From Verrucomicrobiaceae bacterium (GTDB lineage Bacteria; Verrucomicrobiota; Verrucomicrobiia; Chthoniobacterales; JAATET01), in contig JAIYAZ010000129.1 in the NCBI GenBank assembly GCA_027488755.1, forward strand, positions 1 to 56,653: 56,653 nt of DNA, in the 5' to 3' direction. Positions 1-56,653 of this stretch are shown here, piece by piece. Both the position numbers and the translations under genes were made by a program. Below the pieces are notes generated by a model that was not told the origin of the DNA, searched no databases, and saw only the letters and a program-made list of their open reading frames with translations. Within the stretch, counting starts at the first letter, position 1. Every line of letters starts with the position of its first letter.

Positions 1-3000
1 CGAGGCGACCTGGTAGCGCGCCGAGGTCGGGGCGATGGTGAAGGTGCCGCCCTCGACGCGGACGTTGGTGGCGTCGGTCGAGCCGGTGAGCGCGCTGTAG
101 GTGACGTTGCCGTTTTTGATCACGAGGGTGAAGCCGGCGGTGTTGCTGGCGAACGCGAGGCGGGCGGTGGGTTCGGCGTCGATCGTGAGGCGGGCCCCGG
201 CGGCCCCGGTGAGCGCGGTGAAGGTGGCGTTCGTGCCGGCGGGTAGGTTGGCGGCGGTGAGGGTGACGTCGCCGGTGGGCTGGTTGACGCGGAAGGTGCC
301 GCCGGTGGCGGTGAAGGGGCCGGGAATGGGCGCGGCGGGGGCGGTGCCGTTGTAGGTGAGGGTGCCGTTGCCGGAGAGGGTCAGCGAGGCGGCGGGCGCG
401 GCGGCGGTGACGGGAGCGGCAAGGGTGACGGTGCGGCTGGCGGCGACGTTCCAGGTCTGGTTGGCCGCGAGGGCGACGGGGGCGTTGAGCGCGAGATTTT
501 GGGTGGCGGCGGAGAGGTCGAGGCCGCCCGCGCCGAGGGTGAGGTTGCCGGTGCCGGGGGTGATCGTGATGGCGGTGGAGGGCGCGGTGAGGCGGAGCGT
601 GCCGGTGGTCAGGCCGCCGCCGACGGAGACGCTGCCGCTGGAGTAGGTGCCGTTCCACGCGACGGTGTCGGCGAGGGTCGGGGTTCCGGCGGGCGACCAG
701 CTGGCGGGCTGGTCGAGGGCGGTGACGTTGTTGGCCTTGGTGAACGTGCCGGCGAGCGGGACGCCGGAGACCGCGGCGGTGGCGGTGGATTCGACCGCGC
801 CTTCGGCCGAGCCGACGGTGTAGTAGTAGGTGACGCCGGTGGGGAGGCCGGCGTCCACGTAGGCGGTGCCCGGGACGTTGGCGGCGAGGACGGTGAAGGG
901 GCCGTCGGGCGCGGTGGCGCGGCGGATCGTGTAGCTGGAGACGCCGGCGGCGGCGGTCCACGCGAGGGAGTTCGTCGTGAAGCCGGGGGTGACGGTGAGG
1001 TTGCCCGGCGGGGGGATAACCGGCGGGGTGAGCGTGAGTTCGGCGGAGTTGCTCGACTCGAGCGCGGCGCCGACGGCGCTGACGACGTAGTGGTAGGCGT
1101 TGCCGGGCGTGAGGCCGGTGTCGGTGAAGGCGGCGGCGGTGAGGTTGCCGGCGACGTGGGTGTAGGGTCCGCCGGAAACCGCGGCGCGTTTGACGCGGTA
1201 GGTGGAGGCCTGGGGCACAGGGGTCCAGGTGAGGTTCGCGGTGGTGAAGGTTACGTTGCCGGCGAGGCCGGTGGGCGCGGGCGGCGCGACGTCGGGCACG
1301 GTGGCGGTGACGGTGCCGAAGGCGGAGAGGCCGCCGGTGCCAACGGCGGAGACGCGGTAGTCGTAGCTGGCACCGGCGGCGAGGCCGGTGTCGAGGTAGC
1401 TGGTGGCGTTGGCGGAAAGGGAGCCGGAGACGAGGGCCCATTGGTCGCGGCCGGACGGGCTGCGTTCGACGCGGTAGGCGGTTTCGTTGGTGGCGTTGTC
1501 GGTCCAGGCGACGCGCACCTGGTAGGCGGCGGGATAGGTGACGGCGGCCCCGCCGGGGGTGGCGGGCACGGCGACGTTGCGCGCGGCGAATCCGGTGCGG
1601 GACCACGTGCCGGTGCCGCCGTCGCTGCCGGTCGCGGAAATGCGGTAATAGAACGCGACGTTTTCGGCAACGGTGTCCGAGTAGGTGGAGGCGGTGTTGG
1701 CGAGGGTGGTGAGGCTGGTGAAGGGGCCGTCGGGCGCGGTGGATTTTTCGAGCACGTAACCCATGGCGCCGGGCACGCGGACCCAGGTGAGGGTGCGGGT
1801 GGTGTTTGCCGGGGCGGTGACGGCGAGGTCGGGCGCGGCCTGCGGGCCGGCGGAGGCGACGACGCGGATTTCATCGACGACGGCGTTGCCGCAGGGCTGG
1901 CCGGGGGTGAGGGCGTCGTTGGTGAGGGCGAGGCGCCAGGGGCCGGTGGGCAGGGCGTTGATGAGGGGGGCGTCGATGTCGCTCCAGAGACCCTGGATGA
2001 CCATGGGGATGTTTTCGGCGTAGGGGGTGGAGCTGTCGCTGGATTGCAGGGTGACGCCGGTGGTGGTGGTGGCGTTGGCGGCGAAGCGGTTGAGGGTGAG
2101 CTGGAAGCCGAGGGAGTTGAGGACGATGCGGACGTCCTCGCCGCGGAAGGACTTGGTTTTTCCGGCGTAGTCGGGGGCGGCGGTGTCGCCGTAGAAGGTT
2201 TTGTCGTTGGCCGCGAGGCTCATCGGGTGGGTGCCGGGGTGCTCCCAGGTGGCGAGGGTTTTGCGGGTGCCGGTGGCGGAAACGAGTTCGGCGCGGTAGG
2301 TTGCGCCGTAGCACCAGTAAACGTGGAGGCCGGGCTGGTCGGCGGGCAGGCCGGAGGCGGTGGCGGGGACGACGTGCAGGCCGATCTGCTGGTTTTGGTT
2401 GGCGGTGGTGGCGGTTTCGCCGCGGAGGCGGGCGTCGACGAGAATGCCGGTGGGACTTTGCCAGGCGAAGCCGTCGTTCGAGCGGGCGGCGGCGGCGGTG
2501 CCGGTGAGTTTGAGGACGCCGTGGGTGACGGAATTGGAGGCGTAGGTGGTCTCGGCGACGTTGCCGGAGAGGGTGGTGAAGCCGGTGCCGGCGACGATTT
2601 TGCCCGCCTGGAGGTTGGCGCCGAGTTTGGCGTCCTCGAAGCGGTCCCAGATGACGTCGACGAGGGGGTGGTAGAGGAAGTTGAGGGCGTCGGTGAAGCT
2701 GGCGCCGATCTCGTCGGAGTGGCCGCCGGGTCGCATGACGAGGCGGGCGGTGTTGCCGTGGTTGAGGTGGCCCCAGCGGTAGATGGCCATGTTTTCGGCG
2801 CGGCGGAAATCGCCGAACTGGGTCATAAGCGCGGTGCGGAAATAGGTCGGCAGGACGACCGAGGAGCCGAGGCCGAACTCGTAGTCGGCGTCGGCGTTGG
2901 TGGCGTTGGTGCCGGCGCATTCCCAGCCCGGGATGGTGCCGGGGATGCTGGAGCCGACGCGGCCGACGAAGCCGCGGAAGAAGTCGGTGCGGAGGTAGGC

Positions 3001-3519
3001 GAGGTCGCAGGCGGTGCGGCCGCCGCCGGAGAGGCCGGAGGCGTAGATGCGGGCGGGGTCGATGGGATAGAGCTCGACCATGCGGAAGGCGCCCATGATG
3101 GCGACGCCGCGGCGGGTGTTGACGGCGATGTCGTTGTTGATGTTGTTGCCGCCGATCCAGATGACGTCGTGGGCGTCGAGCGCGGCGGTGTAGCTGGCCG
3201 GGAGGGGGCCGCTGCCGGCGTCGATGTAGGTGATGAGGCCGTATTTTTTGGTGGCGTCGTTGGGGTCAAACCCGGCCGGCAGACGCACGGAGTAGATCCG
3301 GGTGGCGAGGTCGGAATTTGTGTAGCTGATGTCGGCGGAGCCGGTGGTCCGGTCGAAGGCGGCGAGGTTTTGGATCGAGCCGAGGGTGAGATTCGCCGTG
3401 ACGCCCGGCGTGAGGTTGAGAGGGTTGGCCGCCCAGGCGGAGCTCCCGGCAAAAACCAGCGCCACCGCGAGCAGGGCCCGCGACGCGAACGCGCCGGATA
3501 TGGGAGGAAAAGGGGGCAT
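1..3519 (-). CDS. Secreted esterase with FN3 and beta-strand repeats (3' end cut by window)
   Basis: The reading frame is open from ATG at 3519 to base 1, giving 1173 codons without a stop; the C-terminus lies outside. Residues 1-31 look like a signal peptide ending AWA before a second Ala. Residues about 32-290 form an alpha/beta-hydrolase resembling PHB depolymerase-type esterases, with the nucleophile elbow GLSGGG near residue 162 and a candidate catalytic His in the GGHSDE stretch. Residues about 300-555 resemble a carbohydrate-binding or jelly-roll module. Four fibronectin III domains follow (about 563-913), then autotransporter-associated beta-strand repeats from about 925 to the cut. 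It probably removes acetyl or feruloyl groups from a polysaccharide outside the cell; the substrate is a guess. It lies downstream of the 5203-residue protein in the same direction, 172 bp away, with its own promoter region carrying an operator-like palindrome. Confidence 0.8.
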   Translation of the reverse strand, partial: MPPFPPISGAFASRALLAVALVFAGSSAWAANPLNLTPGVTANLTLGSIQNLAAFDRTTGSADISYTNSDLATRIYSVRLPAGFDPNDATKKYGLITYIDAGSGPLPASYTAALDAHDVIWIGGNNINNDIAVNTRRGVAIMGAFRMVELYPIDPARIYASGLSGGGRTACDLAYLRTDFFRGFVGRVGSSIPGTIPGWECAGTNATNADADYEFGLGSSVVLPTYFRTALMTQFGDFRRAENMAIYRWGHLNHGNTARLVMRPGGHSDEIGASFTDALNFLYHPLVDVIWDRFEDAKLGANLQAGKIVAGTGFTTLSGNVAETTYASNSVTHGVLKLTGTAAAARSNDGFAWQSPTGILVDARLRGETATTANQNQQIGLHVVPATASGLPADQPGLHVYWCYGATYRAELVSATGTRKTLATWEHPGTHPMSLAANDKTFYGDTAAPDYAGKTKSFRGEDVRIVLNSLGFQLTLNRFAANATTTTGVTLQSSDSSTPYAENIPMVIQGLWSDIDAPLINALPTGPWRLALTNDALTPGQPCGNAVVDEIRVVASAGPQAAPDLAVTAPANTTRTLTWVRVPGAMGYVLEKSTAPDGPFTSLTTLANTASTYSDTVAENVAFYYRISATGSDGGTGTWSRTGFAARNVAVPATPGGAAVTYPAAYQVRVAWTDNATNETAYRVERSPSGRDQWALVSGSLSANATSYLDTGLAAGASYDYRVSAVGTGGLSAFGTVTATVPDVAPPAPTGLAGNVTFTTANLTWTPVPQASTYRVKRAAVSGGPYTHVAGNLTAAAFTDTGLTPGNAYHYVVSAVGAALESSNSAELTLTPPVIPPPGNLTVTPGFTTNSLAWTAAAGVSSYTIRRATAPDGPFTVLAANVPGTAYVDAGLPTGVTYYYTVGSAEGAVESTATAAVSGVPLAGTFTKANNVTALDQPASWSPAGTPTLADTVAWNGTYSSGSVSVGGGLTTGTLRLTAPSTAITITPGTGNLTLGAGGLDLSAATQNLALNAPVALAANQTWNVAASRTVTLAAPVTAAAPAASLTLSGNGTLTYNGTAPAAPIPGPFTATGGTFRVNQPTGDVTLTAANLPAGTNATFTALTGAAGARLTIDAEPTARLAFASNTAGFTLVIKNGNVTYSALTGSTDATNVRVEGGTFTIAPTSARYQVAS

Positions 3520-3573
3520 CGTCAGGGAGGAACGACAGAGGCTCGGCAACCTAACCGAGCTAACAAAGGTTGC

Positions 3574-3607
3574 CCACAGTTTTTGTGGCAAATTTCTCTG
3601 AAATTTC
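3574..3607 (-). promoter_or_regulatory. Operator-like palindrome plus AAATTTC box
   Basis: A 15-bp inverted repeat, CCACA-GTTTT-TGTGG on the plus strand (3574-3588), is followed after 12 bp by AAATTTC (3601-3607). The same arrangement, with the same 12-bp spacing, occurs at 33002-33035 ahead of the polysaccharide operon. It lies 55-88 bp upstream of the esterase start in the 172-bp gap, so it is well placed for a regulator. The protein that binds it is unknown; the nearby LacI-type repressor is one candidate. Confidence 0.5.
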
Positions 3608-3677
3608 CGGCAGTAAGCGGGAAAATCAGGGGAGTCGGCCGATCGGGCGCGGGATGCGCCGAGGGGCCCGGCGGGGG

Positions 3678-3692
3678 GCCCCGGCGCGGGGC
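3678..3692 (-). terminator. GC-rich hairpin at the stop codon of the giant protein
   Basis: GCCCC-GCGCC-GGGGC can fold immediately after the stop codon of the 5203-residue gene, and more C/G-rich sequence follows. There is no T-run, so it is at best a weak or Rho-assisted terminator. Confidence 0.25.
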
Positions 3693-6600
3693 TAGGGCGA
3701 CGTCACGCGGAGACGGAGGTAGCGGCTCGGCTGGGTGGTGATGTCCACCGTGTCGGTGACGGTGACGTTGCCGGGTTGGTTGGCGACGCCGGTGGAGGAC
3801 CAGATGGGCGACCAGTTGCCGGTGGCAAGGCTGTTGGTGGCCTCGACGATGTAGGTGATGGCGGGGTCGGCCCGGCGGGGGAAGGTGATGCGGAGGTGGT
3901 TGTTCGCCACGCTCTGCACGACGGGGTTGGTGCCGTTGGCGGAGGTGGGAATGGTGCCGATCGCATACTCGAAGAGGTTGGGGAGGCCGTCGCCGTCGGG
4001 GTCGGCGTCGTCCGCGGCGTTGCCGGCGTTGATCGAGGTGCCGAAGTAGGTCTGGCGCCAGGCGGCGAGCGCGCCGGAGGGGCCGGCGGCGAGGACGACG
4101 CTCGGGTTCCCCTCGCCCACGGCGTTGGTGGCGGTGACGACGTAGAAGAACGTCGAGCCGGCGGTGAGTCCGGTATCCGCGTAACTCGTGCCGAGCCAGC
4201 CGCCGGCGAGGAGGGCGTAGAGGCCGTCGGCGGCGGTAGCGCGCTTGACGTGGTAGCCGGTGGCGGTGGGCACGGGGTTCCAGGCGAGCGAAACGAGGCC
4301 GGTGCCGGGGGTGGCGGTGAAGCCGGAGGGCGGGGCGGGGTAGGTTTCGAAGGTGACCTGATCGATCACGGCGGTGGCCGTGGTGCCGGGGGTGCCGGCG
4401 GCGAGGACGAGGCCCGCGTAGCCGCCGGGGCCTGCGAAGGCACCGGGGACCGAGGAGCCGAGCGGGGTCCAGTTGAGGCCGTCGGCCGAGCGGAAGGCGG
4501 TGAAGACGCCGGCGCTGCGGACGAGGCGGATCCAGGTCGGGGCGGCGGCGGGGGTGGTGGTGACGGTGAGGTTGCCGCCGGGCGTGGTTTTGGTTTGGAA
4601 GGAGGCATTCCCCTCGGCGGAGAGGCCGATGAAGGCGTGGCGCGCGCCGGCGGTGAGGTTCTCGCGGACCATGAGGCCGACCTTCGCCTGCGGATCGGCG
4701 GCGGTGAGGCTGGCGATGCGGGCGGTGAGCACGCCGTCGCCGGTCCAGGGCTGGCAGACGTAGGTGAAGGCGTCGTTGGCGCCGCTGGCGAGGTCGCCGT
4801 TGCCGTCCGTGAGGCGGAACTGGCCCGTGGCGCGGAAGCAGCCGGCGGTGCCGGGGATGCCGCCGGAGACGTTGCCCACGGCCTGGAGGGACCAGGGCGG
4901 CGGGAGGTCGGGGGCGGTGACGGTGACGGTGAAGCTGCCGGTGGCGGAGTTGCCGGCGGCGTCGGACGCGGTGGCGTTCACGGTGGTGGTGCCGATCGGG
5001 AAGGTCGCGCCGGAGGCGGGCTGGGCGGTGACGGAACGCGCGCCGCCCACGAGGTCCGCGGCGGAGGCCGGGAACGAAACGACGGCGCCGGCGGGCGAGG
5101 TGGCGGCGACGGTGCGGTTGCCGGGCAGGGTGAGCGCGGGGGCGGTGGTGTCCACGACGTTCACGAAGAAGCTGCCGGAGGCGGATTTGCCGTAGGCGTC
5201 GGTGGCCTGGACGGTGACGGTGGTGTTGCCGAGGGCGAGGAGCGAGCCGCCGGGGGGATTCACGGCCGGGGTGAGCGCGACGCCGAAGTAGTCGGCGGCG
5301 GTGGGCGCGTAGGGGACAACGGCGCCGCCGGGTCCGGTGGCTTCGACGGTGCGGGAGGTCGGCAGGCCGAGGGTGGGCGCCGGGATGGTTTGCGTGGTCG
5401 CGTTGGCCGAGGTGCTGCCGAAGTTGCTTTGGCCACCGTTGGTGGTGGCGACGACGTAGTAATAGAACGTCTGGTTTTCTGTGTAACTGAGGTCGGTGTA
5501 GCTGGTGCCGGTGAGTCCGCCGGCGAGGAGCGTGAACGGACCGCCCGGCGAGCTGGCGCGGTAGACGGAGTAGCCGGTCGCGCCGGCGACGGACGACCAG
5601 GAGACGCCGACCTGACCGGCGCCGGGCGTGACGGTGACGCCGGCGGGGGCGGCGGGCGGGAGCGTGATCGCGACCGGCGCGGAGGCGGCGCTTTCGGGGG
5701 TGACGGGGTTGTTGTTGAGCGCGGTCACGACGTAGTAGTAGGTCGTGCCGGCGGCGAGGCCGGTGTTCAGGAAGCTCGTCGCGGCGTTGTTCGCGCTGAC
5801 CGTGGTGTAGGGTCCGCCGCTGGTGGTGGCGCGCTTGAGGTTGTAGCGCGTAGTGCCGTTGGCGGCGGGGGCGGCGCCCCACGTGAGCTGAACGCTGGTG
5901 GGGCTGGTCACGCTGGCCTGAAGGCCCGCGGGGGTGCCGGGTGAGGCGAGCGGGACGGTGGGGAAGGCGAGCACTTCGGTGGAAACGGCGCTTTCGCCGG
6001 CGGTGTTCGCGGCGGTGACGACGTAGTAGCAGGCGACGCCGTTGGGGCGACCGGTGTCGTTGAAGGTCGTCGCGGTGATGTTGCCGGAGACGTTCGTGTA
6101 GGTTCCGCCGCTGGCCGACGCGCGGTAGACGCGGTAGTTGGTGGCGGTGTAGGCGGCGGTCCAGGCGAGGTTCACCTGGCCGGAGGCGACGCCCACGGTG
6201 GCGGCGAGGCCGCGGGGCACGGGCGGGATCGCGACGGTCGTGGACGGGCGGGCGCTGACCTGGGTGGAGTTGCCGCTTTCGCCGAGGCCGTTGCGGGCGC
6301 TGACGACGTAGTAATAGGTCGTGTTGTTGGTGAGGCCGGTGTTCGTGTAGCTCGTGGTGGTGACGTTCGCGCCGACGGTGGTGTAGCCGGAGCCGCTGGT
6401 GGTGCTGCGCTTGACGTTGTAGCCGGTCGCGCCGGGCACGAAGTTCCAGGTCACCTGCGCCTGGGCGTTGCCGGCGCGGGCGGCGACGCCGGTGGGCACG
6501 GCGGGAATGGCGGTGACGGCGGTGCTGGCGAGGGTTTTGGCGCTGAGCTGGTTGCTGTCGGGGCTTTCGCCGGAGGCGCTCACGGCGGTTACGACGTAGT

Positions 6601-9600
6601 AGTAGGTCGTCGCGTCGGCGAGGAGCGTGTCGGTGAAGGTGGTGCCGACGACGTTGCTGGCGACGGTCGTGTAGGGTCCGCCGCTGGTGGTGCTGCGCTG
6701 GACGTTGTAGCTCGTTGCGCCGCTGGAGGCGGTCCAGCTGAGGGTGTGCTGGCGCAGACCGGCGGTGGCCCAGAACGCGCGCGGGGGCTGGAGGGCGGCT
6801 CCGCTGATCGGATCGGTAAGGACGAGGGAGAGGGTGGTTTCGGAGCCCTTGCCGCGCACGTTCACGGCGGAGACGGCGAGGGTGTAGACGACGTTCGGCT
6901 GCAGGGCGCTGGAGGTCCAGGTCGTGGCGTTGAGGTTGAAGTCCTGCGAGACGGGCGCGGTGGAGCCGATGGCGTTGCTGTTGAAGGCGACGTTGTAGCC
7001 CCAGGCGCCGGCGACGGCATTCCACGTGAGGCCGACCTGGTTGCCGGTGACGGTGGGCGTGACGGCGGCGGGCGCGGCGAGCGCGGCGGTGACGGGGAGG
7101 ATGAGCGCGCTGCGTTCGGCGGAGTTCGGGCCTTCGCCGGCGGCGTTGAGCGCCGAGACGACAAAGTAGGCGGTGGCATTGCCGGAGAGATTCACCGCGG
7201 TGGTGGTGGTGACGTTGCCGAGGGTCTGGATGACACCGTAGGGGCCGCCGGCGGTGGCGGCGAGCTTGACCTGGTAGCCGGTGGCGGCGGCGGTGGCGTT
7301 CCAGCTGAGGGTGGCCTGGCCGTTGCCGGGGGTGACGGTGAGGCCGGCGGGGGCGGCGGGAGCGCTGCCGGTGGAGGTGCGCACGACGTTGATGCGGGTG
7401 CGGCCGTCGGCGTTCGACGCGAAGGTGACGGTGTCGGTGACGTTACCGCCGAGGGTGTTGGGCACGCTGACGGTGAGCGTGTCGCCGGCGGCGTTCCAGG
7501 ACGTGACGGGCAGGGCTTCGCCGGCCTTGTGCGGGTAGAGGAGGACCTTGAAGTTCGGCGCGACGACGCTGGCGCGGTCGATGCGGAGGCGCGTGACGTT
7601 GTTGGTGCGGGAGTCGTTCGGGCTGTTGGGCACGGGCGTTTTGTCGAGCCAGATGGGCGAGGCGGTGCCGTTGCCCTGGAGGACGCGGACGAGGCAGAGC
7701 GGCTGCTGGGAGGCGGTGCCGTTGCCGTCGGCGGCGTGATACATGAGGGCCTCGGTGTTGGTGGCCGAGAGCAGGGCCATGTCGTTGCCGTAGGGGTAGC
7801 CGTAGCCGGAGAGGTTGTTGTTGGTGGTGTTGACGACCCAGCTGTAGGTGCGGGCGGCGGCGTCCTTCTGGATGTCGTCCACGATGATCGTATAGGGCCG
7901 GCTGCCGGTGGCGGTGTCGCCGCGGACGAGGAGCGTGCTGCGGAAGGCGCGCTGGACGCCGTTGAAGAGCGTGGGCGTGGTGGCGTTGCCGTCGACCATG
8001 AGGGCGGCGTCAAAGTCGGCGTTGTTCGACGGATCCTGGATGGGCGTGGGCGGTTGCCAGCCGGGGTAGGTGAGCTTGCGTTTCGTCCAGCCGGAGTTGA
8101 ACGCGCGGGTGGGGGTGATGGTGTTGTAGTTGTAGGCGAAGGACGGATCGCCGGCGCCGAGGACGTAGAGGCCGTTGTCGCTCCAGTCGATGAAGCGGGC
8201 GGGCTGGATGGTTCCGCCGAGGTAGGCGCTGGGGGAGGAGCCCTTGCCGTCGATCATGACGGTGGAATGGACTTCGTTCGGCGCGACGCCGTAGCCGCCT
8301 TCGGCGACCCACGGGCGGCCGGCGCCGTAGAGGTTCCAGTTGCCGGCGTCGCCGTGGGAGTGGCCGCTGGGCATGGAGCGGCAGTCGAAGTCGAGGCGGA
8401 GGCCGTCGGTGGACCAGTCGCTGCGGGCGATGCCGATGCCGCGCTGGGGATCGAGGACGGAGAGGCTGATGCCCTTGGCGGAGGCGACGGATTGCCAGTT
8501 GGGGTTGCCGGGCAGCGGGGCGGTGCCGAACATGGCGCGGAGGAGCGGGCCGACGTTGGCGCCGGAATGACGGAGGGTGTTCCGGTAGACCCAGTCGGCG
8601 AGCGGGTCGTTCGGGTAGAGGTATTTCAGGATGAAGGGATGGAAGAGGAATTCATACCAGCCGCTGTCGGTGTCGAAGTGGCTGAGCTGAAGCGCGAGCG
8701 CGGCGGGGTCGCCGGTGGCGCCGGGTTCCATTTCGTAGAAGAGCGCGAGCAGGCAGTTGTAGAGGCGGCTGGTGTCGAAGAGATCCTCCTTGCCGCGGTA
8801 GGCGAGCGCGACCTGCGCGGCGACCATGAGGCCGCCCTGGCCGTAGTTGTAGCCCTCGATGCCCCAGCCTTTTTCGGAGAAGCCCCAGGATTTGAGGAAG
8901 ATCTGGAAGTTGTTCATGTTGGCGAGGTAGGCGGCGGCGTCGAGCCGGCTGGTCTCGCCCTCCATCACCATGTAGGCCCACAGGTATTGGTCGCCGTTCA
9001 TGCTGATGATCTGATTGTTATTGAGAATGTAGTCGGGCCAGCCGGCCTGCTTCATCGTCGCGCCGGTGGTGATGCTGAGCATGAGGGCGCGGGTGACGAC
9101 GCGCTGGTCCTCGGACATGGCGTTGAAGGCGACGTCGTAGCAGAAGGCGAGGCTGTTGCCGCACCAGCGGTAGGTGGGGCCGTCGCGGAGCTGGGAGCGG
9201 GCGGAGTTCGCGATGACGGTGGCGAGTTCGCGGAGTTTGGCGGTGTCCTGGTTGAGCCAGGCGACGTAGCAGGCGGTGCCGAGCATGCCCCAGTAGCCGG
9301 AGCCGGTGGTGCCGAGGATGGGGTAGCGCTGCTCGTCGTTGACGACGGCCATGATGTTGTAGGCGGTGTTGCCGGCCTTCATCTGGTTGTAGGCCTGGCC
9401 GTAGGGGTGGGAGGCGTTGTAGACGGTCGCGTTGAGGTTGCTGAGGACGGCCTGATAGCCGGAGGACGCGATCGGATCGGTCATGGCGCGGGCGTAGAAT
9501 TCCGGCCGCTGTTCGTCGGTGAAGAAAAGCTTGGGATGGACGAAGGGGCCGGGCTGGAGCGGGAGGACGCGTTTGCCGGTGGGCGGGGTGAAGCCGGGGG

Positions 9601-12600
9601 AGCGTTCGAGGGCGTTGATCCAGGTGGTGCGGGTGCTGGTGAGGTTGCCGGCGGTGGCGGCGAGTTGGAGCTGGTAGAGGCCGGGGGCGGAGAAGGTGGC
9701 GGTGGTGTTGGCGGACGCGGCGTTGGTGAACGAGGCGTTGCCGGGGCCCTTGAGTTGGGACCACTGGTAGGTCACGGGGTTGCCGGCGAGGGCGGGGGTG
9801 GCGGCGGCGTTGAGGGTGGCGGTCGCGTTGGCCGACCAGAGGATCATGGGCGTGGCGGCGAACGTGCTCGTGATGGTCGGCGGCAGGTTCGCGGCGACGG
9901 TGACGGAGACGGTGGTGGAGTTGCTGAGCTGGCCGTCGCCGGCGGTGAGCTGGAAGACGTAGGTGCCGGGGGTGGCGGGCAGGGTGACGGTGGTGTTTGC
10001 CGAGTTCGCGGCGGAGAAGCCGGCGGAGCCGGGGCCGCTGAGTTGGGTCCACGAGTAGGTGACGTTGCCGCCGGTGATGCGGTCATCCTCGGCGGCGCCG
10101 CTGAGATCGACGGAGCCGGCGGTGGTGAGGACGGAGGCGGAGGGCGCGCCCTTGATGCTGGCGTAGACGGTGGGCGCGGCGTTTTGCACGACGTTCACCT
10201 TGAGGCGGGCGGAGTTCGAAAGGCTGCCGTCGCTGGCGGTGAGGGCGAGCACGTAGCTGCCGGGGGCGGAGAACGTGGCGACGGGGTTGAGGGTGGCGGG
10301 GTTGGAGAAGGTGACGGTGCCGGGGCCGCTGACCTTGCTCCAGGTGACGGTGAGATTGCCGGAGGGCAGACCGTCGTCGGCGGCGCTGCCCTTGAGGGTG
10401 GCGTTCACGGAGCTTGCGCCGACGGGGAAGAGCACCTGCGGATTATCGATCATGGGCAGGACGCGCGGGGCGTAGTTGGCGATGCCCTCGGTCTTGTAGA
10501 GCTGGGCGACTTCGGCGGGGGTGAGCACGGCGTTGAAGACGGCGAGCTGGTCGAGCTTGGTGTTGCCGGCGTTGCCGGAGAGCGAGGAGCCGCCGGTGGT
10601 GGAGGCGCCGATGGAGAGGGCGCCGGTGGGCGAATGGAAGGAGCCGGTGAACGGCAGGTCGGTGACGGGCAGCCACGGGTAGGCGGGGGTGAGCTGGGCG
10701 CCGTCGACGTAGAACTTGATGTTCCCGGAGCTCGAGCCGTAGTCGAACGTGACGACGAAGTGGTGCCAGGTGCCGTCCATGAAGGTGAAGTTGCCGCCGG
10801 CGTAGGTGGGGGAGCCGTAGGGTTTGCTGGGCAGGGCGACCATGTGGTTCACGAGGGCGCCGCTGCTGCCGAGGATGACCTCGATGTCGTCGGCGTGGGC
10901 GCCGACCGTCTGGCTGGTGACGATGCTGATCGTGTTGCCGAGCTGGGCGATGACCTGGTTGGCGGCCTTGAAGGTACTGTTGACCCAGAACGAGATCGTG
11001 AGGCCGGTGCCCTTGGAGAGGTCGCCGATGGATTGGAGGGTGGGATTTGCGTTGGCGCGGAGGTAACCGTTGGCGCCGGTGAAGTCCCAGGCGGAGCCCG
11101 CGTAGGCGGTGGCGCCGGCGATGGAGGCGGGGGCGACGCCGCCGAAGATCTGGCCGTTCACGCGGCCGGTGGCGTCGGTGATGTTTGCGCCGAGGCTCGG
11201 CGTTTGGTCCATGGTGAAGCGGAAGGCGAGCGGATCGGTCCACGTGAGGTTCGTGGAGAGCGGGGCCTTGTCGCTGGTGACACTGCCCGCGGAGTTGGAG
11301 ACGACGACCTGGTATTGGCCGGTGCTTTGGGGCTGGCCGGTGACGGTGAGCGTGGGGTTGGTGGCGCCGACGATGTCAACGCCGTTGAGCTGCCACTGGT
11401 AGCTGAGTCCGGTGCCGGTGGCGTTGACGGAGAGGGTGGTGGTGCCGTTTTGGTCGACGCTGGAGGCGACGGGCTGGGTGGTGATGGCGGGCGGGGCGGA
11501 GGGCGGGACGATGAGAGTGTAGCCACCGAGAACGAGGGCGGTGCCGGTGTTCGTGACGAGCATTTTGCCTTGGCCGTCGGTGGTGTTCACGTAACCGCCG
11601 GACTGGTTGCTGAAGTTGCCGCTGATGTTGCCGGCGGTGAGGATGGTGTAGGTGCTCGCGGGGCCGGGCGTGTAGCCGGGCGGCAGGGCGATGGTGAGAT
11701 TTCCGGCGAGGGTGACGTTGCCGGTGACGGCGACGACGTCGTAGGAGCCGTTTTGGAAGGAGGTCGCGGGGACGCTGCCGGCGAGGTCGACGGCGAGCGT
11801 GGCGTTCGCCCCGAGCACGTAGCCGCCGGTGATGCCGGTGCGGCCGGCGAAGCCGATGTCGCCGGGGGCAAGCGTGCCGCCGCTTTGCACGAGGGTGCCG
11901 TTGGCGGAGAGGGGCTGGTCGCGGAGGTTGGTGGCGGTGACGTTGGCGGTGACGAGGGTGCCGCCGGTGAAGGCGAAGACCTGCTTCGCGCCGGACTGCA
12001 TGCCGGTGATGTTGCCGGGGACGACGAGGCGGCCGCCGGCGAGCGTGAAGGTCGCGGTGCCGTTGCCGGCGGCATCCGCGCCGAGCTGGAGGGCGCCGGT
12101 GCCGTTGTTGGTGAGGGTGAAGGCGCCGCCCGCAAGGAGGTAGGACGGGTTCTTCGTGGCGGAGGTGTCGGTGCCGCCGAGGTTGAGCGTGGTGGCCCGC
12201 ACGGAGCCGCCGGTTTGGTTGGCGGTGACGTTCTGCGCGCCGCTCTGGGAGGCGCTGCCGGAGCCGCCGAGGCGCAGGCCGAACTGGGCGCTGCGGGTGA
12301 GGTCGACGCTGCCGCCGGTGACGGTGAGGGTTTGGTTGGCGGTGGCGAGCTGGAAGCGGTCGGTCGCGTTGGACGTGAAGCTGCCGCCCTCGATGCGGAA
12401 GTTGCTGCTGCCGCCGTTGGTCGTGAAGAGGACGCTGCCCTCGCGGACGACGAGGTTGAGGCCGGTGAGGCTGCTGCCGAAGGTGAGGTTCGCCCCGACG
12501 GCGCCCTGGACGATGAACGAGGCGCCGGCCGTGCCGGTGACGGTGGTGATCGTGTTGGTGGAGCCGGCGGGGAGGTTGGTGGCGTTGAGGGTGAAGCTGC

Positions 12601-15600
12601 CGGTGGCGGCGTTCACCTGGAGGGTGCCGCCCGTGGCGGTGAGGGGTCCGACGAGGGGCGTGTGGGCGTCGGTGCGGTTCGAGCGCAGGGTGCCGCCGGT
12701 GAGGGTGAACGGACCGACAAGGGCGCCGGTGGTGCCGCCGGTCGAGGGGCCGAGGTGGAGCGTGCCGGCGGAGAGCGTGGTGGGTCCGGTGAAGGTGGCG
12801 TTGCCGGCGAGGACGACGGAGCCGGCGCCGGCGAGAGTGAGGCCGGCATCCGGGCCGGTGGCGAGGACGGTGGCGTTGATCGTGAGCGTGCGGCCGCTGG
12901 CGACGTTCCAGGGTTGCGCGGCTGTGAGGAGGACCGGGGCGTTGACGGTGAGGCTCTGGCTGGCCGAGGCCATGTCGATACCGCCCGCGCCGAGCGTGAG
13001 ACTGCCGGAGCCGGTCGTGATGCCCACGGCGGCGGAGGGGCTCTGGATCTGGAGGCGCCAGACGGAGAGGCCGGCGCCGAGGCCGACGTTGGCGTTGGCG
13101 TAGGTGCCGTTCCACGACACGACGTCGAGGGCGGCGGGCAGTCCGGTCGGGGTCCAGCTCGCGGCCTGGTCGAGGGTGGTCGTGTTGTTGGCCTTCACGA
13201 AGGGGGCGGCGACGCCGCAGGTGAGCGTGGCGGCGGCGCTGGTGGCGTTGCCGTCCGCGTTGACGAGGACGACGTCGTAGGAGCCGGCGTTGGCGGCCTG
13301 GACGTTCGTGAGGGTGAGGGTTGCGGCGGTCGCGCCGGGGAGAGCGGTGCCGTTGCGGCGCCATTGGTAGGTGATGGGCGCGGCGCCGGTGGCGGTGACG
13401 CGGAAGGTCGCGTTGCCGCCGGCGGGAACGCCCTGGCTGGCGGGCGGGACGGTGACGACGGGCGGCCGCGTGACGTAATCGAGGGCGGCGGCCTCGCTGG
13501 TGACGGTGCCGTCGACGTTGGTGAGGACGACGTCGTAGCTGCCGGCGTCGGCGCTGGTCATGTTTCCAACGGTGAAGCTTGCGCCGGTCGCTCCGGGGAG
13601 GGCGGAGCCGGCCTTGCGCCATTGGTAGGTGATCGGCATGGCCCCGGTGGCGGCGACGGAAAACGTGACGCTGTCGCCGGCGGAGGCGGATTGCGGGGCG
13701 GGCTGGCCGGTGATGACGGGCGGCTGGGCGGTGTAGGAGAGCGCGGCGGAGGCGGAGGTGACGCTGCCGTCGGCGTTGCTGACAACGACGTCGTAGCTGC
13801 CGGCGTCGGCCGGTTGGATGTTGGCGAGGGCGAGCGTGGCGGCGGTGGCGCCGGGGAGGTCCACGCCGTTGCGACGCCATTGGTAGCTGAGCGGGTTGAG
13901 GCCGGTGGCGGCGACAGAGAAGGTGGCGTTTCCGCCGACGGACGCGCTGACGGGCGCGGGCTGGGAGGTGAGGACGGGGATTTGCGTGGTGTAGGTGAGC
14001 GCGGCCACGCTGCTGGTCGCGGTGCCGTCCACGTTAGTCACGATGACGTCGTAGTTGCCGGCGTCGGCGACCTGGAGGTCGGAGAGTTCCAGCGCGGCGA
14101 AGGTCGCCCCGGCGAGGGGCACGCCGTCCTTGCGCCACTGGTAGAAGAGCGGGGAGACGCCGGCGGCGGCCACGGTGAAGGTGACGCTGCCGCCGTGGCT
14201 GCGGGTGGCGGCCAAAGGCTGGGTGGTGATGGACGGAGGCTGCGCGTCGTAGGTGAGGTCCGCCGCGGGACTGATCGTGGAGCCGTCGAAGTTCGTGACC
14301 ACGACGTCGTAGCGGCCGGTCTCGGCCCAGCGAACGTTGCCCACGGTGAGGGTCGGCGACGTCGCGCCGGCGAGGTCGACGCCGTTGCGACGCCATTGGT
14401 AGGTGAGCGTGCCGGGTCCGGTGGCGGAGACGGAGAACGTGACCGAGCCACCGTAGGCCGAGGACGTGGACGCGGGCGCGGTGGTGATCGACGGCGGTTG
14501 CGGCACGTAGGTGAGCGCGGCCGCGTCGCTGGTGGTGGAGCCGTCGGCGTTGGTCACGACGACGTCGTAGCTGCCGGCGTCGGCGGCCTGGACGTTCGTG
14601 AGGGCGAGGGTCGCGGCGGTCGCGCCGGGGAGGTCGGCGCCGTTGCGACGCCATTGGTAGCTGAGCGGGAGGGCGCTGGTGGCGGTGACGTTGAAGGTGG
14701 CCGAGCCGCCCGCGGAGGCCGATGCCGCCTGGGGTGGCGCGGTGATGACCGGTTTTTGGAGGGCGTGGAACTGGCCGAGCTGGATGGTGTTGCCGGACTT
14801 CGTGACAACGAAGCCGTTGATGCCGTCGGGCAGCGGGAGGGTGCGACCGAAGGCGACGTTGCTGAAGTTGCCGGAGAGGCCGCCGGGGGCGTTGAGGAGG
14901 GTGAAGGTGGCGTTGGCCGGGGGCGTGTATCCGCCGATGAGTTGGACGCTGAGGTTGCCGGCGATGACGGCGCTGCCGCTGACGCTGAGGTAGTCGTATT
15001 GGCCGGTCTGGAATCCGCTGGCCTGGGTGGCTCCGCCGATGTCGATGGCGAGCAGGGCATTCGCGCCGAGGGAGTAGTTGCCGGTGAGGACGGTGCGGCC
15101 GGCGGTGCCGAGGTCGCCGGGCGCGAGGGTGCCGGCGGTTTGGACGAGGGTCGTGGCGGTGAGGCTGCTGTTGCTGCCGTTGAAGCCGGCGCCGGGGGAA
15201 AGGATGGCGGCGGCGAGGGTGCCGCCGGTCCAGACGAAGGCGCGGGTTTGGTTGGCCCCGCCGGTGCTGGGGGTCTGGAGGGTGCCGCGCACGACGAGGC
15301 GGCCGCCGGGCTGGAGGAGGACGGTGTTGGCCTCGGGGGCGGTCTGGTTCGTGCTGGTGCCGATGACGAGGTTCGCGGTGCCGATGAGGGCGGTGCCGCC
15401 ATTGCCGACGATAAGGGCGTTGTTTTCGGCGGCGGAGTTCGCCGCGCCGAGACCGAGCACGAGGCCGTTCGCGCTGAAGGTGCCGCTGCCGCCGGCGGTG
15501 CTGTCGACGGAGATCGAGAGGCCGTTGTTGAAGGAGGCGTGGCCCTCGGCGACGGTGCCGTTGAAGGTGAGCGAGCCGTGGCGGACGTTCCAGGTGCCGT

Positions 15601-18600
15601 GCTCGAAGCCGGGCGCGGCGACGTTCACGGCGGCGCCGTTGAGGAGGTGGGCGGTGCCGGCGAACTGGGCGCCGGTGTTGTTGCGGCCGATCTTGCCGAG
15701 GTTCCACGTGCCGCCGTCGAAGGTCGTCGTGTAGGCGATGCCGGCGGCGGAGTTGTAGCCGAAGTAGGCGAAGCTGACGGTGCCGTTGCCGGTGACCTGG
15801 AGGGTGGCATTCGCGCCGTTGGCGGGTTTGTAGTAGGAGAACGCGGAGCCGTCGGTGAAGACGAGGGTTTTGCCGCCGGCGAAGGTGTTGTTGTCGTTGA
15901 TGCCGCCGAGGCTGCCGTTGCCGCTGATGGGGCCGAGGCCGCGGATCGCGGTGGTGTTGCTGAGGGTAATCTGGCCCTGGTTGAGGATGGGGCCGGTGAG
16001 CGAGCCGCCGCCGAGCTGGGCGAGGCCGGTGGCGACGAGCGGGAGTTCGTTGGCGTTCGGGCTGGCGGGCGCGGAGCCCGCGGCGATGGAGAGCGCGCCG
16101 AGGAGGGTGCCGTTGTTGATGAAGTTGGCGGTGGCGTTGCCGGTGGAGACGCCGACGGAGACGTTGCCGGAGAGGGTTCCGTTGGCGGTGAGGCTGAGGG
16201 TGGTGCCGGTGGCGATGGTGGTGGGGCCGCCGAAGGTGTTGTTGCCGCCGAAGCTCACACTGCCGGTGCCGGCGAGGGCGAGGGCGCGGTTCTGCCCGGC
16301 GTCGGAGATGACGCCGTTGATCGTGATGCTGCGGCCGGAGCCGAGGACCCAGGTCTGCGGGTTGCCGAGCACGACGGGGGCGGAGATGGCGAGGTTCTGC
16401 GTGGAGGCGGAGAGGTCAAGCCCGGTGCCGAGGCTGGCGACGAGCGTGAGCGGGCCGGTGCCGGGCGTGAGGGAGACGGGGAGCGAGGGGCTGGCGACGA
16501 GGAGTTTTTCCACGGCGAGGCCGGCACCGAGCGGGGCGGTGGCGCTGGCGTAGGCGCCGGTCCAGGTCACGGTGTCGACCGCGGAGGGGTTGCCAACGGG
16601 GGACCAGCTCGCGGCCTGGTCGAGGGCGGTCTGGTTGTCGGCCTTGGTGAAGCCGACGCCGCAGGTGAGGTTCGCCGAGGCGCTGGTGGCGTTGCCGTCG
16701 TAGTTCGAGAGCACGACGCGGTAGCCGCCGGCGTCGGCGGGTTGGACGTTGGTGAGGGCGAGGGTGGCGGCGGTCGCGCCGGGGATGGTGGCGCCGTTCT
16801 TTTCCCATTGGTAGCTGATGGGCGTGCCGCCGGTGGCGGTGATGGTGAAGGTGGCGTTGCCGCCGGCGGGGACGGTGACGGGCTGCGGCGGCGCGACAAC
16901 GACGGGGGGCGCGGCGTTGTAGGTGAGGGCGGCGGCGGCGCTGGTGACGGAGCCATCGAGGTTGGTGAGGACGGCGTCGTAGCTGCCGGCGTCGGCGGCC
17001 TGGACGGCGGGGAGATTGAGGGTCGGGTCAGTGGCCCCGGGGATGGGAGTGCCGTCTTTGCGCCACTGGCACGTGATCGGCGCGAGGCCGGTGGCGTTTA
17101 CGCTGAAGGACACGGCGTCGCCGTAGACGGCGGTGACCGCGGCTGGCTGGCTGGTGACGACGGGCGGCTGGAGGGTGTAGGCGAGGGAGACCGCGGTGCT
17201 CGTGACCGTGCCGTCGAGGTTGGTGAGGACGACGTCGTAGGAGCCGGCGTTGGCGGCCTGCATGGCGGGGATCGTGAGGGTGGCTCCGGTTTCCCCGGGA
17301 AGGGGATCGCCGGCCTTGCGCCATTGGTAGGTGATCGGGGCGAGGCCGGTGGCGACCACCGAGAAGGTGACGGACTGGCCGTAGCCGGCGGACTGCGCCT
17401 CGGGGGCCGTGGTGATGACGGGCGGGAGCGGGACGTAGGTGAGCGCGACGGCGGCGCTGGTGGTGACGCCGTCGCTGTTGGTGAGGACGACGTCGTAGCT
17501 GCCGGCGTCGGCGGCCTGGACGTTGGTGAGGCTGAGCGTGGCGGTGGTGGCGCCGGCGATGGGGACGCCGTTTTTCCGCCACTGGTAGGTGACGGGGAGC
17601 AGGCTATCGGCGCTGACGCTGAAGGTGGAGTTGCCGCCCGCGGAGGCTGATGCCGCCTGGGGCTGGGCGGTGATGGCGGGTTTCTGGAGCGCGTGGAACT
17701 GGGTGAGCTGAACGGTGTTGCCGGACTTGAGGACGACGCAGCCGTTCACGCCGTCGGCGAGCGGGAGGGTGTCCCCGAAGGCGACGTTGGCGAAGTTGCC
17801 GGAGAGGCCGCCGGTGGCGTTGAGGATGGTGAAGGTCGCGTTCGCGGCGGGGGCGTAACTCGCGAGCGTCTGGACGGTGAGATTGCCGGCGAGCTGCGCG
17901 GTGCCACTAACGGTGACGTAATCATACTGCCCGGTCTGGAATCCACTGGCCTGCGTGGGGCCGGCGACGTCGACGGCGAGCGTGGCGTTGGCGCCGAGGC
18001 TGTAGTTGCCGGTGATCACGGTGCGGCCGGCGGTGCCGGCGTCGCCCGGCGCGAGGGTGCCGCCGCGTTGGGTGAGCGTTCCGACGGCGGTGGAGTCGGC
18101 CACGGGGTTGGAAAGCGAGGAGGAGGCGCCGAGGTTGGTCGCGGTGACGGTGCCGGCGGCCAGCACGCCGCCCTGGAAGTTGAAGTTGTTGATGCCGCCG
18201 GTGGCGTTGGCGGAGCTGGTGCCCAGCACGGCGCCGGCGACGCGGAGCGTGCCGCCCGTGAGGGTGTAGGCGCTTTTGACGTTGGCGACGGAGCCGCCGA
18301 TGCGGAGGTCCTTCATGGTGGCGTTGCCGGTGAGGCCGAAGCTGACGATGCCGCCGGATTGGGTGAAGTTGCTGGAATAACCGCCGCCGAGGGTGGAGGG
18401 GCTGGCGGTGGCGGCGACCTCAAGGGTGCCGGCGCTGACGTTGACGGTGGCCGCGCCCATGCCGGCGGAGCTGCCGTCGGAGCCGGGGGAGAAGCGGTCG
18501 GCGAGAATCCGGAGCGTGCCGCCGTCGACGGTGATGACGGATTCGCTGTTGCTGGAGCCGATGAAGCGGCCGCTGGTGGTGACGTTGAGTTCGCCGCCGC

Positions 18601-19303
18601 TGACGCGGAGGGTGCCGCGGAGGGAGGCGTTGGTGTTGTTCGTGCCGAGCTGCGCGACGTTCCAGATGCCGCCGACGACGCGGAGGGTGCCGTTGATCGG
18701 GGTGGTGCCGTTGTAGGTGCCGGTCTGCGGGAGGTTGCGGATGCTGCCGCCCTGGCCGCCGGCGGGGAAGGTGACGGTGGTCGTGGCGTTGCCGCCGAGG
18801 AGGATGGTGGCGGCGGAGTCGTTGCGGATCTGGCCGATGGTGGAGTTGCCGGTCGGGGCGAGCGTGAGCGTGCCGTTGCCGGTTTTTGTGACGATGTTGG
18901 CGGCGACGGCGTTGAGCGGGACGGTGAGCGTGGCGTTGACGGCGGTCGCGATGGTGGTGGCGTTCACGCCGAAGGTGAGCGTGCCGTTACCCGTGCCGGC
19001 GAGGAGGTAGGTGCCGGCACCGGTGGCGTTGAAGGTGAGGCCGGCGGTGGTGATGGCCGTGCCGATGGTGACGGTGCCCGCGGTGCCGACGCCCGCGCCG
19101 AAGACCGCAAGGTCAGGCGTGGCGTTGTTCCAGGTCGCGGTGCCGGCGTTCCAAGTGGCGGGGCCGAGGCTCCAGGTCCCGGGACCATCCTGGTTGCCGG
19201 CGGTGACGGGATCGGCGTCCCATACGAGGGTGGCGGCGATCGAGTCGGCTGCGGGCAGCAGAAGACACAATACGCCCAGTGCGATGGGGAAGGGGGAACG
19301 CAT
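3692..19303 (-). CDS. Giant 5203-residue secreted multidomain protein with heparinase/alginate-lyase-like domain
   Basis: One uninterrupted 15.6-kb frame with a signal peptide at 1-24. Modules in order (approximate residues): beta-strand repeats 25-535; four Ig-like domains 541-877; beta-strand repeats 884-1514; six Ig-like domains 1517-2034; beta-strand repeats 2037-2594; one Ig-like domain 2601-2687; LamG/concanavalin-like 2694-2934; three PKD/cadherin-like domains 2960-3230; a lyase-like (alpha/alpha)-toroid plus sandwich 3257-3970 with the heparinase II/III-type motif HSHGD near 3650; seven FN3 domains 3977-4634; two HYR domains 4637-4797; another concanavalin-like domain 4804-4987; FN3 4994-5077; and a C-terminal module with the Ca-binding-type stretch DADPDGDG. 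No autotransporter barrel and no PEP-CTERM signal were seen. It probably acts at the cell surface or is released, binding and cleaving a uronate polysaccharide. Its stop is 172 bp before the esterase gene; upstream it is separated from the polysaccharide operon by a terminator. Confidence 0.9.
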   Translation of the reverse strand: MRSPFPIALGVLCLLLPAADSIAATLVWDADPVTAGNQDGPGTWSLGPATWNAGTATWNNATPDLAVFGAGVGTAGTVTIGTAITTAGLTFNATGAGTYLLAGTGNGTLTFGVNATTIATAVNATLTVPLNAVAANIVTKTGNGTLTLAPTGNSTIGQIRNDSAATILLGGNATTTVTFPAGGQGGSIRNLPQTGTYNGTTPINGTLRVVGGIWNVAQLGTNNTNASLRGTLRVSGGELNVTTSGRFIGSSNSESVITVDGGTLRILADRFSPGSDGSSAGMGAATVNVSAGTLEVAATASPSTLGGGYSSNFTQSGGIVSFGLTGNATMKDLRIGGSVANVKSAYTLTGGTLRVAGAVLGTSSANATGGINNFNFQGGVLAAGTVTATNLGASSSLSNPVADSTAVGTLTQRGGTLAPGDAGTAGRTVITGNYSLGANATLAVDVAGPTQASGFQTGQYDYVTVSGTAQLAGNLTVQTLASYAPAANATFTILNATGGLSGNFANVAFGDTLPLADGVNGCVVLKSGNTVQLTQFHALQKPAITAQPQAASASAGGNSTFSVSADSLLPVTYQWRKNGVPIAGATTATLSLTNVQAADAGSYDVVLTNSDGVTTSAAVALTYVPLPPVITTAPEAQSAGYGQSVTFSVVATGLAPITYQWRKAGDPLPGETGATLTIPAMQAANAGSYDVVLTNLDGTVTSTAVSLAYTLQPPVVTSQPAAVTAVYGDAVSFSVNATGLAPITCQWRKDGTPIPGATDPTLNLPAVQAADAGSYDAVLTNLDGSVTSAAAALTYNAAPPVVVAPPQPVTVPAGGNATFTITATGGTPISYQWEKNGATIPGATAATLALTNVQPADAGGYRVVLSNYDGNATSASANLTCGVGFTKADNQTALDQAASWSPVGNPSAVDTVTWTGAYASATAPLGAGLAVEKLLVASPSLPVSLTPGTGPLTLVASLGTGLDLSASTQNLAISAPVVLGNPQTWVLGSGRSITINGVISDAGQNRALALAGTGSVSFGGNNTFGGPTTIATGTTLSLTANGTLSGNVSVGVSTGNATANFINNGTLLGALSIAAGSAPASPNANELPLVATGLAQLGGGSLTGPILNQGQITLSNTTAIRGLGPISGNGSLGGINDNNTFAGGKTLVFTDGSAFSYYKPANGANATLQVTGNGTVSFAYFGYNSAAGIAYTTTFDGGTWNLGKIGRNNTGAQFAGTAHLLNGAAVNVAAPGFEHGTWNVRHGSLTFNGTVAEGHASFNNGLSISVDSTAGGSGTFSANGLVLGLGAANSAAENNALIVGNGGTALIGTANLVIGTSTNQTAPEANTVLLQPGGRLVVRGTLQTPSTGGANQTRAFVWTGGTLAAAILSPGAGFNGSNSSLTATTLVQTAGTLAPGDLGTAGRTVLTGNYSLGANALLAIDIGGATQASGFQTGQYDYLSVSGSAVIAGNLSVQLIGGYTPPANATFTLLNAPGGLSGNFSNVAFGRTLPLPDGINGFVVTKSGNTIQLGQFHALQKPVITAPPQAASASAGGSATFNVTATSALPLSYQWRRNGADLPGATAATLALTNVQAADAGSYDVVVTNADGSTTSDAAALTYVPQPPSITTAPASTSSAYGGSVTFSVSATGPGTLTYQWRRNGVDLAGATSPTLTVGNVRWAETGRYDVVVTNFDGSTISPAADLTYDAQPPSITTQPLAATRSHGGSVTFTVAAAGVSPLFYQWRKDGVPLAGATFAALELSDLQVADAGNYDVIVTNVDGTATSSVAALTYTTQIPVLTSQPAPVSASVGGNATFSVAATGLNPLSYQWRRNGVDLPGATAATLALANIQPADAGSYDVVVSNADGSVTSASAALSYTAQPPVITGQPAPQSASAGDSVTFSVAATGAMPITYQWRKAGSALPGATGASFTVGNMTSADAGSYDVVLTNVDGTVTSEAAALDYVTRPPVVTVPPASQGVPAGGNATFRVTATGAAPITYQWRRNGTALPGATAATLTLTNVQAANAGSYDVVLVNADGNATSAAATLTCGVAAPFVKANNTTTLDQAASWTPTGLPAALDVVSWNGTYANANVGLGAGLSVWRLQIQSPSAAVGITTGSGSLTLGAGGIDMASASQSLTVNAPVLLTAAQPWNVASGRTLTINATVLATGPDAGLTLAGAGSVVLAGNATFTGPTTLSAGTLHLGPSTGGTTGALVGPFTLTGGTLRSNRTDAHTPLVGPLTATGGTLQVNAATGSFTLNATNLPAGSTNTITTVTGTAGASFIVQGAVGANLTFGSSLTGLNLVVREGSVLFTTNGGSSNFRIEGGSFTSNATDRFQLATANQTLTVTGGSVDLTRSAQFGLRLGGSGSASQSGAQNVTANQTGGSVRATTLNLGGTDTSATKNPSYLLAGGAFTLTNNGTGALQLGADAAGNGTATFTLAGGRLVVPGNITGMQSGAKQVFAFTGGTLVTANVTATNLRDQPLSANGTLVQSGGTLAPGDIGFAGRTGITGGYVLGANATLAVDLAGSVPATSFQNGSYDVVAVTGNVTLAGNLTIALPPGYTPGPASTYTILTAGNISGNFSNQSGGYVNTTDGQGKMLVTNTGTALVLGGYTLIVPPSAPPAITTQPVASSVDQNGTTTLSVNATGTGLSYQWQLNGVDIVGATNPTLTVTGQPQSTGQYQVVVSNSAGSVTSDKAPLSTNLTWTDPLAFRFTMDQTPSLGANITDATGRVNGQIFGGVAPASIAGATAYAGSAWDFTGANGYLRANANPTLQSIGDLSKGTGLTISFWVNSTFKAANQVIAQLGNTISIVTSQTVGAHADDIEVILGSSGALVNHMVALPSKPYGSPTYAGGNFTFMDGTWHHFVVTFDYGSSSGNIKFYVDGAQLTPAYPWLPVTDLPFTGSFHSPTGALSIGASTTGGSSLSGNAGNTKLDQLAVFNAVLTPAEVAQLYKTEGIANYAPRVLPMIDNPQVLFPVGASSVNATLKGSAADDGLPSGNLTVTWSKVSGPGTVTFSNPATLNPVATFSAPGSYVLALTASDGSLSNSARLKVNVVQNAAPTVYASIKGAPSASVLTTAGSVDLSGAAEDDRITGGNVTYSWTQLSGPGSAGFSAANSANTTVTLPATPGTYVFQLTAGDGQLSNSTTVSVTVAANLPPTITSTFAATPMILWSANATATLNAAATPALAGNPVTYQWSQLKGPGNASFTNAASANTTATFSAPGLYQLQLAATAGNLTSTRTTWINALERSPGFTPPTGKRVLPLQPGPFVHPKLFFTDEQRPEFYARAMTDPIASSGYQAVLSNLNATVYNASHPYGQAYNQMKAGNTAYNIMAVVNDEQRYPILGTTGSGYWGMLGTACYVAWLNQDTAKLRELATVIANSARSQLRDGPTYRWCGNSLAFCYDVAFNAMSEDQRVVTRALMLSITTGATMKQAGWPDYILNNNQIISMNGDQYLWAYMVMEGETSRLDAAAYLANMNNFQIFLKSWGFSEKGWGIEGYNYGQGGLMVAAQVALAYRGKEDLFDTSRLYNCLLALFYEMEPGATGDPAALALQLSHFDTDSGWYEFLFHPFILKYLYPNDPLADWVYRNTLRHSGANVGPLLRAMFGTAPLPGNPNWQSVASAKGISLSVLDPQRGIGIARSDWSTDGLRLDFDCRSMPSGHSHGDAGNWNLYGAGRPWVAEGGYGVAPNEVHSTVMIDGKGSSPSAYLGGTIQPARFIDWSDNGLYVLGAGDPSFAYNYNTITPTRAFNSGWTKRKLTYPGWQPPTPIQDPSNNADFDAALMVDGNATTPTLFNGVQRAFRSTLLVRGDTATGSRPYTIIVDDIQKDAAARTYSWVVNTTNNNLSGYGYPYGNDMALLSATNTEALMYHAADGNGTASQQPLCLVRVLQGNGTASPIWLDKTPVPNSPNDSRTNNVTRLRIDRASVVAPNFKVLLYPHKAGEALPVTSWNAAGDTLTVSVPNTLGGNVTDTVTFASNADGRTRINVVRTSTGSAPAAPAGLTVTPGNGQATLSWNATAAATGYQVKLAATAGGPYGVIQTLGNVTTTTAVNLSGNATAYFVVSALNAAGEGPNSAERSALILPVTAALAAPAAVTPTVTGNQVGLTWNAVAGAWGYNVAFNSNAIGSTAPVSQDFNLNATTWTSSALQPNVVYTLAVSAVNVRGKGSETTLSLVLTDPISGAALQPPRAFWATAGLRQHTLSWTASSGATSYNVQRSTTSGGPYTTVASNVVGTTFTDTLLADATTYYYVVTAVSASGESPDSNQLSAKTLASTAVTAIPAVPTGVAARAGNAQAQVTWNFVPGATGYNVKRSTTSGSGYTTVGANVTTTSYTNTGLTNNTTYYYVVSARNGLGESGNSTQVSARPSTTVAIPPVPRGLAATVGVASGQVNLAWTAAYTATNYRVYRASASGGTYTNVSGNITATTFNDTGRPNGVACYYVVTAANTAGESAVSTEVLAFPTVPLASPGTPAGLQASVTSPTSVQLTWGAAPAANGTTRYNLKRATTSGGPYTTVSANNAATSFLNTGLAAGTTYYYVVTALNNNPVTPESAASAPVAITLPPAAPAGVTVTPGAGQVGVSWSSVAGATGYSVYRASSPGGPFTLLAGGLTGTSYTDLSYTENQTFYYYVVATTNGGQSNFGSTSANATTQTIPAPTLGLPTSRTVEATGPGGAVVPYAPTAADYFGVALTPAVNPPGGSLLALGNTTVTVQATDAYGKSASGSFFVNVVDTTAPALTLPGNRTVAATSPAGAVVSFPASAADLVGGARSVTAQPASGATFPIGTTTVNATASDAAGNSATGSFTVTVTAPDLPPPWSLQAVGNVSGGIPGTAGCFRATGQFRLTDGNGDLASGANDAFTYVCQPWTGDGVLTARIASLTAADPQAKVGLMVRENLTAGARHAFIGLSAEGNASFQTKTTPGGNLTVTTTPAAAPTWIRLVRSAGVFTAFRSADGLNWTPLGSSVPGAFAGPGGYAGLVLAAGTPGTTATAVIDQVTFETYPAPPSGFTATPGTGLVSLAWNPVPTATGYHVKRATAADGLYALLAGGWLGTSYADTGLTAGSTFFYVVTATNAVGEGNPSVVLAAGPSGALAAWRQTYFGTSINAGNAADDADPDGDGLPNLFEYAIGTIPTSANGTNPVVQSVANNHLRITFPRRADPAITYIVEATNSLATGNWSPIWSSTGVANQPGNVTVTDTVDITTQPSRYLRLRVTSP
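5400..7375 (-). repeat. Tandem fibronectin type III coding repeats (seven units)
   Basis: About 265-290-bp units each encode an FN3 domain with the recurring pattern TTYYYVVxAxN and GGPYTTV. They sit directly after the lyase-like domain of the giant protein. FN3 arrays commonly act as spacers or wall/polysaccharide-binding linkers in secreted carbohydrate-active enzymes. Confidence 0.85.
13195..14755 (-). repeat. Tandem Ig-like domain repeats, block 2 (six units)
   Basis: Six units of about 255-260 bp encode Ig-like domains with the recurring core SYQWRRNG, LPGATAATL and ADAGSYDVV. The DNA is highly similar between units, for example around the ATTGGTAG...CCGGG segments, so unequal recombination or assembly collapse is possible here. 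Confidence 0.85.
16665..17685 (-). repeat. Tandem Ig-like domain repeats, block 1 (four units)
   Basis: Four units of about 250-260 bp encode the same Ig-like fold as block 2, with YQWRKNG and AGSYDVVLTN as the recurring core. The beta-strand block before each Ig block ends in closely similar sequence, ending in FHALQKP, so a beta-strand-plus-Ig cassette appears to have been duplicated as a unit. Confidence 0.85.
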
Positions 19304-19359
19304 CTGGGGGGATGGGCTGGGGGCAGAATAATTTCCGCGCGGACGGATGCACGATAATT

Positions 19360-19402
19360 TTGCGGCGAAGTTTTATGCGTTATTCGCATTTCTTGCGGCG
19401 AA
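19360..19402 (-). promoter_or_regulatory. Palindrome flanked by direct repeats upstream of the giant gene
   Basis: The inverted repeat ATGCG-TTATT-CGCAT (19375-19389) is centred between two identical 10-mers, TTGCGGCGAA, at 19360-19369 and 19393-19402, which are 33 bp apart (about three helical turns). The element lies 57-99 bp ahead of the giant gene start and just after the terminator of the upstream operon, so it is a likely promoter/operator. The regulator is unknown. Confidence 0.5.
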
Positions 19403-19408
19403 CGCCGG

Positions 19409-19448
19409 AAAAAATGCGCCCCGCTGCTTGGGAAAAGCGGCGGGGCGC
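19409..19448 (-). terminator. Intrinsic terminator of the polysaccharide operon
   Basis: On the minus strand a perfect 9-bp GC stem, GCGCCCCGC / GCGGGGCGC, with a 15-base loop is followed by ATTTTTT. It lies 53 bp after the stop of the sialate O-acetylesterase gene and separates the seven-gene operon from the giant-protein gene. Confidence 0.9.
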
Positions 19449-19501
19449 GCGGAAGGCGAAAGCGGGCGGAGTGGTCCCCTCCCCTCGCCGGCGGCGGGGC
19501 G

Positions 19502-21190
19502 TTACTCGGTTTTGACCTGCGGGCCGGCGGAGCCTTTGGGCCAGTCGTCGGTGCGGAAGGGCGAGGCGGGCAGGCCTTCCTTGTTGGCGAGGTTGGCCTT
19601 CGGGCCGTTGGCCCAGCCGTAGCGGACGGCGACGGGTTTCGGCACGTCGGGGCTGCTGAGGATGACGCTGTTGCCGGAGATGGTGGCCTCGGCCTCAAAC
19701 CAGCGCCGGTCCTCCCCGGCGATGGCGAAGCCGACGAGGCGGTCGGTGGGGAGCGGGTCGTTTTTCGGCGCGAGCCAGGGGGCCTGGCCAATGACGAGGC
19801 CGCCGCCGGTTTCGGTGAAGTTCACCTGGGCCTTGGCGCCGTTGATTTTGAGGTCGTGGAAGAGCGGGCCGGAGGCGACGAGTTTTTCGCCGTAGGCGAC
19901 GCGACGGGCGGCGAGGGCGAGGCGTTCGCCGACGAAGGATTTCGCGGCGGGGTGGACGTCCTTGAGGTTGCTCACGTCGGTGATGACGGCCATGCCGGTG
20001 GCGGGCACGGAGAGCGTGAGGAGCTGGGCTTCGCGGAGGAAGGGCCAGTCGTGCTGGTCGGCGGGCTGGGTGGGCGCGTAGTCCCAGCCGGCGAGTTGGA
20101 CGTAGAGGAAGGAGAAGTTGCCGAGGCCCCAGCGGGTGCGCCAGTCGGCGATCATGCGCGGGAAGAGCGTGCGGTATTCGAGGCCGCCGCTGCCGTTGGC
20201 CTCGCCCTGATACCAGATGACGCCGCGGATGCCGTAGGGGATGAGCGGGGAGATCATGGAATTAAAGAGCACGCTCGGCGTGGAGGGACGCGCTGACGGG
20301 CTCGGGACGGCCATGGGATCGGGGTTCGAGGGTTCGGGGCGCTCGGGTTTGGGCTTCGGGCCGGGGTCTTCGCCGGCGGCCTTGGCGGCGTTGTAGGCCT
20401 TCATGGCCGCGTCGAAGGCGGGTTTCACCTCGGTCTGCCATTGCTTGAGGTCGGCCTGGTAGGCGGGGATGAGCGCGGGATCGGCAAGCACCTTGGCGTG
20501 CTCGGCGACGGCTTTGTCCCAGGCGTCGAGGTATTTGGTGAACGGCGGCGCGGCCTTGAGCGCGTCGAGGCTGACCCAGGTCTGGATGGGCGTGCCGCCC
20601 CAGGCGGCGTTGATGAGGCCGACGGGGCGATTGAGGGCCTTGCGGAGGTCGCGGCCGAAGAAGTAGGCGACGGCGGAAAAGTCCTTGACCGTGTCGGGCA
20701 GGCAGACCTGCCAGCTGCCCTTGACGTCGGACTCGGGGGCGGCGGCGGTGGTTTTGGCGACGGTGAAGAGGCGGAGCTGGGTGTCGCCGGCGGCGGGGAT
20801 GGCCTCGGCGGCGTTGTGCGAAGCGGAGAGCGGGAAGCCCATGTTGGACTGGCCGGAGGCGAGCCAGACTTCGCCGACGATGACGTCGTTGACGATGAGT
20901 TGATTGCTGCCGGCGACGACGAGTTGCTGCGGGTTGCCGGAGGGTGGCAGCGGGCCGAGGCGGGCGATCCAGCGGCCGTTGGCGTCGGCCTTGGTCTGGA
21001 CGGTTTTGCCGGCGAAGGTGATTTTTACGGCTTCGCCGGGATCGGCCCAGCCCCAGACGGGGGCTGGCACGTCGGCCTGGAGGATGGCGTGATCGGAGAA
21101 GAGCGCGGGGAGGCGGACTTCGGCGTGGAGCGGGGCGAGGCTCGCGGCGACGAGGGGAAGCGCGAGGGCGGGGAGGAGGCGGAGGTTCAT
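19502..21190 (-). CDS. Secreted sialate O-acetylesterase family protein
   Basis: The 562-residue protein has a signal peptide (about 1-23, ending LHA) and the SASA-type SGNH hydrolase fold. The catalytic-Ser block GQSNM lies near residue 115, the AAWGGTPIQTW block near 200, and a late DVHP segment carries the likely catalytic Asp/His pair. Family members remove O-acetyl groups from sialic acid or, in plant-polysaccharide loci, from xylan or pectin; here the neighbours favour a plant or algal glycan. Its ATG overlaps the stop of the lyase gene upstream by 4 bp (ATGA), so the two are translationally coupled. It is the last gene of the operon and is followed by an intrinsic terminator. Confidence 0.92.
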   Translation of the reverse strand: MNLRLLPALALPLVAASLAPLHAEVRLPALFSDHAILQADVPAPVWGWADPGEAVKITFAGKTVQTKADANGRWIARLGPLPPSGNPQQLVVAGSNQLIVNDVIVGEVWLASGQSNMGFPLSASHNAAEAIPAAGDTQLRLFTVAKTTAAAPESDVKGSWQVCLPDTVKDFSAVAYFFGRDLRKALNRPVGLINAAWGGTPIQTWVSLDALKAAPPFTKYLDAWDKAVAEHAKVLADPALIPAYQADLKQWQTEVKPAFDAAMKAYNAAKAAGEDPGPKPKPERPEPSNPDPMAVPSPSARPSTPSVLFNSMISPLIPYGIRGVIWYQGEANGSGGLEYRTLFPRMIADWRTRWGLGNFSFLYVQLAGWDYAPTQPADQHDWPFLREAQLLTLSVPATGMAVITDVSNLKDVHPAAKSFVGERLALAARRVAYGEKLVASGPLFHDLKINGAKAQVNFTETGGGLVIGQAPWLAPKNDPLPTDRLVGFAIAGEDRRWFEAEATISGNSVILSSPDVPKPVAVRYGWANGPKANLANKEGLPASPFRTDDWPKGSAGPQVKTE

Positions 21191-23805
21191 GGTTGGGCGG
21201 GCGGGGTGGGTTCTTTGAGCGGGGGAATTTCCTGATCGAGGCGGACGAGTTCCTGGCCGTCGCGGCGGATGAGCAGCGAGGTGCGGCCGGCTTTTGACGG
21301 GGCGAAGAGGACTTCATCCTCCTGGCCGGGCCAGCCAATTTTCCAGGCGGTGCGGTTGGCGTTCCACGTGGTGGCGGGGAGCGGGTCGCCCTGGCGGTGC
21401 GGGTAGAGGAGGACCTTGAAGTCGGGGGCAACGGATTCCGCGCCAAGGACGAGGCGGCGGACGGGGCCGTATTTTTTGGCGTTGGTGGCGTTGGGGAGCT
21501 CGACGATGGTGGGTTCGAGCGGCTTGGTGGAGGTTGCGTTGAGGACGCGGACGAGGAGCATGGGCTGGCCGGCGGGGATGGCGGCCTCGGCGTCGCGCGT
21601 GGGCGGGAGGGCTTCCTTCGCGCGCGGGAGGGTCTGATCGGGATCGTCGCCGGTGAGGAGGATGTCCATGGCGTTGCGGCCGACCGGGGTGACCTTGACG
21701 ATCTGGACGTCGGGTTCGACGGCGAGGGTCCAGTCGTAGCGGTGGGGCTGGTCATCCTGCTGGATGTCGTCGATGACGAGCGCGTAGGGGCGCGGGCCGC
21801 GGACGAGGCCGGCGGTGCGGAAGGCGCGCTGCACGGGGAGATTCGACTGGCGGACGACGGGGCGGAGCGCGCCGGCGGGCAGGATCCAGCTGGGCTGCTC
21901 GAACTTCGGGGCGTCGAGGTAGGCGTAGGGCAGGCGCTGGTAGCTGAAGTCGTTGATCGAGTGGGGTTCGGGCTCCCACGTGGCGGGGACGTCGACCTTG
22001 CCGGCGCGGACGTCGGCGAGGGAGTAGAGGCCGCGGGGGCGGTCGAGCTGGCGCCAGTTCCAATCCCACGTGTATTTGGCGTCGCCGGTGGCGAAGGTCG
22101 CCGCCGCGCCGTCGCGGAAGTCCACGAGGCGGCCGGGGGTGTTTTCGCTCTGGGTGTGGCCGTCGATGACGACGACGCTGTTTTCGGGCGTGGTGAAGCT
22201 GGCGTAGCCGTTCGGCGACCAGATGCGGCCGGCGCCGGCGAGCATGATGGCGTTGCGGTCGGCGAAGGGATGGCCGCCATTGGCCTGGCGGACGTGGAGG
22301 TTGAGCTGCGAGGCCTCCTTCGACCAGCTGCTGCGGGTCATCATGAGGGCGCGCTCGGGGCAGAAGAACGTGTTGCCGAGGCCGAGGGCGGCGGGCGAGA
22401 CGTTGGCGGGATCGAAGTCGGTGGCGAAGATCGCGAAGAAGAGCAGGGCGTTGTAGTAGCCGTCGGGACGTTCGGGGACGTTCTCGTAGTTGTCGCCGAC
22501 GGCCTGGCGGTAGACCCAGTCGATGACCTTGTCGTCGGGCAGCGCCCATTTGAGGCCGACGGCGTCGTTGGAGGAGAATCCGCTGCCGCGGGCGCGGGAG
22601 CCGCCGAGGAGGTCGTATTTGTGGAAGCCGGTCTGCATCGGGTTCACGCTCTGCGGGAGGAATTTCGTGGCGTAGGCGCGGAGGTAGGGATGGGCGGTGA
22701 GGTTGTCGAAGCCGTAGTCCTTGCTGCGCATGGCGAACATGAGGATGCCGTCCATGCCGAGCTGGTTTTTGGCCTCGCCCTCGAAGGTCGCGCCGGAGGC
22801 GAACCAGCCGTAGGTGAGGAGGTTGCGCCAGCCGCGATACATGCCGCGGACCTTGAGGTCGTTGAAGCCGGGTTCGCCCTCGATGGCGAGGACCTCGAAG
22901 AGCCAGTAGGAGAAGGTGGCCCAGTTGCTGCGCGAGGCGGTGGCTTCGTTGAACGTGCCGTAGTTGTCGTGCGACCAGGTGGTGGCGGCGAGTTCGGCGT
23001 GGATGGCCTCGCGCTGCGCGGCGGTGAGCCAGTTGAAAAGGAAGTCGTAGCAGAAGGCGAGCTGGAAGCGGCCGACGGGCTCGGCGGGCGGGAGGGTGAT
23101 GTTTTTGGCGGCGCGCTCGGCGTCACGTTTCGCCTGGTCGATCTTCATCGCGGTGACGACGGCGCGGGCGAGTTTTTCACCGCCGGCGCGATCTTCGGCA
23201 ACGAGGCAGCGGAAGGCTTCGAGCGCGAAGACGTGCCAGTAGAAGCCGGGGAATTCCGTCGCGGTGCCGGCGGCGAGGCCGTCGTAGATTTCGGCGGCCT
23301 GGGCGCTGCGGTTGTAGGGGTGCACCCCCGAGACCCGGGGAATGCCGATGCGGAAGAGCGGGACGGGGCCCTTGAGTCCGCCGAAGCTGCCCTTGAAGAC
23401 GTCGGGCTGCGCGTAGGGGGCCTGGTCGTCGTAGGCGCCCTTCATCATCTCGGTCCACGCGAGGATGTTGTTCCAGGCGCGCTGGCCGGCGCGGGTTTCC
23501 TTGAGCCGGCGGCGGATGTCGGGGAGATCGTCGGGGGTGAAGACGATGCGGGGGTGGACGCCGGCCGGCGGGACCTGGCGGATGGCGCGGAGGCCCTGCG
23601 GATCCATCGTCACGGGGCGGGAGCCGAAGTCATCGGCGCGGAGCGTGCCCCAGATCGGGAAGACGGTCTGGCCGTCCTCGCCCTTGTAGTTCGAGTAGGA
23701 GTCGGAGGGCTTGTCGGCGAAGGGGGAAGTTTCACCCGCGAAGGCCAGCGGGAGCAGGCCGAGCGCGAGGGCGAGACGGACGAGGAGTTGGGGGGATTTT
23801 TTCAC
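21187..23805 (-). CDS. Secreted heparinase II/III-like (alginate-lyase type) polysaccharide lyase
   Basis: The protein has 872 residues, starts with GTG at 23805 and has a signal peptide (1-23). The architecture is an N-terminal (alpha/alpha)-toroid with the segment HPRIVFTPDDLP near residue 84, then a beta-sandwich half with the heparinase II/III-type stretch GGHPFADRNA near residue 510. Family members cut uronate-containing polysaccharides by beta-elimination; the substrate cannot be read from sequence. The same kind of domain is embedded in the giant protein at 3692-19303 (HPKLFFTDEQ and SGHSHGDAG), but the catalytic surroundings differ (HSHGD versus HPFAD). It lies 9 bp after the beta-helix gene and overlaps the esterase gene by 4 bp. 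An accessory role is possible if the altered motif is inactive. Confidence 0.82.
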   Translation of the reverse strand: MKKSPQLLVRLALALGLLPLAFAGETSPFADKPSDSYSNYKGEDGQTVFPIWGTLRADDFGSRPVTMDPQGLRAIRQVPPAGVHPRIVFTPDDLPDIRRRLKETRAGQRAWNNILAWTEMMKGAYDDQAPYAQPDVFKGSFGGLKGPVPLFRIGIPRVSGVHPYNRSAQAAEIYDGLAAGTATEFPGFYWHVFALEAFRCLVAEDRAGGEKLARAVVTAMKIDQAKRDAERAAKNITLPPAEPVGRFQLAFCYDFLFNWLTAAQREAIHAELAATTWSHDNYGTFNEATASRSNWATFSYWLFEVLAIEGEPGFNDLKVRGMYRGWRNLLTYGWFASGATFEGEAKNQLGMDGILMFAMRSKDYGFDNLTAHPYLRAYATKFLPQSVNPMQTGFHKYDLLGGSRARGSGFSSNDAVGLKWALPDDKVIDWVYRQAVGDNYENVPERPDGYYNALLFFAIFATDFDPANVSPAALGLGNTFFCPERALMMTRSSWSKEASQLNLHVRQANGGHPFADRNAIMLAGAGRIWSPNGYASFTTPENSVVVIDGHTQSENTPGRLVDFRDGAAATFATGDAKYTWDWNWRQLDRPRGLYSLADVRAGKVDVPATWEPEPHSINDFSYQRLPYAYLDAPKFEQPSWILPAGALRPVVRQSNLPVQRAFRTAGLVRGPRPYALVIDDIQQDDQPHRYDWTLAVEPDVQIVKVTPVGRNAMDILLTGDDPDQTLPRAKEALPPTRDAEAAIPAGQPMLLVRVLNATSTKPLEPTIVELPNATNAKKYGPVRRLVLGAESVAPDFKVLLYPHRQGDPLPATTWNANRTAWKIGWPGQEDEVLFAPSKAGRTSLLIRRDGQELVRLDQEIPPLKEPTPPAQP

Positions 23806-23814
23806 GGGGGAATT

Positions 23815-25959
23815 CTAGGTGCCGAAGCTTTCGCCGGTGTTCTGGGTGGCGGGGGTGGGCGTCGGGCTGGCCGCTCCGGGGGCCTTCGGGAGCGTGCGGC
23901 GGAACTCGTCGAGCTGAAGGCCGATCTTTTCAAACGGGATCGGCTTGAAGCCGGGGATCTGCTTGAACACGGGGGAGTCGGGGCGGAGCGCGTAGTTGTT
24001 CGCGGCGGGGTCGACGAAGCCGGGATCCTCGGCGGTGACGAGGTTGTCCTTCCACGTGAAGAGTTCGGGGATGGCCTTGCTGGCGGCGGACATTTTCAGC
24101 ACGTAGGGCTCGCCGGTTTTCATGACGATGAGGTTGCGCTCGACCTTCGTGCGCCAGGGGAGCTCGGGGCGATTGGCGAGCATGCCATTGACCTCGGGGA
24201 AGCGGCTGAGCCAGGGCTCCTGGTCGGCCTTGACGGACTCGACGGCAGAGATGAGGCGGGGATTGGTCGCGTATTTGCGGCCGACGCCGCGGTCGTCCAT
24301 GCCGAAGACGGGGCCTTCGTCCTTCACGAAGATGTTGTTCTCGATCGTGTTGTCCGGTCCGGAGGCAATGTAGACGCCGGTGCGCGGGCCGACGAAGACG
24401 TTGCCGTAGACGAAATTGCCGGAGGCGCCGTCGTCGGGATTCACGCCGCCGACGGTTTCGTGGATGAAGTTGTAGCGGATGATGATGCCGCGGATGGTCC
24501 AGTCGAGCCACGAGTAGAACGCGCCGACGTCGGCGGTAGCGAAACCGCAGCGGGTGATCTCGTTGTATTCGAAAACGTTGTCCTGGCCGGTGTAGAGGAA
24601 GGCGTCACGCGGGGCGTCGTGGATGAGGTTGTGGGCGACGCGAATGCCGACGGCGTCGCCGCCGCTTTTGGTCACGGGGTTGCCGTTGCAACCGACGTCG
24701 AGCGCGGCGGAATACTGGCTCTTGAGCACGCCGTAGTGGTGCATGTGGTTGTTGAGGATCTGGTGCTCGGAGCGCTCGAGCGTGAGGCGGTTGCCGCCGG
24801 TGACGTAGACGCAGCCTTCGCCGAGGTCGTGGAAGTCGTTGCTCTGCACGAGAGCCCGGTGGCCGCCGAAGACGGCCATGCCGCGGCGCGCGAGGTTGCG
24901 GAACGTGCAGCCGGCGACGCGAAACGACTCGGTGTTTTCGGCCACGATGCCGTCGCCGAGCGAGCATTCGAAGATGAGCCGCTCGAGCGCGAGGTGGGCG
25001 GTGTCCTTCACGGCGACGAGCGGTTCGTCGAGCTGCGAGATCATGAGCTCGCCCTTGTCGGCCGGGGGCCAGAGGTAGAGCGTGCCGGAGTCGAAATCGA
25101 TCGCCCATTCGCCGGGGCGGTCGATCTCCTCGAGGAGGTTGATCGCGAACCAGGGTTCCTGCCCGTTGCCTTTCGGGCGGGTGTATTTGTTGCCGATGCC
25201 GTTGTGGATGCCGGCGGCAAACGTGATGGTCCGGGTCTCGGGATCGATCTTCGCGACGCGGATCGCGGGATCCTCCCAGCCCACGCGCCACTGGCCCTTG
25301 ATCCAGACGGAGGGATTTTTGAGCCAGCGGGACGCGCGGTCGTCGCGATAGACGAACACGCCGGGCGTCTTTTTGTCGCCGTTCACGAGGGCCTCCTTCA
25401 TCGTGGTCGCGCCTTCGTTCGGCCAGCGCGAGAGCGGGAGGCGGGAGCCGTTCCAGAACAGTTCGAAAATGCCGCCGCTGTCGCTGAAGACCGGCGGGAA
25501 CGGGCCCGCGTGGCTGAGACCCAGTTTGGCGATCGAGGCCGCGAGGACCTTGCCGCGCGCGGCGGGGTCGAGGCGTTCGACGATGGCGGGGTCGGTGACG
25601 GGTTGGAATTCCGCGGCCTTGATGACGCGCCCGCCGAGGAAGCGCGGCGTTTCGCCGGGGGCGGCGCGGTAGATAATCGGCGCCTTGGCGGTGCCGGAAT
25701 CCTCGGGCCCGAACGCGAGGGAGGTGGCGAGGTTGTAGACGCCGCCGGCGATCTCGACAACGAAGCCGTCCGCGGGGGCGTTGGGGCCGGCCTTGAGCGT
25801 GCGGATTTCGTCGCGGGCGCGCTCGACGGTGGCGAAGGCGGCGGCGGGGCTGCGGCCGTCGGCCTTGTCGTTGCCGCCGGGGGCGACGTGGAGCTTCAAC
25901 GGGGCCGCCGAAAGCGAGGCCGCGGCGGACAGGAGGAGCAGGGAGGGCAGGAGTTTCAT
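23815..25959 (-). CDS. Secreted right-handed parallel beta-helix protein, GH141/GH110-like
   Basis: ATG at 25959 was chosen because the next residues form a signal peptide (MKLLPSLLLLSAAASLSAA); the frame stays open further upstream only across the GH27 gene. The 714-residue protein begins with the APGGND...AAAFATVERARDEIR pattern typical of DUF1565/beta-helix enzymes. A YRAAPGETPRFLGGR segment follows, then successive helix turns (about 300-560) rich in NN, HN and YN ladders. Related enzymes include GH141, GH110 and pectate-lyase-like proteins acting on alpha-linked side chains; the exact family is unresolved. It sits 19 bp after the GH27 gene and 9 bp before the lyase gene. The C-terminal tail is Pro/Thr-rich and looks unstructured. 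Confidence 0.8.
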   Translation of the reverse strand: MKLLPSLLLLSAAASLSAAPLKLHVAPGGNDKADGRSPAAAFATVERARDEIRTLKAGPNAPADGFVVEIAGGVYNLATSLAFGPEDSGTAKAPIIYRAAPGETPRFLGGRVIKAAEFQPVTDPAIVERLDPAARGKVLAASIAKLGLSHAGPFPPVFSDSGGIFELFWNGSRLPLSRWPNEGATTMKEALVNGDKKTPGVFVYRDDRASRWLKNPSVWIKGQWRVGWEDPAIRVAKIDPETRTITFAAGIHNGIGNKYTRPKGNGQEPWFAINLLEEIDRPGEWAIDFDSGTLYLWPPADKGELMISQLDEPLVAVKDTAHLALERLIFECSLGDGIVAENTESFRVAGCTFRNLARRGMAVFGGHRALVQSNDFHDLGEGCVYVTGGNRLTLERSEHQILNNHMHHYGVLKSQYSAALDVGCNGNPVTKSGGDAVGIRVAHNLIHDAPRDAFLYTGQDNVFEYNEITRCGFATADVGAFYSWLDWTIRGIIIRYNFIHETVGGVNPDDGASGNFVYGNVFVGPRTGVYIASGPDNTIENNIFVKDEGPVFGMDDRGVGRKYATNPRLISAVESVKADQEPWLSRFPEVNGMLANRPELPWRTKVERNLIVMKTGEPYVLKMSAASKAIPELFTWKDNLVTAEDPGFVDPAANNYALRPDSPVFKQIPGFKPIPFEKIGLQLDEFRRTLPKAPGAASPTPTPATQNTGESFGT

Positions 25960-25978
25960 GGGATAAAGGGGACGTGAG

Positions 25979-27493
25979 TTAGATTTTCCAGAGCCGGAGG
26001 AGGACCACGCCGTGGGCCGGCAGATCAATGGTGGTGGACTTCGGCGAGAACGCCTCGAGGTCGCGGTGCCGCCAGAGGTCGCGGGCGCGGTAGGCAGCGG
26101 CATCGAGGCCCATGGAGGGAAACTTGTTGAGGCCGGTGCGGGTGGGCGCGTCGCTGCGGTTGAAAATGCCGAGGGCGTGCGAGCCGTCCGCGAGCGGGCG
26201 CAGATAAAAATCCACGGGGCCGTTGGTGCCGACCCGCACGGCGGGCTGGCCAAGTTCGTCCTGATCGATGGCGATGACCTCATCATTCGTGAGCAAGCCG
26301 AGGGTGAAGGCATCAAGGTCGCGAAGATCGCCGCCGATGAGGAGCGGGGCGGCGAGCAGGCACCACATGCTGAAGTGGCTGGTTTGCTCGTCGGGGGTGA
26401 GGCGGACGGGGCGCAACTCCCCTCCCCAACCGACCCGGCCGAGCACGAGCATGTCGGGATCGTTCCAATGCCCGGGGCCGGCAAAGGGGGCCCAGCGATC
26501 CTGGCTGAAGGCGATTTCGCTGACGCCAAAGTGCCAGTATTTGTCGCCATCGCGCCAGACGTCGTAGATGTCGCCGGTGGTGCGCCAGAGCTCGGCCCAC
26601 TTGGCGTAACCGGCGGCGTCGGCGATGCGGCCGCTGTTGGAAAGGCTGTAGACGATGTCGCGTCCGCTGGCGCGCAGGGCCCGGCTCATTTCCTCGACGT
26701 GCGGCAGGTCGTTGGGGAACCAGTCGTATTTGAGGTAATCGAAGCCGAGCGCGGCCCAGTAGGCGGCATCGGCTTGGGCGAAGGAAACGCGGCCCATCTT
26801 CCAGCCGAGTTTTTGCCAGGTGCCATCGGCCGTTTCCGCGCTTCCGCCGGGGAACTTCGCGTAGGAGGTTTCCCAGGGCGTGGAGTAAAGGCCGGCCTTG
26901 AGCCCGAGGGCGTGGATCTCGCGGACCATGGCGGCGAGGTCCGGAAAGCGTTCGTTGCCCGTGAGCGCGTGGTCGGGGCCGGTGCGCTTGCCCTGCCAGC
27001 CGTCGTCGATGTTGATGTAGGTGTAACCGTGCTGGCTGAGGCCGCTGGCGACCATGGCCCGGGCGATCGCGAGAATCTTCTCCTGGTCAATCTTGGCGCC
27101 GAAGCAATTCCAGCTGCTCCAGCCCATGGGCGGCGTGAGGGCGATGCGGTCGCCGGCCACAAGGCGGAAGGGGCGCTCGGTGGTGCCGTGGGCGTTCGTG
27201 GCGCGCAACGTGAGGCGGTGTTCCCCCGGCTCCTTCAAGGTGCCGGCGAGGGTCCCGGTGGTCGCGTTGAGCGAGACGCCCGCGGGAAGGCCGTCGGCGG
27301 AAAACGTCAAGGGCCGCTCGCCCGTGGCGGGCACGGAGTAGAGCACGGGATGCCCGGGACGCACGCCAATGACGGCGGGGCCGTTGATGCGCGGGGGGGC
27401 GGGGGCGGCGGGAGCCGGCGAGGGTTCCGCCAGGGCGGCCGGAGCCGCGAGCGCAATCGCGGCGGCGAGGAACCAGCAATGCGGGGGGAACAT
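25979..27493 (-). CDS. Secreted GH27 alpha-galactosidase (or beta-L-arabinopyranosidase) with putative-Ig N-domain
   Basis: The 504-residue protein has a signal peptide (1-22), then a putative Ig (He_PIG) module, about residues 35-110, with GLPAGVSLNATTG, then a GH27 TIM barrel starting at LTPPMGWSSWNCFG. The family catalytic pair is visible: the nucleophile Asp in YLKYDWF and the acid/base Asp in RTTGDIYD. A C-terminal beta-sandwich follows. It would release terminal alpha-galactose (or beta-arabinopyranose) from polysaccharide side chains outside the cytoplasm. The He_PIG-plus-GH27 layout is common in Bacteroidota and Verrucomicrobiota. It is the fourth gene of the operon, 21 bp after GH43 and 19 bp before the beta-helix gene. 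Confidence 0.92.
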   Translation of the reverse strand: MFPPHCWFLAAAIALAAPAALAEPSPAPAAPAPPRINGPAVIGVRPGHPVLYSVPATGERPLTFSADGLPAGVSLNATTGTLAGTLKEPGEHRLTLRATNAHGTTERPFRLVAGDRIALTPPMGWSSWNCFGAKIDQEKILAIARAMVASGLSQHGYTYINIDDGWQGKRTGPDHALTGNERFPDLAAMVREIHALGLKAGLYSTPWETSYAKFPGGSAETADGTWQKLGWKMGRVSFAQADAAYWAALGFDYLKYDWFPNDLPHVEEMSRALRASGRDIVYSLSNSGRIADAAGYAKWAELWRTTGDIYDVWRDGDKYWHFGVSEIAFSQDRWAPFAGPGHWNDPDMLVLGRVGWGGELRPVRLTPDEQTSHFSMWCLLAAPLLIGGDLRDLDAFTLGLLTNDEVIAIDQDELGQPAVRVGTNGPVDFYLRPLADGSHALGIFNRSDAPTRTGLNKFPSMGLDAAAYRARDLWRHRDLEAFSPKSTTIDLPAHGVVLLRLWKI

Positions 27494-27514
27494 GGCGGGA
27501 GGGGGAAAGGGGGC

Positions 27515-29137
27515 TCAGGTTCGCGGCGGGTTGGGCCGGTAGTCAAAGTAATCAAAGTCCGCCCAGGCGGAGCGGTCGGAGAGGTCCTGGCAGCAGACGC
27601 CCCAGAACGTGCCGGTGAAGCTGCTGATCGTGGAGGCCCAGTCGCCGAGCATGGTAGCGTCGAAGTCGCGGTCCACGTCGTGCCATTGGGCACCGTCGAG
27701 CGACCACGCGAAGCGCATCCATTGGAAACGAATCGCCATGCGCAGGAAGAGGCGTTCGCCGGCGGCGAGCGGCAGCTCGGCGACTTCGAGGCGGCTGGCC
27801 TTCCCGTTTTCGGACGAGATCACGCCGAGCTTGAGGGTCCCCTCCCCTGCCGAGGTGGCGCGGAGGTAGTGGTAGTTGAGGCGGTCGTAGTAGGCGATGA
27901 GGCCGGCGGCCTGCTTGAAGTTGCCGGGCTGGAACGAGAGGCAGGTCTCGGCCTGCGCCTCGAAGTGCTGGAGGCGGCGCGCGACGAGGCTTTGATCGAA
28001 CGACGAGGCGAGCGAGTCGCGTCCGCGGAGGCTCAGCCAGCCGGGGCGGCGGGTGAGCGAGGCCCACGAGGCGTCGAGCGGCTCGCGGAGGGTCTGGAAC
28101 GCGGGGGAAAGCGCGGGGCCGTCGAAGTCGTCGCGGAGCGGCTCGGCGGGCCAGGGGTGGGCGGGGAGATTGATATCGACCGTGGCGCGCGGGGCGTTGG
28201 TGCCGCCGCCGAGCAGGCGCGGCCAGCCGTCGGCATCCCACGTGAAGCGCTGGAGGCAGGTTTCGCGGCCGAGCGGGGCGGATTTGTTTTCCTCGCGGTC
28301 GAGGACGAGCCGGCCCGGGCGCTGGAGGGGACGGTGGCAGAGGTGAACGGTGAACCATTCACCGGCGGGCGTTTCGACGAAGCAGCCGTGGCCGGCGGAG
28401 CGGACGGGCGCGTCCTCGTGGCCGAACGCGGTGAGCATGGGATTGTCGGGATGCGTTTCGTAGGGTCCCCAGAGGTCGCGGCTGCGGCAGATGCTGATGG
28501 CGTGCCGCCAGGCGGTGCCGCCCTCGGCGGTAATGAGGTAATACCAGCCGTCGCGCTTGAGGAGGTGCGGGCCTTCGGTGATGCCGATGGGGCTGCCGGG
28601 CCAGATTTTCCGCACGGGGCCGATGAGCCGGCCGGTGGCCGCGTCGTATTCCTGGAGGATGATGCCGTCGAACCGCACGGTGGTGACCGCCTCGCCCATC
28701 TGCATTTGGACGATGTATTTGCGGCCGTCGTCGTCGTGAAAGAGGCTGGGGTCGAATCCGCTGGCGTTGAGAAAGACGGGCTCGCTCCACGGGCCCTCGA
28801 TGCGATCGGCGGTGACGAGGTAGTTCGGCGTGTCCATCACGACGCCGCCCATGTGGTGGTGGACGTTCGTGTAGACGAGCCAGAATTTCCCGTCCGCGTG
28901 GGTGAGGCAGGGCGCCCAGATGCCGCCGGAGTTCTGGCAGCCGCGCATGTCGAGCTGCGAGACGCGGTCGAGCGCGCGGCCGAGCAGGCGCCAATGCACG
29001 AGGTCGCGCGAGTGGTGAATCTGCACGCCAGGGAACCACTCGAACGTCGAGGTGGCGATGTAGTAGTCGTCGCCGACGCGGCAGATCGAGGGGTCGGGGT
29101 TGAAGCCGGTGAGGATGGGATTCGTCGCCGTGGGCAT
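27515..29137 (-). CDS. Cytoplasmic GH43 (subfamily 11-like) beta-xylosidase/alpha-arabinofuranosidase
   Basis: The 540-residue protein has no signal peptide, so it probably works on imported oligosaccharides. The N-terminal five-bladed propeller starts at NPILTGFNPDPSICRVGDDYY, giving the general-base Asp in NPDPS; the pKa-modulating Asp is in ASGFDPSLF near residue 134 and the catalytic acid Glu in ITEGPHL near 196. The C-terminal half (about 330-540) is a concanavalin-like sandwich as in XynB-type beta-xylosidases. The likely reaction is release of xylose, or arabinose, from short oligomers, which would feed the xylose isomerase encoded further right. It lies 27 bp after the symporter gene and 21 bp before GH27. 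Confidence 0.92.
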   Translation of the reverse strand: MPTATNPILTGFNPDPSICRVGDDYYIATSTFEWFPGVQIHHSRDLVHWRLLGRALDRVSQLDMRGCQNSGGIWAPCLTHADGKFWLVYTNVHHHMGGVVMDTPNYLVTADRIEGPWSEPVFLNASGFDPSLFHDDDGRKYIVQMQMGEAVTTVRFDGIILQEYDAATGRLIGPVRKIWPGSPIGITEGPHLLKRDGWYYLITAEGGTAWRHAISICRSRDLWGPYETHPDNPMLTAFGHEDAPVRSAGHGCFVETPAGEWFTVHLCHRPLQRPGRLVLDREENKSAPLGRETCLQRFTWDADGWPRLLGGGTNAPRATVDINLPAHPWPAEPLRDDFDGPALSPAFQTLREPLDASWASLTRRPGWLSLRGRDSLASSFDQSLVARRLQHFEAQAETCLSFQPGNFKQAAGLIAYYDRLNYHYLRATSAGEGTLKLGVISSENGKASRLEVAELPLAAGERLFLRMAIRFQWMRFAWSLDGAQWHDVDRDFDATMLGDWASTISSFTGTFWGVCCQDLSDRSAWADFDYFDYRPNPPRT

Positions 29138-29164
29138 GGGGGATTGTCGGGGATTCTTGGGGCG

Positions 29165-31684
29165 TCAGGCCTGCGCGGGCTCGCCGGCCGCGGCTTTGCT
29201 GGCCGGGGTGTAGACCGTGAGACCGGTGAGGTCCTTGGTCTGCGGGGCGAAGAGGCTGAAGAGGTAACCGCAGAGCATGCAGGAGAGGATGGCAATGGGC
29301 ATATAGGTCGCCCAGTGCAGCGGGGTGAAGAGGCTGACGAGCAGCGTGATGACGATGCTGGCGATCGCGCCGCAGACGGCGCCGAAGCCGTTCACGCGTT
29401 TGGTGAACATGCCGAGCGAGTAGACGCCGACGACGCCGCCGCCGACGAGGGAGACGATCTTCGACCACACGATCATGAGCGAAACGGGGTTCGTCGCCGC
29501 GAGGAGGAGCGCCATGATGGTGCCAACGAAGCCGCAGAGGTAGGAGGCCATTTTCAAGGTGCGCAGGCGGTCCTTGTCCGTGGCGTTGGGCCGGATGAGC
29601 GGGTAGAAGTCCGCGGCGTAAATCGTGGCCACGCTGTTCATGGCGCTGGCGACGGTCGCCATGGCGGAGGCGAAGATGGCGGCGATGACCATGCCCGCAA
29701 ACCCGGCCGGCATGGCCTGGGTGACGAAGATGGGAACGATCTGATCGTTCGTGGACGTGGCGGCAATCTCGCCCGGGTGGGCGCGGAAGTAGGCGAAGAT
29801 CGCGAGACCAAGCAGGTTGACAACGAGGCCGATGACGATGCTGCAGAAGGTGCTCATCATCGTGAGGCGGCGCACCTGGTTCATGGGCGTGGAGAACACG
29901 CGTTGAATGATGGGCTGGTCGCCCGCGGTGCCGATGGTGGCGGTGAGCAGCGTGGAGACCGCGAGAATCCAGAGCGCGGGGACGGTGATGTCCCACGTGA
30001 GCAGCGCGCAGGCGGTTTTGTCCATCGTGATGCTGGTGTTCCAGAATTCGCCGAGTCCGCCCGGGAGGCTGTAGATCGCCACGATGATCATGACGATGGG
30101 GGCGACGAGTTTGAGGATGCCCTGGAAGACCTCGGTCCAGATGACGGACTCGAAGCCGCCGACGGAGGTGTAGATCGTGGTGAGCACGCCCATGAGGATG
30201 ACGCTGAAGAACACGTTCATGCCGGTGACGGCGGAGATGGCGATGGCGGGCAGCACAAGGACGACGGCGGTGCGCCCGAAGGTCTGGATGACGATGCACT
30301 GCGCGCTGGCGATGAGGCGAAGCGGCTTGTTGAAGCGGCGCTCGAGGTATTCGTAGGTCGAGGTGATTTCCATCCGCCGGAGGAGCGGGAAGATGAGGTA
30401 GGCGTTGATGAAGAAGGCGGGGAGGAACGCGATGAGCGGCAGGGTCCAGACGAGGTTCGTGGCGAAGGCCAGCGCGGGGATGGCCATGAAGCTGATGGCG
30501 CTGGCGCCGGTGGCGAACATGCTGATGCCGGCGGCCCACCAACTGACGTTGCGGTTGCCGAGGGAGAATTCCTCGCTCGACTCCTGTTTGGAGAAATAAA
30601 ATCCGATGCCGGCGAGCAGGCCGAAGTAGCCGATGATGACGAGGTAATCGATCCAGGTGAGGGTGCGGACGGCGCGGGGGAAGGAGATGGCCTGCGAGGG
30701 CTGGCTACCGCTGCCCACGACGGCGACGCCATCCTGCCAGCGGGCGGCGAGGCGGGCGGCGGGTTGCAGCGAGGCGGGGAAGGTGGCCCAGGCATCCGTC
30801 ACGACGTTGTAGAGCAGCGGGGAGGCGGGCGGGACGGCCGGCGCGGCGGTGGGCACGGGCAGGGTTTCCAGCGCGCCGACGAGGAAGATGCCGGACTGGC
30901 CGAGCGGGAGCGCCTGGGCGCCGACCTGCGGCTGCGGGAGATTCGCGCCCTGCCGCCAGCCGGAAAAGGTCGTTGCCTCCCCGGGTTTGGCGCGGAAGGT
31001 CCACATCTCCGCGCTGGGGGCGAGGGTTCCGTCGGCCGCGGCCACGAGGCCGCCGAAGACGCCGAAGACTCCCTGCTGCGTGGCGACGGCGGCAAACGCG
31101 CGCGCGGCGCCGGGGTAGGGGCCGAGATTTTCCCAGGCGGCGCCGGGGGTGGTGAGGTCGAGCTTCCAGAGGGTTTTTTCCAGGGCGGGCGGCTGGAGCG
31201 AGGTGGCTCCACCGAAGACGTAGAGCGCCTTGTCCAGAACGCCGACCCCCGCGGCCACGACGGGCACGGGCAGGTTCGGCAGGTCCTTCCCGACCACGGC
31301 ACCGCCGGCATCCAGCGTGAATTGCTGGACGCGCGCGGAGGGCTGGCCGGCCTCGAGGCCACCGACGGCGTAAAGCGCGTCACCGGCGGCGGCGTATCCG
31401 CTCCAGCGCCGCGGGGTGACTTTTTCCACGGGGCTCCACTTCGCGTCGGCGGCTCCGGCCGGGGCGGTCCAGAGCGCGAAACCGTCGCCGGCGGGAACCA
31501 CCGCGAGCGCGGTGCTGCCGAGGACGGTGACGAATTCCGCCGGGGAGTCAGCGGGCAGCGCGGGCAGGCCGCCGGGTTTCACCTCGATGGGTTGGACAAC
31601 CTCATCCGCGGCGCGGAGGGGATTGAGGGGAGCCAGGGCGCACAGGGATAAAGCGACGACGAAACTAAGGCGAAGAATGCTCAT
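29165..31684 (-). CDS. Kelch-domain fused SSS-family sodium:solute symporter
   Basis: The 839-residue protein has a cleavable-looking signal peptide (1-25), then about 300 residues of kelch-type propeller with repeated YAVGG, YVFGG and FGVFGG strands. From about residue 343 follows a complete sodium:solute symporter core (LTWIDYLVIIGYFG as first helix, then the SWWAAGISMFATGASAISF region and the conserved GGFESVIWTEVFQG stretch). Family members import sugars, sialic acid or amino acids with Na+. A periplasmic kelch domain of the NanM mutarotase type fused to a symporter suggests anomer conversion or capture linked to uptake. It is the only transporter in this operon; there is no SusC/SusD pair. 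It follows the oxidoreductase gene by 36 bp. Confidence 0.9.
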   Translation of the reverse strand: MSILRLSFVVALSLCALAPLNPLRAADEVVQPIEVKPGGLPALPADSPAEFVTVLGSTALAVVPAGDGFALWTAPAGAADAKWSPVEKVTPRRWSGYAAAGDALYAVGGLEAGQPSARVQQFTLDAGGAVVGKDLPNLPVPVVAAGVGVLDKALYVFGGATSLQPPALEKTLWKLDLTTPGAAWENLGPYPGAARAFAAVATQQGVFGVFGGLVAAADGTLAPSAEMWTFRAKPGEATTFSGWRQGANLPQPQVGAQALPLGQSGIFLVGALETLPVPTAAPAVPPASPLLYNVVTDAWATFPASLQPAARLAARWQDGVAVVGSGSQPSQAISFPRAVRTLTWIDYLVIIGYFGLLAGIGFYFSKQESSEEFSLGNRNVSWWAAGISMFATGASAISFMAIPALAFATNLVWTLPLIAFLPAFFINAYLIFPLLRRMEITSTYEYLERRFNKPLRLIASAQCIVIQTFGRTAVVLVLPAIAISAVTGMNVFFSVILMGVLTTIYTSVGGFESVIWTEVFQGILKLVAPIVMIIVAIYSLPGGLGEFWNTSITMDKTACALLTWDITVPALWILAVSTLLTATIGTAGDQPIIQRVFSTPMNQVRRLTMMSTFCSIVIGLVVNLLGLAIFAYFRAHPGEIAATSTNDQIVPIFVTQAMPAGFAGMVIAAIFASAMATVASAMNSVATIYAADFYPLIRPNATDKDRLRTLKMASYLCGFVGTIMALLLAATNPVSLMIVWSKIVSLVGGGVVGVYSLGMFTKRVNGFGAVCGAIASIVITLLVSLFTPLHWATYMPIAILSCMLCGYLFSLFAPQTKDLTGLTVYTPASKAAAGEPAQA

Positions 31685-31720
31685 GGGGTGGGGAGAAAAT
31701 GGAGGGACGACGGAAAAACT

Positions 31721-32809
31721 CTAGGGCAGCACCGCTTCGGGGGCACCACTTAACGCGGAACGGCGCAGGGCATCGAGCAGCCGGACGCCATAGAGCAGGC
31801 GCTGGGAGTCGCAGAGCGGCACGTCCTTCGCGCCGCGGATGGCCTGGTGGAAGGCCTCCCAGTTATACCATCCGGCGAAGGCGCCCGGAGCGGTGGCAAA
31901 GCGGGGGACCTCGCGGCCGGCGATGGTAAGCTCGGCGACGGCGCGGTCATCAGCCATGTCGGATCGGCCCGTGCGCTCGACCCAGCGGCGGACCGTGCCG
32001 CGCTCGAAGCTGAGGCGCACTTCGTCCCGCCAGGGCTGGCCGTCGGTCACACAAAATGACGCGAAGATGCTGGCGATGGAGCCGTTGGTGAAGCGGATCG
32101 ATATCTGGGCGTTGTCGGCGGTTGGGCGGCCGGTGAAGATGCGGGAGTGCATGACGTGCACCGACTCGGGTTCGCCGAGGAACATGGCGAAGTCGTTGAG
32201 AAAATAAACCCCGAGGCGCGTGATGGGGGCGGCGGGGCAGAGCGTGGGATCGTCATACCACGTGCCGGAGAATGTCTCGCGGTAGCTGGCCCAGGTGGCG
32301 GCGTGCAACCCGATGGGGCGGCCGAGGTCGAATTCGCGCACCCACTGCTCGATGCACTGGATGTCCTCGGAGGGCACGGGAGCGGGGGAGTTCAGGTGCA
32401 GCGCGAGGCCACGCTCCCGCGCGAGGGCCACCACGCTGCGGGCGGACTCGAGGTTCATCTCAAAGGGCTTGGTCGTCATGACGTGGCGCCCCCCCTGGAG
32501 GGCGGCCTGCACGAGTGCGGCGCGGCCGACCGGGGGCGTGAACAGCCCGACCGCCTCGACGTCGGCGGACTCGAGCAAGGCCTCGAGTGAAGCAAAAACG
32601 GGCACCCCAAGCTCGCCGGCCAGTCGCTCGGCGAGGGGCACGTTGCGGTCGCAGATTCCCACGACCCGCACGAAGGGATTTTCCTGCGCCAGTCGGCGGG
32701 CGATGCCCGCGCCAAAGTTCGCCCCCACGACGGCCAGGCCGACGGCCGAGGAGGTCGCGGTCGAGGGCGGGGCTTCGTTGAGGGCGCGGGGGGTGTTTTC
32801 GGTGATCAT
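31721..32809 (-). CDS. Gfo/Idh/MocA-family NAD(P)-dependent oxidoreductase
   Basis: ATG at 32809 gives 362 residues that begin just before the Rossmann fold; the 62-residue upstream extension is Pro/Arg-rich and lies in the leader, so it was excluded. The dinucleotide-binding loop is VGANFG near residue 26, and the usual EKP signature appears as TKP (MTTKPFEMN) near 115, keeping the catalytic-type Lys. Members oxidise, reduce or epimerise sugars or inositols; the substrate here is unknown but presumably comes from the glycan handled by the operon. It is the first gene of the seven-gene operon, with a 292-bp leader/promoter region carrying an operator-like palindrome. Confidence 0.88.
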   Translation of the reverse strand: MITENTPRALNEAPPSTATSSAVGLAVVGANFGAGIARRLAQENPFVRVVGICDRNVPLAERLAGELGVPVFASLEALLESADVEAVGLFTPPVGRAALVQAALQGGRHVMTTKPFEMNLESARSVVALARERGLALHLNSPAPVPSEDIQCIEQWVREFDLGRPIGLHAATWASYRETFSGTWYDDPTLCPAAPITRLGVYFLNDFAMFLGEPESVHVMHSRIFTGRPTADNAQISIRFTNGSIASIFASFCVTDGQPWRDEVRLSFERGTVRRWVERTGRSDMADDRAVAELTIAGREVPRFATAPGAFAGWYNWEAFHQAIRGAKDVPLCDSQRLLYGVRLLDALRRSALSGAPEAVLP

Positions 32810-32967
32810 TCCAAAATCGGTCGGTCGGCGCGGGTGGCCTCCATCGGGCCAGCCGCTTGCCGGGAGGCGAAAAACGGGGCGGGGGGGCGGAGGTTCATGC
32901 GCAAAAGGAAATTCAGGCGACGAGCTCCCGCCTTTTCCGGGAGGGAGGCCGGCCAGAGTTTGGTCCG

Positions 32968-32995
32968 AAAATAATGACAGGCCTTTGAATCGCAA
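32968..32995 (-). promoter_or_regulatory. Possible sigma70-type promoter of the polysaccharide operon
   Basis: On the minus strand TTGCGA (32995-32990) and TATTTT (32973-32968) are separated by 16 bp. They lie 7 bp downstream of the operator-like palindrome at 33002-33016. Both boxes match the consensus only partly. Transcription from here would leave a leader of about 150 nt before the oxidoreductase ATG at 32809. Confidence 0.35.
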
Positions 32996-33001
32996 TATTT
33001 T

Positions 33002-33035
33002 TCACAATTTTTGTGATTTCAGATTTCCAAATTTC
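33002..33035 (-). promoter_or_regulatory. Operator-like palindrome plus AAATTTC box ahead of the polysaccharide operon
   Basis: The perfect palindrome TCACAA-TTT-TTGTGA (33002-33016) is followed after 12 bp by AAATTTC (33029-33035). Spacing and composition match the element at 3574-3607 before the esterase gene. It lies between the LacI-type gene and the operon it probably controls. An additional short inverted repeat, TCAGA...TCTGA, covers 33019-33038. The rest of the 32810-33101 gap holds a C-rich leader and no gene. Confidence 0.55.
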
Positions 33036-33101
33036 TGACCAACCGCAAGGGTCCGGTATCCGGGGAGGTTTGGGGAAGGTCGGGAGGGGCCTGGCGGGAG
33101 C

Positions 33102-34172
33102 CTAAAGGCGGGCCGGGGCGGAGGTTTCGCCCGGGGCGAATCCCACGGGCAGCAGGATCGAGCGGCGGGATTCGTCGGGGTTTTTGATGCGGTGGACGAG
33201 CCGGCGAATGGCGGCGGCGCCGAGGTCCTCGTCGGCGACATCCATCACGGTGAACTGCGGCATGGAGCCGCCGGGGTAGATTTGCTGGTGAAAGCTGGTG
33301 ATGGAGACATCGGCGGGCACGCGGATGCCGCGTTGGGTGAGGTAGTGGTGGAGGGTGAGGGCGGTCATGGAGCTGCCGGCGATCCAGGCGGTGACGCCTT
33401 CTCGCTGGCAGCAGTCGACGCGGCCGCTCCATTCGCCGTCGTTGAAGGGATCGATGGCGAGCGCCTCGGTGAGGCTGATGGAGACCACGCGATCCATGCG
33501 GAACGGCAGGCCGAAGGTGACGAGGCCCTCGACGTAGGCAGCGAAGCGGGAGCGCGACCAGCTCACCTCGGGGCAAAGGCCGAAGAAGCCGATTTTTTGG
33601 TGGCCGGACTCGACGAGGTGGCGGACGAGGGAAACGACGCCCTGGCGATCGTCCGTCGTGACGAGGTCGATGGGGAGATCGGGGTAGGCGTGAACGATGG
33701 AGACGACGGGATACTGCTCGCTCAAGCGGCGGGCGATGGTCTCGGGCCAGCGGTGGATGAGCACGATGCCGTCGACGAGGCCGTTGCGCATGTTCACGGG
33801 CTGGCGGGCGGGGTCGAGCACGGACTCGGCGTCCTCAGGGCTGACGTGGTGGGAAAGGATGGCGAGGTTGAGCGGGACGGCCGCGGCGCTCATGCCGGCG
33901 AGGTAGCGCTGGTCGGCGTAGGCGACGGAGGCGTAGGCCATGGAGGCCGGCACGAGGGTGAGGATGTTGAGCGGCCGGGCGCGGCTGATGGGCCCCATGT
34001 TGCCCTCGTTGAGGTAGCCGATTTCCTTGGCGGTTTCGAAGACGCGGGCGCGGGTGGCGGTGTTGATGCCCGGCTCGTTGCGCAGGGCGCGGGAGACGGT
34101 GGAGATGGAGATGCCGAGTCGTTTGGCGATGCCGGCGAGGTTGACCTGGTTGGGGACGCGGGGTTTGTTCAC
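33102..34172 (-). CDS. LacI-family transcriptional regulator
   Basis: The protein has 356 residues and starts with GTG at 34172. The N-terminal helix-turn-helix reads NLAGIAKRLGISISTVSRAL, followed by the hinge-helix segment; the sugar-binding periplasmic-protein-like domain runs from about residue 68 to the end. Such proteins repress sugar catabolic operons until an oligosaccharide or sugar binds. It lies just upstream of, and in the same direction as, the polysaccharide operon (292-bp gap), which makes that operon the first candidate target. It starts only 36 bp after the pseudopilin C gene, so it may also be read through from the cassette. No obvious terminator was seen after its stop. Confidence 0.92.
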   Translation of the reverse strand: MNKPRVPNQVNLAGIAKRLGISISTVSRALRNEPGINTATRARVFETAKEIGYLNEGNMGPISRARPLNILTLVPASMAYASVAYADQRYLAGMSAAAVPLNLAILSHHVSPEDAESVLDPARQPVNMRNGLVDGIVLIHRWPETIARRLSEQYPVVSIVHAYPDLPIDLVTTDDRQGVVSLVRHLVESGHQKIGFFGLCPEVSWSRSRFAAYVEGLVTFGLPFRMDRVVSISLTEALAIDPFNDGEWSGRVDCCQREGVTAWIAGSSMTALTLHHYLTQRGIRVPADVSITSFHQQIYPGGSMPQFTVMDVADEDLGAAAIRRLVHRIKNPDESRRSILLPVGFAPGETSAPARL

Positions 34173-34208
34173 GGGAGGGGGATTTTTGGGGGGCGGGGGA
34201 AGTGAACG

Positions 34209-35102
34209 TTAGTTTGGACTCGCGAGGTTCACGCGGCGGGCGGCGCGGCGGCCGTATTTTTGGATGAGGAAATCCAGTGAGACATTGTTGCTCTCGCGAA
34301 GCAGCTTCGCTCCGGTTTCGTCGAGGATGGTTAAAGTGATTTCCGCGGATTTCGGACGGAGGTAGGGTTGTCCCGTAGTGGGATCAACATCTGTGTTATT
34401 GACCTTCACAGAATTACTCGCCAGCCGAACCGCATAATAAGCATCACTTCCTGTCTTATTGATCGGTCGCGTCGAACTGCCGCTGCTCAATGTGCCGTTA
34501 CCCGAGGCTGGGTCGATGGCGCGGTAGAACGCAATTTGGAATTCGACCACATTGGGCACAAGGAAATCATTCGCGGGGGGGCTGGCGGGAAACTCCTTGG
34601 CGTCGGAGAGATCGGACAGGCCGATGATTTTTTCGAAGGTCTTGTCGGCACTGACCGCGGTGCGGTAGAGCCCATAAGGAGTGCGCTTATCGTCATCCCC
34701 CGTAATCGGGTCCGCTCGTAGCAACTGGTAGCGCACCGCTCTTACCTGCCCCTGGTCGGTGGCATTTCCGTCGGAGTCCACGGGGGAGATCGTCAACATG
34801 GTCAACTGGGTGACGTTGGGCACGTCTTCCACGTTGCCAATCTGGGTTTGGAGGTATTCGGAATCGGGCAGGTTTGCCGCGAGGGACTCGAGGTCCATGG
34901 CGACCATGTCGAGGGCCGCCGAGGCCGCGCTCACCGTCTGCGAGCTTTCCGTCGTGCGCTTGGTCACGTCCATCGACTGGACGCTGAGGTTGACGAGCAG
35001 CACCAGGAGCAGGATCGAGATGCTCATGGCGACCATGAGTTCGATGAGCGTAAAGGCGGCGCGGGGCCGGAGGGGCGGCCTAGCGGGAAAGAACGACATC
35101 AT
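34209..35102 (-). CDS. Verru_Chthon cassette protein C (GspJ/PilW-like minor pseudopilin)
   Basis: The start is one of two adjacent ATGs at 35102/35099, giving 297 residues; upstream codons belong to the preceding gene. The prepilin signature AAFTLIELMVAM (Ala at -1, Phe at +1, Glu at +5) is followed by one hydrophobic helix, and the rest is a soluble globular domain. Size, order and signature fit Verru_Chthon cassette protein C and, functionally, a GspJ-like minor pseudopilin of a type II secretion or type IV pilus-like machine. It overlaps the B gene by about 20 bp, so the genes are coupled. The core secretion machinery (ATPase, secretin, inner-membrane platform) is not in the window. Confidence 0.82.
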   Translation of the reverse strand: MMSFFPARPPLRPRAAFTLIELMVAMSISILLLVLLVNLSVQSMDVTKRTTESSQTVSAASAALDMVAMDLESLAANLPDSEYLQTQIGNVEDVPNVTQLTMLTISPVDSDGNATDQGQVRAVRYQLLRADPITGDDDKRTPYGLYRTAVSADKTFEKIIGLSDLSDAKEFPASPPANDFLVPNVVEFQIAFYRAIDPASGNGTLSSGSSTRPINKTGSDAYYAVRLASNSVKVNNTDVDPTTGQPYLRPKSAEITLTILDETGAKLLRESNNVSLDFLIQKYGRRAARRVNLASPN

Positions 35103-35628
35103 AGGTAAAGGTGGCCTGGTTGTTGGACTGGGAGGGGGCCGCGGTGGACGGCACCACTTCCATGCGCACCTGCAGGGGCAGAAAAGCCTGGGGGTCGGCC
35201 GAGTTGGTGAAATCCGACACGGACGGATTGACCTTATAGTTGCCGGAGGCGGCATCGCGTAAGGCCACATTCGGCGAGAGGGTGAAGGTGAGCCGGAAGA
35301 GCTTTCCCTTGCGTTCGTCGGCGTCTGAATTTGCCTTCGCGGCTTCGGCGATTACGGCCTGCGCCGGAGCACCATTAGTGGATACGGTGTAACCATACAG
35401 GCCCTCAATTTTTCCCCCAGACAGGTCAGCCGCGACGTCATCGAAACCTTTTTCCGTCAAGTAGTCTGGGATGGCCCGACTGACGCTCAAGGACTCGTGC
35501 TGGGCGGCGGTGTCCGCGTTCACGTTGAGGGCGCCGCTGACCATCGAAAAGATGGCCAGCAGGCCAAAGCCCACGATGCCGATGGCGAGGATGACCTCAA
35601 TGAGACTGAAGCCGGCGGATTTTTTCAT
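35080..35628 (-). CDS. Verru_Chthon cassette protein B (GspI/PilV-like minor pseudopilin)
   Basis: The 182-residue protein has a short Lys-rich leader and a prepilin cleavage/methylation signature, SAGFSLIEVILAIG (Gly at -1, Phe at +1, Glu at +5), then a hydrophobic helix and a small C-terminal domain. It resembles GspI/PilV minor pseudopilins and Verru_Chthon protein B by order and size. Its ATG overlaps the stop of D by 4 bp (ATGA), and its 3' end overlaps C. It is the only protein in this cassette with the classical Gly at -1; the others have Ala. Confidence 0.82.
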   Translation of the reverse strand: MKKSAGFSLIEVILAIGIVGFGLLAIFSMVSGALNVNADTAAQHESLSVSRAIPDYLTEKGFDDVAADLSGGKIEGLYGYTVSTNGAPAQAVIAEAAKANSDADERKGKLFRLTFTLSPNVALRDAASGNYKVNPSVSDFTNSADPQAFLPLQVRMEVVPSTAAPSQSNNQATFTYDVVLSR

Positions 35629-36287
35629 GGCTGTTGGATATCATCGACGCTTTGGAAGAATTGCGGCCGGCCCATACGGAAGAGGGCGAAGCCGTAGAGG
35701 CTGCCCTTGTCGTCACGCTGCACGAAGGTGCCGCCGTTCATCGCACCGTGGGACACGACAACCTGAGGCGGCTTGGTGCCGGTGCCCGAGGGGGTGACGA
35801 GACCGTTGGGCGAGAATTCGTAGTAGGAATACCCGCTGCCCGAACCACTCTGCCCGGCGAAGGAGATGGTCATGTTTTTGTCGCCGGGAGGGTTGCTGTA
35901 GTTCGGGTTGAAGTAGGCGTTGCCGGGGAGTTTCTGCCAGCGCGACGCCTGGACCCAGGTCGGCGTGCCGGTGCTGTTGTCGAGGTAGGCCACGGTAACG
36001 CGGCGCAGGAAGTTCTCGGGCTGACTGCCGTTGTAGGAGGTGTCGACGACGACGCGGGTGGGCGTGCGCTTGAGGATGGCGAGGTTTCGGGCCTCGGAGG
36101 CGACGCTCGCGAGGAGGGCCGAGGCGGACTTGACGTCGTTGTTCGGGCTGCCGCGGAAGGCCGCGAGCCCGATGCCGGCCATGATGGCGATGATGGCCAT
36201 CACGACGAGGAGTTCGGTGAGCGAAAAGGCACCGGAGGTGGTTTTCGACCTGTAATTCTGGATCACTGATAAATTTGTCGCCTTCAT
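35625..36287 (-). CDS. Verru_Chthon cassette protein D (GspH-like pseudopilin)
   Basis: The 220-residue protein has a prepilin signature, SGAFSLTELLVVMAIIAIM (Ala at -1, Glu at +5), then a GspH/FimT-like pattern with a long helix ending in ASEARNLAILKRTPTRVVVD and a beta-rich C-terminal half. Its role would be as a minor pseudopilin in a type II-like filament. It overlaps X2 upstream by 4 bp and B downstream by 4 bp, both as ATGA, which argues for coordinated production in fixed ratio. Confidence 0.82.
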   Translation of the reverse strand: MKATNLSVIQNYRSKTTSGAFSLTELLVVMAIIAIMAGIGLAAFRGSPNNDVKSASALLASVASEARNLAILKRTPTRVVVDTSYNGSQPENFLRRVTVAYLDNSTGTPTWVQASRWQKLPGNAYFNPNYSNPPGDKNMTISFAGQSGSGSGYSYYEFSPNGLVTPSGTGTKPPQVVVSHGAMNGGTFVQRDDKGSLYGFALFRMGRPQFFQSVDDIQQP

Positions 36288-37033
36288 GGAGTTGAAGTTT
36301 GGTTACCCTTGGAGAGAGGGGCCGTAACGAAGCTTCCCCGGGAATCAACAATTCGACGGGCGGCGACAAGTCCGGCACTGTCTGGATTATTCCGCACAAA
36401 TACGAGCGTCCGCATTTCAGGGTTATACGCCCAGTTATTGCCATAGACCGACTTTACCCCTCCACTCGTAGCAGCAACAATGTTGGTATAAATGGTGGTG
36501 CGGTCCGTTCCCAACTTGGGTGTAAGCATCTTGGCATCTCCCGCGGCCAACTTGAAAACCTCGGCTCCACAGTTAACCGCGATTGGGAGACTGGACAAAT
36601 TAACAAATTTATAGGACCCAAATGGAAATGAAGCCGGGTCATCGGGAATGGCCGAAGCAATATACTTTGTGGTATTTCCTGAGGAAGATCCGGCAACAAC
36701 AATAAGGGGGAACTTACCCGATCCTTCAATGTTTACAGAAAAGACGGGAACCTTAACCTGCTTCCCTTCGGAGTCAGTCTCAATCCGGAAGAAAACAAGA
36801 TCCGGAGAACCTTTGTAGGTGTAAAAGTCGCTGCGGAACCCATCAAGAACCTCCACTCCCGCGGCAGTATCTTTCTTCGCATCATAGAAAATGTTCGAAA
36901 GGGAAAGATCCCACCCAAATAAGCGAAAGTTAGCCTCAACGGTTTTATCAGCAGAAGCTTGACCAAACGCAATGGAAATACTGGCGCTACACAGAAGCGC
37001 CACAAGCAGGATTCGATTAAAGATCAGTTTCAT
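36284..37033 (-). CDS. Secreted cassette partner protein X2 (unrecognised family)
   Basis: ATG at 37033 gives 249 residues with a signal peptide (about 1-26); the longer frame would need a TTG start inside the A2 gene. No known domain was recognised. It is a paralogue of the protein at 41145-41939: shared blocks include FRxxGW, FPxGSYxFxNLS and YGNNWAYNPxxRTLV (near residue 195). It overlaps the end of A2 by 17 bp and the start of D by 4 bp. Each A gene is followed by one such gene, so it probably partners or matures the large pseudopilin. The DNA is clearly AT-richer than the flanking operons. Confidence 0.75.
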   Translation of the reverse strand: MKLIFNRILLVALLCSASISIAFGQASADKTVEANFRLFGWDLSLSNIFYDAKKDTAAGVEVLDGFRSDFYTYKGSPDLVFFRIETDSEGKQVKVPVFSVNIEGSGKFPLIVVAGSSSGNTTKYIASAIPDDPASFPFGSYKFVNLSSLPIAVNCGAEVFKLAAGDAKMLTPKLGTDRTTIYTNIVAATSGGVKSVYGNNWAYNPEMRTLVFVRNNPDSAGLVAARRIVDSRGSFVTAPLSKGNQTSTP

Positions 37034-40000
37034 TGAGCCAGCGGAATGCCACAACCTTTAGCCTTCTTCCCAAGGTTTGGTTAGTTTTGTTTACGACGGC
37101 GTTTGGCGTTGAACTTGTCCACCAATCATAAACGGGGGTTGCATCACCTAAAGCGCGAGACTCGTCAGTAAATGGACTAAATCTGTTTTTGAGCGCGGCA
37201 TCGGATTGATCCACATACTCGGGCAAGCGCTGCACCACCGCCTCTCCCCACGCTTTTCCTTCGACTTTACCGGTGTTCGAATTTCGCACGTCCCCATACA
37301 CTCGCACCGTAAAGGTATCTGACCGGACCGACATGACGGGGGCAAATGCCTGAACAACGTCTTGCTGCAAAAGATACCCCGGAACGCCAACCGAGGTCCG
37401 AGGAGCCACAAAGGAATTGGCCGATGTCAGTTGGGGACCGACCGACTGCCCCGTCCCGAGCCAATTATAATTCGACGAACCAGGTTGGAGAAAATCGGTC
37501 ACTCCATAAGGGTCACCCGGAGCATACGACTGACCGCCCTGAGTTGATACAAAGTCGGATAAAACCGCCTGTCCGCGGAACTTCGTATTGGAGTTCACGC
37601 TGGAATTATCTATCGCCGCCTGCAGCGCTCCCATTGTCGTCAGCTGAGACTTGGTTGTTCCGAGGCGACGATTGAGAAAATCTCCCATACTCAAAAATGG
37701 ACCACGCTTCTTCACTTCCGTAACGATTTTCTCTGCGAGATCGCGGACTTCGGCATCAGAAAGATCACGCATACCTTCCCAAAGCTCGTTTTTCTGACCG
37801 GAGAGGGTGAAACTCCAAAACCGCGGAATGGGATTATTAAGGTCCGTCGATCGGAAGTTAAAAGCTTGATTCTGCTTCACGTTCCAGAGACGAAATTCCT
37901 TGCCCCTCAAACTGGACAGAAGCGCAACCCAAGCTTCGACGGAAGTAGAGTTAACGTTGAACGCACCATCAACCATCAGATTCGAAGACGCTTTCAAAGT
38001 ATTCCTAAGATTCGCTTTGAACGTTTCCACCGTGCTGCCATCACCATCACGCTTCCAAAACTTAATTCGCGAGTTTGCAAGCTTGACGCTACCGGCCACA
38101 AAGCCATCAATCCCAGAAGGTTGGACGGGATACCTATCCAAGCTATTGGCTGCGACTCCAGCAGGAGGGATGGTTGATAGAAAATAGCGGTCAAACAGGC
38201 TCTGATTAGCGGCAAAACTGTGATCAAATACAAAATTCGTTTGAGCAGTTGTATTGATATTGTTTACTCGCAGGTTGACACTTCGGTCCAAAGAAACATC
38301 GGGACTTGCATAGGAACCCCCAACCGATAATCCTGGATAGGAGACGTAGTCGTAGCTTCCTCCACTAAAGTAGAAACTCGCCATGTGCGTAAACTGTCCG
38401 AGCGAAACTAGGGGCTGAAAGGGGATATCATACAGAATGGCGCGGAAATTCTGCGCGGGAACGTCTACCGGTCTGTCACCAACGCTATACTGTCCGCCAC
38501 TTGTGACGGTCTGAGAATTGACGGTGGCGGTCTGGACCTCGGCCGTAGAGGAGAATGCCTTCAAATACTGGCCATTTACTTCCCTCCAGAGCCCGTAGAC
38601 CACATCGGACATCGTCTCCGAGTTACCTTGGAAGACAGGCATGTTGGTTTGCGCATTCGCGTATGAAGTCGAATTTGATGATGACGTCATCCCTTTCGAG
38701 CGAATGCTGAACCCAATGATGAGGATTCCGCTCCCCTCAAGGGAATTGACTGCACCGGACCAGTTCTTATTCTGAAACACAACCGGCGTGGGGCGGAAAG
38801 TTTGGAAACGGTTGTTCTCTCGAACGCCGCCATCCGGCCAACCGGTCAATCCGGCATTGGGTGCCCCCGGCGCGATGGTGAAATACGATGTGTTCGCGCG
38901 CATTCTCCCGCTAGAGAAAGTGATGGCGATTGTCGCGCCCGGATCAACCGACGTAGGAAGCTTGATTCTCCTTCCGAAATCCGTGGAAACATTCGGATTA
39001 CTACTTTTCAGATCTGGGATCTGAGAAAAAATCTGCGCGCTGTTTTTCTGCCATTCGTCGGTGCTGGTTCCGTTTCCAGTAATCCACGACGTTGCGGTCG
39101 AGTCTGAGGCAAGTCCAAAGACGCGGAACTCACCCGGTTCAAGTCGGCGAACATCGGCAGGATCGACCCGCCAATCCAGGCTGGATGAGCCGATCGGAAC
39201 CGGAACGTCGAAGGGCTTGAGCCCAACGTTGTTCACGGTGATCCTAATAAGGTTGTTATTGTTAACGTTTAGGTAATTAGCGTTATAGTTATACGTGGCA
39301 TTCTGCGTCGTCACCAGAGGCACAGCGTAAGGATTCCACAAGACAAACAGAGGCATCGACTTAATGTAGAGATCGTATTTGTTCGTGCTCGTATTAAACT
39401 CGCTGGTGATCGTCACATCCATTCGAGCCAAAGCAACCTTGGGCAAAAGCGGACTAGACACATGCTTATTGGTGAATCCCTGATCGTTATAGTTCGTAAG
39501 CGCTTGCGTCAGATTGCCTTGCGTCGAATAAAATCCCGTTATGCCGGCCGGAATTCCACCGGGATTCGTTCCCGCCCCCAAAGGAGCTCGCCACATCGGT
39601 GATGTTGTCTTAAAAAGGTTATAAAATTTGTAGAGCGTGAACCACTGTAACCCGTCAATCTTCACTTGATTTGTTGAGAAACTCGGATTTTGGGAGCCAT
39701 TGTAGGCAACTCGCGAGTTCGCTGGGCGGTAGACATAAATGGCACTTTTTCCCGAGCCGGAGGTGTTTTGGAGCCGCTTGAAGTTACCGCTTGGATTAGT
39801 GTTATTTACGAAGTCGTCTTCAAACGCAGCCGTCAGGTCAAACTTCAAACCTCCATCCCTTACATTCGAAAGGACGCCCCGCGAATAGATGGTTAGGTCC
39901 GTAAGGAGACGTTTATCAGAAAATCCCGCCTTGTTGGTTCCGCTCAGTTGCTTTAGCGAAGAGAAGTTACTGACTTTTTCCGAGTTTTCGTCCCGCAGGA

Positions 40001-40799
40001 TTGAGCTGGTGAAGGGCGAATCCTTAATCTTGGTAACCTCGTAGGATCCGGGTGCAAACGACGCAGCCGTCGAAGTTAAATAGTCAGACCGGCTCCCGAT
40101 AGATTCCGGAATTTTTGTTGAGGCAGGTAGGACGTTTGCTTTTATTCCTTCATCCGACACCCAGTAGGCATATCCCCCGCTGGTTTGGTTCGTCGTTTGG
40201 CCGTTGGTTTTTGGAACAATTATTGGAACAACAGGAGCAACCACAGATAAATTCTGATCTGCGCCTATATTCTTAGCTAACTCGACCGCGGTAAAGCTTG
40301 TCGGGGCATTCCTTTCCAAGGTCCCGGTCCAGCTCGTTGGATCGAGCTTAGCGGATTGCTTGGGCTGCGAAATCAGCCATTCTGGGCCTTCCTGGGAGGT
40401 GCTCCAAGAGCGAAGATCCGGTCCTGTCCCAACGTCCAGCATGTTATTCGCACCAGAATTGGCATTGAAGGTTTTCCAGACGCCGGTCCACAAGGGATTT
40501 GCCAGCGATGATTTTGATACATCAATGGTCGAGTTATCGAGAATGTCCGCTCGCGCCGAAACCCTCTGGTCGGGACCCACGGCTTTTTGCATTTGGGCGA
40601 GTGCCGAATTAAGGGCAAATAGCGCATTTTGGCGGGCCGCCTCGGTTTTAGCCGCGTTGGAAGCAGCGCGGCGCTCGATTTGGGAAAGCATGGTCGTGCC
40701 CACGACGAGCACGGTCACCAGGGCCAGGATCAGCAGGACGCCGACCAGCGTGAAAGCACGGGGCGAGGGTTCGAGTCGGATACGATGGGGAGGGAACAT
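37017..40799 (-). CDS. Verru_Chthon cassette protein A, copy 2 (large GspK-like pseudopilin)
   Basis: ATG at 40799 gives 1260 residues starting MFPPHRIRLEPSPRAFTLVG; 72 in-frame codons upstream were excluded because they separate the prepilin leader from any start. The leader cleaves before Phe of AFTLVGVLLILALV; Glu at +5 is replaced by Gly, as in GspK. A long helix with IERRAASNAAKTEAARQNA follows, then a very large beta-rich region and, near residue 1032, the FLNRR segment in a GPFLSMGDFLNRR block that resembles the SAM/HhH-like part of GspK. It ends in FRWLNETDL. The paralogue at 41965-45681 shares the N- and C-terminal blocks. It probably caps a type II-like pseudopilus. GC content is near 50%, well below the window average. 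Confidence 0.8.
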   Translation of the reverse strand: MFPPHRIRLEPSPRAFTLVGVLLILALVTVLVVGTTMLSQIERRAASNAAKTEAARQNALFALNSALAQMQKAVGPDQRVSARADILDNSTIDVSKSSLANPLWTGVWKTFNANSGANNMLDVGTGPDLRSWSTSQEGPEWLISQPKQSAKLDPTSWTGTLERNAPTSFTAVELAKNIGADQNLSVVAPVVPIIVPKTNGQTTNQTSGGYAYWVSDEGIKANVLPASTKIPESIGSRSDYLTSTAASFAPGSYEVTKIKDSPFTSSILRDENSEKVSNFSSLKQLSGTNKAGFSDKRLLTDLTIYSRGVLSNVRDGGLKFDLTAAFEDDFVNNTNPSGNFKRLQNTSGSGKSAIYVYRPANSRVAYNGSQNPSFSTNQVKIDGLQWFTLYKFYNLFKTTSPMWRAPLGAGTNPGGIPAGITGFYSTQGNLTQALTNYNDQGFTNKHVSSPLLPKVALARMDVTITSEFNTSTNKYDLYIKSMPLFVLWNPYAVPLVTTQNATYNYNANYLNVNNNNLIRITVNNVGLKPFDVPVPIGSSSLDWRVDPADVRRLEPGEFRVFGLASDSTATSWITGNGTSTDEWQKNSAQIFSQIPDLKSSNPNVSTDFGRRIKLPTSVDPGATIAITFSSGRMRANTSYFTIAPGAPNAGLTGWPDGGVRENNRFQTFRPTPVVFQNKNWSGAVNSLEGSGILIIGFSIRSKGMTSSSNSTSYANAQTNMPVFQGNSETMSDVVYGLWREVNGQYLKAFSSTAEVQTATVNSQTVTSGGQYSVGDRPVDVPAQNFRAILYDIPFQPLVSLGQFTHMASFYFSGGSYDYVSYPGLSVGGSYASPDVSLDRSVNLRVNNINTTAQTNFVFDHSFAANQSLFDRYFLSTIPPAGVAANSLDRYPVQPSGIDGFVAGSVKLANSRIKFWKRDGDGSTVETFKANLRNTLKASSNLMVDGAFNVNSTSVEAWVALLSSLRGKEFRLWNVKQNQAFNFRSTDLNNPIPRFWSFTLSGQKNELWEGMRDLSDAEVRDLAEKIVTEVKKRGPFLSMGDFLNRRLGTTKSQLTTMGALQAAIDNSSVNSNTKFRGQAVLSDFVSTQGGQSYAPGDPYGVTDFLQPGSSNYNWLGTGQSVGPQLTSANSFVAPRTSVGVPGYLLQQDVVQAFAPVMSVRSDTFTVRVYGDVRNSNTGKVEGKAWGEAVVQRLPEYVDQSDAALKNRFSPFTDESRALGDATPVYDWWTSSTPNAVVNKTNQTLGRRLKVVAFRWLNETDL
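40663..40757 (-). repeat. 95-bp near-identical segment shared by A1 and A2 (copy in A2)
   Basis: This stretch encoding the transmembrane pilin helix differs from 45461-45555 at only about nine of 95 positions, although most of the two genes has diverged strongly. It is also GC-richer than the rest of A2. Confidence 0.75.
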
Positions 40800-41144
40800 C
40801 TCGAAATGGCGGCGAACGTCACGGAACCGCAAATTTTGATTAGATTTCTTTGCAGAGACGCTTGGGATAGAGAAATGCAGGGGGACAGACGGCGGAATAC
40901 CTGCTTTGTGGGGGGAGCAGCTGATAGGGGAATGAACTACCTCAACAGTATGAATTCCGCCCCTTCTCGCAACATAAATTTCCAGAAAAGCGAATTTTTG
41001 TGATAAAGTTTCCATTCCTTCATCGCGACCCAGTTATTCGTTCTCCCACAACCCTGCCAAAAGGACCGGATTCGCGAGGGCGGAGGTTGTCCCACCGAGA
41101 AACGGGGTTGCCGCGACCGCAGGCCTGAACCAGCGGGACGGGGT
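40800..41144 (-). other. 345-bp intergenic region between X1 and A2
   Basis: No credible gene is present. It is moderately AT-rich in its middle and includes AATTTTTGTGAT (40993-41004), identical to 12 bp of the operator-like element at 33002-33035 but lacking the other palindrome arm. It may hold a secondary promoter for the A2-X2-D-B-C block. No strong terminator was seen after X1. Confidence 0.4.
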
Positions 41145-41939
41145 TCACCGCACGGTTTCTGGGCCGGTTTTTTTATCCGGCGGACGGAGGTAGGAGAAAT
41201 CCGCGCTCTCGGCGAGGCGCTGCACGCGAAGTTCACCGGGGCGGCGGTCGGTGTTGATGATGACGAGGGTGCGGACCATGGGGTTGAAGGCCCAATTGTT
41301 TCCGTAAACGGGTTTCCAAGCTCCGCTGATTTCGGCCGCAATTTTGCAGAAAATGGTCCTTCGTTCGCTGTCGGCTTTGGTCTCGATCACGCGATCCGTG
41401 AGGGGATTCAGTTTGATGGCATTATCCGCGAGAGAGGCACCGAGAAGGTTGGGCGAGAGATTGAGAAAGCGGTAGGAACCGGCGGGAAAACTTTTTAGAT
41501 CCTCGGGGATCACTCGAACGATATAAGCCTCGTCCTTGACGGGGCGCTTAAAAAAAAGAAGCAGGGGCCAGGGGCCTCCGTCCTTCAGTTCGGCGGTGGC
41601 GACCACCGTGCGGGTGGCGTTGCCTGCGACGTCCCTCGTAATGCGGTAAAACTCGATCGGCGTTGGGCCGTTGTAGGGGAAGAAGACCGAACGGCTGTCG
41701 GCGGGAACTTCGAAGGGAACGCCGGAGGCTCCCTTGGTGTCGTAGAGGAGTCCATCGACCGACTCCAGCCAACCGACAGTGCGAAACTGGATGTTTACGG
41801 TGGGCTTGCCCTCCTCGGTTTGGGCCGACATGTTCCCGACTCCCGCCAAGGCGCAAAAAAGAGGGAGCAGGATTGCCAGCCGGTAGTGTTGGCCGATACT
41901 CCAAGAAAGTCGCAAACCGGGATTTTTAAAAAGGGTCAT
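41145..41939 (-). CDS. Secreted cassette partner protein X1 (unrecognised family)
   Basis: ATG at 41939 gives 264 residues; a TTG six codons earlier was rejected. A hydrophobic segment after a basic N-terminus (LAILLPLFCALAGVGNMSA) looks like a signal peptide ending near residue 39. No known domain was recognised. Blocks shared with X2 are FRTVGW, FPAGSYRFLNLS and YGNNWAFNPMVRTLVI near residue 211. It starts 25 bp after the stop of A1, repeating the A-then-X order of the second pair. It is GC-richer than X2, so the two copies have drifted or have different histories. Confidence 0.75.
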   Translation of the reverse strand: MTLFKNPGLRLSWSIGQHYRLAILLPLFCALAGVGNMSAQTEEGKPTVNIQFRTVGWLESVDGLLYDTKGASGVPFEVPADSRSVFFPYNGPTPIEFYRITRDVAGNATRTVVATAELKDGGPWPLLLFFKRPVKDEAYIVRVIPEDLKSFPAGSYRFLNLSPNLLGASLADNAIKLNPLTDRVIETKADSERRTIFCKIAAEISGAWKPVYGNNWAFNPMVRTLVIINTDRRPGELRVQRLAESADFSYLRPPDKKTGPETVR

Positions 41940-41964
41940 GGGAGGAGGGCGGTGCAAGGGGGAA

Positions 41965-44900
41965 CTAGATATCGCTTTCGTTCAGCCAGCGGAAGGAGAC
42001 GACCTTGAACCGGCGGCCCAGCAGGCGATTCGTGTCTTTGACCGCGGAAACAGCGGCGGCGGCGGAACCGGTGGGAGGGCGAACGGCGGGGTCGGTTGGA
42101 TCGATAAACTCGGGCACTCGTTGCACCACGGCCTCGGCCCAAGCCTTGCCCTCGACGACATCAGAGTTGGGATTCCTGACTTCGCCGTAAGCGCGAATGA
42201 TGAATGTGTCGGAGCGGGCGGCGATGACTGGAGCCAGAACTTGCACCAAGTCCTGCTGCATGAGGTAGCCAGGCGTCCCCAAAGCGGTATTCCAAAAATC
42301 GACCATGGAGTATTTCATGTTTTCCAAAATAAATGCCGGAGCTTTTGGCTCGAGTGGTGCTGCCGCATTCACGGGCATCCCCGAGCTTTTGATTTCGCTA
42401 TTAATCGAAGTGGCGTCGATAGCTGCTTGGAGAGCACCCGATCGCGTTAGAGGACCAGCCGTTCCCAAGCGGCGATTGAGAAAGTCAGCAAGAGAAAGAA
42501 AGGGGCCGCGCAACTTAACCTGCTCGACGATCCGGGTGGCTAGGTCCGTGAGTTGGATGTCCGTGAGCAGACGAACTCCCGACCACGGGGTCTCGCGGGA
42601 ACCTGGTATGTTGGCGGTCGCGTTACCAGATGCGCTCCAAAAACGAGAAATCAGAGTGCCCGTGGATGGATTCATCGTTACTGCTTTCCGAGCAGTCGCA
42701 TCAAACAACTCAAGCTGCCCGCCACTAACGCCCGCCAGCACCGCCTTCCAAGCCTCGACCGATGTGCTGTTGATGTTGAAGGCACCATCCAGCAGCAGGT
42801 TGGCGGCGGCTTTGTTCACATCCCGCAAGTCCTCCAGTAGTGGCGGCGCGCCATTCGCAGGGTAAGGCTTCATCCTGGTATTGAGGAGCGGGGTGGATGC
42901 ATCGGACAGCGTTGTGCCGGAATTCGCACGGTTGAAATCGCTCCAGTAGGGCGGATAGGTCGTGGCTGGGGCATTAAGGTCCTTGGGCGGGACGGTGGAA
43001 AAGAAGAACCGGTCGAACAGGGCCTCGTTGGCCAGAAAACTATCGTCTAAGAAAAGCTTCGAATTCGGAATATTCCCGCCCGCCGTTCCGATCCCCAAGC
43101 TCAGGGCGGTGCGGTCCGTCTGAATAATCGGTGAGGCGTACGAGCCGCCCACAAACATGGAGCCAAATACCAACTGCTCATAAACCCCAATCGAGCGGAA
43201 GTTCGCGCTGGACATGTGCGAGAATTGCCCCAGGGAAAGCATGGGGATGCGCGGCACATCCCGCAAAACCACCCTAGTTCCGGGGGCGGCGGCAACCCCC
43301 GCGCTCTCATTACCGAAGGAGGTTTCCCAAGGGGCGGCATCGTCGAGCAGCACGTCGGTCTCGCCGCTGAGATAGTTATCGCCCAAGGGGCTGAGATAAA
43401 CTTCCTGCCACACGAAGGAAAAATTGTCGTCGATGGGTGAAGCCGATGCGGCATTGCCAGAGAAAAGGGGGACCTTGGTCGTTGCATTACTGTAGGTCCG
43501 ATTACTGGACGAGGTAGCAAGTCCCTTCGTTCGCACGTAAAACCCGATGATGCGGCGGGGGGCACCGTTGAGCGATTGAATCTGTAGACCCGAGGGCCAG
43601 GTTTTGCTCGCGGCGGCGGTTTCCCACCCCCCACTACCAGAGTAGCGGGTGGCGATGTTGGTGACGGCTCCATCATTCCAAGGCCATTTTAGACCATCGG
43701 GAAGGGCGTAGGTGTCGATGAATGCGCACCGCAACCGAAGCTGACTGATCAACACATTGATCGTGGCATTGCCATCGGTCGTGCCGCTGAATCCGGGCAG
43801 GTCGGTAGTTTGCGAGAAGTCTGCCGACATGTCGGCATCGCTCACCAGATCAGTGAACGTGTGGGCGGCGAGGATGGACGTTCTGGGAACGTCCTGGTTC
43901 AACGCAAAAACCCGGGTCTCACCGGGCTCCAAAACGTTGCAAGCCCCCGCGGCCGTCCGAAGCTGCAGACGTCCGCGATATTCCGTCTCCTGATTGAGCA
44001 CGATGGCATTGGCGGCAAAGGCCGGCGCGTTATCATACGGATCATCAAAGGGGGTTGGCAGAAGCACGGGACTCCCACCGACCGCAACGTTGATAGAGGT
44101 TCGCGTTCCTGCCGTGGCAAACGCACCAACGTTGCGCTGAAACTGGTAGTTGTTGAACTGGAGCTGCACGCTGTAGGGATTCCAAAGCACGAGTTGGGGA
44201 TAGTAGTGGAGGCGAAGTCTCCAAAGGCCGGCCTGAAAGTAACTCGACAGGGCAATATCCACCCGATAGGCGATCGGAACGGGCATGAGGGCACCGAGTT
44301 TGGCGATGCTCGTGCCATTGCTAGACACATTCAGGGAAATCACCCTCTGCGAAACCACGCCCGGGAGCACCGCAGGATTTCCGTTGCTCGTTGGAGTGAT
44401 GGATGAGCGAGTCAAGCCGGGCGTTGGAACGGGCATCTGCCCCTTGTAGGAATTGTAAAAGGAGTAGAGGGAAAACCAGTGCAAGCCGTCGGTCGGCGGA
44501 CTCACTCCGGTATCAATTGGGGGCACGCTCAGACCCGCACTCGTGGCCGACCGATAGAGCATGCCCGCACCGTAACCATAATCGTTGCTCAACGCCGCGT
44601 AGGCCGAGCCATTCTCAAAGGCCGCGGTGAGATCTTTGCGCAGTCCGCCCCGCCGGACGTCGGCCAAGACTCCAGCACTGCACGAAGTCGCATCCGCCGC
44701 CAGCAGCGAAGACTTGTTTCCGGAGAGGCTACCCGCAGCGACTCCAGGCACCCTTTGAAGGGAGGCTAATGTGGAGACTTTTGCCAAGTCCTCCGAAGCG
44801 GTGGCCCGTAAATCCGTCTGGTTAACCGAACCGAGGATTCCTTTATGGGGAGCCGCCGCCTGGGAGGCGAGATGGTGGAGTTGGCGCTCTACGGGCCCAG

Positions 44901-45681
44901 GGGCAACCAAGGTTGGCGCGGGCGAATTCACCTTTGCCTTCACCCCCTCATCCGAGACCCAATAGGCGTAGGCGCCGGCTGTCACCGTCTGGTTTCCCAT
45001 CGGTTTCTTGAGCTCGACCAAGGGAACGGTAACCGTCGAGACTGATGCAACCCGACCATAGTTGCGGGCTATCACCACCGCGTCGCGGGAACTTCCGGAA
45101 CTCACTCCGGCGAAAGTCAACGGGCTGATTTGAGGGGCGCTGTTTCCGGGGTTTGAAACCAACCATATGGCAGCCTGAGCTTTATCGGAAGCTGTCGGAT
45201 TGGCGGCACCCAGGCTGGTCACGCGCTGCGGCGTGCCGGTGTTCACGCGGTCGAGGCTCGCGTTGCCGGTGACCCATGCGCCGGTCCAGTAGGGTTGATT
45301 CACGCCGTCGATCGTCGCGCTCGCGGCATCGCTGTCCAAAATCTCCGCGCGAGCCGTCACCCGCTGGTCGGGGCCGGTCTCTTTCTGCAGCTGGCCGATC
45401 GCCGTCGTGAGCGCAAAGAGGGCGTTTTGGCGGGCGGTTTCGGTCTTGGCCGCGTTGGCGGCGGCGCGGCGCTCGATTTGGGAGAGCATGGTCGTGCCCA
45501 CGACGAGCACGGTCACCAAGGCCAGAATCAACAGCACGCCCACCAGCGTAAACGCCCGCGTCCTCCCCCCAGACCGCCGGGGCTTCGGGCAAGGGCGGCG
45601 GCGTTCGCGATGCGCGCCCGCGGACGGGAACGGACTCGGACTGGTCACCTTGGTGGCCGCCTGGCGGGGGATACGGATCAT
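41965..45681 (-). CDS. Verru_Chthon cassette protein A, copy 1 (large GspK-like pseudopilin)
   Basis: The 1238-residue protein has a 43-residue basic leader ahead of AFTLVGVLLILALVTVLVVG; cleavage would fall between Ala and Phe, and Glu at +5 is Gly as in GspK. The following helix (IERRAAANAAKTETARQNA) is nearly identical to copy 2. A large beta-rich body follows, then GPFLSLADFLNRRLG near residue 1058 and the C-terminal FRWLNESDI. It is the first gene of the cassette, preceded by a terminator for the rhamnose gene and a promoter region with a TTTGCGCAAA palindrome. It is a likely tip pseudopilin or surface-exposed adhesin of a type II-like system; its export partners are not visible here. 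Confidence 0.82.
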   Translation of the reverse strand: MIRIPRQAATKVTSPSPFPSAGAHRERRRPCPKPRRSGGRTRAFTLVGVLLILALVTVLVVGTTMLSQIERRAAANAAKTETARQNALFALTTAIGQLQKETGPDQRVTARAEILDSDAASATIDGVNQPYWTGAWVTGNASLDRVNTGTPQRVTSLGAANPTASDKAQAAIWLVSNPGNSAPQISPLTFAGVSSGSSRDAVVIARNYGRVASVSTVTVPLVELKKPMGNQTVTAGAYAYWVSDEGVKAKVNSPAPTLVAPGPVERQLHHLASQAAAPHKGILGSVNQTDLRATASEDLAKVSTLASLQRVPGVAAGSLSGNKSSLLAADATSCSAGVLADVRRGGLRKDLTAAFENGSAYAALSNDYGYGAGMLYRSATSAGLSVPPIDTGVSPPTDGLHWFSLYSFYNSYKGQMPVPTPGLTRSSITPTSNGNPAVLPGVVSQRVISLNVSSNGTSIAKLGALMPVPIAYRVDIALSSYFQAGLWRLRLHYYPQLVLWNPYSVQLQFNNYQFQRNVGAFATAGTRTSINVAVGGSPVLLPTPFDDPYDNAPAFAANAIVLNQETEYRGRLQLRTAAGACNVLEPGETRVFALNQDVPRTSILAAHTFTDLVSDADMSADFSQTTDLPGFSGTTDGNATINVLISQLRLRCAFIDTYALPDGLKWPWNDGAVTNIATRYSGSGGWETAAASKTWPSGLQIQSLNGAPRRIIGFYVRTKGLATSSSNRTYSNATTKVPLFSGNAASASPIDDNFSFVWQEVYLSPLGDNYLSGETDVLLDDAAPWETSFGNESAGVAAAPGTRVVLRDVPRIPMLSLGQFSHMSSANFRSIGVYEQLVFGSMFVGGSYASPIIQTDRTALSLGIGTAGGNIPNSKLFLDDSFLANEALFDRFFFSTVPPKDLNAPATTYPPYWSDFNRANSGTTLSDASTPLLNTRMKPYPANGAPPLLEDLRDVNKAAANLLLDGAFNINSTSVEAWKAVLAGVSGGQLELFDATARKAVTMNPSTGTLISRFWSASGNATANIPGSRETPWSGVRLLTDIQLTDLATRIVEQVKLRGPFLSLADFLNRRLGTAGPLTRSGALQAAIDATSINSEIKSSGMPVNAAAPLEPKAPAFILENMKYSMVDFWNTALGTPGYLMQQDLVQVLAPVIAARSDTFIIRAYGEVRNPNSDVVEGKAWAEAVVQRVPEFIDPTDPAVRPPTGSAAAAVSAVKDTNRLLGRRFKVVSFRWLNESDI
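45461..45555 (-). repeat. 95-bp near-identical segment shared by A1 and A2 (copy in A1)
   Basis: Partner of 40663-40757, with roughly 90% identity by eye, covering the transmembrane pilin helix. Confidence 0.75.
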
Positions 45682-45755
45682 TACGGGGAGAATACCACTT
45701 CCAACTTAAGCGCGAAGGTCGGCCTCTCAATAAAATTTACCTGTTTAAGTGAAAT

Positions 45756-45765
45756 TTTGCGCAAA
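45756..45765 (-). promoter_or_regulatory. TTTGCGCAAA palindrome upstream of the A1 gene
   Basis: A perfect 10-bp palindrome with a CG centre, as seen in many LacI-family operators, sits 75 bp ahead of the A1 start in an AT-rich stretch (45720-45770) that probably holds the cassette promoter. The site is short, so chance is possible. The rest of 45682-45805 shows no gene. Confidence 0.35.
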
Positions 45766-45805
45766 TGTTTTCGGCCGATAACCCGAAGTTCCGGCCCGCC
45801 CCCGC

Positions 45806-45845
45806 AAAAAAAAGACCGCGCCAACCCGGTTGGGCTGACGCGGTC
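45806..45845 (-). terminator. Intrinsic terminator after the rhamnose aldolase/dehydrogenase gene
   Basis: On the minus strand GACCGCG...CCAACC-G-GGTTGG-CGCGGTC forms a long stem, followed by eight Ts. It starts 19 bp after the stop at 45865 and separates this gene from the pseudopilin cassette. Confidence 0.92.
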
Positions 45846-45864
45846 GAGATGGGGCCGGCGCGCG

Positions 45865-48054
45865 TTAGCGGAGGAAGGCCTCGTGGAGACCGCCGTCGAC
45901 GGTGATGATCTGGCCGGTGGTCTTGCTCAGGCGCTGGCTGACGAGGAGGAAGTAGGCTTCCGCCTGGTCGGCCGGGGTGATCGGGGCCTTCGTGAGGGTG
46001 CGGTCGGCGTAGAACTGCGCGAGCTTGCTCACGAGCGACTCGGTTTCCTCGTTGTCGGAATACGGGATGTTGTATTTCGCGAGGGAACCGATGACGCGGT
46101 CGCGCGGGAACATGGCGGAACCCTGCACGACGGTGGCCGGGGCAACGCCGTTCACGCGGACGAGCGGGGCGAGCTCCATGGCGAGTTCGCGCACGAGGTG
46201 GTTCGCGGCGGCCTTCGAGGTGTCGTAGGCGACGCTGCCCTTCTTCGCGACGGCGGCGTTGGCGCTGGTGGTGAGCACCATCGCGCCGCGCAGGCCCTGC
46301 TCCTTGAACGTCTTGAACGCCTCGTCGGCCACGAGGTAGCTGCCGGTGACGTTGATGTTAAAGGTGAGCGCCCACTTTTCGTCGGGGATGTGGCCGGTCG
46401 TGTCGCTCGGCACGAAGATGCCGGCGGTGATTTCGATGGCGTCGAACCCGCCGTAGGCAAGCGCGACCTGGTCGAGCATCGTGCGGATGCTGGCGCGGTC
46501 GGTGATGTTGCCGGCGAGGCCGAGGGCGGGGCCGCAGCCGGAGAGGCCGGTGCCGGCGACGCCGATGCCGAGGCCGTATTTGTCGGTGATTTCCTTGGCG
46601 GTCGCCTCGGCGGCGGCGGCGTTCAGGTCGACGCAGACGATGTGCGCGCCTTCCTTGACGAGGCGGTGGGCGGTCTCCTTGCCGATGCCGGAGCCGGCGC
46701 CGATGACGATGTGGATCTGGCGGGCGAGTTCCTTCTCGGCGGGCATGCGCTGGAGCTTCGCTTCCTCGAGGAGCCAGTATTCAATGTCGAAGGCCTCCTG
46801 CTGCGGGAGGGCGATGTATTCATCGATGGCCTCGGCACCGCGCATGACTTCGACGGCGCAGTTGTAGAACTCGGCGGTGACGCGGCTCTCCGATTTGTCC
46901 TTGCCCCAGGCGACCATGCCGAGGCCGGGAATGAGGACGACGGTGGGGTTCGGGTCGCGCATGGCGGGCGAGTTCGCGTGCTTACAGCGCTCGTAGTAGG
47001 CGGCGTAGTCGGCGCGGTAGGCCTCGAGGCCGGCGGCGAGCTTGGCCTTGAGGGCGGCGACGTCCTCGGTCTGCGGATTCCAGTCGACGTAGAGCGGCTT
47101 GATCTTCGTGCGGAGGAAGTGGTCGGGGCAGCTCGTGCCGAGCTCGGCGAGGCGCGGGGCGTCCTTCGAGTTCACGAAGCGGAGGATTTTCTCGTCGGAC
47201 TGGACGGTGCCGACAAAGCGCTTCTGCTGGCTCACCTGGCCGCGGAGCCACGGGAGGATGGCGGCGAAGGTCGCGTTGCGCTGGGCCTCGTCGAGCGACT
47301 GGTATTTCGCGCCCCCGAAGGCGGCGGCGTCCCCGCCCTTCGCGGCGTATTTCGCCTCGATGTAGGCGGCGGCGGTTTCGATGAAGTCGAGCGTCTTGGT
47401 GTAGCAGGTCTTCGCGTCGTCATCCCACGAAATAAAGCCGTGCTGGCCCATCATGATCGCGCGGATCTCGGGCTGCTGGCGGGAGATCTCCTGCATGGCG
47501 AGGCCGAGCTCAAAGCCGGGGCGCATCCACGGGACGTAGGCCATGGTGCCGCCGAAGATTTCCTGCGTGAGCTTCTCGCAGTTTTTCGAGGCCGCGATGG
47601 CGATGATCGCGTTCGGGTGCATGTGGTCGACGTGTTTGCCGGACAGGAAGCTGTGCAGCGGCGTGTCGATCGAGGACGGACGCGGGTTGAGGTTGAACGT
47701 GGTGTGGGCGTAGGCGCCAACCATTTCGTCCTCGGCCGGGGACTTCAGGCCCTTGTCCGCGCGGGCGCCGTAGCTGGCCTGCAGACCGATGAGTTTGTCC
47801 TGGTAGAGCGAGGAGAAATTCTCGCGCTTCGAGGTGCGCAGGTCGCCGCCGGAGCCCTTCACCCAGAGGACCTCGGTGTCAGCGCCCGTGAGCGGGTCCT
47901 TTTCGATGATTTTCGACGAGGTGTTACCGCCGCCGGTGTTCGTGATGCGCTGGTCGGAACCAAGGAGGTTCGAGCGGTAGACGAGTTGGGCGACGGGGTC
48001 GAGGGCGGCCGCCTTCGCGTCGTCCCAGAGATGGTTCACGTATTTGTAGCTCAT
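45865..48054 (-). CDS. rhaEW: Bifunctional rhamnulose-1-phosphate aldolase / lactaldehyde dehydrogenase
   Basis: ATG at 48054 gives 729 residues starting MSYKYVNHLW; the in-frame GTG upstream lies in the promoter. Residues about 1-430 form a class II aldolase with the HMHPNAI metal-binding pair, GGNTSSK and GQHGFISW. Residues about 445-729 are a short-chain dehydrogenase with the NAD loop GAGSGIG near 453 and the catalytic YDTSK near 607. This fusion (RhaEW, YuxG type) splits L-rhamnulose-1-phosphate into dihydroxyacetone phosphate and L-lactaldehyde and oxidises the latter to L-lactate. It is transcribed divergently from the DeoR-type regulator and rhamnulokinase genes and ends at a strong terminator. 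Confidence 0.93.
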   Translation of the reverse strand: MSYKYVNHLWDDAKAAALDPVAQLVYRSNLLGSDQRITNTGGGNTSSKIIEKDPLTGADTEVLWVKGSGGDLRTSKRENFSSLYQDKLIGLQASYGARADKGLKSPAEDEMVGAYAHTTFNLNPRPSSIDTPLHSFLSGKHVDHMHPNAIIAIAASKNCEKLTQEIFGGTMAYVPWMRPGFELGLAMQEISRQQPEIRAIMMGQHGFISWDDDAKTCYTKTLDFIETAAAYIEAKYAAKGGDAAAFGGAKYQSLDEAQRNATFAAILPWLRGQVSQQKRFVGTVQSDEKILRFVNSKDAPRLAELGTSCPDHFLRTKIKPLYVDWNPQTEDVAALKAKLAAGLEAYRADYAAYYERCKHANSPAMRDPNPTVVLIPGLGMVAWGKDKSESRVTAEFYNCAVEVMRGAEAIDEYIALPQQEAFDIEYWLLEEAKLQRMPAEKELARQIHIVIGAGSGIGKETAHRLVKEGAHIVCVDLNAAAAEATAKEITDKYGLGIGVAGTGLSGCGPALGLAGNITDRASIRTMLDQVALAYGGFDAIEITAGIFVPSDTTGHIPDEKWALTFNINVTGSYLVADEAFKTFKEQGLRGAMVLTTSANAAVAKKGSVAYDTSKAAANHLVRELAMELAPLVRVNGVAPATVVQGSAMFPRDRVIGSLAKYNIPYSDNEETESLVSKLAQFYADRTLTKAPITPADQAEAYFLLVSQRLSKTTGQIITVDGGLHEAFLR

Positions 48055-48095
48055 GTGAGGTGGGTGGGTTTGGTGGGGAGTTGGGAGGAACTGAT

Positions 48096-48135
48096 CTGTG
48101 AAATTCTGCGTTAGACTTTGTTTTTCTTTGTTTGT
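48096..48135. promoter_or_regulatory. Helically phased repeats in the divergent rhamnose promoter
   Basis: Four units start with CT at exact 10-bp steps: CTGTG (48096), CTGCG (48106), CTTTG (48116) and CTTTG (48126); the last two share CTTTGTTT. Tandem repeats of about one helical turn suit DeoR-family proteins, and the site lies in the 115-bp gap between the divergent aldolase/dehydrogenase gene and the DeoR-type gene. The remaining gap sequence is the promoter region of both genes. Confidence 0.55.
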
Positions 48136-48169
48136 CACGAAAAGAAATTGCCGCCATCATGTCCGGCTC

Positions 48170-48940
48170 ATGCTTGCCGTCGAGCGTCACCGGGAATTGC
48201 TGAAGCTGCTGAGCCGCAACGGCAGCGTGCGCACCGCCGAGGTGGCGCGCTCGCTGCGGGTTACCGAGGAAACCGTGCGCCGCGATTTTGAAAAGCTTGA
48301 GGCGGATGGTCTGCTCCAGCGGATGCACGGGGGCGCGGTGCAGCTTGAGGCCAACCGCCGGGAGTTTCCGGTCACCGAGCGCGCCCGGCAGCATGCCGCG
48401 GAGAAGAGCAGCATTGCTCGCGCGGCACTCGCGCTACTCCAGGCCGGGCAGACCATCTTTCTCGACGCCAGCACGACCACCCTCCAGGTCGCGCACCTGC
48501 TCGGCGAAACCCCGCTCACCGTCGTGACCAACTCCCTGCAGATCGCCACCGCTCTGGCCGGCCGGAGTTCCCTCAAGACCATCGTGCTCGGCGGCAGCCT
48601 GCTGCCCAGCTCACTCTCCTGTGCGGGCTGGGCGGCGGAGCAAACCCTTGACCTCTATCACCTCGACACCGCTTTTTTTTCCTGCCGCGGTCTCGACGTG
48701 GAGCGCGGCTTGAGCGACGCCACGGAGGATCAGGCCCGCCTGAAGCGGCGCGTCGTCGACCATGCCTCCAGCGCCGTGTTGCTTGCGGACCACTCGAAGG
48801 TGGGCGTCGCTTCAAGTTACTTCTTCGCGCGCAACTGCGAAATTGATATCTGGATCACCGACATCGCGCCCCGTCGCCAGGTCAAATCCGCCCTCACCGC
48901 GCAGGGCGTCCGCGTTCAAATTGCCCCTCTCCTCCCATGA
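48170..48940 (+). CDS. DeoR-family transcriptional regulator of rhamnose genes
   Basis: ATG at 48170 gives 256 residues starting MLAVERHREL, the usual DeoR beginning; an in-frame upstream extension of 24 residues was excluded as promoter sequence. The winged helix-turn-helix reads RTAEVARSLRVTEETVRRDFEKLE, followed by the GLLQRMHGGA hinge; residues about 75-245 form the sugar-phosphate sensor domain with DASTTTLQ and a late LADHSKVG. It probably senses a phosphorylated rhamnose intermediate such as rhamnulose-1-phosphate and controls both this operon and the divergent gene. Its stop overlaps the rhamnulokinase start as ATGA. Confidence 0.92.
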   Translation: MLAVERHRELLKLLSRNGSVRTAEVARSLRVTEETVRRDFEKLEADGLLQRMHGGAVQLEANRREFPVTERARQHAAEKSSIARAALALLQAGQTIFLDASTTTLQVAHLLGETPLTVVTNSLQIATALAGRSSLKTIVLGGSLLPSSLSCAGWAAEQTLDLYHLDTAFFSCRGLDVERGLSDATEDQARLKRRVVDHASSAVLLADHSKVGVASSYFFARNCEIDIWITDIAPRRQVKSALTAQGVRVQIAPLLP

Positions 48941-50364
48941 CCGCCAAAACCTACCTCTGCGTCGACCTCGGCGCCGGCAGCGGCCGCGTCGCCGCCATTC
49001 TCTTCGACGGAACCTCCCTCCGCATTGAGGAAGTTCACCGCTTCGGGAACCAGGGCGTGCGCCTGCCCACCGGATGGCACTGGAACCTCACCCAGCTCTT
49101 CGCGGACATTCTCGCCGGCCTCGGCGTCGCCCACCGCCGCTACGGCGACAGCATTGTCTCCCTCGGCATCGACACCTGGGGCGTGGACTACGGCCTCGTC
49201 GACGAACGCGGACGACTTCTCGGCGTGCCGTGGATGTATCGCGACGCCCGCACCGACGGCGGGATCGCCGCGACCGATGCCGTCATCTCCCGCGAAGACC
49301 GCTACCACCGCACCGGCATCCAGAGCATGTTCTTCAACTCGCTCTACCAGCTCGCGGCCGAGGCCCGGCACCACTCCGTTACGCTCGCCGGCGCCCACCG
49401 CCTGCTCTTCACCCCGGACCTGCTCGCCTACTGGCTCACCGGGTGCATGACGAACGAGCGCACCATCGCCAGCACCTCGGAAATGCTCCGCGCCGGCCGC
49501 CCGGAATGGGACGTGGAACTCGCGGAATCCGTCGGCATCCCCACCCGCATCCTGCACCCCCTCATCGAGCCTGGCACCGCCATTGGCGAGCTGCTGCCCG
49601 ACCTCCAGACCAGCCTCGGCTGCGGCCCGATCAAGGTTATCGCCGTCGGCACCCACGACACCGCCTCGGCCGCGGCGGGCGTTCCCTCGCTCACGCCGAA
49701 CCCCCTCTTCCTCAGCTCCGGCACCTGGTCGCTCGTCGGCTGCGAACTCGACGCGCCCATCGTCACCCCCGAAGCCAACGCCGCGGGATTCTCCAACGAA
49801 CACGGCCTCAACGGCACCACCCGCTTCCTCAAGAACGTCGCCGGCATGTGGCTCCTCCAGGAATGCAAACGCGCCTGGGACGCCGCCGGCTCCACCCTCG
49901 GTTACGCCGAACTTGTCGAGGCCGCCCGTGAGGTCGAAATCGACGCGTTCATCGACCCGGACGCCCCCGCCTTCGCGCGGCCCGGCGACATGCCCGCCAC
50001 CATCCAGGCCGCGCTCCGCGAGTCCGGCCAGCCCGCACCCGAGTCGCCCGGCGCCCTCACCCGCGTGATCATCCAAAGCCTGGCCGCGAAATACCGCGAA
50101 GTCCTCGCCAACCTCCGCGCCCTCACCGGCAGCACCTCCCCCACCCTCCACATCGTCGGCGGCGGGTCGCAGAACGCCCTGCTCAACCAAATGACCGCCG
50201 ACGCCACCGGCCTCCGCGTCGAGGCCGGCCCGATCGAAGCCACCGTCGCCGGCAACGCCCTCGCCCAAATGCTTGCCGCCGGGGACATCGCCTCCCTCGC
50301 CGAAGGCCGCGCCTTGATTCGCCGCTCGTTCGCCCCCACGGTTTTCGAACCCCGCACCGCCTGA
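48937..50364 (+). CDS. rhaB: Rhamnulokinase
   Basis: The 475-residue FGGY-family kinase starts with the phosphate loop DLGAGSGR, followed by GIDTWGVDYGL and the ATP-site GTHDTASA near residue 240, with the late VGGGSQN block near 408. It phosphorylates L-rhamnulose to L-rhamnulose-1-phosphate, the substrate of the divergent aldolase. The length is normal for RhaB. Its start overlaps the regulator stop by 4 bp, so regulator and kinase are cotranslated. L-rhamnose isomerase (rhaA) is not in the window. Confidence 0.94.
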   Translation: MTAKTYLCVDLGAGSGRVAAILFDGTSLRIEEVHRFGNQGVRLPTGWHWNLTQLFADILAGLGVAHRRYGDSIVSLGIDTWGVDYGLVDERGRLLGVPWMYRDARTDGGIAATDAVISREDRYHRTGIQSMFFNSLYQLAAEARHHSVTLAGAHRLLFTPDLLAYWLTGCMTNERTIASTSEMLRAGRPEWDVELAESVGIPTRILHPLIEPGTAIGELLPDLQTSLGCGPIKVIAVGTHDTASAAAGVPSLTPNPLFLSSGTWSLVGCELDAPIVTPEANAAGFSNEHGLNGTTRFLKNVAGMWLLQECKRAWDAAGSTLGYAELVEAAREVEIDAFIDPDAPAFARPGDMPATIQAALRESGQPAPESPGALTRVIIQSLAAKYREVLANLRALTGSTSPTLHIVGGGSQNALLNQMTADATGLRVEAGPIEATVAGNALAQMLAAGDIASLAEGRALIRRSFAPTVFEPRTA

Positions 50365-50373
50365 TCCTCTCTC

Positions 50374-51873
50374 ATGAAATACTCCCGCGTCATCGATTCT
50401 CCCGACGTTGTCCTCATCGGCAGCGGCATCATGTCCGCCAACCTCGGCGCCATGCTCAAATGCCTCTCCCCGGCCAAGCGCATCCAGGTCTATGAGGTCA
50501 CCGACGACCTCGCCCAGGAAAGCTCGCACGGCTGGAACAACGCCGGCACCGGCCACGCCGGCATCTGCGAACTCAGCTACACGCCGAACCGCGAACCCGA
50601 CGGCACCGTCAACGTCGGCAAGGTCATCGACATCTTCGAGCAGTTCGAGCAGTCGAAGCAGTTCTGGAGCTACGCGGTTGCCCACGGGCTCATCGACAAC
50701 GCCCGCGAGTGCATCAACCCCGTCCCGCACCTCAGCTTCGTCCACGGCCAGGACCAGGTCGAATTTCTCCGCGCCCGCCACGCCGGTATGTCCGCGCACC
50801 ATTTCTTCCGCTCGATGGAATACACCACCGACCGCGAAACCATCGCCCAATGGGCTCCCCTGCTCACGGAAGGCCGCGGCTCCGAGCCCATCGCCGCGAC
50901 GAAGATGGACGGCGGCACCGACGTCAACTTCGGCGCCATCGCCCGCAAACTCCTCCACTGGCTCTCCACCCAGGACGGCTGCGGCATCGCCAGCGGCCAC
51001 CGCGTGACGGACATCAAACCCGCCGGCTCCGGCTGGACCGTGACCGCCCGCAACCTCGCGACCGGCGAAACCCACTCCGTCACCACGAAGTTCATCTTCA
51101 TCGGCGCCGGCGGCGGCAGCCTCCCGCTGCTCCAGAAAGCCGGCATCCCCGAGGCAAAGGGCCTCGGCGGCTTCCCCATCGGCGGCCAGTGGCTCGTCTG
51201 CGACAACCCCGAGATCGTCGCCCGCCACCGCGCGAAGGTTTACGGGCAGGCCCAGCCCGAGGCGCCCACCATGGCCGTGCCGCACCTCGACACCCGCCTG
51301 CTCGACGGCAAACAAACCCTCCTCTTCGGCCCCTTCGCCGCGTGGACGACAAAATTCCTCCACCGCAAGGGTAGCCCGCTCGACCTCCCGTTCTCCATCC
51401 GCCCCGACAACCTCCTGACGCTCATCAAAATCGGCCTCAGCAATCTCGGCCTCATCCGCTACCTCGTGCAACAGGGCACCCAAAGCATGGCCGAGCGCAT
51501 GCGCGTGCTGCACATCTTCTACCCCGCCGCCAAGGCGTCCGACTGGCGCCTCATCGACGCTGGCATCCGCGTGCAGGCCATCAAAAAAACCGACGGCGAA
51601 GCTGGCATCGTCCACTACGGCACCGAGGTCATCACCAACCAGGCGCGCACCATCTCCGCCCTGCTCGGCGCCTCGCCCGGAGCCTCGGTCTCCGTGCCCA
51701 TCGTTCGCCAGGTCATCGAAAAATGCTTCCCGGAAATTCTCGAAAGCGCCGACGGCCGCGCCCGCATGAGCGAAATTCTTCCGACGTGGAATGTCGACAC
51801 GCGCCAACCCGAGCACGCCGACACCTTCGAACGCGTGCAGAAGCGCACGAACGAAATCCTCGGCCTCGGCTAA
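50374..51873 (+). CDS. mqo: Malate/lactate:quinone oxidoreductase (Mqo/Lqo family)
   Basis: The 499-residue flavoprotein has an N-terminal FAD loop (VVLIGSGIMSA) and the family stretches SSHGWNNAGTGHAG, GGTDVNFG and FIGAGGGSLPLLQKAG. The family oxidises L-malate, or in the Lqo branch L-lactate, and passes electrons to the quinone pool at the membrane. It lies 9 bp after rhamnulokinase in the same direction. L-lactate is the expected product of the rhamnose branch, so a lactate:quinone role is likely here; this is inference from context, since sequence alone does not settle malate versus lactate. Confidence 0.88.
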   Translation: MKYSRVIDSPDVVLIGSGIMSANLGAMLKCLSPAKRIQVYEVTDDLAQESSHGWNNAGTGHAGICELSYTPNREPDGTVNVGKVIDIFEQFEQSKQFWSYAVAHGLIDNARECINPVPHLSFVHGQDQVEFLRARHAGMSAHHFFRSMEYTTDRETIAQWAPLLTEGRGSEPIAATKMDGGTDVNFGAIARKLLHWLSTQDGCGIASGHRVTDIKPAGSGWTVTARNLATGETHSVTTKFIFIGAGGGSLPLLQKAGIPEAKGLGGFPIGGQWLVCDNPEIVARHRAKVYGQAQPEAPTMAVPHLDTRLLDGKQTLLFGPFAAWTTKFLHRKGSPLDLPFSIRPDNLLTLIKIGLSNLGLIRYLVQQGTQSMAERMRVLHIFYPAAKASDWRLIDAGIRVQAIKKTDGEAGIVHYGTEVITNQARTISALLGASPGASVSVPIVRQVIEKCFPEILESADGRARMSEILPTWNVDTRQPEHADTFERVQKRTNEILGLG

Positions 51874-51973
51874 CCGCCCTCGCGCCGTCCGCGTTGACCC
51901 CCGTCAAATCCCGCCCGCCCTACCCTCGCGGCGGGGCAGCGGCGCGGCTATCGTTTTCGACATCACCCCATTC

Positions 51974-53263
51974 ATGAGAGACCTCACCCACCCCGCCGAC
52001 CACCTCGTCCAAGCCATGGAGCGGATCTACCGCTACCGCATGACGACCACCTCCGGCGGGAATCTCTCGATCCGCGACGCCAACGGCGACATCTGGATCA
52101 CCCCCGCCCGCGTGGACAAAGGCTCCCTGCGCCGCGAGGACATCGTGTGCGTGAAACCCGACGGCTCCACCGTGGGCCGCCACCCCGCCTCGTCCGAGTT
52201 CCCCTTTCACCGCCGCATCTACGAGCTCCGCCCCGACCTCCAGGCCATCGTCCACGCCCACCCGGTCGCCCTCGTCGCCTTCAGCATCTGCGGAGAGGCC
52301 CCAAACACCCGCCTCTTCACCAAAAGCCGCGCCATCTGCGGCGACGTCGGCTTCGCGCCCTACGCCCTACCCGGCAGCGAAAAGCTCGGAGCCAACATCG
52401 CCGCCGTTTTCGCCACCGGCGTGGACTCCGTAATGCTCGAAAACCACGGCGTCGTCGTGGGCGGCGTCGATTTCCGCCACGCCTTCGAGCGCTTCGAGAC
52501 GCTTGAGTTCACCGCCAAGACCATCATCAAGGCTCTCGCCCTCGGCCCCGTCCGTTACCTCGGAGACGCCACCATCGCCGCCGCGCACACCCGCGCCGCC
52601 GAGCTTCCCACCTTTCCCGCCGAAGCTGCCGGCAGCGCCGAACGCGAGGCCCGCGCGCAGCTCTGCGCCTTCGTCCGCCGCGGCTACCAGCAGCGGCTCC
52701 TCATCAGCACCGAGGGCAGCTTCTCTGCCCGGCTCGGCCCGGATGATTTTGTCATCACCGGCCACACCGTCGACCGCGCCACCATCAACCCCGCGGACCT
52801 CGCGCGCGTCCGCGCCGGTGCCGCCGAGGCGGGTCCCGCGCCCAGCCACGCCCACCCGCTCCACCGCGCCATCTACCGGCGCCACCCTGAGATCACCGCG
52901 ATCATCAACGCCACGCCGGTGAACGCCACCGCGTTTGCCGTTTCCGACACCCCGCTCGACACGCGCACCATCCCCGAGAGTTACATCTTTCTGCGCGACG
53001 TCGCCCGCCTCCCGCTGCTCGAAACCTACCTCGAACCGGAAAAGATCGCCGCGCGCATGACGCCCGAATTCCCCGTCGCGCTCATCGAAAACGACGGCGC
53101 GCTCGTCCTCGGCCGCACGCTCCTCGACGCCTTCGACCGCCTCGAGGTGCTCGAAACCACCGCCGAGGCCGTCATCAACAGCCGCGCCCTCGGCCCGGTG
53201 CGCACGATGAACGACGAGGTCATCGACGAACTCGTCGCCGCCTTCCTCACGCCGAAAGCCTGA
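51974..53263 (+). CDS. Tandem class II aldolase/adducin-domain protein, second half degenerate
   Basis: ATG at 51974 gives 429 residues. The first aldolase domain (about 1-215) keeps GGNLS, the acid Glu in SEFPFH, the VHAHP metal pair and ENHG. The second domain (about 225-429) keeps the fold outline (TEGSFSARL, IENDGALVLG), but the metal-binding HxH is replaced by INAT and the ENHG His by Asp, so it is probably inactive or regulatory. Single-domain relatives cleave fuculose-, rhamnulose- or ribulose-phosphates; the substrate here is unknown. A 100-bp gap with no gene separates it from the quinone oxidoreductase, and it converges with uxaC, leaving only 6 bp between stops. Confidence 0.85.
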   Translation: MRDLTHPADHLVQAMERIYRYRMTTTSGGNLSIRDANGDIWITPARVDKGSLRREDIVCVKPDGSTVGRHPASSEFPFHRRIYELRPDLQAIVHAHPVALVAFSICGEAPNTRLFTKSRAICGDVGFAPYALPGSEKLGANIAAVFATGVDSVMLENHGVVVGGVDFRHAFERFETLEFTAKTIIKALALGPVRYLGDATIAAAHTRAAELPTFPAEAAGSAEREARAQLCAFVRRGYQQRLLISTEGSFSARLGPDDFVITGHTVDRATINPADLARVRAGAAEAGPAPSHAHPLHRAIYRRHPEITAIINATPVNATAFAVSDTPLDTRTIPESYIFLRDVARLPLLETYLEPEKIAARMTPEFPVALIENDGALVLGRTLLDAFDRLEVLETTAEAVINSRALGPVRTMNDEVIDELVAAFLTPKA

Positions 53264-53269
53264 CGCCCG

Positions 53270-54688
53270 CTACGCGTCGTAGAATCCGAAGTATCGCCGC
53301 GCGTTGTGGTAGCACACGTCGGCCACGAGCCCGCCAACGAGCTTCGTGTCGTTCGGCAACCGCCCGCGCGTGATGTCGTCCCCGAGGATGTTGCAGAGCA
53401 GGCGGCGGAAGTATTCGTGCCGCGTGTAGGACAGGAAGGACCGGCTGTCCGTCAGCATGCCGACAAATTGGCTGAGCAGCCCGAGCTGGGAAAGCGCCTC
53501 GATCTGTCGCGTCATGCCGTCGAGCTGATCGAGGAACCACCACCCGCTCCCGAACTGCATCTTGCCGGCCACGACCCCGTCCTGGAAGTTCCCGATCATC
53601 GTGGCGATGAGTTCGTTGTCGCGTGGATTCAGGTTGTAGATGATCGTCCGCGGCAGCGCGCCCGCATAGTCGAGCCGGTCGAAGTGGCGCGACATCGCAC
53701 GGCCCACCGGCAGATCGCCGATCGAGTCAAAGCCCGTGTCAGCCCCGACGCGGTCCTTCATCCGCGTGTTGTTGTTGCGGAACACGCCGTAGTGCATCTG
53801 CATCGTCCAGCCCTTCGCCGCATCCATCGCCGCCAGCTCGTGCAGCAGCAGGGATTTGTAGACCGCCGCCTCCGCACCGGTCACCGCCTGCCCCGCCCGC
53901 GCCCGGGCAAAAATCGCCGCGACCTCGCTGCGGGTGAAATCCTCCGCCCACACCGTTTCCATCCCGCGATCCGAGAGTCGGCAGCCGTTCTCCGCAAAAA
54001 AGTCGTGCCGCGCCTGCAGCGACGTGAGCAGCGCATCGAGCGAATCCACCGCCATCCCCGCCGCCGCCTCGAGCGCGAGGAGCCAGGGCCCGAAAACCGC
54101 CGGCTGGTCGACGGCCAGCGCCTTGTCCGGTCGCCACGTCGGGCGCACCTGCACGCCAAACGACGCATCCGCCGCAATCGCGCGATGGAATTCCAGCGAA
54201 TCCACCGGGTCGTCCGTCGTGCAGACCACCTCGACCCGCGAGCGAAGCATGAAGCCCCGGCTCGAGAACCCCGGCTGCGCGAGCTGCGCGTTGCATGCGT
54301 CGTAGATTCCGCGCGCCGTGTCCGGCCCGAGCAGCCGGTCCGTCACGCCAAAATACCGGGCCAGCTCCAAATGCGACCAGTGGTAAAGCGGGTTGCGCAG
54401 CAGCTTCGGCATCGTGGCCGCGAAATGCGCGAACTTCTCCCAGTCGTCCGCGTCGCCCGTGCAGAACCGCTCGTCCACCCCGGCCGTCCGCATCGCGCGC
54501 CACTTGTAGTGGTCGCCCCCGAGCCAGAGCGCCGTCATCGTCGGCCACGTCGCGTCCTCGGCAATCTCCTTCGGCGACAGGTGGCAGTGGTAATCGATGA
54601 TCGGCAGTCCGGCGGCAAATCCGTGGTAAAGCTCGCGGGCGGCCGCGGTATCCAAAAGAAAATCGTCGTGGATAAAAGGGAGACTCAT
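53270..54688 (-). CDS. uxaC: Glucuronate (uronate) isomerase
   Basis: ATG at 54688 gives 472 residues, the normal UxaC length; upstream in-frame codons cover the promoter. Early metal ligands are in DYHCHLSP, the LWLGGDHYKW block follows, and the C-terminus has TRHEYFRR and ADVCYHNAR. It interconverts D-glucuronate with D-fructuronate or D-galacturonate with D-tagaturonate in the cytoplasm. It is divergent from xylA and convergent with the class II aldolase gene. It would process uronic acids released by the lyases and glycosidases encoded further left; the next enzymes of that path are not in the window. Confidence 0.95.
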   Translation of the reverse strand: MSLPFIHDDFLLDTAAARELYHGFAAGLPIIDYHCHLSPKEIAEDATWPTMTALWLGGDHYKWRAMRTAGVDERFCTGDADDWEKFAHFAATMPKLLRNPLYHWSHLELARYFGVTDRLLGPDTARGIYDACNAQLAQPGFSSRGFMLRSRVEVVCTTDDPVDSLEFHRAIAADASFGVQVRPTWRPDKALAVDQPAVFGPWLLALEAAAGMAVDSLDALLTSLQARHDFFAENGCRLSDRGMETVWAEDFTRSEVAAIFARARAGQAVTGAEAAVYKSLLLHELAAMDAAKGWTMQMHYGVFRNNNTRMKDRVGADTGFDSIGDLPVGRAMSRHFDRLDYAGALPRTIIYNLNPRDNELIATMIGNFQDGVVAGKMQFGSGWWFLDQLDGMTRQIEALSQLGLLSQFVGMLTDSRSFLSYTRHEYFRRLLCNILGDDITRGRLPNDTKLVGGLVADVCYHNARRYFGFYDA

Positions 54689-54745
54689 TGAGGGATTGCA
54701 AACAGGAATACCCACCCGGGAATGCGACGCCACGCCAAAGTTTGC

Positions 54746-54770
54746 GGAAATAGGTTCTTGCAACCTTTCC
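54746..54770. promoter_or_regulatory. Inverted repeat in the uxaC-xylA divergent promoter
   Basis: GGAAA-TA-GGTT-CTTGC-AACC-TTTCC forms a 25-bp interrupted palindrome near the middle of the 128-bp gap between the divergent uxaC and xylA starts. This is a natural place for a shared operator. No regulator gene is adjacent. Confidence 0.4.
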
Positions 54771-54816
54771 CGGCCTGAACAAAAACCAAACTCCCTCATA
54801 TCCCTCACCTTTCCCT

Positions 54817-56145
54817 ATGGCCAAAAGCGCATTCCCGACCATCCCCGCCATCGCCTACGAAGGCACCGGCACGACCAACCCCCTCGCCTTCCGGCACTAT
54901 AATCCCGAGGAGGTCATCGACGGCCGCACCATGGCCGAGCACATGCGCTTTTCGATCGCCTACTGGCACGCGTTCCGCGGCACCGGCGCGGACCCGTTCG
55001 GCCCCGGCACGATTGTGCGCCCGTGGGAAAAGGGGAAGGACGCCGTGAGCGTCGCGAAGAAGCGCATGGACGTCGCCTTCGAGTTCTTCCAGAAAATCCG
55101 CGCGCCGTTCTACTGCTTCCACGACCGCGACATCGCACCCGAAGGCGCCACGCTCGCCGAGTCGAATAAAATCCTCGAAGCCGTCGCCGCCCACGCCAAG
55201 CAGCTCCAAAAGGCCACCGGCATCAAGCTCCTCTGGGGCACCGCGAACCTCTTCTCGAACCCCCGCTACATGTGCGGTGGCGCCACGAATCCCGACGCCC
55301 ACGTCGTCGCCTACGCCGCCGCGCAGGTGAAGAAAGCCATGGACGTCACCAAGGAACTCGGCGGCGAAAACTATGTCTTCTGGGGCGGCCGCGAGGGTTA
55401 CGAAACCCTCCTCAACACGGACCTCAAGCGCGAGCAGGACCACCTCGCCCGCTTCCTCCACATGGCCGTCGACTACGCGAAGGAGATCGGCTTCAAGGGC
55501 CAGTTCCTCATCGAGCCGAAGCCGAAGGAACCCACCACGCACCAATACGATTTCGACTGCGCGACCTGCATCGGCTTCCTGCGCACCTACGGCCTCGAGA
55601 AACACTTCAAGTTCAACATCGAGACCAACCACGCCACCCTCGCCGGCCACACCTTCCAGCACGAGATCGAAGTCGCCGCCGCCGCCGGCATGCTCGGCTC
55701 GATCGACGCGAACACCGGCGACCTCCTCATCGGCTGGGACACCGACCAGTTCAACACCGACGTGAAGGAGCTCACCCTCGCGATGACCTCCATCCTCAAG
55801 GCCGGCGGCCTTGGCACCGGCGGCTTCAACTTCGACGCGAAGCTCCGCCGCACCTCCACCGACATCGAGGACCTCTTCCACGCCCACATCGGCGGCATGG
55901 ACGCCTACGCCCTCGCCTTCAAACTCGCTCGCCGCATCCTCGCCGACGGCGCGTTTGAAAAACTCGTCGCCGACCGCTACGCCAGCTTCGACACCGGCTA
56001 CGGCCGCGAAATAGAGCAGGGCACCACGTCGTTCAAGAAACTCGAGAAGCTCGTGCTCACCAAGCTCGGCGAGCCGACCCCGAAGAGCGGTCGCATTGAG
56101 TTCTTCCAGAACCTCCTCAACGACTACCTCCACAACGGCCGCTAA
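54817..56145 (+). CDS. xylA: Xylose isomerase
   Basis: The 442-residue protein is of the longer (type II) xylose isomerase class. It has the catalytic His in [13 protein letters not shown] near residue 102, metal ligands in [10 protein letters not shown] near 232 and the [12 protein letters not shown] block near 270. It converts D-xylose to D-xylulose in the cytoplasm, with Mg or Mn. It is followed 12 bp later by a xylulokinase gene and is divergent from uxaC. The cytoplasmic GH43 enzyme of the polysaccharide operon could supply xylose. Confidence 0.96.
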
Positions 56146-56157
56146 GCCGCCCGCACC

Positions 56158-56653
56158 ATGGCCATCACGCTCGGGGTCGACTGCGGCACGCAGAGCACGA
56201 AGACCATTGCCCTCGACGCGGAGAGCGGGATAATCCTCGCCTCCGCCAGCCGGCCCTACGACCTCCTGCCCGGTCTGCCGCCCGGCCACGCCGAGCAGCA
56301 CCCGCAAACGTGGGCCGACGCCATGCTCGCGACGATCGATGAGGTCGTCGCCGCCCTCGGCGAACGGCGCGGCGAAGTCCGCGGTATCGGCGTCTCCGGT
56401 CAGCAGCACGGTTTCGTGCCGCTCGACGCGTCGGGCGAAGTCATCCGCCCGGCCAAACTTTGGTGCGACACCAGCACGACCGAGGAATGCGCCCTACTCA
56501 CCGCGCAACTTGGCGGACCCGCCGCCGTCATCGACCTCGTCGGCAACGCCATGCTCCCCGGATTCACCGCGCCGAAGATTCTCTGGCTCAAACGCCACGA
56601 GCCGGAAAACTTCGCCCGCCTCGCCCACACGCTGCTCCCGCACGATTACCTGA
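56158..56653 (+). CDS. xylB: Xylulokinase (5' part; cut by window)
   Basis: The first 165 codons are present. The FGGY-family phosphate loop GVDCGTQSTKT is followed by HAEQHPQTWADA and the GVSGQQHGFVPLD block typical of xylulokinases, then the LWCDTST segment. It phosphorylates D-xylulose to xylulose-5-phosphate for the pentose phosphate pathway. It lies 12 bp after xylA and is almost certainly in the same operon. The C-terminal half is outside the window. Confidence 0.93.
   Translation, partial: MAITLGVDCGTQSTKTIALDAESGIILASASRPYDLLPGLPPGHAEQHPQTWADAMLATIDEVVAALGERRGEVRGIGVSGQQHGFVPLDASGEVIRPAKLWCDTSTTEECALLTAQLGGPAAVIDLVGNAMLPGFTAPKILWLKRHEPENFARLAHTLLPHDYL

Follow-up and report, generated by a model that had tools for sequence, protein, structure and literature searches.

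What does a row of seven genes, in which two giant pseudopilin-like proteins are each followed by an exported protein, do beside a glycan locus of a Verrucomicrobiaceae bacterium (GCA_027488755.1, contig JAIYAZ010000129.1)? The row occupies positions 34209-45681 of the window, i.e., of the whole stretch of 56,653 nt analyzed in this work, and the translations bear out the order A1-X1-A2-X2-D-B-C on the minus strand that was given in the preliminary description. The features are listed below as they follow each other along this strand.

45814..45845, minus strand: terminator-like hairpin of 14 pairs with 8 T, separating A1 from the aldolase/dehydrogenase gene upstream of it
41965..45681, minus strand: A1, giant GspK-like pseudopilin of 1238 aa; prepilin signature without Glu at +5; likely start ATG 45681
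41145..41957, minus strand: X1, exported partner made of two beta-sandwiches, with an N-terminal signal helix; likely start ATG 41939
37017..41015, minus strand: A2, second giant GspK-like pseudopilin
36284..37054, minus strand: X2, exported partner of A2, overlapping the end of A2; likely start ATG 37033
35625..36287, minus strand: D, GspH-like minor pseudopilin with the signature SLTE; 4-nt overlap with X2; likely start 36287
35080..35628, minus strand: B, GspI/PilV-like minor pseudopilin with the signature SLIE; 4-nt overlap with D; likely start 35628
34209..35102, minus strand: C, GspJ-like minor pseudopilin with the signature TLIE; overlaps B
3692..34172, minus strand: glycan locus adjoining the row on the same strand

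The mature A1 protein begins at F44 (window position 45552). A2 has 1332 aa from its first ATG and 1260 aa from ATG 40799, which is the likely start, and the sizes stated earlier for the two A proteins (1238 and 1260 residues) stand when A2 is read from there. The ORF of C opens at 35270, with a likely start at 35102/35099. A1 and X1 are separated by 8-26 nt, and X1 lies about 350 nt from the likely start of A2, while the genes from A2 through C overlap one another, which points to coupled translation. The hairpin upstream of A1, known by its match to the consensus alone, has a stem far longer than any other in the scanned region. The glycan locus encodes a LacI regulator, GFO/IDH, a sodium symporter with kelch, GH43, GH27, beta-helix and heparinase-like proteins, a SASA esterase and a 5203-aa Ig/FN3/PATR protein.

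The prepilin signatures agree with those reported before: Glu at position +5 is present in D (AF-SLTE), B (GF-SLIE) and C (AF-TLIE) and absent from A1 and A2, whose signature AF-TLVG has Gly at this position (mostly GF-ALV in their relatives). This prepilin-type N-terminus without Glu at +5 is the one that characterizes GspK, and the C-terminal PFLSLADFLNRRLG block described earlier is also present in both A1 and A2. D, B and C score above the gathering score (21.2 bits) of the Pfam N-terminal methylation motif PF07963, with 22.8, 26.6 and 23.7 bits. With the family-specific NCBIfam models, the scores of A, B, C and D are above chance, yet below every curated cut-off. D reaches 26 bits with GspH (cut-off 80) and 22.3 bits with TIGR02596 (cut-off 70). 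The best match of B is PilV (24 bits), followed by TIGR02598 (19.4 bits, cut-off 51.4) and GspI (17 bits), and C matches ComGC (29 bits), TIGR02599 (25.6 bits, cut-off 256.5) and HpsC (25 bits). A1 has 20 bits with the GspK model (NF037980, cut-off 130). TIGR02600 gives 30.9 bits for A1 and 26.8 bits for A2 against a cut-off of 332.3 over 1296 positions, and the match is confined to profile positions 4-61. Among 33 A-family members, 25 match TIGR02600 weakly and N-terminally (best E 1.8e-8), 19 match the GspK model (best E 5.6e-5) and one matches Pfam T2SSK (E 0.024); the match of A to PilX_N is weak (11.9-12.7 bits, threshold 25.5).

Thus, the check with TIGR02596, TIGR02598, TIGR02599 and TIGR02600 that had been proposed for the row yields above-chance matches to A1, A2, B, C and D, and all cut-offs are missed. 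The name divergent Verru_Chthon cassette fits loosely: a weak TIGR02600 match does exist, but it covers only the first ~60 residues and misses the cut-off tenfold. Similarly, the proposed resemblance of D, B and C to GspH, GspI and GspJ is seen in the weak GspH and GspI matches and in the GspH-I-J-K order of relatives, but not at the level of curated cut-offs. Because these were missed, we describe the row as working like GspHIJK and claim no membership in a filed family.

The closest view of what A may be came from its predicted structure. The mature A1 protein (1195 aa) was modelled with 33 sequences, giving pLDDT 74 and pTM 0.82, with low confidence in places within the inserted part. When the model was compared by VIA-align with 699 chains, only four of them exceeded Z 5 and all four were GspK, the next chain having Z 4.0. 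These four (5vtm_X, XcpX, Z 10.9, 223/259 residues; 6utu_C, GspK, Z 10.5, 227/261; 9a1f_T, GspK, Z 10.2, 260/295; 3ci0_K, ETEC GspK, Z 10.2, 247/280) align with rmsd 2.9-3.4 over 86-88% of each chain. The aligned range extends over model residues 1..1195, so that the ~900 extra residues interrupt the GspK core instead of extending one of its ends. A1 therefore has the GspK fold in a predicted model rather than an experimental structure. A model of A lacking such a core, the outcome set beforehand as contrary to the GspK comparison, was looked for and did not occur. Foldseek of the A1 model against PDB placed 3ci0_K second (E 0.3) and also listed XcpX, with no significant match; the search of PDB with the A sequence gave no match. 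In hhalign, the A profile and E. coli GspK aligned over only 19 helix residues with a probability of 3.5%. Since the profile comparison aligns the helix only, homology between A and GspK rests on fold, position and signature. On these three grounds a GspK-like nature of A, as claimed previously, is well supported by the model, and A would work like GspK, although we do not file it under the GspK equivalog.

The evidence of position comes from relatives. In family f17, X is single in almost all of the genomes found, and the genes follow each other on one strand as one or two PulG-like genes, D, B, C, A and X (nine loci: L084, L087, L088, L091, L094, L095, L096, L101, L102). Without X, this is the order GspG-H-I-J-K of E. 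coli, and the f17 row is the strongest argument for equating D, B, C and A with H, I, J and K. Thus, A lies directly 3' of the GspJ-like gene in these relatives, whereas in the window the A-X pairs precede D-B-C. A similar order (A-X-X-D-B-C) was revealed only in G084/L036, a single contig with two ids, and its A belongs to a different clade from the A of the window.

A scan of genome contigs with the A profile revealed 38 Verrucomicrobiota loci. X is located directly 3' of A in nearly all complete loci, and likewise in further regions of other genomes, which suggests that X acts with A. Most A-X pairs have no pseudopilin genes (D-B-C) alongside, which means that a fixed D-B-C-A complex cannot be the general rule. 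Of the 388 genomes of the phylum, 66 match the X profile, 24 of them with at least seven candidates. Culturable carriers of the pair include Rubritalea marina, Persicirhabdus sediminis, Cerasicoccus frondis and Haloferula luteola. The main new point of this work is that A-X forms a module which is conserved across Verrucomicrobiota, mostly stands alone and often occurs in many copies, and in our judgment this pair is the more interesting unit.

X itself has no meaningful match in Pfam or NCBIfam (X1 and X2, best E 0.1), and 31 X relatives gave one stray weak Pfam match only. X1 and X2 are 33% identical. After its signal helix, the confident X1 model (pLDDT 88) contains no secondary structure other than strands, which form two beta-sandwiches. 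The nearest chains are the PepT1/2 ectodomains (Z up to 13.1) and, for the second sandwich, cytolysin domain 4, HGSNAT and AlgF domains (Z about 9-10). Such folds resemble widespread sandwiches of the Ig/transthyretin-like kind, and we rejected reading a function of X from its fold. Homology of X to the insertion of A was likewise rejected, as nothing aligned beyond a 22-column stretch. X is an unnamed protein family tied to the putative A tip in dozens of genomes.

The two A-X pairs of the window had been taken for a tandem duplication. Such an origin in this lineage would account for their adjacency and common orientation and for an N-terminal helix that is 85% identical and includes an identical run of 34 nt. 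In the tree of A proteins, however, A1 groups with L023-L025 (bootstrap/aLRT 97/97) and A2 with L028 (87/89), and forcing A1 and A2 into one clade is rejected (lnL difference 47.7, p-AU 0.0018). The GC contents differ as well: 0.51 for A2 and 0.49 for X2 vs 0.66 for the window. The shared helix is more simply attributed to constraint or an old exchange, and a tandem origin of the two pairs is very improbable; A1 and A2 are old separate lineages placed side by side. In a single-sequence search, X was found in only 2 of 213 genomes of the order to which the window belongs and in none of the three other genomes of its genus; together with the deviating GC of A2 and X2, this rarity suggests acquisition from outside. 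It should be noted that true tandem duplication does occur in the A family, as neighbouring copies are each other's closest rows in the tree in six loci (L033, L058, L065, L081, L083, L104).

How can old separate lineages share a helix? The identity of A1 and A2 is 85% within mature residues 1-60 and about 37% in their bodies, while A1 and its orthologues share 43% over the same 60 residues; the relation is reversed over most of the remaining length. Same-genome A pairs behave similarly in L058 (helix/body 87/24%) and in L033 and L065 (90/34 and 97/61%), and in a broken third A copy on contig 30, 62-63% of the helix is shared. In different-genome pairs of like body identity the helix averages about 40-54%, pairs of high body identity being few. 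No such within-genome excess of identity is seen in the C-terminal core of A, and the constancy of the helix is weak or absent in two genomes, G311 and Cerasicoccus. Apparent duplicates (G579/L033, G365/L022, G249/L027, G084/L036) were each counted once, and the helix figures come from few genomes and non-independent pairs. Recent gene conversion was rejected, because silent sites of the shared helices have diverged in most pairs (third-position identity 0.25-0.62); this speaks for constraint at the protein level, imposed by a docking partner in common, rather than for recent copying. The 34-nt run of the window pair may reflect an older exchange. The within-genome constancy is a lead rather than proof, and a shared helix with differing bodies is consistent with exchangeable tips on one core machine.

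Such a machine is encoded elsewhere in the same genome, which contains several PF00437 ATPases and four secretin matches. Contig 39 carries an ATPase, a secretin and a GspG-H-I-J-K row, whose GspK is an ordinary one (T2SSK_1st, E 1e-13), so the set in the window is additional and not a replacement. The genome also contains three other cassettes, all ordered D-B-C-A and all with a small exported gene behind them; in two of the three, this gene gave no hhalign alignment with the X profile, and its homology to X was rejected.

These cassettes, together with the weak N-terminal TIGR02600 matches of 25 of the 33 A-family members, are what speaks for the row being an ordinary Verru_Chthon cassette (TIGR02596/02598/02599/02600) devoid of a special tip function. 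The row does come from the same phylum and has a similar gene set. But its scores (31 of the required 332 bits, 22 of 70, 19 of 51 and 26 of 256) are far too low, its order is A-X-A-X-D-B-C instead of D-B-C-A, and X forms a separate family that the exported genes behind two of the cassettes do not join. An ordinary cassette is thus improbable, and filing the row under this name is largely refuted; our literature search found no paper naming Verru_Chthon. A better case can be made for a row that primes a type IV pilus, in which D-B-C-A would be FimU-PilV-PilW-PilX, X would stand in for PilY1 and A would be a glycan adhesin at the tip. PilV as the best NCBIfam match of B and the PilX_N matches of A agree with it, some of the PF00437 ATPases may be pilus ATPases, and ComZ of Thermus thermophilus is a competence-pilus pilin that combines a GspK-like domain with a large inserted receptor domain (PMC6561018). 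On the other hand, the A1 model covers nearly the whole length of GspK chains, no PilX chain was among the VIA-align matches listed (an absence that is not proof), and the pattern of order and sizes is that of GspH-I-J-K. X is also far smaller than PilY1. We regard a pilus as the less likely machine.

The reading that we somewhat favour is that the row supplies a type II secretion-like piston with a second set of minor pseudopilins for an alternative tip, with A1 and A2 as alternative caps and X1 and X2 as their dedicated partners. D, B and C would play the parts of GspH, GspI and GspJ and build the tip, and the GspK-like A1 or A2 would cap it, the ~900-residue insertion projecting beyond the tip, outward or towards the secretin. 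Each exported X would serve its own A as a chaperone or co-receptor, probably bound to it in the periplasm or at the tip. The ATPase, secretin, GspG and normal-sized GspK set encoded elsewhere would drive the tip. As the docking helix of A is constant in some genomes while the bodies vary, different A-X pairs could be loaded on one core. The most likely use would be to engage an exported enzyme or an extracellular polymer of the neighbouring glycan locus. A wider version of this proposal, somewhat less probable than the pilus and offered as speculation, is an exchangeable-tip system in which one core T2SS serves a large number of giant GspK-like caps, every one of them paired with an X of its own, and bodies diversify under a retained helix to match exported enzymes or glycans, as a counterpart of the SusC/SusD pairs of Bacteroidota. 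How a T2SS recognizes its cargo is an old problem that has mostly been approached in machines with a single tip set. Should one core be shared by numerous A-X pairs, variation within a genome would reveal the tip surface that sets specificity, and swaps of bodies under a constant helix would test tip specificity directly.

Among known systems, GspK/XcpX (NF037980, PF03934, PF21687; 3ci0_K, 5vtm_X) resembles A in the lack of Glu at +5, the position after GspJ in relatives and the core fold of the model. A differs in its size (about 1200 vs about 300 residues), large insertion, X partner and missed cut-offs, and it often lies away from H-I-J and in numerous copies. The solved structure of T. thermophilus ComZ, argued to be a tip receptor, also has a large domain inserted into the fold of a GspK-like pilin; unlike in A, this is a beta-solenoid of about 380 residues between the last two strands, it belongs to a DNA receptor of a competence pilus, and the adjacent partner is the pilin PilA2 and not X (PMC6561018). 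According to the passages considered here, PilA/PilB/PilC of Streptococcus sanguinis are like A in joining a pilin to large modules, on which the binding specificity of the filament depends, but belong to a monoderm type IV pilus without X, and a GspK core is not reported in these passages (PMC8179133, PMC9934059).

At first look, genes for GH, sulfatases and lyases seemed frequent in the named A-X loci. The idea that A-X is generally linked with carbohydrate genes, for which a survey beside polysaccharide loci had been suggested earlier, was rejected: arbitrary regions of the same genomes were not clearly poorer, e.g., among the top 25 families listed, sulfatases occurred in 8/74 flanks of A-X in multi-copy genomes vs 4/74 such regions. 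Given this control, we claim synteny with glycan genes for the A1 clade only. The relatives of A1 are Akkermansiaceae/Verrucomicrobiaceae copies that have GH43 and beta-helix neighbours in common. L023 and L024 carry the GH43 (76-77%) and the beta-helix protein (59-60%) of the window, and L024 additionally shares the heparinase-like (51%) and esterase (38%) genes. Thus, A1-X1 keeps company with the glycan locus in spite of an identity of only about 47% between A1 and these relatives. In Verruconatronum alginivorum, another member of Verrucomicrobiota, a pseudopilin family with 67 homologues in one genome belongs to an alginate locus, and one pseudopilin is over-expressed on alginate (PMC13274419). 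It is like A-X in its many homologues and unlike it in being PulG-like; compared by description only, these alginate-linked pseudopilins would fit a role of A-X in glycan use.

Each of the three D-B-C-A (Verru_Chthon) cassettes in the window's own genome is followed by a small exported gene:

L016, 8831–9619, small exported gene
L017, 11588–12367, small exported gene
L018, 7147–8004, small exported gene

Because such a gene trails all three cassettes and neither of the two that were compared with X, the exported two-beta-sandwich partner of A, could be aligned with it, the pairing of A with a small exported protein encoded after it may be a general feature, yet one that involves non-homologous proteins.

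An X-X tandem pair was revealed behind one A in three genomes:

L082, 9028–10633, X-X pair
L103, 3914–6002, X-X pair
L036, 12407–13922, X-X pair

The order is reversed at L078 (7982–12311), with X before A, and at L075 (7864–8601) an X is present for which no adjoining A was seen. The A-family reading frame at L099 (5520–11489) comprises 1989 aa, much longer than other members.

On contig 30 of the window's genome (L015, 4418–5862), a third A copy is located after a PATR-repeat protein of 622 aa. It is broken, its N-terminal part being followed by a disruption; its helix is 62–63% identical to those of A1 and A2.

The neighbouring glycan locus includes the following gene:

Window, 3692–19303, minus strand, 5203-aa protein with about 10 Ig domains, a PATR repeat, and PKD, FN3 and HYR domains

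This protein is a candidate for a cargo of that locus or for one of its surface proteins.
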